Notes under the pieces: model-generated
The model's input: the letters and a program-made list of their open reading frames with translations, nothing else
Told to the model about the DNA's origin: nothing
Database searches by the model: none
Translations under genes and position numbers: made by a program
Assembly: GCA_017508555.1 (NCBI GenBank)
Contig: JAFVYP010000180.1
Coordinates: 1-32,983, forward strand
Length of the DNA: 32,983 nt
DNA from: Lentisphaeria bacterium
GTDB lineage: Bacteria > Verrucomicrobiota > Lentisphaeria > Victivallales > Victivallaceae
Direction of reading: 5' to 3'
In this document: in pieces, positions 1 to 32,983 of the stretch
Position numbering within the stretch: the first letter of the stretch is position 1
How the letters are laid out: each line of letters begins with the position of its first letter

Positions 1-35
1 ATGCAGGTGGTGGTGGCTTCGATCGTTATACTCGC

Positions 36-345
36 CGGCCTCTTTCGCCACAGTAACTACCGCTAAAGCCTATCTCTGCGGCGCACCAAGCGCAGACTGC
101 GCGCCAACGCAGTCAGCAAGAGCTTGTACTGCCCCGCGCGTCACATCGGCCTCTTTCGCCACAGTAACTACCGCTAAAGCCTATTTCTGCGGCGCACCAA
201 GCGTCGGACCTGTCCGACTTGTCCGACAAGTCCGACACAAGCGCCGCACCAGCGATACCCGCGCGTCACATCGGCCTCTTTCGCCACAGTAACTACCGCT
301 AAAGCCTATCTCTGCGGCGCACCAAGCGCAGACTGCGCGCCAACG
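36..345. repeat. Three copies of a ~74-bp intergenic repeat
   Basis: Copies lie at 36-109, 147-203 (shortened at its 3' side) and 272-345. All start CGGCCTCTTTCGCCACAG. Copies 1 and 3 run to the same end (CCAACG) and contain the 13-nt palindrome GCGCAGACTGCGC (90-102 and 326-338). Copies 2 and 3 also share the 12 bases just upstream (CGCGCGTCACAT at 135-146 and 260-271), so the true unit is longer than the part common to all three. I see no spacer regularity, gene or RNA fold that names it. No convincing gene lies in 1-447. A long open frame on the minus strand over this region also runs across the next gene antisense and looks spurious. Confidence 0.85.
203..238. repeat. 9-bp-period tandem repeat of GTCCGAC
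   Basis: GTCCGAC occurs at 212, 221 and 230 with exactly 9-bp spacing. An inverted copy, GTCGGAC (203-209), makes a 7-bp-stem hairpin with the first unit. The array sits exactly where the second copy of the 74-bp repeat stops matching the other two, so it replaces or was inserted into that copy's 3' part. Its function is unknown. Confidence 0.8.
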
Positions 346-371
346 ATGCCATCCGAAGTTTATACAGCCCC

Positions 372-400
372 TTGACAACGGAAAAAATGTGTGATATATT
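372..400 (+). promoter_or_regulatory. Sigma-70 promoter of the DUF4838 gene
   Basis: TTGACA at 372-377, a 17-bp spacer, then TATATT at 395-400. The expected transcription start is near 407, inside the palindrome at 403-419. The gene starts at 448 with a good ribosome site in between. Confidence 0.85.
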
Positions 401-402
401 AC

Positions 403-419
403 AATATGTTGAACATATT
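403..419. promoter_or_regulatory. Operator palindrome over the start of transcription
   Basis: AATATGTTGAACATATT is a perfect 17-nt palindrome around a central G at 411. The centre is 11 bases after the last base of the -10 box, a position where a bound repressor would block initiation. The second site at 2834-2848 has the same 13-nt core and the same 11-base offset. The odd-length form centred on one base suits a dimeric HTH repressor, but the family cannot be told from the site alone. Confidence 0.75.
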
Positions 420-447
420 TCCACCCCAACATAAGGAGAACAAAAAA

Positions 448-2766
448 ATGAAACGATTTCTTCTTCCAGTGTTTTTGCTGACGGCAAAACTCGTTTCCGG
501 TCTGACAGTTGACAGCGGTATTGCGCTGGTCATTCCGGATAACCCCACAGTCCAGGAAAAATATGCAGCGGGTCAGATGCAGCATTATTTGAGCCGTGTG
601 ATCGGCAAAAATTTTGTCCTTGTTCCTGAAAAGGATCATAAAGGGGGTGCCGCGCTTTATATCGGTTTGACGCGGCGGGCCGCTCAGCAGAAGTTTCCGG
701 CGTTCAAGGTGGAGGAATACCGCATCAAAGCCGCCGGTAAAGATGTCATCATCACCGGAAGTCTCGAACGCGGTGTGCTTTTTGCGGTGTATGAGTTTCT
801 GGAAAAATTTGCCAATGTCCGTTTTTTTGCGCCCGGGTGCGAGTATGTTACCCGGAAAAAAGTTCTGACCATTCCCGATAATACGGATATTTTTTATAAA
901 CCCCTCATCCAGTACCGTTATGTTTACGGCGGTCTGGCCAACCGTCCGGAGACCTTTGCGCGCAAACTGCGCATGACCGGCTGGGGACCGCTTGCCCATC
1001 TGGGCGGATCCGAACGGTACGGCTTTGCCGGACACGGACACTCCCTGGGGATCTATTCCGGAGATTTCCCTCTTGAGATCTCATGGGTCAGCAGCGGCGG
1101 CACCCGCAAGATCGTCAAGAAAAATGATATCGGCGCTATCTGTTACTCTGATCCTGAAGTAATGAAACGCTTTGTGAAAAAGCTCAAGGCCGGTATCGCG
1201 GCCGACAGAAAAGAGGCCGCCAAACGGGGCGTTCCTCCGCCGCGCTTCTATTCCATCACGCAGAATGACGGAGAGGCGGCCTGTTTCTGCAAAAAATGCC
1301 ATGCCTTTTCCCGCAAACACGGTGTTTCCGGACTGCTGATCGACTTCCTCAACCGTCTCTATGACAATGTCAAGGGAGAGTATCCCTATATCAATCTGGT
1401 AACGCTGGCTTATTTTGATTCTCTGGATGCACCCCGGGGCGTTGTGCCCAACAGTCATGTGGTTGTCCGGATATCCACTTATACCAGGGGATTCCACGAT
1501 CATCTGCGTCCGATCAGTTCTCCTGCCAACGTTGAATACCGGAAGATCCTCAACGACTGGCAAAAGTGCGCCAGCGGACGTCTGGGCGTCTGGGATTACT
1601 GGAGATACTGGAACGGACTTATTCCTCCGGCCACCTGCGCCCTCGCTTTGCAGGATATCTGCCGCAAATACCGCGATATGGGTATGAGAGTCGTTTTTGT
1701 CGAATACGAGAACGAACTTGACTGTCTGCTTTCATTCTATGACCTGACTTACTATCTCGGCGCCCGTCTGCTCAATGATCCGGATATGGATGTCCCCCGG
1801 GCCGTCAAAGAGTTCACCGATTTCTATTACGGCAAAGCGGGCGTTTACATGCGCCGGTATCTTGACCTTATCCATGAGGGAATGAACAGAGATGAGAAAC
1901 CCATGGAGCAGGCGCCGATCAAATCCAGTAAGTATCTGGCCGATCCGGAATTCTACCGGCAGGGATTCGATCTGCTTGAAAAGGCCCGCAAGGCCGTCGG
2001 AAGCAATAAAAAGCTCCGGGCACGCGTGGATATCGAAATGGTGATCCTTCAGGCGGCGTATCTCAAAACCTGGGAGGCCCACCGCAACACTCTCAAGCTG
2101 GAAAGAAAAAAGATCCAGCAGGATATCATCGCCACGCTGCCCGGGGTACTGAAGGAATTTTTCTCTCCCGGAGCCCTCAAGACAAAATCTCTCGGTGAAC
2201 TGGTCGCTTTCTATGCGGATACGGTCGTTTACAAACCGGTGAAGGCTCCCCGGAACGTGAAGCCTCTCAAAAACTTCAATACCAAAGCGCCGGGAATACG
2301 CCTGTTTGAGTATGACAAGGTTTACGGACACGGCATGAAGATCTCCGATCCCGATTCGCCTTCCGGCTGGACCAAATCCCATTCGGCTGTCATGCCGCCT
2401 GAAGAGGTGGCCAAGACCCATAAAAAGGGATTTATCTTCGGACTGTATTCAAGTGCTGTCCAGAAGCATCTGATGATCAGCGGCATCTCGCGGCAGAATA
2501 TGGCGCAGGATGAAAAGTATCACTGGTACTATATGGGCAGAACAGTCTTGTATCCCAAACTGCTGCTGTTCATGCACCATACCTGGACCCTTTCAGTGGT
2601 GTTGAACCTCTATATCGACCCCGGGGATCCCGCAAGAGAGTATGACATGTATGCATTCCTCAAATTCCAGGGCCCCGATTATGTCAAAGGATCAAAATCT
2701 CCCGGTGACGTCAGAATTGCCCGTTTTGCCCTGATTCCGGTCAAAAATGCGGAAAAATCAAAATAA
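448..2766 (+). CDS. Secreted DUF4838 protein, glycan-active candidate
   Basis: The protein has 772 residues. The start at 448 is chosen because AAGGAG lies at 433-438 and because the frame then opens with a signal peptide ([18 protein letters not shown], cleaved near residue 18). The longer GTG start at 391 falls upstream of the predicted transcription start and inside the promoter. Residues ~20-140 resemble the alpha/beta domain that precedes the barrel in alpha-glucuronidase-like enzymes ([20 protein letters not shown]). Residues ~150-420 match DUF4838, including the QNDGE stretch at 272-276 and the cluster C279-x-C281-x2-C284, which could bind metal. The C-terminal part (~600-772) looks like a beta-rich domain I cannot name. 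DUF4838 proteins are usually found with glycoside hydrolases, but their reaction is not settled. The protein acts outside the inner membrane and is probably transcribed alone. Confidence 0.85.
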
Positions 2767-2770
2767 AATT

Positions 2771-2796
2771 GAAAATTTCCGGCAAAATTTTCTTTT
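2771..2796 (+). terminator. Weak AT-rich terminator
   Basis: An 8-bp stem (GAAAATTT 2771-2778 with AAATTTTC 2785-2792) is followed directly by TTTT. A competing 7-bp stem (2781-2787 with 2793-2799) overlaps it. It lies between the stop of the DUF4838 gene and the next promoter, so it may separate the two transcripts. The low GC of the stem makes it uncertain. Confidence 0.4.
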
Positions 2797-2801
2797 GCCT
2801 C

Positions 2802-2830
2802 TTGACAAGGAGAGAATTTGCAGGTATAAT
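2802..2830 (+). promoter_or_regulatory. Consensus sigma-70 promoter of the pseudopilin gene
   Basis: TTGACA at 2802-2807, a 17-bp spacer, then TATAAT at 2825-2830: a full match to consensus at both boxes and in spacing. Transcription should begin near 2837, which excludes translation from the TTG at 2769. Confidence 0.9.
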
Positions 2831-2833
2831 TAG

Positions 2834-2848
2834 TTATGTTGAACATAA
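2834..2848. promoter_or_regulatory. Second copy of the operator palindrome
   Basis: TTATGTTGAACATAA is a perfect 15-nt palindrome centred on G2841, 11 bases after the -10 box. It shares TATGTTGAACATA with the site at 403-419 and has the same position relative to the promoter. A strong consensus promoter with a start-site operator predicts tight repression and high induced expression. Confidence 0.75.
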
Positions 2849-2891
2849 AATTTGCCTGCAAGTACCACTAAAAAACCAAAAGGGGGAACCT

Positions 2892-3698
2892 ATGACTTGC
2901 CTAAAAAAACACGATCTGCCGGAAAGAAAAGATGTTGCTTTATCCGCGTACACGCGGATAAAGCCCATGGGCTTTACGCTCATCGAGCTGCTGGTGGTCA
3001 TTGCCATTATTGCCATTCTGGCGGCGATGCTGATGCCCGCCCTTGCCCAGGCAAGAGACCGGGGCAAGGCTGCCAGCTGTCAGAACAATATGAAAACCCT
3101 GGAGTCCTGCAGTCAGCAGTACGGCGATCAGTTCGATGATTATGTTCTGCCCAGCGATCCCAAGTCCATGCCGGGCAAAATCGACCTTTCAAAGATCTTC
3201 GGCACAGTTCCTGCCGCCGGCGGTGTTTACGGCGCCAGCAATGTCCATTCGGCTTTTTTCAATGTTTTCAAATGTTTGAAATATCTTTCAAACTACAATA
3301 CGGCGTCATACTGTCCGAAAGACTCCTCCAAAAGAGATACCTATTGGGGAGCGACCACATACGGGATCGTTTCTGTTGCCGCATATCCCTGGCGCGGTGA
3401 GGGCAGATATTACTGGTGGCGTTACAATAAAGTCCACAATCCTTCCAAAAAGATCCACTTTACCGAGGGACAGAGTCAGACGCCCGGCAAAGGTTACTGC
3501 CGCATCAGAAGTCAGGGTTCCGGCCCCTCCACCGGAGAGGCTGCTCCCTATAACTGGCATGGCAATGAGACCACTGTGGGCTTCATCGACGGTCACGTGG
3601 AATCGATCTACCGTGTTGACTGGACCTACAACAACAGTTTGTGGCATCTTGTCAATGATGAATATATGACCTACGGAAAAACACGCGCCGGATACTGA
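2892..3698 (+). CDS. Pseudopilin with prepilin signal and H-X9-DG motif
   Basis: The protein has 268 residues. ATG 2892 follows AGGGGG at 2881-2886 and lies downstream of the mapped promoter. Residues 1-27 are a long charged leader ending in Gly27. Cleavage before Phe28 gives [16 protein letters not shown], with the conserved Glu at +5 (E32) and a hydrophobic helix typical of type II secretion pseudopilins and type IV pilins. The rest is a Cys-containing globular domain. H223 and D233-G234 form the H-X9-DG motif seen in the large pilin-like families of Planctomycetes and Lentisphaerota. It should be processed by prepilin peptidase and act in the envelope or as a fibre subunit. No assembly ATPase, peptidase or other pilin is encoded nearby, so it must use machinery encoded elsewhere. 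The shared operator ties it to the DUF4838 gene. The 27-residue leader is long and contains two overlapping palindromes at DNA level. Confidence 0.9.
2937..2976. repeat. Two overlapping perfect palindromes inside the pilin leader
   Basis: Hairpin A pairs GCTTTATCCGCG (2937-2948) with CGCGGATAAAGC (2953-2964) around a TACA loop: 12 bp without mismatch. Palindrome B, TAAAGCCCATGGGCTTTA (2959-2976), is perfect over 18 bp. They share 2959-2964, so an mRNA cannot form both at once. They encode residues 16-28 of the leader, ending exactly at the prepilin cleavage site. Confidence 0.85.
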
Positions 3699-3768
3699 TA
3701 AAATTCTTATTCCCTGTCTGCTGAAGAGCTCCTTTAAGGAGGCTCTCAAAGACCCCTTATTGCCTGAA

Positions 3769-3798
3769 ACAGCCCCTCCGAAAAAGCGGAGGGGCTGT
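3769..3798 (+). terminator. Strong hairpin after the pseudopilin gene
   Basis: ACAGCCCCTCCG (3769-3780) pairs perfectly with CGGAGGGGCTGT (3787-3798) around AAAAAG: a 12-bp GC-rich stem. No T-run follows on the plus strand, so it may slow, end or protect the pilin transcript rather than act as a classic intrinsic terminator. It separates the pilin from the large gene run at 3860. Confidence 0.6.
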
Positions 3799-3859
3799 CA
3801 AAAATTGAATGGATATTCTGCAAAGATGTCATACTGAATCATAAAGAAAGGACAGTTTT

Positions 3860-6800
3860 ATGAAACAATACTTCTCTCTCCTTGCCGCTTTGTTTTCGGC
3901 GGCGCTCTGTTCGGGTGCGGAACCCAAACCCATCTGGCAGGGTGATTTTGAAGGCTTCAAAAAATTCAAAGCCCCTTCAAACAGGATCGACTCCTTCACC
4001 ATCAGCAAGGGACGCAAAGGTCTGTTTGTCGGCAGGATCGTTCCCGGTGCGGGCGTCGGCAACTCTGTCGGCGTGTCGAGCATCAAAGAGGGAACATGGA
4101 TCAATAATCTGCCCCTTGAAGGAAAAGAATTTGCCCTTGAAATGAAGTTCAAACTTGTCAAAGAGCTTCACAAAAAGAAATATTCCACTTTGTTTGCCTA
4201 TTCTGCGGATGAAAATTTCCGCAGGCGCATGATCGTCTGGATCCATCCCAGAGGAAACATCCAGGTCCTCTTTGAGATCCTCAATGACAAAAAGAAGGCC
4301 GTCAAATCCTTTGCCATGTCAACTTCTGCTCTCAAATGGCAGACCAATAAGTATTATTCTCTGCGCTTTTCCTGTATTTCCGGCGGCGCGGCGGAGTTGG
4401 AACTGGACGGCAAGACCGTTGCTTCCTGCGAAGAGAACGCCATGAGTCTGGGAGATCTTCACCAGAAAGACGGCAAATATTTCTCACGCATCTATTTTGG
4501 ATACTATCCCTTCTACGGCCCCCGGACCGCTCCCTCATCGCTTCTTCAGGGCTATGTGGATGAAATCAAAATTTACGATAAAGTCGTTCGCAGATCCGCT
4601 GCGGAAAAGGCCGCCGCTGTGGAAAGCAAGGCCGCGCTGCCCCATCTCTGCCTCGACAATACCTGGAGCAGCTCCTTCCTCGTTGCCGATCAGCCGGGCA
4701 AGTTCATGGGAACATTCCAGCGCGCTGAAGAGAAATTCTGGCAGACCGCAGCCAGAGTCCGTGCCAAAATCGAAAAGGACGCTCTGATCGCGGAATTCGA
4801 TTGTCCCGTTCCCGCCGGCATGCGTGTCACCTGTGATCCGAAGTTTTTCTGGTCCAGCGACCGGGTGGAGGTTTTCATCCAGCCTGATCCTGTGGTCAGC
4901 AAATACTATCAGTACGCCGTCAACGCTGCCGGTGAAGGCTATGCCGGTTCCGGTTTGACGCAGAACCGCAACACCCGGGCGCTCTTTTCTGCCAAAACCA
5001 CAGACAAAGGTTTTACGGCCAGGATCGTTATCCCTCTCAAGGAAATAGGTCTTGAAAAAATCAAACCCGGTCAGATGTTCAAAGGCAACTTCATGCGCGG
5101 CGGCAAGACTTGCGGTTCGGGTTCCTTCTGGGCCCCCACCGGAGACAACTGGCATGCCGTTGAAAACTTTGCCCCCATCATCTGCGGTTCTCGCAAAGCC
5201 TATTTTGAAGGAAAAATGGCTGAACTCCTCAAGGAAACTGCCCGGCTCAAACTGACGCCGGCTGTCCGGCAGGGCATGGAGGATCTTAAAAAGCGCATCG
5301 CCTCTTCCGCCGTAAATGCCGCTGCTTTCGTACAGCTTGAAAAACAGTTTGCCGTCATGGAGTTTTCTGTGGCGCAGATCCGTTTTGACGGCATGAAACA
5401 GCTGATCTGGCAGCCCGCCCCCTGGGAAAACAATATGAATATTTCCCGACTGGCAAAACCCGTCAAAACCATCAGGGTTTACATGCCGCGCAATGCCCGC
5501 AGGATGGTTCCCTTTGCCGTCTCCAATCTGGAGCAGTCCCCCTTCCTCGGACAGATGAAGGTTTTCAGAAAATGGCCCTATGAACGGATCACCTATCAGC
5601 ACTTCGGCGATCAGCCCTGGAATGCCTTCCTCAACGGTATCCGTTTTTATGAGGGCCTGCCTACCACGGATGTCAACGGCAAAATGGTCTATGACCCCAT
5701 TGCCCCCTTCCACATGAACACCGTTCTGCGGATACCGCCCCGGACGACCGCGCCTGTCTGGATGGAGATATCCAGCAAGGATCTTGCTCCCGGTAAATAC
5801 ACCGGCAAACTCGTCCTCAAAAACTGCGGCGGCTCAGGCGGCGTGGAGACCGTCGATCTGGAAGTGACCGTTTCCACGACTGATATTGCCGCGTTCCATC
5901 TGGATAATTTGCAGGGAAATACCCTCATGCGCAAAGCATGGCATCATGAAAATTTCCGCAAATTCTTCGTCAAATACAACTACAATTACATCTATTCCCG
6001 CCTGGGCGGAGATGTCAAAGTCTATCTCTCTTACAATCCCTACACCGGCAAATGGAATGTGCCCGATACCATCACCCGGCTCGATGATATGGTCGAAAAG
6101 GCCATTGCAAGCGGATTTGATGTAAAAAAACTGAAGCTCTGCTTCTACCTTTCATGGGAACACAATTTCGGCGGTCTCCCCGATACGCCCGCATGGGAAA
6201 GGGGCATCCGTGCCAGTATCCCCTATTGGCTCGACAGGCTCGAAAAGAAATACGGCATCCCCCACGAACACGTTGTCTTTTATCCTATCGATGAACCCAA
6301 CGGCGATATCAATAATCCCAACACCAGCATGGCAAAGGCTTTGCGCTGGCTCAAACTGTTGCGGCAGGTCACGCCCCGGGCAAAGATCATGATCAATCCC
6401 CTCTACGCCGGCAAATCCCCCGTCTTTGAGATGATGGCTCCTTACTGCGATATTTTTGAGTGCTACCGTCCCGAACTGGACAACACCCCCGGATTCACTC
6501 AGCGTATCCAGAAACTGGGCAAAGAGGTCTGGACCTACAATATCCTCCGCAAACAGCAGAGCCCGGAACTTTACCGCGCTGACTACTGGAAAAACTGCCG
6601 CGACGGTTTCATTCTGACCCAATTCTGGGATCTGGATGACAGCGCCGGCGGCGATACCTTCGATTCAAGCGACGTCACCAATCCCAAAGGCCGCATCCGC
6701 CGCGATGACTATGCCATGGCTTATGTGGACTTCAACTACGGTACCATCATGGCCAGCCGCCGCCTGGAAGCCGCCGCCCGCGGTTTTGATGAGACCCGCG

Positions 6801-7780
6801 TGGCCTGGTACTGCCGCGATCTGCTCAAAAAACTCAAGAAACAGGGCGTCAATGTGAGCGCCTTTGAAAAAGAACTGGCCGATGCCGTTGCCAAAGGCGC
6901 CGCCGGAAGCATGACGGATATGGATGAACAGGCCGATGTCATTCTCCGTCTCTCTGAAAAGATCATCCAGCTCTACGAGTCAAAGAACGGCAGGATCGTT
7001 GTTCCCAAAGCTGCTGTTTCCGGCGCCCCCCGGCGTTTTGCCGATGTGAAAGTCCCCGTACCTGCTGTTGCCGCTCCCCCGGCGGCCAAAGCCGCTCCCA
7101 AAGCGGCCGTTTACGGCGGCATCAACAAGCTGGATCTTGATTTTGAAAAGTATGCCGGACGCGATATCAAAGGCGGATATTTTGACCACCTTGCCGTTGA
7201 CAGCGGTTCCCGTATCGCTTTCTACGGAATGCCTGTCCGGAAACAGGGCGTCGGCAATTCCGTTGCCATCAAGTGCATGAATACCCGCAATCAGCTGGCC
7301 AATCTTGATCTCAACGGCAAAAAAATGTCTCTTGAACTCAAATTCAAACTGGCCAAACCTGTCGGCAAAAACGGTTCCGTCCTCTGCGGTTATGTGGCCT
7401 GCAAGGATGCTTCCCGCCGCATGCTGCTCCGGATCACCCCCAAAGGTCAGCTGGAAGCTGTGTTCAGAGTGATCGATCCCAAAACGAAAAAGATCATCAA
7501 AAATACAACTCTCACCTCTGCTCCCTGCGCGCTCAAGACCGGCGTTTACTATACCGTCCGTCTGGAATGCGTCAGCGCCGGCAGGAGCGAGCTTTTCCTG
7601 GACGGCAAAAGCATCGGCGCGCAGAAAAACGCCATGAGTTTCTATGATCTTGATGTCAAAAGCGCCAAACCCTATAAAGTGCTTTTTCTGGGCTTCTATC
7701 CCTTCTTTATGGACGGCAATGTCTCCCGGCAGACCCTCAACGGTTATATCGACAATATCAAAATAAGTGAGCTTAAATAA
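3860..7780 (+). CDS. Secreted LamG / CBM9-like / GH123-like / LamG protein
   Basis: The protein has 1306 residues with signal peptide MKQYFSLLAALFSAALCSGA. Residues ~27-250 form a LamG-like jelly-roll domain (LDGK, FGYYPF, VDEIKIYD). Residues ~259-440 look like a CBM9-type domain (SSDRVEVFIQPDP, FKGNFM, WAP). A linker follows, then a beta-sandwich (~520-680) and a barrel-like region resembling GH123/DUF4091. Adjacent D811-E812 in YPIDEPNGD correspond to the Asp-Glu pair that GH123 uses for substrate-assisted cleavage of N-acetylgalactosamine; this assignment is inferred from motif and architecture. A Pro/Ala-rich linker (~1064-1086) leads to a second LamG copy (~1088-1306) absent from the two paralogs downstream. 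AAAGAAAGGA upstream supports the start. It opens a long same-strand gene run, but I see only a poor promoter in 3799-3859 (TTGAAT and CATACT, 19 bp apart). The next gene begins 1 base after its stop. Confidence 0.8.
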   Translation: MKQYFSLLAALFSAALCSGAEPKPIWQGDFEGFKKFKAPSNRIDSFTISKGRKGLFVGRIVPGAGVGNSVGVSSIKEGTWINNLPLEGKEFALEMKFKLVKELHKKKYSTLFAYSADENFRRRMIVWIHPRGNIQVLFEILNDKKKAVKSFAMSTSALKWQTNKYYSLRFSCISGGAAELELDGKTVASCEENAMSLGDLHQKDGKYFSRIYFGYYPFYGPRTAPSSLLQGYVDEIKIYDKVVRRSAAEKAAAVESKAALPHLCLDNTWSSSFLVADQPGKFMGTFQRAEEKFWQTAARVRAKIEKDALIAEFDCPVPAGMRVTCDPKFFWSSDRVEVFIQPDPVVSKYYQYAVNAAGEGYAGSGLTQNRNTRALFSAKTTDKGFTARIVIPLKEIGLEKIKPGQMFKGNFMRGGKTCGSGSFWAPTGDNWHAVENFAPIICGSRKAYFEGKMAELLKETARLKLTPAVRQGMEDLKKRIASSAVNAAAFVQLEKQFAVMEFSVAQIRFDGMKQLIWQPAPWENNMNISRLAKPVKTIRVYMPRNARRMVPFAVSNLEQSPFLGQMKVFRKWPYERITYQHFGDQPWNAFLNGIRFYEGLPTTDVNGKMVYDPIAPFHMNTVLRIPPRTTAPVWMEISSKDLAPGKYTGKLVLKNCGGSGGVETVDLEVTVSTTDIAAFHLDNLQGNTLMRKAWHHENFRKFFVKYNYNYIYSRLGGDVKVYLSYNPYTGKWNVPDTITRLDDMVEKAIASGFDVKKLKLCFYLSWEHNFGGLPDTPAWERGIRASIPYWLDRLEKKYGIPHEHVVFYPIDEPNGDINNPNTSMAKALRWLKLLRQVTPRAKIMINPLYAGKSPVFEMMAPYCDIFECYRPELDNTPGFTQRIQKLGKEVWTYNILRKQQSPELYRADYWKNCRDGFILTQFWDLDDSAGGDTFDSSDVTNPKGRIRRDDYAMAYVDFNYGTIMASRRLEAAARGFDETRVAWYCRDLLKKLKKQGVNVSAFEKELADAVAKGAAGSMTDMDEQADVILRLSEKIIQLYESKNGRIVVPKAAVSGAPRRFADVKVPVPAVAAPPAAKAAPKAAVYGGINKLDLDFEKYAGRDIKGGYFDHLAVDSGSRIAFYGMPVRKQGVGNSVAIKCMNTRNQLANLDLNGKKMSLELKFKLAKPVGKNGSVLCGYVACKDASRRMLLRITPKGQLEAVFRVIDPKTKKIIKNTTLTSAPCALKTGVYYTVRLECVSAGRSELFLDGKSIGAQKNAMSFYDLDVKSAKPYKVLFLGFYPFFMDGNVSRQTLNGYIDNIKISELK

Positions 7781-7781
7781 A

Positions 7782-8606
7782 ATGATGAAAAAACTTTTCT
7801 GCTCTTTTCTTCTTGTCTCCGGTGTATTTTGTTCCGCAGCTGAACCCGCCGCTGTTCCGCCGGAACTGGCCAGGATCCGCAGCTATCTCCAAACCAAAGC
7901 CCGGGGACAGGCCCCCTGGACATGGATCTTCTACGGAGACAGCATCACCCACGGCGCCAAACACACCCACGGCTGGCGCTCTTTTCCGGAGATCTTCGCC
8001 GAACGTCTGCGCTATGAGCTGGGCATACGCCTCAATACCGTCATCAACTCCGGTATCAGCGGCAACACCACCGCCAATCTGCTGGATGGCACGCAGTATT
8101 ATCACAGGATCAAAAAGTTTTATCCCTCTGTGGTCATTATTATGATCGGCACCAATGATATCGTCCGGATCAAGGATATCAATGTGTACCGGAAAAATCT
8201 GGAGACCCTCGTTGAAAAGATCCGCAAAGACAAGGCTTATCCTGTTCTGATGACGCTCCCCGGCATCTGGAAAAACACCAAAAGACGGGATTATATCGCC
8301 CGTCTGAAGGGACTTGATGCCTATAACGCCGTTATCCGTGAAACGGCCAAAAAATACAACACCGTCCTCGTGGATAACGCTTCTCGCTGGGAAAAGATCG
8401 CTCCCACCGCCGACAAACAGAAAAAATTTCTGGGTGAAGAACTTCATCCCGGCCCCATGGGACATCTGGAGATCGCAAGGGAGATCTTCCGCGTTTTCGG
8501 TATCGACGATCCCGCCGCTGTCTCCAGCAATCCCGTGGGCAGAGAGTATATGGATCTTGATCTCTATCACAAGACCCAGCAGAAAAAAAAGGCGGCCGGA
8601 AAATAA
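7782..8606 (+). CDS. Secreted SGNH/GDSL-family esterase
   Basis: The protein has 274 residues. ATG 7782 and ATG 7785 are both possible; both lie directly after the previous stop, suggesting translational coupling. The signal peptide is MMKKLFCSFLLVSGVFCSA. The SGNH blocks are in order: block I FYGDSITHG with nucleophile S54, block II NSGISGNTT, block III IGTND with N125, and block V EELHP with H222. Family members usually have Asp three residues before this His; here the position is E219, which may still orient the histidine. These enzymes remove acetyl or other acyl groups from carbohydrates. Its place between GH123-like paralogs suggests that it deacylates the same glycan. The substrate cannot be read from sequence. 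Confidence 0.88.
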   Translation: MMKKLFCSFLLVSGVFCSAAEPAAVPPELARIRSYLQTKARGQAPWTWIFYGDSITHGAKHTHGWRSFPEIFAERLRYELGIRLNTVINSGISGNTTANLLDGTQYYHRIKKFYPSVVIIMIGTNDIVRIKDINVYRKNLETLVEKIRKDKAYPVLMTLPGIWKNTKRRDYIARLKGLDAYNAVIRETAKKYNTVLVDNASRWEKIAPTADKQKKFLGEELHPGPMGHLEIAREIFRVFGIDDPAAVSSNPVGREYMDLDLYHKTQQKKKAAGK

Positions 8607-8620
8607 GAGGCTGTTGACAG

Positions 8621-11600
8621 ATGAAAAAGTTCCTTTGTTCTCTTGCGGCCGCAACAGTTTTTTCTCTTGCGGCCGCAGAAAAGCCTTATCTTTCCTTCGA
8701 TTTTGAAAAATACAACAAACTCAAAGCGCCCTCCTTGCGCGTTGAACGCTTTCAAAATCCGGACAAAGAACGCAGTACTTTTCTGGGAACCATCGTTCCC
8801 CAGGCGGGGGTCAACAACTCCGTCGCGCTGGCGTGTACCGGCAAAGCCGCCTGGTGTTCCAGGCTCCCCATGGATTGGGAAAGCTATACCATCGACCTTG
8901 CTTTCAAGCTCACTAAAGGGATCGACAGCAAAAGGCACTCGGTCCTCTTTGCTTATTCCGCCGATGAAAATTTCACCCGCCGCATGATCGTATGGATCAC
9001 GCCCAAGGGACAGGTGGAGGTTATTTTTCAGATCATGGCGGACAGGAAAAAGATTTTGAAGTCCTGTGAGATCATTTCCCCTGTCATCAAGTGGCAGAAC
9101 AACAGGTTTTATTCCCTGCGCCTGACGGGTGTTTCCGGCGGCAAAATGACCCTCTTCCTGGATGGAAAAGTCATTGCCGAAGGTGAAAAGGCTTTAAGTT
9201 TCAGTGATCTGCAAAAGAAGGGAGAACCGCTTTTTTCTCAACTTTATTTCGGTTACTATCCCTTCCGCGGTCCGCGGAACAAACCCGGAAAAGTCCTCAA
9301 CGGCTTCATGGATGATATCAAACTTTACAACAAAGCTGCCGCTGTTTCTTCTGCGTCAGACGGTGTTTCTTCTGCGGCTTCTGCGCCTGTCTCTGCTGCA
9401 CCTCATCTGCTTCTTGACAACAGCTGGAGCAGTCCCTTTATCGTCGGCGATCTGCCGGGAAAACTGCTGGGGACTTTTGTCCGTGCGGATGAAAAATTCC
9501 ATCAGAATGCCGCCCGTGTCCGCCTCAGGGCCGATCAGAAAAATCTGATCGCAGAATTCGACTGTCCCGTTCCCGCAGGCATGACGGCAGAGAGTATCCC
9601 CAAGCGTATGTGGAGTGGCCGATCCGACCGGGTTGAAATGTTCCTTCAGCCCGATCCCGCAGGCAGCCGTTTTTATCAGTATGCCGCCGCCGTCAACGGC
9701 GAAACTTACGCCGGGATCAATACAACGGCCAATCCCTCATCAAAAGCCAAATTTGCTGTCAAAAAGACCGCCGGAGGATACAGCGTCACCATCACTGTCC
9801 CCTTGCAGGAGCTGGGGATCCGGAAACTTGTTCCCGGAAAAGTCCTCAAAGGCAACTTTATACGCGTGGGCAAAACTGCCGGACGTCATTCTTACTGGGC
9901 GCCCGTCGGCGACACCTACCAGTCCCCGGAAAACTTTGCCGTCATCATCTGCGGTACGCGCAAAGCCTATTTTGAACAGAAATATGCCCTCCTGAAAAAA
10001 GAGTTTTCCACCCTCAAAACCACACCCGCTTTCAATAAAGAGACAGCGGCTGTTGAAAAAATGATTTCAAAAGAGGGCGATGATCCTCAAAAGTTCAATG
10101 CGCTTGACGCCCGTCTGACCGCGCTGGATTTTTCCGTCGCACAGCTGCGTTTCGACGGCGCAAAACAGCTGATCTGGCAGACGGATATGTGGGCCAATAA
10201 TATCAATGTCTCCCGTCTTTCCCGTCCTCTTAAAAGCCTCAAGCTCCGCATGGCCCGCAACAGCAGAAAAACAGTGGGCTTTGTGGTTTCCAATCTGGAA
10301 AATACGCCCTTCCTCGGACAGGTCAAGGTCTTTAAGCACTGGCCCTTTACCCGTCCCCGGAAACAGCAGTTCAGCTACCAGCGCGAATGGGATGGGCTTC
10401 TTGCCAATATCACCATCCATGAGGGGATCGGGACAAAAGATGAGTCCGGCAAAACCCTTTACGATGTGCTTTCTCCTCTGCCCCTCAATACATTGCTGCG
10501 TATCCCGCCCAAAAGCTCTGCCCCCGTCTGGCTGGAGATCTCAAGCAAAGGCCTTGCCCCCGGCAGATACACCGGTTTTGTCGTCCTCAAAAACTGCGGC
10601 GGACAGGGCGGTTTTGAAAGCGTTCAGCTTGACGTGGAGATCTCTCCCGCTGATACGGATGAGGTCCATCTGGATCAGATGGTTTACAACAGCGTTCAGA
10701 GCAAGGCATGGCATCTGGGATCCATCCGCAGATTTTTCCGCAAAAACCACTACAATTATCTGGAACTTATTCCCGGCAACGGACTTTATATCTATTGGAA
10801 AAAAGCTCCCGGCGGCAAACTTATCCCCGGCGACCTCGCTCAGCTGGATCGATTTGTCGATCAGGCCGCATCTGCCGGATACGATATCAAAAAACTCAAG
10901 TTTTTCTTCTGCCTCGGATGGAATTACGGTCTGGGCGGCAGTTATGACAGAAATCCCGAACTCTGGAAAAAGATCATGGCTGCCAGTATCCCCGCCTGGC
11001 TGGATCATCTTGAAAAGAAATACGGTATCCCTCACGAACACATCATCCTCAATCCCGTGGACGAACCCGGCGGCAATGTGGATGACCCCAAATCCAATAA
11101 CGGCAAGGCTTATATCTGGAGCAAATTCATCAAGAAAGTCGCTCCCCGGGCAAAAGTCTTGAACAATCCCCACCGCTCCGGTATGGAGGTTTACCGCCGT
11201 CTGGCTGAATACACGGATATCTTCTGCTTCTACCGCCCGGATTTTGAAAATAAAAAAGACTTTCTCAAATACATGTATTCCCTCTCTCAGCAGGGTAAAG
11301 AGATCTGGACCTACAATATCCTGATGAAAAACACCCATCCGGAAACTTACCGCCTAGACTACTGGCGCAACCGCCGCGACGGCTTCAATGCTGTCACCAC
11401 TTTCTGGGACCTCAACAGTCACGCAGGCGGCGACGGCTTTGATCCCAATGACGTTACCGATCCCAAAAACCGTCGTATCAAACGCACCGATTACGGTATG
11501 GTTTATGCCGACTGCAACTACGGTACGATCCTCGTCAGCCGCCGCTTTGAGGCCGCGCAGCAGGGGTATCAGGATTCCCGTCTCATGGCACTCTGCTGTC

Positions 11601-11776
11601 AGAAGATCGCTTCCCTCAAAAAGAGAGGCACCGATACAAGTCTTTTTGAAAAAGAGCTGAAAGAGGCCATCGAAAAGGGATGCCGCGGCGCCTCCATGGC
11701 CCATATGGATGCCCAGGCGGAGGTCATTCTCCGGCTGGCTGAAAAACTGATAAAACTGGATAATAGTAAAAAATAA
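8621..11776 (+). CDS. Secreted LamG / CBM9-like / GH123-like paralog 2
   Basis: The protein has 1051 residues with signal peptide MKKFLCSLAAATVFSLAAA. The domain order matches the 3860 gene without the C-terminal LamG: LamG ~20-235, CBM9-like ~260-445, beta-sandwich ~520-690, then the GH123/DUF4091-like catalytic region with D814-E815 in NPVDEPGGN. The following segments WTYNIL, DYWRNRRDGFNAVTTFWDL and DPKNRRIKR are conserved among the three paralogs in general form. The signal-peptide DNA contains CTTGCGGCCGCA twice within about 35 bases. It shares long identical DNA tracts with the 11793 gene, for example 86 bases at 10494-10579 against 13660-13745, so the pair duplicated recently or undergoes gene conversion. 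GH123-like hexosaminidase activity is an inference. Confidence 0.8.
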   Translation: MKKFLCSLAAATVFSLAAAEKPYLSFDFEKYNKLKAPSLRVERFQNPDKERSTFLGTIVPQAGVNNSVALACTGKAAWCSRLPMDWESYTIDLAFKLTKGIDSKRHSVLFAYSADENFTRRMIVWITPKGQVEVIFQIMADRKKILKSCEIISPVIKWQNNRFYSLRLTGVSGGKMTLFLDGKVIAEGEKALSFSDLQKKGEPLFSQLYFGYYPFRGPRNKPGKVLNGFMDDIKLYNKAAAVSSASDGVSSAASAPVSAAPHLLLDNSWSSPFIVGDLPGKLLGTFVRADEKFHQNAARVRLRADQKNLIAEFDCPVPAGMTAESIPKRMWSGRSDRVEMFLQPDPAGSRFYQYAAAVNGETYAGINTTANPSSKAKFAVKKTAGGYSVTITVPLQELGIRKLVPGKVLKGNFIRVGKTAGRHSYWAPVGDTYQSPENFAVIICGTRKAYFEQKYALLKKEFSTLKTTPAFNKETAAVEKMISKEGDDPQKFNALDARLTALDFSVAQLRFDGAKQLIWQTDMWANNINVSRLSRPLKSLKLRMARNSRKTVGFVVSNLENTPFLGQVKVFKHWPFTRPRKQQFSYQREWDGLLANITIHEGIGTKDESGKTLYDVLSPLPLNTLLRIPPKSSAPVWLEISSKGLAPGRYTGFVVLKNCGGQGGFESVQLDVEISPADTDEVHLDQMVYNSVQSKAWHLGSIRRFFRKNHYNYLELIPGNGLYIYWKKAPGGKLIPGDLAQLDRFVDQAASAGYDIKKLKFFFCLGWNYGLGGSYDRNPELWKKIMAASIPAWLDHLEKKYGIPHEHIILNPVDEPGGNVDDPKSNNGKAYIWSKFIKKVAPRAKVLNNPHRSGMEVYRRLAEYTDIFCFYRPDFENKKDFLKYMYSLSQQGKEIWTYNILMKNTHPETYRLDYWRNRRDGFNAVTTFWDLNSHAGGDGFDPNDVTDPKNRRIKRTDYGMVYADCNYGTILVSRRFEAAQQGYQDSRLMALCCQKIASLKKRGTDTSLFEKELKEAIEKGCRGASMAHMDAQAEVILRLAEKLIKLDNSKK

Positions 11777-11792
11777 AACAGAGAGCAAAATC

Positions 11793-14700
11793 ATGCTGAA
11801 AAAGTTTCTTCTCACGCTCTGGGGGGCGGCCTCTCTTTCGTCTCTTGCCGCTGAAAAGCCTTATCTTTCCTTCGATTTTGAAAACTTCAGCAAACTCAAA
11901 GCACCCTCTTTCCGTCTGGAACACTTTCAAAATCCGGAAAAAAAACGCAGTACATTCCACGGGACCGTTGTTCCCCAGGCGGGGGTCAACAACTCCATCG
12001 CGCTGGCGTGTACCGGCAAAGCCGCCTGGTACAATCAGCTGCCCATGGATTGGAAAAGTTATACCGTGGATCTTAAATTCAAACTCACAAAAGGCACTGA
12101 TAAAAAGAGACATACGGTCATCTTTGCTTACGCTGCCGATGAAAATTTCACCCGCCGCATGATCGCATGGATCAAACCTAAAGGACAGCTGGAAGTCATG
12201 TTTCAGATCATGGACGGCAAGAAGAAAATTTTGAAGTCCTGTGAGATCATTTCCCCTGTCATCAAGTGGCAGAACAACAAGTTCTATTCCCTGCGCCTGA
12301 CGGGGGCTTCCGGCGGCAAAATGACCCTCTTCCTGGATGGAAAAGTCATTGCCGAAGGCGAAAGGGCTTTGAGTTTCAGCGATCTGCAGAAAGAGGGGGA
12401 AAACTCCTTTTCACGCCTCTATCTCGGCTATTACCCCTTCTACGGTCCCCGGACAAGTCCCTCCAATCTGCTCAACGGTTTTGTGGATGATATCAAACTG
12501 TACGACCACAGCATCGAAAGCTCTCCCGCTGCCCCGGCTGCCGCCTCTGCGGAAACGGCTGCCGCGCCCCATCTGCTCCTTGACAACAGCTGGAGCAGTC
12601 CCTTTATCGTCGGCGATCTGCCGGGAAAACTGCTGGGGACTTTTGTCCGTGCGGATGAGAAATTCCATCAGAATGCCGCCCGCGTCCGTCTCAAGGCCGA
12701 TCAGAAAAATCTGACAGCAGAATTCGACTGTCCCGTTCCCGCAGGCATGACCGCAGAGAGTATCCCCCGCCACATGTGGAGCGACAGATCCGACAGAGTT
12801 GAAATGTTCCTTCAGCCCGATCCGGAAGTCAGCCGTTTTTATCAGTACGCCGCCGCCGTCAACGGCGAAACTTACGCCGGGATCGATCTGCTGGAAAATC
12901 CCAAGTCAAAAGCCAAATTTGCTGTCAAAACAACGGCAAAGGGATACAGCGTCACCATCACGATCCCCCTGAAAGAGCTGGGGATCGGAAAACTTGTTCC
13001 CGGAAAAGTCCTCAAAGGCAACTTTATGCGCGTAGGCAAAACCGCCGGACGTTACACCTATTGGGCCCCCACAGGTGACCACTTCCAGTCCCCGGAAAAC
13101 TTTTCCATCATCATCTGCGGTACGCGCAAAGCCTATTTTGAACAGAAATATGCTCTCCTGAAAAAAGAGTTTTCCTCCCTCAAAACCACACCCGCTTTCA
13201 ATAAAGAGGTTGCGGCTGTCGAAGAAATGATTTCAAAAGAGGGCAGCGATCCTCAAAAGTTCAATGCGCTTGAAAGCCGTCTGGCGGCTCTGGATTACTC
13301 CGTCGCACAGCTGCGTCTCGACGGCGCAAAACAGCTGATCTGGCAGACGGATATGTGGGCCAATAATATCAATGTCTCCCGTCTTTCCCGTCCCCTCAAA
13401 AATCTTAAACTCCGTATGCCCCGCAACGGCAGGACAACTGTCGGTTTCGTCGTTTCCAATCTGGAAAACACCCCCTTCACCGGTCAGATCAAGGTTTTCA
13501 AACACTGGCCCTTCAAGCGCCCGACATGGCAGCACTTCGGTTTTCAGACGGATTGGGATGATTTTCTCAGTAATATCACCCTTTCCGAAGGCGTCGGTAC
13601 AAAAGATGAGTCCGGGCGCACGATTTATGATGCCCTCTCTCCCCTGCCCCTCAATACACTGCTGCGTATCCCGCCCAAAAGCTCTGCCCCCGTCTGGCTG
13701 GAGATCTCAAGCAAAGGCCTTGCCCCCGGCAGATACACCGGTTTTATCGTCCTCAAAAACTGCGGCGGGCAGGGTGGTTTTGAAAGCGTTCGGCTTGATG
13801 TGGAGATCTCCCCCGTCGATCTGGCAGAGGTCCATGTGGATCAGATGGCCTACAACAGCGTCGTCCGGCGCGCCTGGCACCATGAAAATTTCCGCAAATT
13901 CTTCAAAAAATACAACTACGACTATCTGGAACTTGTCCCCGGCCAGGGCCTGAGCATCTACTGGAAAAAGGGACCGGGAAATACCCTCATCCCCGCCAAA
14001 ATGGACGCTCTGGATCAATATATCGACCAGACAAAGGCGGCCGGTTTCGATATGAAACAGCTCAAGATCTTTTTCTGTCTCGGATGGAATTTCGGTCTGG
14101 GCGGCAGTTATGACAAAGATCCCCGGCTCTGGGAAAAAATCATGGCTGCCAGTATCCCCGCCTGGCTGGATCACCTTGAAAAGAAATACGGTATCCCCCA
14201 CGAAAACGTCATTCTCAATCCCGTGGATGAACCCGGCGGCAATGTGGATGATCCCAAAAGCTCCAACGGCAAGGCTTATATCTGGAGCAAATTCATCAAG
14301 AAAGTCGCTCCCCGGGCAAAAGTCATGAACAACCCCCACCGCTCCGGTATGGAGGTTTACCGCCGTCTGGCTGAATACACGGATATCTTCTGCTTCTACC
14401 GCCCGGATTTTGAAAATAAAAAAGATGTCCTCAAATACATGTATTCTCTCACCCTGAAAGGCAAAAAAATCTGGACTTACAATATCCTGATGAAAAATGC
14501 GCACGCCGAAGTGTACCGTCTGGACTACTGGCGCAACCGCCGCGACGGCTTCAACGCGGTCACCACTTTCTGGGACTTTGATGACCACGCAGGCGGCGAC
14601 GGCTTCGACTCAGGAGACGTCACCAATCCCCGGGGCCGTATCCGCCGGACAGATTACGGTGTCGCTTATGTGGATTTCAATTACGGCAATCTTCTGGTCA

Positions 14701-14939
14701 GCCGCCGCTTCTGGGGCATCCGCAAGGGCTATCAGGATACATGTCTCATGGAGCTTTGCCGCCAGAGGATCGCTTCCCTCAAAAAGAGAGGCACCGATAC
14801 AAGGCTTTTTGAAAAAGAGTTGAAAGAGGCCATCGAAAAGGGATGCAGCGGCGCCTCCATGGCCCATATGGATGCCCAGGCGGAGGTCATTCTCCGGCTG
14901 GCTGAAAAACTCGTCAAACTGGATAACGGCAAAAAGTAA
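11793..14939 (+). CDS. Secreted LamG / CBM9-like / GH123-like paralog 3
   Basis: The protein has 1048 residues with signal peptide MLKKFLLTLWGAASLSSLAA and the architecture of paralog 2. The putative catalytic pair is D812-E813 (NPVDEPGGN). It begins 16 bases after the previous stop. Most of it is closest to paralog 2, but some blocks follow paralog 1 instead: the segment around residues 690-710 (WHHENFRKFFKKYNYDYL), the DVTNPRGRIRR stretch, and GPRTSPSNLLNGFVD in the LamG domain. This patchwork suggests recombination among the three copies. The sugar-binding loops differ most near the linker after LamG, where it has an Ala/Pro-rich spacer. Together the three copies may cut related linkages or different positions of one polymer. 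Confidence 0.8.
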   Translation: MLKKFLLTLWGAASLSSLAAEKPYLSFDFENFSKLKAPSFRLEHFQNPEKKRSTFHGTVVPQAGVNNSIALACTGKAAWYNQLPMDWKSYTVDLKFKLTKGTDKKRHTVIFAYAADENFTRRMIAWIKPKGQLEVMFQIMDGKKKILKSCEIISPVIKWQNNKFYSLRLTGASGGKMTLFLDGKVIAEGERALSFSDLQKEGENSFSRLYLGYYPFYGPRTSPSNLLNGFVDDIKLYDHSIESSPAAPAAASAETAAAPHLLLDNSWSSPFIVGDLPGKLLGTFVRADEKFHQNAARVRLKADQKNLTAEFDCPVPAGMTAESIPRHMWSDRSDRVEMFLQPDPEVSRFYQYAAAVNGETYAGIDLLENPKSKAKFAVKTTAKGYSVTITIPLKELGIGKLVPGKVLKGNFMRVGKTAGRYTYWAPTGDHFQSPENFSIIICGTRKAYFEQKYALLKKEFSSLKTTPAFNKEVAAVEEMISKEGSDPQKFNALESRLAALDYSVAQLRLDGAKQLIWQTDMWANNINVSRLSRPLKNLKLRMPRNGRTTVGFVVSNLENTPFTGQIKVFKHWPFKRPTWQHFGFQTDWDDFLSNITLSEGVGTKDESGRTIYDALSPLPLNTLLRIPPKSSAPVWLEISSKGLAPGRYTGFIVLKNCGGQGGFESVRLDVEISPVDLAEVHVDQMAYNSVVRRAWHHENFRKFFKKYNYDYLELVPGQGLSIYWKKGPGNTLIPAKMDALDQYIDQTKAAGFDMKQLKIFFCLGWNFGLGGSYDKDPRLWEKIMAASIPAWLDHLEKKYGIPHENVILNPVDEPGGNVDDPKSSNGKAYIWSKFIKKVAPRAKVMNNPHRSGMEVYRRLAEYTDIFCFYRPDFENKKDVLKYMYSLTLKGKKIWTYNILMKNAHAEVYRLDYWRNRRDGFNAVTTFWDFDDHAGGDGFDSGDVTNPRGRIRRTDYGVAYVDFNYGNLLVSRRFWGIRKGYQDTCLMELCRQRIASLKKRGTDTRLFEKELKEAIEKGCSGASMAHMDAQAEVILRLAEKLVKLDNGKK

Positions 14940-14998
14940 TATGCTGCTCCGCCGGAATAAAACAGATCTACCCCTAACAAAATAAAGGATCAAATAAA

Positions 14999-15898
14999 AT
15001 GAATAAAAAAGTTATCAGCGCCACCGTCACTCCCCTTATGGAAGATGGCAAACTTGACCGCAACGGTCTCAAAAACATCTTTGAACGCAATATGCGTCAC
15101 GGACTGGACGGCGTTTTTCTTTTCGGCTCCATGGGCGAATGGGGCAGCTTCAGCAGCTCTTTCAAAGAGGAGACTGTGGAATATGCCTCCGAACTCATCG
15201 GAAACAAAATGGAATTGATGGTCGGTATCAATGCCACCAGTCTCCCCCTTTCCCTTGAGCTGATGAAAAGCTATGAGAAATATGATTTCGGCGCCTATGT
15301 CTATATGCCGCCTGCCGCCACCAGCCGGTTGAATCCGGTCAGATCCGTCCTCAAGGTGCTGGATACGGCTGACCGTCCCGTCTATCTCTATCACTGCCCG
15401 CCCAACAACAACATCAATTTCACGCTGGATGAGTTTGAATTGATGATGAAACATCCCAATCTCAAGGGTATCAAAAACTCCTCCTCCAACATGTGGCTGC
15501 GCCGGGAACTCCTGCTGCTGCGCGCCGAAAAGGGCCTCAAAACCCTCTTCTTTGAAGGTCAGGAATGGGCCGCTGATGAAGCCCTCATCGCCGGATATGA
15601 CGGTATGATCTGCGGCATGGGCGCCCTCTGCTCCAAAATGATGAAGAAACTGGCTGCCTGCGTGGATAAAGGTGATATCGCCGGTGCTGTCGCCGCTCAG
15701 AACGATATGATCAGAGTTTTCCACGGCGTTTACGGCATCGACATCAAAAACTGCTGGAACGGACAGAAATACGCGCTGGTCAAACTGGGATTGATCTCCA
15801 CTCCCTTCACCATCGCTCAGGAAATGGATAATCTCACCGATGATGTGAAGAAAAGAGTTGAAAACTGTCTGGCCGAGTTCAAAGAGGAGCTGGATTGA
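14999..15898 (+). CDS. DapA/NanA-type class I aldolase (lyase)
   Basis: The protein has 299 residues with no signal peptide, so it is cytoplasmic. It is a full-length member of the dihydrodipicolinate synthase / N-acetylneuraminate lyase family. It has the N-terminal SATVTPL strand, FGSMGEW in place of the usual GTTGE/GSTGE loop, Y131 in YLYHCP as the proton-relay tyrosine, and K159 in LKGIKNSS as the Schiff-base lysine. The family makes or cleaves pyruvate-containing aldols such as 2-keto-3-deoxy acids and sialic acids. The altered GxxGE loop and the position after secreted glycosidases argue for a catabolic sugar-acid lyase rather than lysine biosynthesis. AAAGGAT upstream is the ribosome site. 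The downstream SDR overlaps its stop. Confidence 0.85.
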   Translation: MNKKVISATVTPLMEDGKLDRNGLKNIFERNMRHGLDGVFLFGSMGEWGSFSSSFKEETVEYASELIGNKMELMVGINATSLPLSLELMKSYEKYDFGAYVYMPPAATSRLNPVRSVLKVLDTADRPVYLYHCPPNNNINFTLDEFELMMKHPNLKGIKNSSSNMWLRRELLLLRAEKGLKTLFFEGQEWAADEALIAGYDGMICGMGALCSKMMKKLAACVDKGDIAGAVAAQNDMIRVFHGVYGIDIKNCWNGQKYALVKLGLISTPFTIAQEMDNLTDDVKKRVENCLAEFKEELD

Positions 15899-16707
15899 TC
15901 CAAATGAATGTCCTTGACAGTTTTTCTTGCAAGGGGAAAGTGGCTCTGGTGACCGGCGGTGCCGGTCATCAGGGCGGTTTCGGATCCCAGATATCCGAGG
16001 CGCTTTACGAAGCCGGAGCCACGGTTTATACAGCGTCCCGCAATGTTGAAAAATTGGCCGCTTTTACGGCACAATATCCCGGCATGAAGTTTGTTGAACT
16101 GGATCTGGCCGATGAAGGCTCCATTGCCCGATGTATCAGGCAAATCATTTCACAGGAGGGAAAACTGGATATTCTTGTCAACAATGCTGTTCTGCGAGTC
16201 CCCGGCGGCGCGTGGGATAATCCAATGGACTTTTTTGACAAAAGCATGCATACCAACGCTTCCGGCCTTTTTCTCATTACCCGGCTGGCTGCGGAAAATA
16301 TGATGAAAAACCGTTCCGGTTCCATCATCAATATCGCAAGCTATATGGGGATGCTGGGCCTGGATCCTGCCAATTACAAAAATACCGGGATGCAGACTGA
16401 CGGCGATCATTTCCCTTCACCCATCTATCATTACGAAAAAGGCGGCATGATCAATTTCACCCGCTGGGCCGCAAGTGTGCTGGGCAAGTACAATATCCGC
16501 GTCAACTCTTTGAGTCCCACAGGGTTCGATGCCTCCTGGCAGGATAACCCTTCGGAATTTACCCGCAATCACGCGCAGGCGACCATGCTGGGCAGACTGT
16601 GCAATGCCTCTGACCTTAAAGGCGGGATCGTCTATCTGGCTTCAGAGGCCTCCAGTTTTGTCACAGGAACAAATCTGGTCATCGACGGAGGATATTCGGC
16701 AAAATGA
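15895..16707 (+). CDS. SDR oxidoreductase with extended S-to-Y loop
   Basis: The protein has 270 residues from TTG 15895, which overlaps the previous TGA and lies 5 bases after GAGGAG. ATG 15904 (267 residues) is the alternative but has 14 bases of spacing. It is a classical short-chain dehydrogenase: TGGAGHQGGFG dinucleotide loop (20-30), NNA at 96-98, catalytic S149, and Y178-x3-K182. Ser and Tyr are separated by 29 residues rather than about 13. I recall this longer loop from SDRs in nonulosonate and surface-sugar clusters, which fits a large sugar substrate. It probably reduces or oxidises a keto-sugar intermediate in the NAD(P) pool. It is coupled to the aldolase upstream and the aldo/keto reductase downstream (ATGA overlap), so the three likely form one pathway. 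Confidence 0.85.
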   Translation: MIQMNVLDSFSCKGKVALVTGGAGHQGGFGSQISEALYEAGATVYTASRNVEKLAAFTAQYPGMKFVELDLADEGSIARCIRQIISQEGKLDILVNNAVLRVPGGAWDNPMDFFDKSMHTNASGLFLITRLAAENMMKNRSGSIINIASYMGMLGLDPANYKNTGMQTDGDHFPSPIYHYEKGGMINFTRWAASVLGKYNIRVNSLSPTGFDASWQDNPSEFTRNHAQATMLGRLCNASDLKGGIVYLASEASSFVTGTNLVIDGGYSAK

Positions 16708-17573
16708 GCAGCCAGTTTTCTCCTTTGATGCTGGGAACAGTTCAGTTCGGCATGGATTACGGCGTGGCCAATGTCTCCGGCAAGCCCTCTTTTGAGACCG
16801 TCAAAGCCATTTTGAAGGAGGCTTATGACAACGGTATATGCGCTCTGGATACAGCACCGGAATACGGCGACAGTGAAGAGGTCATCGGACGCGCCCTCAA
16901 AGAACTGGGCCTCTCTGACCGTTTTGCCGTCGTCACCAAGATCCCGTCTCTTCCCGAAGGAGCGGAGCCGGAAGCGTTTATGGAAAAATCGCTTCTCAAC
17001 TCGCTCAAACGGCTGAATATTTCCTGTGCTGCCGCCGTCCTGCTCCATACGGAAAATGACTGCATCCACCTGGAGCCCCTCAAAAAAATGCGGGATAAAG
17101 GATTGACGGAACGGGCGGGCATATCCCTCAATACCCTGCAGTTCAAGGATGCCGGAGAGGAGGCCGACTGCCTTCAGATCCCCTGCAGTCTGCTGGATCA
17201 CCGCTTCGATCACTGTTTCGGCAGGGGGGATAGACTCTGTTTTATCCGCGGCGCCTATTTGCAGGGCATGCTGCTGATGCCGGAGGAAAAGATCCCCTTC
17301 CCGGAGATCCGCGAAAAAAGGAGGCTTCTGGAAGCGCTGGGTATCCCCATGGCGGAGCTGGCTCTGCGCTATCTGGCGGCCAAAAAGGCCCCGAAATGCA
17401 TCCTGACAGGCGTGGAGACCCTGGAGCAGCTGCGGGAAAACATCCGTCTGGCACAGCTGCCCCCTTTGAGTCAGGAGGAAATCGCGGCCGTTGAAAAAAT
17501 CGTTCTGCCCCCGCTGGATGAGGCGCTGGTCAGCCCGTGGATGTGGAACAGACGAAAAGGAGTTGAAAAATGA
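16704..17573 (+). CDS. Aldo/keto reductase
   Basis: The protein has 289 residues with ATG overlapping the SDR stop. The AKR catalytic tetrad is complete: D49, Y54, K79 and H115, with the LGTVQFGMDYGVAN N-terminus and a C-terminal ILTGVETLEQL cofactor segment. It uses NAD(P)H to reduce a carbonyl or the reverse. Members with this N-terminus are, from memory, common in sugar-modification and nonulosonate clusters. The stop overlaps the ATG of the next gene, so the aldolase-SDR-AKR-small protein genes are translationally coupled. It is shorter than typical 310-330-residue AKRs, mainly in the loop after H115, which may open the active site for a specific substrate. Confidence 0.88.
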   Translation: MSSQFSPLMLGTVQFGMDYGVANVSGKPSFETVKAILKEAYDNGICALDTAPEYGDSEEVIGRALKELGLSDRFAVVTKIPSLPEGAEPEAFMEKSLLNSLKRLNISCAAAVLLHTENDCIHLEPLKKMRDKGLTERAGISLNTLQFKDAGEEADCLQIPCSLLDHRFDHCFGRGDRLCFIRGAYLQGMLLMPEEKIPFPEIREKRRLLEALGIPMAELALRYLAAKKAPKCILTGVETLEQLRENIRLAQLPPLSQEEIAAVEKIVLPPLDEALVSPWMWNRRKGVEK

Positions 17574-18055
17574 TCCCCAGTGACCATTTTGTCCGTTTTT
17601 ACAACGAAGTTTTCAAGTTTCTGGATGAAAAACAGGCGCTTGAAACATATTACAAACATATCAGCCGTCATCAGGAATTCCACTGTCTGCAAGAGTTCCG
17701 TTCCCGGAAACTTCAGGCCGTTTACGATTACTATGTCAAGATCCGCAAAGAGGAAAACTGCGGCCTTGATCTGATCCTCAATGACGGAGAACTGATCCTG
17801 AAAATGACCGCCTGTCCCAGCTTGGCCAAGGCCATGAACAACGATGCGGGCGTCTGCAGAAAATACTGTCTGCACTGTCCCGGATGGACTTTGCCTCTTT
17901 ATCAGAAAGCTGGTCTTTTCCAGGTCTATGATATCGTCAGTCCGGATCAGCCCCAATGCACGGAGTGGATCTATGAAGAGAAGAACAAAGCTCAGGCCAA
18001 ATACGATGAATTGATCCGCCGGTATTCTCCGGAACGGATCATAAAAAATTTTTAA
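17570..18055 (+). CDS. Small cysteine-rich protein A, possible ATC-hydrolase-like fold
   Basis: The protein has 161 residues with no signal peptide. ATG overlaps the AKR stop, preceded by AAAAGGAG. The N-terminal half is helical (FYNEVFKFLDEKQALETYY). The C-terminal half has two strands, then ACPSL, a cluster of the form C-x3-C-x2-C-P-G-W (VCRKYCLHCPGW), and a late Cys before WIYEE. The order strand / CP / C-cluster / late Cys resembles the L-2-amino-thiazoline-4-carboxylate hydrolase-like family, but this is a weak match by eye. The Cys-His content could hold a metal or an Fe-S cluster. It is a close paralog of the gene at 18519: 65 of the first 66 bases agree. Its coupling to the AKR puts it in the cytoplasmic pathway. 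Confidence 0.8.
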   Translation: MIPSDHFVRFYNEVFKFLDEKQALETYYKHISRHQEFHCLQEFRSRKLQAVYDYYVKIRKEENCGLDLILNDGELILKMTACPSLAKAMNNDAGVCRKYCLHCPGWTLPLYQKAGLFQVYDIVSPDQPQCTEWIYEEKNKAQAKYDELIRRYSPERIIKNF

Positions 18056-18075
18056 CATAAGGATACGTTTGTCAA

Positions 18076-18522
18076 ATGCTGCGTTATCAGGAAAACAATG
18101 AACTGCACCGTGATTTTCACGGAACGACCAACACCACACTCAACTATATCGCCGAAAATTACGGCGTGGAGGCGCTGAAAGCCATTCTCCGCAAAACCGG
18201 ACATGATGTTTACAAATCCATCCGCGAAAAGCTGGAAAAGGGCGATGCCAGTGAACTGATCGAACATCTCAACTGGTTCTTTTTCCGCGAAAACGGCAAG
18301 TATCAGCTGACTGTGGATGAAAATGAGATCCGCTTTGAGGTTCTGGAGTGCCCCGCCCATAAACACTTGAAGGCTCTGGGAATGGAGATCTCTCCTTACA
18401 GCTGTCTTCAGACCTCTGAAGTCAATGCCGGCATGTGCGAAGGGACCCCCTGGGAAAGCTCGGTGGAGATCCTCGGCGAAGGTCATTGTGTCCAAATTTT
18501 CAGAAAGCAGGTGACCAAATGA
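18076..18522 (+). CDS. Small protein B, ATC-hydrolase-like
   Basis: The protein has 148 residues and is cytoplasmic. It is helical at the N-terminus (LNYIAENYGVEALKAILRKTG), then has strands with the ordered motif FEVLECPAHKHLKALGMEI, SPYSC, EGTPWESSVEILGEGHC. The C-P...C...G-x-G-x-C order is the pattern I associate with the L-2-amino-thiazoline-4-carboxylate hydrolase-like family (PF14196). The sequence shares the CP and late-Cys arrangement with its neighbours at 17570 and 18519, so all three may be distant homologs that form a mixed complex. The AAGGAT ribosome site at 18059-18064 is rather far from ATG 18076. Its stop overlaps the ATG of the next gene. Confidence 0.78.
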   Translation: MLRYQENNELHRDFHGTTNTTLNYIAENYGVEALKAILRKTGHDVYKSIREKLEKGDASELIEHLNWFFFRENGKYQLTVDENEIRFEVLECPAHKHLKALGMEISPYSCLQTSEVNAGMCEGTPWESSVEILGEGHCVQIFRKQVTK

Positions 18523-19004
18523 TCCCCAGTGACCACTTTGTCCGTTTTTACAACGAAGTTTTCAAGTTTCTGGATGAAAAACAGGGCCTTGAGAAATATT
18601 ATGAACATATCAGCCGCCATCAGGAGTTCCACTGTCTGGAAGAGTTCCGCACCAAAAAACTCCGGGGCGTTTACGATTACTATGTCAAGATCCGCAAAGA
18701 GGAAAACTGCGGCATGGTCCTGCGTCTGGAAGAGGACTGCATCTATCTGGGCATGGAAGCCTGTCCCAGTCTGGCCAAAGCCATTGACAACGATGCCGGT
18801 GTCTGTCTCAAATACTGTCTGCACTGTCCCGGGTGGACGTTCCCCCTCTACCGTAAAGCCGGACTTTATCAGATCAAGGACATGATGGGATTGGAAAATC
18901 CCTACTGCTGCTCCTGGATCTTTGAGGATAAGGAAAAGGCTCAGGCCAAATATGACGAACTGCTCAAAACCCGTCCGGTTGATATGATCAAAAAGAATTT
19001 TTAA
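18519..19004 (+). CDS. Small cysteine-rich protein A', paralog of the 17570 product
   Basis: The protein has 161 residues, the same length as its paralog, with the same ends (MIPSDHFVRFYNEV and KKNF/IKNF). ATG 18519 overlaps the previous stop and follows AGCAGGTGACC. The cluster VCLKYCLHCPGW and the ACPSLAKA segment are kept. Conserved C38, C58 and the C-x3-C-x2-C set point to a structural or redox metal role. Differences concentrate between residues 60 and 80 and after residue 125 (NPYCCSWIF), where this copy has an extra Cys. Two versions of A around one B suggest alternative or mixed assemblies. The function is unknown. Confidence 0.8.
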   Translation: MIPSDHFVRFYNEVFKFLDEKQGLEKYYEHISRHQEFHCLEEFRTKKLRGVYDYYVKIRKEENCGMVLRLEEDCIYLGMEACPSLAKAIDNDAGVCLKYCLHCPGWTFPLYRKAGLYQIKDMMGLENPYCCSWIFEDKEKAQAKYDELLKTRPVDMIKKNF

Positions 19005-19032
19005 CAGAGCGTAACAGAAAGGGAAATTTGCA

Positions 19033-20523
19033 ATGAAAGCTCTTGAACTCAAAGACCGGCGCGAACTTTTTGTGGATGACTATCTTATTGACGATATGGG
19101 CAAGGCCGATCTGCGTCTCCATTCACCCCAGCGTCAGGAGATCGCTCTGGTACTGGATACCAACAGCGCCATCTATGAACGTGTTCTGTATGATGATGTC
19201 ACCAAACGTTTTCTCCTGTATTATCACACGGGCAACATGGCTCCCACGGCGAAAAATCCTGTGCGCAACAGCAACTTCCGCATGATGGTCACCACCTCAG
19301 AGGATGGTATCCACTGGGGAGAGGCTCAGGTGGTCATGGATCAGACGGATGTGGCCGCTGAACCGGATATCTACATTCAGGGTTCTCCCGCCCACATGAC
19401 TCCCTTCCTGGATACCAATCCCGCCTGTCCGCCGGAAGAGCGTTTCAAAGCGGTCGTTGTCGCTCAGCAGACACTGCGTCTCATGGTCTCCCCCGACGGC
19501 TTGAAATACACGCTCAGAAAAGATATTCCCGCATTCAACATCGAAAGCCGCCGCGACTCACAGAATATGGCCTTCTTTGACCATAATCTGGGCTATTACC
19601 GTATTTACCACCGGGTCCGTCACTTCGGCGAACGGGCCATCCGCGTCCATATCACACCGGATTTTGTGGATTTCCGCAACTCCACGGATCTGGTTTACAA
19701 TGACACAGACTCCATGGCCTTCTACACCAATCAGATCGAACCTTATTTCCGTGCGCCCCACCTGCTGATGGGCTTCCCCATGCGCTATGAGGACAGAGGA
19801 CAGGTCTGGGATCGCAGAATGAGCTATCTTCCCGCCCGTGAGACCCGTCTGGCCCGTATCGAAGCAGAAAAATACACCCGTCTGGGAACCGTTTCCACGG
19901 ATACCGTTTTCATGTGCAGCCGCGACGGATGGCATTTTACACGTTATCCGGAAGCGTTCCTGCGTCCGGGCCCCTCCCGCGCAACGTGGATATACGGCGA
20001 CAACTTCCTGGCGGCGGGCATGATTCCCACAAAATCCACTCAGGGCGATACTTCGCCGGATGAACTCTCCTTCTTTGCCGTTGAACGGGATGAAAAGAAT
20101 GAAGGCACTGAATACCTGCGCCGCTGCACCCTGCGTATGGATGGATTTGTCTCCCTGCATTTCCCCGGACGCGGAGCCCGGGTGCTGACCAAGCCCTTTA
20201 CCTTCACCGGCGGCGCTCTGGAACTGAATGTTGCCACCAGCGCCTGGGGACAGCTGGATATCGAGATCACCGATCAGGACGGTATCCCCATCCCCGGTTT
20301 CAGAGAGGAAAACTTCTATACGATCAAGGCTGATGACATCGCTCTCCGTCCGGAATGGGAAAAGACCCTCAGCGATCTCCGTTCCCTCGAAGGAAAAGTC
20401 ATCCGCCTGCGTCTTTCTGGACGCGACGCCGATCTTTACAGTATGAAGTTCGTTCCCTGGGAAAAAGAACCGGAGATCCCCGAGATCCCCACCACGTATG
20501 AACTTGAAATGATCATGTGGTAA
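19033..20523 (+). CDS. Cytoplasmic beta-propeller protein, glycosidase-like
   Basis: The protein has 496 residues with no signal peptide; AAAGGG precedes ATG 19033. The opening RRELFVDDYLID, with LRLHSPQ following, is typical of a five-bladed beta-propeller family common in Planctomycetes, Lentisphaerota and Verrucomicrobia. It is distantly related in fold to GH32/43/62-type enzymes. Repeated blade strands can be seen (TTSEDGIHWGEA, MVSPDGLKYTLR, CSRDGWHFTRYP). Residues ~375-480 form a C-terminal beta-sandwich (GGALELNVATSAWGQLDIEI). Many acidic residues in the blades could act as catalytic groups, but I cannot pick a pair safely. It is the last gene before the double hairpin and probably works on an intracellular oligosaccharide produced upstream. 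Confidence 0.8.
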   Translation: MKALELKDRRELFVDDYLIDDMGKADLRLHSPQRQEIALVLDTNSAIYERVLYDDVTKRFLLYYHTGNMAPTAKNPVRNSNFRMMVTTSEDGIHWGEAQVVMDQTDVAAEPDIYIQGSPAHMTPFLDTNPACPPEERFKAVVVAQQTLRLMVSPDGLKYTLRKDIPAFNIESRRDSQNMAFFDHNLGYYRIYHRVRHFGERAIRVHITPDFVDFRNSTDLVYNDTDSMAFYTNQIEPYFRAPHLLMGFPMRYEDRGQVWDRRMSYLPARETRLARIEAEKYTRLGTVSTDTVFMCSRDGWHFTRYPEAFLRPGPSRATWIYGDNFLAAGMIPTKSTQGDTSPDELSFFAVERDEKNEGTEYLRRCTLRMDGFVSLHFPGRGARVLTKPFTFTGGALELNVATSAWGQLDIEITDQDGIPIPGFREENFYTIKADDIALRPEWEKTLSDLRSLEGKVIRLRLSGRDADLYSMKFVPWEKEPEIPEIPTTYELEMIMW

Positions 20524-20546
20524 TAAAGATCACAACTTCTGATGAC

Positions 20547-20576
20547 TGCGCCGGTACAAACATTTGTGCCGGCGCA
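20547..20576 (+). terminator. 14-bp hairpin after the beta-propeller gene
   Basis: TGCGCCGGTACAAA (20547-20560) pairs with TTTGTGCCGGCGCA (20563-20576), with one G-U pair and a loop of 2-4 bases. The T-tract after it is short (TGTCTTTA). It may act as a first terminator or protect the 3' end made at the next one. Confidence 0.65.
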
Positions 20577-20603
20577 TGTCTTTACCGATGCCGGAGCTGA
20601 ATG

Positions 20604-20644
20604 AGGGCAAAAAACAGAAAAATAACCTGTTTTTTGCCCTTTTT
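20604..20644 (+). terminator. Intrinsic terminator of the glycan gene run
   Basis: AGGGCAAAAAACAG (20604-20617) pairs perfectly with CTGTTTTTTGCCCT (20627-20640) around a 9-base loop, followed by TTTT. The A/T tracts make it near-symmetric, but there are no genes to terminate from the right for several kb on the minus strand. Confidence 0.88.
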
Positions 20645-20652
20645 ACTTGAAT

Positions 20653-20680
20653 TTTACGTGAAGCTGTGCTTTATTATAAA
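20653..20680 (+). promoter_or_regulatory. Possible promoter of the lipoprotein-secretin operon
   Basis: TTTACG (20653-20658), a 16-bp spacer and TATAAA (20675-20680) form a moderate sigma-70-like promoter directly after the terminator. The leader to ATG 20755 would be about 68 bases and is AT-rich. Confidence 0.4.
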
Positions 20681-20754
20681 AATACCTAACACTGAAAGAT
20701 ATTTTCATTAAAAACTTTTATCACTGAAAAATAATTGTTTTCAAGGGGGATATT

Positions 20755-21201
20755 ATGAAAAAACAGATGATGTTCTGTGCAGCTGTGCTGATGTTGTTGA
20801 CAAGCGGCTGCGTTGTTGTGAGAGAATATGCACCGGCCAAAGAGACAGTGCAGGTCAGCAAAGAAGAATACACTCTGGCCCGCGAACTGCTTGTGGCTTT
20901 TGTCAAAAATGACGGGAAAAAATTCGTCTCACTCCTTCCTGAGGAGACCCGGAGCAAATTCACCGAGGAGACCTTTGCCGCCACCCGTAAATCCGTTCTC
21001 GACTCCATGGGGGAACCTGTGAGCTACACCTATCTTGCCACGCTGAAGCTGGAGCCGCTGCATCCCCAGCTTTGGAAAGTCACCTTCCGCCGTCAGAATG
21101 TCAACAGGACGAAAGAGTTTACCAGTGAGATCCTCTTCAAGGTCGTGACCGGCAAGCTGGATAAAAAACAGGCCGTCATCACCGGATTTCATTTTCTGTG
21201 A
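20755..21201 (+). CDS. Small lipoprotein
   Basis: The protein has 148 residues. The signal MKKQMMFCAAVLMLLTSGC ends in a lipobox (LTSG-C19), so the mature protein begins at a lipidated Cys and sits on the inner or outer membrane. GGGGG before ATG 20755 is a strong ribosome site. The remaining ~125 residues form one alpha+beta domain (ARELLVAFVKNDGKKFVSLL helix, then several strands ending in TGFHFL), in layout like NTF2-like or DUF3887-type proteins; this is only a fold guess. It heads the secretin operon and could be a pilotin or accessory subunit. Pilotins are lipoproteins that carry secretins to the outer membrane, and the genomic position supports this idea. Confidence 0.8.
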   Translation: MKKQMMFCAAVLMLLTSGCVVVREYAPAKETVQVSKEEYTLARELLVAFVKNDGKKFVSLLPEETRSKFTEETFAATRKSVLDSMGEPVSYTYLATLKLEPLHPQLWKVTFRRQNVNRTKEFTSEILFKVVTGKLDKKQAVITGFHFL

Positions 21202-21255
21202 TCCAAACAAAAAAATTTACACATATTTTTCAACCTTAAAAACAAAGGAAAAAAC

Positions 21256-22791
21256 ATGATGATCAATCACAAAATCCCGTCCCGGTTCTGCTTTGCAGTG
21301 CTGGCCCTGTTGAGCGGAGGCGTCTGCGCCGCTGCTGAGAACAACCAGGTCAGAACCATCCGGCTCCGTCAGGATGATGCTCAGATCCTTTTCGAGAGCA
21401 AAGTCTATGAACTCAAAAACGCCTCCGCAGAAGAGATCCTGCCTTTCGTCAACTCAGCGATCTTGCGCTATGACCGCAACTCCACCGTCCGCCGCGTGAC
21501 GGCTGCCCGTGGAAAAAAAGAGGCTCTTCTGGTTTCCACCGGACGCAATTTCATCCCCTATGTGGATAAGATCGTTGCCGCTCTGGACCGCAAAGTCGCC
21601 CGGAAAACGGCCGATGGATCCACCATCTGCGGAACGGGACTGACCCGTGTTTCCTACACGCCCAAATACAGAGCTGCCAATGAACTGGCAAGAGTCATCA
21701 ACTCCACCATCACCTCTTCCAGCGGTGCGCTCTTCATCAACGATGAGACCAATACCATTTTCTGGAGAGATCAGGATGCCGCCGCCAAGCGTACACTGGC
21801 CTGGCTCAAAAAACTAGACCGTCCTCTGCCGCAGGTGCGCGTCCGCGTCAATTACTATGAGATCCGCGACAGCGACCTCAAGGACTGGGGCTTTGACTAT
21901 CTGGCCTGGAAAAACGGTCCCGGTGTCAATCTGCTCAATGTGGGATACAATGCCGGTAAGATCGTCATGGACGAGCTGCTGGAAAATGTTCCCTATGTGT
22001 TGAGCAACTCCTGGGGACTGGGCGGCTTCTTTACCGCTCCCCAGTTTGATATGAGCTTCATCCGCTGCCTGATGCAGGCCAGCAACGCCACCGCTGTCGG
22101 AACCAGCGCGCTGCTGATGGTCAATACGCCCGTCGGCGATAAAAAAGATCTGGCGCTTCTCCGTCAGGTCCAGTCCGCCAATCCGACCACGGCTCCCTTC
22201 ATCTACCGGACCAGCATGACCCCCGAATACCAGAATATCGCCAAAAATACCCTGGGCCGTACCTTTGTGGGAAAAAGTTTCTACGAAGATGAGGATGGTG
22301 TCATGCACGCCGATCCCCCGCAGCTGGAGCTTCAGATCCTCAACCCCTTCATCTGCCATGAACCGGGCAAAAGTGCCAAATCCGGCGGCGTGATTTTTGA
22401 CTACTCACTCTATTTCAAGAGCGTTGTCGAACGCGGCAACACCGGTGCAGAGTTGAGCAACTCCGCTCTCTTCTCCGGTTCCAGCACCCTGGCCTTCGGC
22501 AAGGAAAAGCTCCTGGCGATCTATGAAAAAGAAAACGATGTGGAACAGACCATCGGTCTGCCGATCCTCTGCCGTATTCCGATCTTGAAATACCTGTTCA
22601 GCACTGTGACCTCCATCAAAGAGCGCACCTACATCGCCGTGACCGCAGAAGCCGCTTATATCGACATTGAAGCCAAAGAACCTGCTTTCAATACCGACAG
22701 CGCCGCGACCAGGATCGACCGCCGCATTGAAAATCCTTTCCGGATCGAGAAAAAAGACAGCGGCAAAAACGATAAAAAAAGCAAAAAGTAA
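21256..22791 (+). CDS. Secretin-like protein 1
   Basis: The protein has 511 residues with a signal peptide ending near CAAAE (residues 1-25). Residues ~45-115 (VYELKNASAEEILPFVNSAI) and ~125-195 (YTPKYRAANELARVINSTI) look like two small alpha/beta ring-building N domains. From RPLPQVRVRVNYYEI (~195) onwards it resembles the secretin barrel region, ending in GLPILCRIPILKYLF, which follows the GspD pattern of IPxLxxIPxLGxLF. Type II/III secretins form outer-membrane gated channels. At 511 residues it is shorter than GspD (about 650), lacking some N domains. The C-terminus is Lys-rich (KNDKKSKK) and could be a partner-binding tail. It shares the DWGFDYLAWKN / WKN-GV signature with the next gene, so the two are paralogs. 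Confidence 0.75.
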   Translation: MMINHKIPSRFCFAVLALLSGGVCAAAENNQVRTIRLRQDDAQILFESKVYELKNASAEEILPFVNSAILRYDRNSTVRRVTAARGKKEALLVSTGRNFIPYVDKIVAALDRKVARKTADGSTICGTGLTRVSYTPKYRAANELARVINSTITSSSGALFINDETNTIFWRDQDAAAKRTLAWLKKLDRPLPQVRVRVNYYEIRDSDLKDWGFDYLAWKNGPGVNLLNVGYNAGKIVMDELLENVPYVLSNSWGLGGFFTAPQFDMSFIRCLMQASNATAVGTSALLMVNTPVGDKKDLALLRQVQSANPTTAPFIYRTSMTPEYQNIAKNTLGRTFVGKSFYEDEDGVMHADPPQLELQILNPFICHEPGKSAKSGGVIFDYSLYFKSVVERGNTGAELSNSALFSGSSTLAFGKEKLLAIYEKENDVEQTIGLPILCRIPILKYLFSTVTSIKERTYIAVTAEAAYIDIEAKEPAFNTDSAATRIDRRIENPFRIEKKDSGKNDKKSKK

Positions 22792-22813
22792 TTGACAGGA
22801 AAGGATCATTGCA

Positions 22814-25012
22814 ATGAATAAATTCAATCTCTCTCTTCTTTTTGCCGGAGCGGTCATGTTCTCCCTTTCCGGCAGAGATGTCCTTGTCACGCCTCAGGCG
22901 ATCCCCGGCGTGAGCAGAGTCAACAACCATGCGCCGACGGGCGGCTATGCCCCCTCCAATGTGCAGGCCCAGCTGAAGATCAATGTTGCCGACAAGACCC
23001 GGGTTGTCAAAGTCATCCGCGACAACACCGATCCCTTTGTCATCACCAAGACCTACACGCTCAAACACGCCGATCCCTATGCTGTTCGCAGCTATCTTGA
23101 AGCGGCAGTTGGTGCCAGAAGCATCAACACCAGTCCTGCGCAGGTGACGGCGGTGAAATTCAGCGACGGCGCTGGTGTCGTGCTTGTTTCCGCTGAAGAG
23201 TACCGTTTTTCCGACTCCGGCAAAGGCAAGGGCATCGACGGGATCGTGGCCTCTCTGGACCGTCCCGGTCTGACCTTCCTGCCCGATGCAGATGCCCATA
23301 TCTACTTCCCCCGCATCAGCCGTGCCTCCAATCTGCGCGATATGCTCATCAAAGTCGGTTCCTCCGAACTGGATCCCCAGTTTGAAGTTGCTCCCGGAAC
23401 CATCACCGTGGATGCTGAACTCAATGCCCTGGTCGTCAAAGCCAGCAAGTGGAACTGGAACGATATGCTGACCATGCTCCGTCAGTATGACCGTCCCATC
23501 CCGGAATTCAAAGTCACCTACCGCGTCATTGAGATCTTTGCCGAAAACGATGACCGTATCGGTGTGGACTTCCAGAGCTGGAAGAATAATGAAGGTGTGG
23601 ACCTCTTTTCCGCCGGCGTCATTGCCCGCCGCAACTGGGGAACCTTCTTCTCAAGCGCCATCCAGAACAACGGCGACAACCATACCTCCTACTGGAACTT
23701 CAATCCCAAGTGGAATACCCGCTATCTGGACTTCATGACCTCCATCGGCAAAGCCAAATGTCTGGCTCAGGGAGAAGTTGTTGTCCAGAACCGCAAGTCC
23801 TCTCTGATCCAGGTCAACAGCGGTTTCTTCTATGACCGCACCGACTACACCGCCGGAGCCAAGTCCATTGCCGAAGGCTGCAAGGAGTTCACCTATACGG
23901 ATATCAATCCCGATACCATTCTCCGTGAGTCCATCAGCAAGATCATTCCCATTGAAAAGCTCAATGAATCTCTTGCCGATGCCGGTGTCAATGCCTACAT
24001 GACCAAGGCCGGTTACACCATGCGCGTCATGGGAACTCAGGTGGGAACGGCCACCTACTACGATGCCATCGCCCGCAAAAACTATCAGACCCTGCTCGCC
24101 GGTGGAAATCAGGTCAGCGGTTCTGAAAAATACAAAGGCGTTCCCATCAGTACTCTGGAGGCCAAAGTCGCTGAAGCCCAGGCCCAGGCCATTGCCGCGG
24201 GCGGTGGTATGCTCAATTCCCAGAACGTCCACGCTTATCTCTATGCCTCCAATGCGGACTATAAAGAACTCTACGATGCCAGCAAGACGATCCTCATGTC
24301 CTCTCTTACGCCAGAGCAGGCTGCGATCATGGCCAACACCACCACCAGTCCCCTGACCAAGTACCTGACGGGTTATGTGGATGCCGAAGGCAACCGTTAC
24401 AGCGGCAACTATTACCGCGAAAATTACGCTTATGTGGATGCCGCTCCCGGTATCATCCACGGCTGGCTTCAGTATCCCATGGTGACGGATGGTTTCCAGT
24501 TCAAGCTGAAGATCTCCCCGCTGGTCACCGGAAAAGCCGCTTCCATGAAGTTTGATCTGGACGGTATCTCTCTGCTGGGCTGGAACTCTGACGGCAGTGC
24601 CCGCCGCAGCAATTCCAAGATCTCCACCACGGTCCAGCTGCCCTACTCCGATCAGGAGTTTGTGCTGGGCGGTGTCCGCAAATCCGAATCTGTCCGTGCC
24701 AACACCGGACTGCCCTATCTCAAGGATCTGCCGGTCATCGGACGGCTGCTGTCCACGGAATCCGAGTCCATCAAACAGTCCCAGCTGGTGGTCATCGCCA
24801 AAGTCGAATACAGCAATCCCGACAGCTTTGCCGGTGCCAGGATCCGCGAAAATCTGGGCAAGATCGTCAAGGGCGTCAACAAGGGCATGAACAGCCGCGT
24901 GGGCAACATGTTCTTCGGCCAGTACGGTCTGGATGAGGATGTCTGGGACCGTCACAAACGTCTGGATGACGTGGGCGAAAAGATCAATGATGACTACAAA
25001 ACCATCAAGTAA
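22814..25012 (+). CDS. Secretin-like protein 2
   Basis: The protein has 732 residues with signal MNKFNLSLLFAGAVMFSLSG; AAAGGA precedes ATG 22814. N domains occupy ~70-155 (TYTLKHADPYAVRSYLEAAV) and ~165-235 (ASNLRDMLIKVGSSE ... DAELNALVVKAS). The core begins at PIPEFKVTYRVIEI. A long Tyr/Asn/Ala-rich insertion covers ~340-550 (tyrosine-rich ASNADYKELYDASK, YSGNYYRENYAYVD) and is absent from secretin 1; it may form an extra cap or surface loop. The end of the barrel is clear: GLPYLKDLPVIGRLLS followed by QLVVIAKVEY. A C-terminal tail (~690-732) is charged. No ATPase, inner-membrane platform or peptidase gene is next to it, so it is an orphan secretin that either docks on a remote type II system or works alone. 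Confidence 0.8.
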   Translation: MNKFNLSLLFAGAVMFSLSGRDVLVTPQAIPGVSRVNNHAPTGGYAPSNVQAQLKINVADKTRVVKVIRDNTDPFVITKTYTLKHADPYAVRSYLEAAVGARSINTSPAQVTAVKFSDGAGVVLVSAEEYRFSDSGKGKGIDGIVASLDRPGLTFLPDADAHIYFPRISRASNLRDMLIKVGSSELDPQFEVAPGTITVDAELNALVVKASKWNWNDMLTMLRQYDRPIPEFKVTYRVIEIFAENDDRIGVDFQSWKNNEGVDLFSAGVIARRNWGTFFSSAIQNNGDNHTSYWNFNPKWNTRYLDFMTSIGKAKCLAQGEVVVQNRKSSLIQVNSGFFYDRTDYTAGAKSIAEGCKEFTYTDINPDTILRESISKIIPIEKLNESLADAGVNAYMTKAGYTMRVMGTQVGTATYYDAIARKNYQTLLAGGNQVSGSEKYKGVPISTLEAKVAEAQAQAIAAGGGMLNSQNVHAYLYASNADYKELYDASKTILMSSLTPEQAAIMANTTTSPLTKYLTGYVDAEGNRYSGNYYRENYAYVDAAPGIIHGWLQYPMVTDGFQFKLKISPLVTGKAASMKFDLDGISLLGWNSDGSARRSNSKISTTVQLPYSDQEFVLGGVRKSESVRANTGLPYLKDLPVIGRLLSTESESIKQSQLVVIAKVEYSNPDSFAGARIRENLGKIVKGVNKGMNSRVGNMFFGQYGLDEDVWDRHKRLDDVGEKINDDYKTIK

Positions 25013-25018
25013 TTGTCA

Positions 25019-25561
25019 ATGAAGAAAAACCTGCAAAAAACCGCCGGGCAGGTGCCGCTTACCGGGAAACCGGAGCATCTGCTCGGCCGGATAGAAGTTT
25101 TCAAAAAAATGTGTCGTATGCTGGAAGTCAAACGGAAACGTTTTATTGAAAACGACTGGCAGCACTATGCGAAACTGATCCCCCGACAGCAGTTTCTGCA
25201 TCTGATGATGGTGCGCCACTCCCTGCCGTGCAATCTGGCCAAGATCATGCAGATCACCGGGATGACCTCGGCAGGGGCTTCCATTTTTGTCGATAAAATG
25301 GTCAAACGCGGTGCTTTGGAGCGTCAGACAGATGTCAATGACCGCCGCAACGTCATCATCAGTTTCACGCCCCGCGCCGCGAAGATCACAGAGCGTATCG
25401 AGGATCGTCTCAACCAGTACATCTTTCAATTCTTTGCCGACTGCGATGAAGAGGAGCTGGCGGTGCTGGAACAGGCCAGCCGGATCGTCTGCCGGGTGCT
25501 GGATTCACGGGATGACGAAGCTCTGGATCAGCCGGCAGGTTCCCAGGAACCGGAGGCCTGA
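25019..25561 (+). CDS. MarR-family transcriptional regulator
   Basis: The protein has 180 residues. ATG 25019 lies 6 bases after the secretin stop, with no clear ribosome site, so it is probably translated by coupling. The winged helix is plain: LPCNLAKIMQITGMTSAGAS is the recognition helix-turn-helix, followed by the wing KRGALERQTDVNDRRNVIIS with the family's DxRR salt-bridge motif. Helices on both sides (residues 25-55 and 125-165) form the dimer interface. It may control its own operon, or the neighbouring lipid genes, whose first gene overlaps its 3' end on the other strand. The C-terminal 15 residues (LDQPAGSQEPEA) lie in the overlap and are not conserved in the family. Confidence 0.88.
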   Translation: MKKNLQKTAGQVPLTGKPEHLLGRIEVFKKMCRMLEVKRKRFIENDWQHYAKLIPRQQFLHLMMVRHSLPCNLAKIMQITGMTSAGASIFVDKMVKRGALERQTDVNDRRNVIISFTPRAAKITERIEDRLNQYIFQFFADCDEEELAVLEQASRIVCRVLDSRDDEALDQPAGSQEPEA

Positions 25562-26289
25562 AAAGCATTTTTTCCTGTACGCTGATTGGTCCCTGATACG
25601 AAGAATCTGCCGGGACCGGTCAGCAGACCGCTGACTGCAAGCGTTTCCCCGAAGGAGGTGGAAGAATTGAAATTGATCTGGATCTCCGTCATACGGACAG
25701 GAGCAGCCGCCTGCTGACTGATCCAATCTTCTGTGAACATGGCGTAATAAGCGTTGTTCAGATGGCGGTTGTAATCGATCCAGGCGCCGGAGATCCGTTG
25801 AAAGAGGGGCGTGTTCAACTCCTCTGCCGGCGGAAGAAGTTTTTCCAGATTTTCTCCCTGAAAGAAAGTTTCTCCTTCAAACTCCCATTCCGGCAGTCCG
25901 GCAAAGTATTTTGCCGGAGAGACCGGACGGAGATTTTCCGTATTCAGGGTCAGCCAGGCACTGCCCGCCCGTCCGAATACTTTTCCCGTTTCTGCGGAGC
26001 TGAGGAGAAATTGCCGATAGGCGAAAAGACGCTCAAAACCACTTGGGTAAGTCGTGACTTTGACTGTCTCCCCGTACCGGGGGAAAGAATCCATCTGAAG
26101 TCTGATGCGCGACAGGACCCAGCTCAAATTACTTTCGCGCAGCTGTTTCAAGCCTACGCCAAGCTGATCGGCGTGGCCGCCTGCGGCGTCCTGCAAAAGA
26201 TCGAACAGGACCCAGCTGCGCATGCGGGCATCCGCTGAAATATCGTTGAGACCGGCTGTGAAGCGGATCTCGAAAGGCTTTTTTTTCAT
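25528..26289 (-). CDS. Acyl-ACP thioesterase (FatA/FatB-like)
   Basis: The protein has 253 residues and is cytoplasmic. ATG 26289-26287 is preceded by AGGAG. Two hot-dog domains are visible: the first at ~5-135 (MRSWVLFDLLQDAAGGHADQ, the helix that packs in the strand sheet; WVLSRIRLQMD), the second at ~155-253 with the signature WIDYNRHLNNAYY. D, N and H in DYNRHLNN correspond to the catalytic residues known for plant and bacterial acyl-ACP thioesterases. It releases free fatty acids from acyl-ACP, setting chain length. The next unit on the other strand encodes an Aas-type enzyme that can reactivate free fatty acids, so the two activities are opposed and probably balanced. Its last 34 bases overlap the MarR gene tail to tail. 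Confidence 0.88.
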   Translation of the reverse strand: MKKKPFEIRFTAGLNDISADARMRSWVLFDLLQDAAGGHADQLGVGLKQLRESNLSWVLSRIRLQMDSFPRYGETVKVTTYPSGFERLFAYRQFLLSSAETGKVFGRAGSAWLTLNTENLRPVSPAKYFAGLPEWEFEGETFFQGENLEKLLPPAEELNTPLFQRISGAWIDYNRHLNNAYYAMFTEDWISQQAAAPVRMTEIQINFNSSTSFGETLAVSGLLTGPGRFFVSGTNQRTGKNAFQASGSWEPAG

Positions 26290-26332
26290 AAAAAAAGTTT
26301 CTCCTGAACGGGGGATCGGATGATTTGTTCAT

Positions 26333-26361
26333 AATATAATCAAACTTTTTGACTGTTTCAA
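26333..26361 (-). promoter_or_regulatory. Promoter of the acyl-ACP thioesterase gene
   Basis: On the minus strand TTGAAA (26361-26356), a 17-bp spacer and TATATT (26338-26333). Transcription would start near 26326, about 37 bases before the ATG. Confidence 0.7.
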
Positions 26362-26490
26362 ATATTTTCTGTAAAAAACGGAGGTGACTTGAGCTTTACT
26401 GCAATAACGTAAAAAATTATTTTTTTGAAGGCTTTACATCGTGAAAAATCAAAAAAAGTTTTGTTTTGTAAAATTTTTAACAGAGTTGAT
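26362..26490. other. AT-rich spacer between divergent promoters
   Basis: Together with the promoters, 26290-26593 is a gene-free stretch of 304 bases. The middle contains A- and T-runs (26411-26480) just upstream of the plus-strand -35 box, a composition suited to an UP element or intrinsic bend. I see no ORF, repeat or RNA here. Confidence 0.5.
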
Positions 26491-26518
26491 TTGACAAACA
26501 GATTTAATGGTGTATGCT
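26491..26518 (+). promoter_or_regulatory. Promoter of the aas-like gene
   Basis: TTGACA (26491-26496), a 16-bp spacer and TATGCT (26513-26518). A second T/A-rich box (TATATA, 26518-26523) follows directly. The leader to ATG 26594 would be about 70 bases. Confidence 0.6.
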
Positions 26519-26593
26519 ATATACGGTGCTTTTGCCGTTCACAGGGCGGCGTGTGCCGTGTTCGGGTAAAAAAAGATAAAATTGGGGAATAGT

Positions 26594-28696
26594 ATGTCCG
26601 AAAAATTGTCAGAAATGTGGCATCTTGCCATACCTTTTCTTTGTGAGTATTATCCTGCGATCCTTATTGCAGGTGTGCTGTTGATCCTTCTGTCACCACG
26701 CCTGACGCTGAAAATAGCCGCGTGGGTCGTGCGTCTGGTTCTGTTCCGTCTCCGCGTTGTCGGACGGGAAAACATGCCCTATTCAGGGCCGATCCTTCTT
26801 GTGTCCAACCATGTTTCTCTGATCGACCTGCTGATGATCCAGGCCGTTGTGAAACAGCGGGTGCGCTTCCTGGTCAGGACGGAAGTCATCAACTTCATTC
26901 CGACCCGCTTCATATTCTGGTATCTGGGCGTGCTGAAGGTGCCCAGCCCCCGCCGTCCGAAGGAGATGAAAAAGTTTATCTCCGAGATCCAGAACCGTCT
27001 GCGTGCCGGAGAGACCATCTGCTTCTTTCCCGAAGGCGCTATTTCCGGCAGCGGCAATCTGATGCGTTTCCGCTCCGGCGTCCAGGCGCTGATCCCGCCT
27101 GAGATCCAGGTGACCGTCATGCCGGTCCGTCTGGGCATGATCCACGGCCGTCTGACGGGTATCTACAACAAACGGCTCCATTTCCGCAAACTGACCCGCT
27201 GGCCCGTTGACTTTTCCGTGGCCATCGGTAAACCGATCGATCCCAATTTGACGGCGTTCCAGCTGCGTCAGAAGATCTCTGAGCTGGGCGCTATTGCAGA
27301 AACGTCTCCCCAGCCCGGAGAGCGTCCCATCCATACCGCCTTTATTTTCCACGCCAAGCGCCATCTTTTCGGAAAGATCTTTTATGATGCCACCACGGAA
27401 ACATGGTTCAGCAACTTCAAAATGCTGCTGCTCACCATCATGCTTTCCAAAGTGATCCGCAAGATCGACAAGGGAACTGCGGGATATACAGGTGTCCTTC
27501 TGCCCAACACCCCCGTTGCCGCCGGTGTCCTGCTGGCCATCCAGTGCGCGGACAGAACGCCTGCTGTGATGAACTTCAGCGCCGGTGAAGCTGTGGCTCT
27601 TGCCTCCATGCGCCGCGCCGGGGTCAAAACCATTCTCACCAGCAAAAAGTTTCTGGATAAACTCAAGTGGGAACCCGCTGAAGAGATGGTCCTGCTGGAA
27701 GATATCGTCCCCACCATCACCAGGAAACAGAAGCTGCTCACGATCCTGATGGTGCTGTTCCTGCCGACCCGCACGCTGGTGCGCAATATCGCTCCCCTGA
27801 GCTGTTACAACATGTTCCAGCAGGCTGTGCTGCTGTTTTCCAGCGGCTCCACCGGCAATCCCAAGGCGGTGATGCTGACCCAGCGCAATATCAACTGCAA
27901 CGTGCAGTCCTTCATTCGTGTTGTTGACTGGTCCACCAATGACAGAGTGGGCGGCAATCTGCCTATTTTCCACTCCTTCGGTTTCACCGTCTGCTTTGCG
28001 CTGCCTGCAACCACGGGAACGCCCGTGACTTACGTTGCCAATCCTCTGGATGCTTCTCTGATCGTCAAGACCTGCCGGGAATTCAAGGTTTCCATTCTCT
28101 GCGCCACGCCCACCTTCCTTCAGAAATACATGATGAAGGCAAAACCGGAAGATTTCAAAACGCTGCGTCTCTGTGTCACCGGTGCGGAAAAACTGCGTAC
28201 TGAGCTGGCTGACCGTTACCGGAACCTGACGGGCAGAGATATCGTTGAAGGTTACGGATGTACGGAGCTTTCTCCCATCGTGACCATCAACTTGAACAAC
28301 TCCATCTACACGCTGGGAACGCGAAGCGATCATCCGGGCAGTATCGGTTGTCCTCTGCCGGGTATCCATGCCCGTATCGTGGATATCAACACCGGAGTCG
28401 AGCTGCCTCCGGGGCAGGATGGTAAACTTCAGGTCCGTGCCGGTTCCGTGATGAAGGGATATCTCAATGATCCTGAACTGACCGCCCGGGCGATCCTGAA
28501 CAACTATTACGATACCGGTGATATCGGCCACATGGATGAGGATGGCTATATCTACATCACCGGCCGTGCCAGCCGCTTCAGCAAGATCGGCGGAGAAATG
28601 GTTCCTCACGAAGGTGTTGAAGATGCCATTACCCGTTGCCTCCACTCCGAAAACCGTGAAGTGGCCGTGGCCGGACGCAGCGACCGTCTCAAATGA
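26594..28696 (+). CDS. aas: Aas-like acyltransferase/acyl-ACP synthetase, cut by an in-frame TGA
   Basis: The open frame has 700 residues; ATG 26594 follows GGGG at 26584-26587. Residues ~10-55 carry hydrophobic membrane helices. Residues ~58-240 form a PlsC-type acyltransferase with H73-x4-D78 (NHVSLID) and FPEG 145-148. Residues ~270-700 are an AMP-forming acyl ligase: LFSSGSTGNPK (~414), EGYGCTELSP (~551), YDTGDIGHMDEDGY (~640) and ITGRASRFSKIGGE. This order matches Aas, which acylates lyso-phospholipids and activates fatty acids. The frame stops at TGA 28694-28696 within DRLK-stop-ERLVVF. The family usually reads K-G-E here, so a GGA to TGA change explains the stop. The A10 lysine essential for adenylation lies 50 codons later. 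If the stop is real, the transferase may remain but the ligase should fail. Confidence 0.88.
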   Translation: MSEKLSEMWHLAIPFLCEYYPAILIAGVLLILLSPRLTLKIAAWVVRLVLFRLRVVGRENMPYSGPILLVSNHVSLIDLLMIQAVVKQRVRFLVRTEVINFIPTRFIFWYLGVLKVPSPRRPKEMKKFISEIQNRLRAGETICFFPEGAISGSGNLMRFRSGVQALIPPEIQVTVMPVRLGMIHGRLTGIYNKRLHFRKLTRWPVDFSVAIGKPIDPNLTAFQLRQKISELGAIAETSPQPGERPIHTAFIFHAKRHLFGKIFYDATTETWFSNFKMLLLTIMLSKVIRKIDKGTAGYTGVLLPNTPVAAGVLLAIQCADRTPAVMNFSAGEAVALASMRRAGVKTILTSKKFLDKLKWEPAEEMVLLEDIVPTITRKQKLLTILMVLFLPTRTLVRNIAPLSCYNMFQQAVLLFSSGSTGNPKAVMLTQRNINCNVQSFIRVVDWSTNDRVGGNLPIFHSFGFTVCFALPATTGTPVTYVANPLDASLIVKTCREFKVSILCATPTFLQKYMMKAKPEDFKTLRLCVTGAEKLRTELADRYRNLTGRDIVEGYGCTELSPIVTINLNNSIYTLGTRSDHPGSIGCPLPGIHARIVDINTGVELPPGQDGKLQVRAGSVMKGYLNDPELTARAILNNYYDTGDIGHMDEDGYIYITGRASRFSKIGGEMVPHEGVEDAITRCLHSENREVAVAGRSDRLK

Positions 28697-28909
28697 GAGC
28701 GCCTTGTTGTCTTCCATATCCTTGAAAACATTGATACGGCTGCCATTATTGCGGGACTCCGCGAAGCGGGGCTGCCCAATATCTGGATCCCCAAAGCTGA
28801 AGACTTTGTGAAAGTCGATCATCTGCCGCTGCTGGGCAGCGGAAAACTGGATCTTCTGGGCCTCAAGGAGATGGTCAAAAAGATCGAACAGGAAGGCATC
28901 TCCTCCTGA
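28697..28909 (+). pseudogene. Detached C-terminal end of the aas-like gene
   Basis: The frame stays open for 70 codons after the TGA and reads as the missing ligase C-terminal subdomain: ERLVVFHILENIDTAAII, then LPNIWIPKAEDF, then LPLLGSGKLDLLGLKEM. It holds the A10 lysine (codon 751 if read through) and ends at TGA 28907-28909. With read-through the full protein would have 771 residues, comparable to Aas of E. coli (719). No start codon with a ribosome site opens this part on its own. Confidence 0.88.
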
Positions 28910-28922
28910 TCTTGCTTCATCT

Positions 28923-28953
28923 GCGCGGTTTCCTCAGAGACCGCGCTTTTTTT
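28923..28953 (+). terminator. Intrinsic terminator after aas
   Basis: GCGCGGTTTC (28923-28932) pairs with GAGACCGCGC (28937-28946), including one G-U pair, around a CTCA loop, followed by seven T. It lies only 18 bases before the next gene's ATG, so that gene needs read-through or a promoter inside aas. Confidence 0.9.
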
Positions 28954-28971
28954 CATCTCAAGAGGTCTCTT

Positions 28972-29703
28972 ATGGAAAAACATCTGGAAAGCAAAGTTGC
29001 CGTCCTGACCGGCGCTGGCGGCGGTATCGGACAGGCCGCCGCTGTCAAACTGGCTCAAAACAAAATGAAAGTTGTCCTGCTGGGAGGACATAACAAAGAT
29101 AAACTTGATCTGACCCGCCGTGCCGTCGAAGAATATACCGACTGTCTGGTGATCCCCGGAGATCTGACGGATCTGGATTTTCTTGAAGCGGGTGTGGCCG
29201 AAACTGTTGCCCGTATGGGCGGCATTGATGTTCTTATCAACAATGCGGGCGTGGCCCAAAGTACCCCGTTTGAAGAGGTGACACCGGAGGAATTCGACCG
29301 TATCATGGCTATCAATACCAGAACGCCTTATTTTCTCACTCAGAAAGCCCTGCCCTTCCTGAAGCGTTCCGCCTGTGCCACGGTCATCAATATCTGTTCT
29401 GTTGTCGGACATGCCGGATATCCGCTCCAAAGCGTCTATACGGCCTCCAAACATGCCATGCTGGGATTTACCAAAAGTCTGGCACGGGAATATTACAAGG
29501 ATAATATCCGGGTGCATGCCGTCTGTCCGGGCGGCGTTTATACCGATATGGTCAAGATTTCCCGTCCGGATCTGACGCCGGAAGGCATGATCCTTCCAGG
29601 AGAGATCGCCGATATCATCTGGTTTTTCCTCGCCAACAGAGGCAATGCTGTCATTGACGAAATATTGGTCCACCGGGTCAGCAAAGAGCCTTTTCTGGTC
29701 TGA
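28972..29703 (+). CDS. SDR oxidoreductase (FabG-like)
   Basis: The protein has 243 residues and is cytoplasmic. ATG 28972 follows AGAGG by 6 bases; an earlier in-frame start at 28912 would translate through the terminator hairpin. It is a classical SDR: TGAGGGIG (14-21), D64 in GDLTD, NNAG (90-93), S143, and Y156-x3-K160 in YTASK, then CPGG. Length and motifs fit 3-oxoacyl-ACP reductase (FabG) types, though classical SDRs with this pattern act on many alcohols and ketones. Being next to a thioesterase and an acyl-ACP synthetase favours an acyl substrate. It ends facing the minus-strand xseB gene. Confidence 0.85.
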   Translation: MEKHLESKVAVLTGAGGGIGQAAAVKLAQNKMKVVLLGGHNKDKLDLTRRAVEEYTDCLVIPGDLTDLDFLEAGVAETVARMGGIDVLINNAGVAQSTPFEEVTPEEFDRIMAINTRTPYFLTQKALPFLKRSACATVINICSVVGHAGYPLQSVYTASKHAMLGFTKSLAREYYKDNIRVHAVCPGGVYTDMVKISRPDLTPEGMILPGEIADIIWFFLANRGNAVIDEILVHRVSKEPFLV

Positions 29704-29739
29704 CAAAGCACAATTTGCTGCTCCCATCCGGGATAACTG

Positions 29740-29782
29740 CCGCCCGGGCATGACAGCGCTGCAAAGCGGGCCTGCCGGGCGG
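29740..29782. other. GC-rich hairpin between convergent genes
   Basis: CCGCCCGGGCA (29740-29750) pairs with TGCCGGGCGG (29773-29782) with one unpaired base, around a 22-base loop. It lies between the stop codons of the SDR and xseB genes. There is no T-run on either side, so intrinsic termination is doubtful, but it could block transcripts from both directions. Confidence 0.45.
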
Positions 29783-29824
29783 TCGTGAACACCTGTTCAA
29801 CAACCGGGCAGCCTTGATCGGGGA

Positions 29825-30073
29825 TCAGAAGGGCTGCCAATCAGCGGAACCGTCCTCTTTCCGGGAAAGGATCTCTATGCGCTGCTCCAAATCGTCCAGC
29901 TTTTTCCGGCAATGGACGGCCAGGCGGCTGCCCTGTTCAAAGGCTTTGATAAGCGTTTCAACGGGCAGACGTTCCTGTTCCATGCGCGCAACGATCTGTT
30001 CCAGCTCTTCCAGGGCCTTTTCAAAAGGCATATCCACAGAAAGAGGCTGTTGAGCGGAATTTTCTTCTGCCAT
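29825..30073 (-). CDS. xseB: Exodeoxyribonuclease VII small subunit
   Basis: The protein has 82 residues from ATG 30073. A GTG at 30079 overlaps the previous stop (GTGA) and would add two residues (84 in all). The core is the XseB two-helix hairpin: FEKALEELEQIVARMEQERL, then LIKAFEQGSRLAVHC, then LDDLEQRIE. XseB wraps the long XseA C-terminal helix to make exonuclease VII, which degrades single-stranded DNA. The usual length is about 70-85 residues. No xseA lies in the window. It is co-transcribed with the dehydrogenase gene before it. Confidence 0.93.
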   Translation of the reverse strand: MAEENSAQQPLSVDMPFEKALEELEQIVARMEQERLPVETLIKAFEQGSRLAVHCRKKLDDLEQRIEILSRKEDGSADWQPF

Positions 30074-30075
30074 GA

Positions 30076-31083
30076 TCACATCCAGTTTTTAAGCAGTTCT
30101 TCCCGGGAAAGGGTTGAAAAATAACTTGCGGGGATATCCAGAATAGTGAATGCGCCTTTGCGTCCTTCCTGAGCCATCCGGGCGGCGGCACGGGCGTGAG
30201 CCACGAGGACATTGGCAGTGGCTTCGGGATTGCTTCCCCAGACACAGCGGTATTCAGCCAGGGCGGGATGTTTTTCACCTGTTCCGGTCGTTCCTGCGGT
30301 AATGACAATGCCGTCGTGGGGGAAACCTTTGTAATTGGCATCCAGCTCTTCCTGTGAAATGAAGTTGACAGTGGTGTCATACGGCTCAAAATAACCGGGC
30401 ATTTCAACGATGGCTTTGGTCACTTCTGCGGGATCGGCGCCCTCTTCAAGAACCACAAACCACTCACGGGAGTGCATGTCTCCGGCAGTCAGAGCGGGAT
30501 TTTCCCCCTTGCGGACCTTTTCCACAGCGCCGGGGATGGCGTGGGTGAACTGACGGGCATCTTTGACCCCTTTGATGGTGCGCAGCGCATCGGAGTGTCC
30601 CATGCTCAAGCCGCCAGCGGGGCCCATGCCGTAAAAACCGTAAGCTCTGGCGCCGGGGATGAAGCTGTTGCCCAGAACGCGTTCCAGAGAAAAGATGCCG
30701 GGATCCCAGCCGGTGGAAATAACGGCCACATTGCCACCTTTTTGAGCCGCTTCATCCATGGCTTTGAAATATTCAGGGATACGGCTGTGGTTGTCGAAGC
30801 TGTCCACTGTGTTGACATACCGACAGAGTTCGGGACCCTGCTGGGGAAGGTCGCTCTTGGAACCGCCGCAGAGGATCACCACATCAGGAGAAAGGGTTTT
30901 GCTCCACTTTTCCACATCAGCCAGAGCGACGACAGGGACTGTTTCCCCCAGTTCTTTTTTGACCCGTTCGGGAGAACGGCTGGCGATACCGGCCAGTTCC
31001 ATATCGGGATTGTTGGCAATAGAGGCCATGACGCCCCGGCCCACGTTGCCGAAGCCTGCGATGATGACGCGGATTTTTTTCAT
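30076..31083 (-). CDS. ddh: meso-Diaminopimelate dehydrogenase
   Basis: The protein has 335 residues and is cytoplasmic. GGGAG precedes ATG 31083. The Rossmann fingerprint is GFGNVGRG (10-17). Further family signatures are VDSFDNH, STGWDPGIFSLER, GPAGGLSMGHSDALR, and a C-terminal VWGSNPEATANVLVAHARA segment. The enzyme reductively aminates tetrahydrodipicolinate with NADPH and ammonia to meso-diaminopimelate in one step (EC 1.4.1.16), supplying peptidoglycan and lysine. This implies the dehydrogenase variant of lysine biosynthesis. It is divergent from lysS and overlaps xseB downstream. Confidence 0.93.
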   Translation of the reverse strand: MKKIRVIIAGFGNVGRGVMASIANNPDMELAGIASRSPERVKKELGETVPVVALADVEKWSKTLSPDVVILCGGSKSDLPQQGPELCRYVNTVDSFDNHSRIPEYFKAMDEAAQKGGNVAVISTGWDPGIFSLERVLGNSFIPGARAYGFYGMGPAGGLSMGHSDALRTIKGVKDARQFTHAIPGAVEKVRKGENPALTAGDMHSREWFVVLEEGADPAEVTKAIVEMPGYFEPYDTTVNFISQEELDANYKGFPHDGIVITAGTTGTGEKHPALAEYRCVWGSNPEATANVLVAHARAAARMAQEGRKGAFTILDIPASYFSTLSREELLKNWM

Positions 31084-31127
31084 ATAAGGTAAAACTCCCT
31101 GTTCAAAAATTTTCTTTTGTTGAGAGT

Positions 31128-31156
31128 AATATACTCCTGCGGAAGCATTTCTTCAA
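31128..31156 (-). promoter_or_regulatory. Promoter of ddh-xseB
   Basis: Minus strand TTGAAG (31156-31151), 17-bp spacer, TATATT (31133-31128). The -35 box lies 3 bases from the 18-bp palindrome at 31160-31177. Confidence 0.7.
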
Positions 31157-31159
31157 TGC

Positions 31160-31177
31160 AGAAAAACATGTTTTTCT
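31160..31177. promoter_or_regulatory. 18-bp palindrome between ddh and lysS promoters
   Basis: AGAAAAACATGTTTTTCT is a perfect palindrome. It abuts the ddh -35 box and lies 42 bases upstream of the lysS -35 box. It could be a regulator site affecting ddh or both genes. No cognate regulator is evident in the window. Confidence 0.5.
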
Positions 31178-31219
31178 TAAAAAAAAGGAGATCTTCCGTC
31201 AGAGAGAAGCGTTTTGTTA

Positions 31220-31248
31220 TTGCAAGATCGGTAAAAGTGTGATACATT
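31220..31248 (+). promoter_or_regulatory. Promoter of lysS
   Basis: TTGCAA (31220-31225), a 17-bp spacer and TACATT (31243-31248). The leader to ATG 31297 would be about 42 bases, too short for a T-box or lysine riboswitch. Confidence 0.6.
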
Positions 31249-31296
31249 ATAAAGATGATATCAAGTTCTATCATACAGAGAATAATGGAGTTCAAA

Positions 31297-32808
31297 ATGT
31301 CAGAAAACACCCCTTCTCCCGCCGTGGAAAATCCCGGCGATATTTTCAACCAGCGTGTTGCGAAAGTCCGGGAGCTTGAAGCCGCAGGGATCGCACCCTT
31401 CGGTCAGGCTTATCCTGATGTGCAGATGATCGGTGATGTCCGCGGTCTTTTTGAAAAGCCTGCGGAGGATGATCCTGAAGCTGCGGGTCCTGAAGTCAAT
31501 GTGGCGGGCCGTCTTGTTGCCAAGCGCGGCATGGGCAAATCCATCTTTGCCGATCTGCGCGACAGCTCCGGACGTATCCAGCTGTTTGCCGGAAAAAGCG
31601 ACCTGGGCGAGGAAAAGTTCCCCTTCTTCAAAAAGCTGGATATCGGTGATATCATCGGTATCAAAGGAACGCTTTTCTATACCAAAATGGGCGAATTGAC
31701 CATCCGTGTGGCGGAGGTGACACTGCTTTCCAAGTCCCTGCGTCCCCTGCCTGAAAAGTTCCACGGCCTGGTGGATGTGGAGCAGCGCTACCGTCAGCGC
31801 TATCTGGATATGATCGCCAATCCCGAAGTGATGAAGACCTTCAAACTGCGCAGCAAGATCATCAGCGAGATCCGCAAGTTCCTGGAAGGACGCGGCTTTA
31901 TGGAGGTGGAAACCCCCATGCTCCAGAATCTTGCCGGCGGTGCGTCTGCCAATCCTTTCAAGACCTTCTTTGAAGCGCTGAACTCTCCGATGTATATGCG
32001 TATTGCGCCTGAGCTTTACCTGAAACGCCTGCTGGTGGGCGGATTTGAGCGGGTTTTCGAGCTGAACCGCAACTTCCGTAACGAGGGTATGTCCCGGCGT
32101 CACAATCCGGAGTTCACGATGCTTGAGCTTTACCAGGCCTACGGTGACTGCCGTTCCATGATGGAGCTGATCGAGACCATGATCACGACTGTGGCCATGA
32201 ACACCGTGGGAACGCTCAAAATCGACCACGGCAACGGCAAGATCATCGACCTGACGCCTCCTTGGAGACGGGTGACTTACCATGATCTCATCAAAGAAAA
32301 GGGCGGAGATGACTGGTTTGATATTTCCCACGAAGAGCGTGTGGCCCGCGGTCAGTCCATGAAACTGGATGTCAATGATAAGATGTCCGATCTTGAGATC
32401 ACCAATGAGCTGTATGAAAAGCTCATTGAGCCCAACAATATCCAGCCGACCTTCGTCATGCGTCTGCCGGTGGAGCTGCTGCCGCTGGCCAAGGGCTGTC
32501 CGGATGATCCCTCTCTGGTGGATGTCTTTGAGCTGGGCATCAACGGTGTTGAAGTGGCGCCTGCCTACTCCGAGCTGAACGATCCCATTATCCAGCGCAA
32601 GCGTCTGATGGATCAGTTCGAGCAGAACAAGGAGGAGGGTGACGAACTTTCCAACAAGGTGGATGAGGACTTCCTCACGGCTCTGGAATACGGTATGCCT
32701 CCTGCGGGCGGTATGGGCGTCGGCATCGACCGCCTGATTATGATCCTCACGGGAGCTGAGGCGATCCGTGACGTGATCCTCTTCCCGCAGATGCGTCTGC
32801 AAAAGTAA
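31297..32808 (+). CDS. lysS: Lysyl-tRNA synthetase, class II
   Basis: The protein has 503 residues, matching the usual ~500. ATG 31297 follows GGAG at 31287-31290 with good spacing; a longer start at 31255 would lie almost on the transcription start. Residues ~60-165 form the OB-fold anticodon-binding domain (AGRLVAKRGMGKSIFADLRD). The class II core follows: motif 1 around VETPMLQNLAGGA, motif 2 FRNEGMSRRHNPEFT, motif 3 GGMGVGIDRL near the C-terminus. It charges tRNA-Lys in the cytoplasm. The first ~25 residues (SENTPSPAVENPG) are a low-complexity lead. It is single-gene, ended by the terminator at 32826, and divergent from ddh. Confidence 0.97.
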   Translation: MSENTPSPAVENPGDIFNQRVAKVRELEAAGIAPFGQAYPDVQMIGDVRGLFEKPAEDDPEAAGPEVNVAGRLVAKRGMGKSIFADLRDSSGRIQLFAGKSDLGEEKFPFFKKLDIGDIIGIKGTLFYTKMGELTIRVAEVTLLSKSLRPLPEKFHGLVDVEQRYRQRYLDMIANPEVMKTFKLRSKIISEIRKFLEGRGFMEVETPMLQNLAGGASANPFKTFFEALNSPMYMRIAPELYLKRLLVGGFERVFELNRNFRNEGMSRRHNPEFTMLELYQAYGDCRSMMELIETMITTVAMNTVGTLKIDHGNGKIIDLTPPWRRVTYHDLIKEKGGDDWFDISHEERVARGQSMKLDVNDKMSDLEITNELYEKLIEPNNIQPTFVMRLPVELLPLAKGCPDDPSLVDVFELGINGVEVAPAYSELNDPIIQRKRLMDQFEQNKEEGDELSNKVDEDFLTALEYGMPPAGGMGVGIDRLIMILTGAEAIRDVILFPQMRLQK

Positions 32809-32825
32809 GTCGATGGAGACATCAG

Positions 32826-32863
32826 CCGCCGGTTCAAATATTGAGCGAACCGGCGGTTTTTTT
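32826..32863 (+). terminator. Intrinsic terminator of lysS
   Basis: CCGCCGGTTC (32826-32835) pairs perfectly with GAACCGGCGG (32847-32856), 11-base loop, followed by seven T. Confidence 0.93.
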
Positions 32864-32872
32864 GTGTTTTCC

Positions 32873-32902
32873 TGTCGGAAAAAGAACACTCTGTTTCCGA
32901 CA
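32873..32902. other. Second hairpin after lysS
   Basis: TGTCGGAAA (32873-32881) pairs with TTTCCGACA (32894-32902) around a 12-base loop. The rest to 32983 holds no gene that I can support; the window ends before the next one. It may belong to the leader of the next gene. Confidence 0.5.
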
Positions 32903-32983
32903 AGGGGCGATCGTATCCCGGGGAGGAAACACACCTCTTTCCGGAAAGGCTGTGTTCCCGATACGGGTAGATACAATGATATA

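Follow-up and report, generated by a model that had tools for sequence, protein, structure and literature searches.

A start-site palindrome shared by a DUF4838 gene and a pseudopilin-led operon of a Lentisphaeria bacterium is a probable operator of a FadR-subfamily repressor

Two sigma70-type promoters carry the same palindrome at the predicted start of transcription

The window, i.e., the whole stretch of 32,983 nucleotides that was analysed, is contig C120 of the host assembly G000, the MAG of a Lentisphaeria gut bacterium, of 2.46 Mb in 229 contigs and 77% complete. Two forward-strand promoters are its best sigma70-type matches within positions 301-8000. Promoter 1 (372..400) consists of TTGACA at 372-377, a 17-nt spacer and TATATT at 395-400, which amounts to a match of 11/12, while promoter 2 (2802..2830), with TTGACA at 2802-2807, a 17-nt spacer and TATAAT at 2825-2830, reaches 12/12. 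After a gap of 4 nt, each -10 box is followed by an exact match to the strandless palindrome TATGTTGAACATA, at 405..417 (predicted operator 1) and 2835..2847 (predicted operator 2). At site 1 the full palindrome covers 17 bp (403-419, AATATGTTGAACATATT), at site 2 it covers 15 bp (2834-2848, TTATGTTGAACATAA); both have an unpaired central base, and at both promoters the centre lies 11 nt past the last -10 base. If transcription starts about 7 nt past the -10 box, the palindrome would span approximately -2 to +11.

A sequence-only reading of this DNA had described both promoters and the identically placed palindrome, had held the symmetry and the equal offset to be beyond chance, and had seen the site at no other start in the window. 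These points stood: the coordinates were confirmed, only 0.0007 exact copies of the 13-mer are expected in the window from its composition, the geometry recurs in other species (below), and a whole-window search gave no third perfect copy of TATGTTGAACATA. The flanks and spacers of the two promoters are dissimilar. Just 5' of promoter 1, at 36-371, we also noticed three copies of a repeat of approximately 100 nt (CGGCCTCTTTCGCCACAGTAACTACCGCTAAAGCC...), spaced by 111 and 125 nt, the core of which also occurs elsewhere in the assembly, twice in contig C213 and in contigs C38 and C163.

The pseudopilin heads an operon of enzymes and sugar-acid catabolism

Promoter 1 precedes the gene of a 772-aa DUF4838 protein (448..2766; PF16126, E 1.5e-35) with a signal-peptide-like N-terminus, presumably a glycan-active protein. 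Like all the genes described in this section, it lies on the forward strand. Promoter 2 precedes a pseudopilin gene (2892..3698), the product of which carries the prepilin-type N-terminal methylation motif (PF07963, N_methyl, E 9e-6; TIGR02532 above cut-off); its likely start is the ATG at 2892, which has a ribosome-binding site. This is the first gene of an operon of about ten. The gap to the next gene contains a strong 12-bp hairpin with no T-run (3769..3798, forward strand; the 91-nt fold has -32.8 kcal/mol and a z of -4.4), which may raise expression of the pilin over that of the enzymes.

The operon continues with a 1306-aa protein that is GH123-N-like below cut-off (3860..7780), an SGNH/GDSL esterase (7767..8606; PF13472, E 8e-29), a 1051-aa protein (8621..11776; 48% identical to the 1306-aa protein, structure model of low confidence, pLDDT 40) and a 1048-aa protein (11793..14939; 80% identical to the 1051-aa one). 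The next genes encode an aldolase of an uncharacterised subfamily within the DHDPS/NAL superfamily (14999..15898; PF00701, E 7e-28), a gluconate-5-dehydrogenase-like SDR dehydrogenase (15895..16707), an aldo/keto reductase (AKR; 16704..17573), a conserved 161-aa protein (17570..18055), a 148-aa protein with a weak ATC_hydrolase match (18076..18522) and a conserved 496-aa protein at the probable operon end (19033..20523). The three large proteins encoded within 3860-14939, which are paralogs at 48-80% identity, are almost blank in Pfam save for the weak GH123-N match, and judging by their sequences they are possibly a new enzyme family related to GH123. Further downstream, at 21256-25012, two adjoining secretin-domain proteins are encoded, followed by a MarR-type gene (25013-25561), without this operator.

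The site is rare in the host assembly and lies ahead of genes

Genome-wide statistics were obtained by pattern searches. The palindrome TATGTTNAACATA was found at four places in the assembly, in comparison to none for the reversed control and approximately 0.1 expected from composition. These places precede the DUF4838 gene, the pseudopilin gene, a ceramidase-like gene (contig C191), where the site overlaps the -10 box and not the start, and a BNR (sialidase-like) gene (contig C218), where it lies between this gene and a divergent GntR/FCD regulator gene. None of the four is inside a gene with a believable start; overlaps with ORFs arise solely from upstream-extended ORFs, e.g., from a TTG at 2769. 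There are 54 ORFs with pilin-like N-methylation motifs in the 2.46 Mb, and the window pseudopilin is the only one of them with a perfect site ahead of it.

When one mismatch to ATGTTNAACAT was allowed, 70 matches were obtained vs. 31 for the control, and those of the loose matches that we examined were mostly coding noise and were rejected. Two more exact ATGTTNAACAT places (L005 and L008) are inside genes and were left out of the site count; perfect sites in distant members of the order (L022-L025) appear unrelated.

The sequence-only reading had predicted many genomic hits ahead of sugar-active genes and one ahead of a repressor gene. The site is indeed rare, promoter-bound and ahead of sugar-active genes, but with a count of four the word "many" does not hold. 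The predicted copy ahead of a regulator gene was found, since the C218 copy adjoins the divergent GntR/FCD gene. Nor is the perfect site as frequent in coding DNA as at promoters: all four assembly sites are ahead of genes, and the control gave none. Further sites or regulators may be missing from G000 because the assembly is incomplete.

A GntR/FCD regulator is encoded beside one of the sites

The regulator gene (G000:C218:2735-3421) encodes a protein with a GntR winged-helix domain (PF00392, E 1.9e-15) and an FCD effector domain (PF07729, E 1e-8), both above cut-off. A structure model (pLDDT 89) likewise shows a GntR winged helix and an FCD domain, and its structural neighbours in the PDB are FCD regulators, including NanR. 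The histidines of the putative metal site (H158, H199 and H221) are invariant in 34 relatives. An FCD search of G000 gave no second FCD protein. The best NCBIfam model for the regulator is NanR, matched over the full length but at 66 bits vs. a cut-off of 260. Relatives of the regulator are encoded in Lentisphaeria MAGs from goat rumen, sheep colon and roe deer cecum.

Site and regulator occur together across species

In a genus-wide search (presence defined by E below 1e-30), the regulator was found in 12 of 34 genomes. Most regulator orthologs have TATGTNNNACATA with 0-1 mismatch upstream of the gene or of the operon containing it. Of the 12 regulator-bearing genomes, 9 have the stringent form WATATGTNNNACATAW, vs. 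1 of the 22 that lack the regulator (Fisher p = 3.7e-5). In regulator-less genomes, matches to TATGTNNNACATA were mostly coding or unrelated (L084, L086, L095; LemA in G049) and were not accepted as sites. The upstream site is conserved in most Lentisphaeria orthologs as well as in several Bacteroidota, in which regulator homologs of approximately 30% identity keep the site beside their gene; upstream of the regulator genes in L119, L120, L130, L135 and L140 we found no recognisable site.

The consensus of 29 aligned sites is AATATGTTnAACATATT, with a variable centre and with A at -5 in 58/58 half-sites. Published operators of the FadR subfamily have GT and AC placed 3 nt apart (PMC4494728), and across the 29 aligned sites TATGTNNNACATA has this GT-3 nt-AC core, which fits that rule.

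We also computed the geometry of the sites in all species. Among 31 site-gene pairs, some of which are ahead of orthologous genes and thus not independent, the centre lies exactly 11 nt past the -10 box in 12 and 9-12 nt past it in 15, in comparison to 1.5% of random anchors in the same regions. A few sites, e.g., those of the ceramidase-like gene and of the G014 regulator, overlap the -10 box rather than the start. Ahead of the G004 pseudopilin operon, two operator copies lie 27 bp apart (L113, 8370-8409), an arrangement that suggests cooperative binding.

Operon genes and the regulator are neighbours in other genomes

In G005, the cluster of regulator, BNR and FAD-oxidoreductase genes directly adjoins orthologs of the window genes for the 496-aa protein (88% identity), the 161-aa protein, the AKR (84%) and the SDR (87%), the range for the four being 68-88%; the family of the 161-aa protein is found near the operator or the regulator in seven other genomes. 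Orthologs of the window aldolase are immediately 3' of the operator in G044 and adjoin the regulator in G014, and in G015 and G047 they are part of BNR-aldolase-FAD operons headed by the operator. Operator-led operons in which the regulator is followed by a pseudopilin were found in G020, G045, G015 and G047, while in G004 two operators are followed by a pseudopilin, a GH123-like enzyme, a GHL10-like protein and an aldolase. SIG94 (L125) has, one after the other, the operator, the regulator, a DUF1559-type pseudopilin and DUF4838, therefore joint control of DUF4838 and a pseudopilin extends beyond the window.

The claim that the DUF4838 protein and a pilin are switched together as a regulon thus gains from the recurring synteny of operator, regulator, pseudopilin and DUF4838 or enzymes. 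What has to be revised is the picture of the pilin as an isolated surface gene, as it heads the operon described above. Autoregulation is less certain in G000 and G005 than in G045, G020 and G044, because in the former two the regulator gene is beyond the divergent site.

Proposed mechanism and its alternatives

We consider it very probable that TATGTTNAACATA serves a FadR-subfamily repressor as its operator, and that this repressor governs a single glycan and sugar-acid regulon that includes the pseudopilin. We infer that a dimer of the C218 FadR-subfamily (GntR-FCD) protein binds TATGTTNAACATA (wider consensus AATATGTNNNACATATT). At both sigma70 promoters of the window the bound dimer would lie across the predicted start and block RNA polymerase, because the palindrome spans that position. 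The repressor would be released by a sugar-acid inducer, probably a sialic acid or a 2-keto-3-deoxy acid related to it. Once it is released, the following would be expressed together as one regulon: the DUF4838 protein, which is secreted; the operon headed by the pseudopilin, with its large GH123-like proteins, SGNH esterase, DHDPS-family aldolase, SDR, AKR and small conserved proteins; the BNR and FAD-oxidoreductase genes next to that of the regulator; and the ceramidase-like gene. The pilin would then serve the same glycan.

That the site belongs instead to a global regulator of the Crp-like type or to some other dimeric factor, e.g., the MarR-type protein of the window (25013-25561), with the proximity of the GntR gene being incidental, seems very improbable. 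The half-site is common to the Crp-type motif of Bacteroides, TATGTTnTAnAACATA (PMC3878776), but that motif has 4 central bases and ours has 1, across genomes the presence of the site follows that of the GntR/FCD gene, and four sites in 2.46 Mb are too few for a global regulator; on account of the spacing and the co-occurrence with the GntR gene, we dropped the Crp-like reading. It is very improbable that the regulator activates its targets, or that the site is dual-acting, as the start-spanning position and the near-consensus -35 and -10 boxes suit repression, even though there are activators among the FCD regulators and a few sites overlap other promoter elements. If the predicted starts hold, the site is mostly transcribed, and the palindrome could be a hairpin at the RNA 5' end that stabilises the mRNA. 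We give this little credence: the letters themselves are conserved (the invariant A at -5), the centre is variable, compensatory changes are absent, both G000 and G005 have a copy that is flanked by divergent genes, and at some places the palindrome overlaps the -10 box. Chance, or recent duplication of one promoter, is scarcely credible. Both promoters have TTGACA and A/T-rich boxes in common, but their flanks and spacers differ, the expected copy number in the window is far below one (see above), and the same geometry recurs in other species.

The alternative of most weight, possible but in our opinion rather doubtful, keeps the regulator and the operator and sees in them a canonical sialic acid regulon of the NanR type, induced by N-acetylneuraminate. 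NanR is the best NCBIfam model of the regulator over its full length, and in relatives the genes 3' of the site encode sialidase-like BNR proteins, a SASA esterase and an NAL-superfamily aldolase. Moreover, in L144 (a Bacteroidia MAG) an AGE above cut-off, an SSF-mutarotase fusion, an NAL-like lyase and a GntR/FCD gene surround two copies of the site. However, the NanR score of the regulator is far below its cut-off, and the E. coli NanR site consists of GGTATA direct repeats and is no palindrome (PMC8012715); the site here is a palindrome, which the nan locus of L144 shares. In the window aldolase and its orthologs the catalytic Lys and Tyr are retained, but the residues of the sialate pocket are missing: in nine Lentisphaeria orthologs QEW and GMGAL occupy the positions of YDE and GSTYN, and the subfamily has a pocket of its own (GSMGEWGSF, GQEW, GMGALCSK), conserved in at least nine Lentisphaeria. 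In G000 (77% complete) neither NanE nor AGE was found, and UxaC is near one site in G044. An outright sialic acid regulon was dropped because of the aldolase pocket. For the FadR-subfamily repressor that we favour, the candidate inducer is thus a sialic acid or a keto-deoxy sugar acid related to it, left this broad because the sialate pocket is absent, the NanR score is below cut-off, NanE/AGE were not found and UxaC is nearby. In relatives, a GH20 protein is beside one site and GH123-like proteins are within the operons. The two copies in L144 lie at 3914-3926 and 4869-4881, in a sialic acid locus with a GntR/FCD regulator, whereas the NanR of Bacteroides is a ROK protein.

Comparison with known systems

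The kind of switch is already known, i.e., a FadR-subfamily operator at the start site and its regulon. This regulon is new, and so are its occurrence in Lentisphaeria and the link of a catabolic regulator with a pseudopilin and DUF4838. A survey of FadR-type factors listed 0 from Bacteroidetes and none from Lentisphaerota (PMC4494728). The system resembles those of LldR, PdhR, GlcC, ExuR and DgoR in its A/T-rich palindrome, where 3 nt separate GT from AC (PMC4494728), in the GntR winged helix with FCD and the regulator-adjacent site, and in serving sugar-acid or carboxylate catabolism. It differs in the outer bases, ATGT/ACAT here vs. TKGT/ACMA in FadR-subfamily operators (PMC4494728), and in targets that include a pseudopilin and DUF4838. 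With the E. coli NanR sialoregulon (PMC8012715) it shares an FCD regulator, an operator downstream of the polymerase-binding site, and sialidase-like and NAL-superfamily targets; however, the palindrome and the aldolase pocket differ, and the canonical nan gene set was not found here. The half-site letters TATGTT/AACATA are common to the Crp-like sugar regulon of Bacteroides (PMC3878776), which has a longer centre (4 nt, here 1), a regulator of another family and many operons, in comparison to four sites here.

By analogy, the polysaccharide-utilisation loci of Bacteroidota with SusC/SusD appear to be similar substrate-specific units of surface protein, enzymes and regulator. Here a pseudopilin is found in the place of SusC/SusD, and membership in that class is not claimed. 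In Planctomycetes, members of the same superphylum, pili-like fibres were reported with uptake of dextran, a macromolecule, with no pilin gene tied to them (PMC5394234); this fits a pilin in a glycan regulon.

DUF4838 is named in a single paper of the literature searched, and Lentisphaeria genomes contain dozens of pseudopilins without an assigned use. The shared operator gives a handle on both, as it ties one pseudopilin and one DUF4838 protein to a defined catabolic regulon with a specific regulator and predicts the co-induced genes and the class of the inducing ligand; the motif can be searched for throughout the phylum and also in Bacteroidota. We tentatively suggest, extrapolating from one regulon, that Lentisphaeria may have pilus-based glycan loci in which a dedicated pseudopilin, under the sugar-acid repressor that also governs the enzymes, replaces SusC/SusD as the substrate-specific component at the surface, each of the dozens of pseudopilins of the genome serving one substrate. 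An own pseudopilin for each glycan locus fits the occurrence of the site at 1 of 54 pilin-like ORFs.
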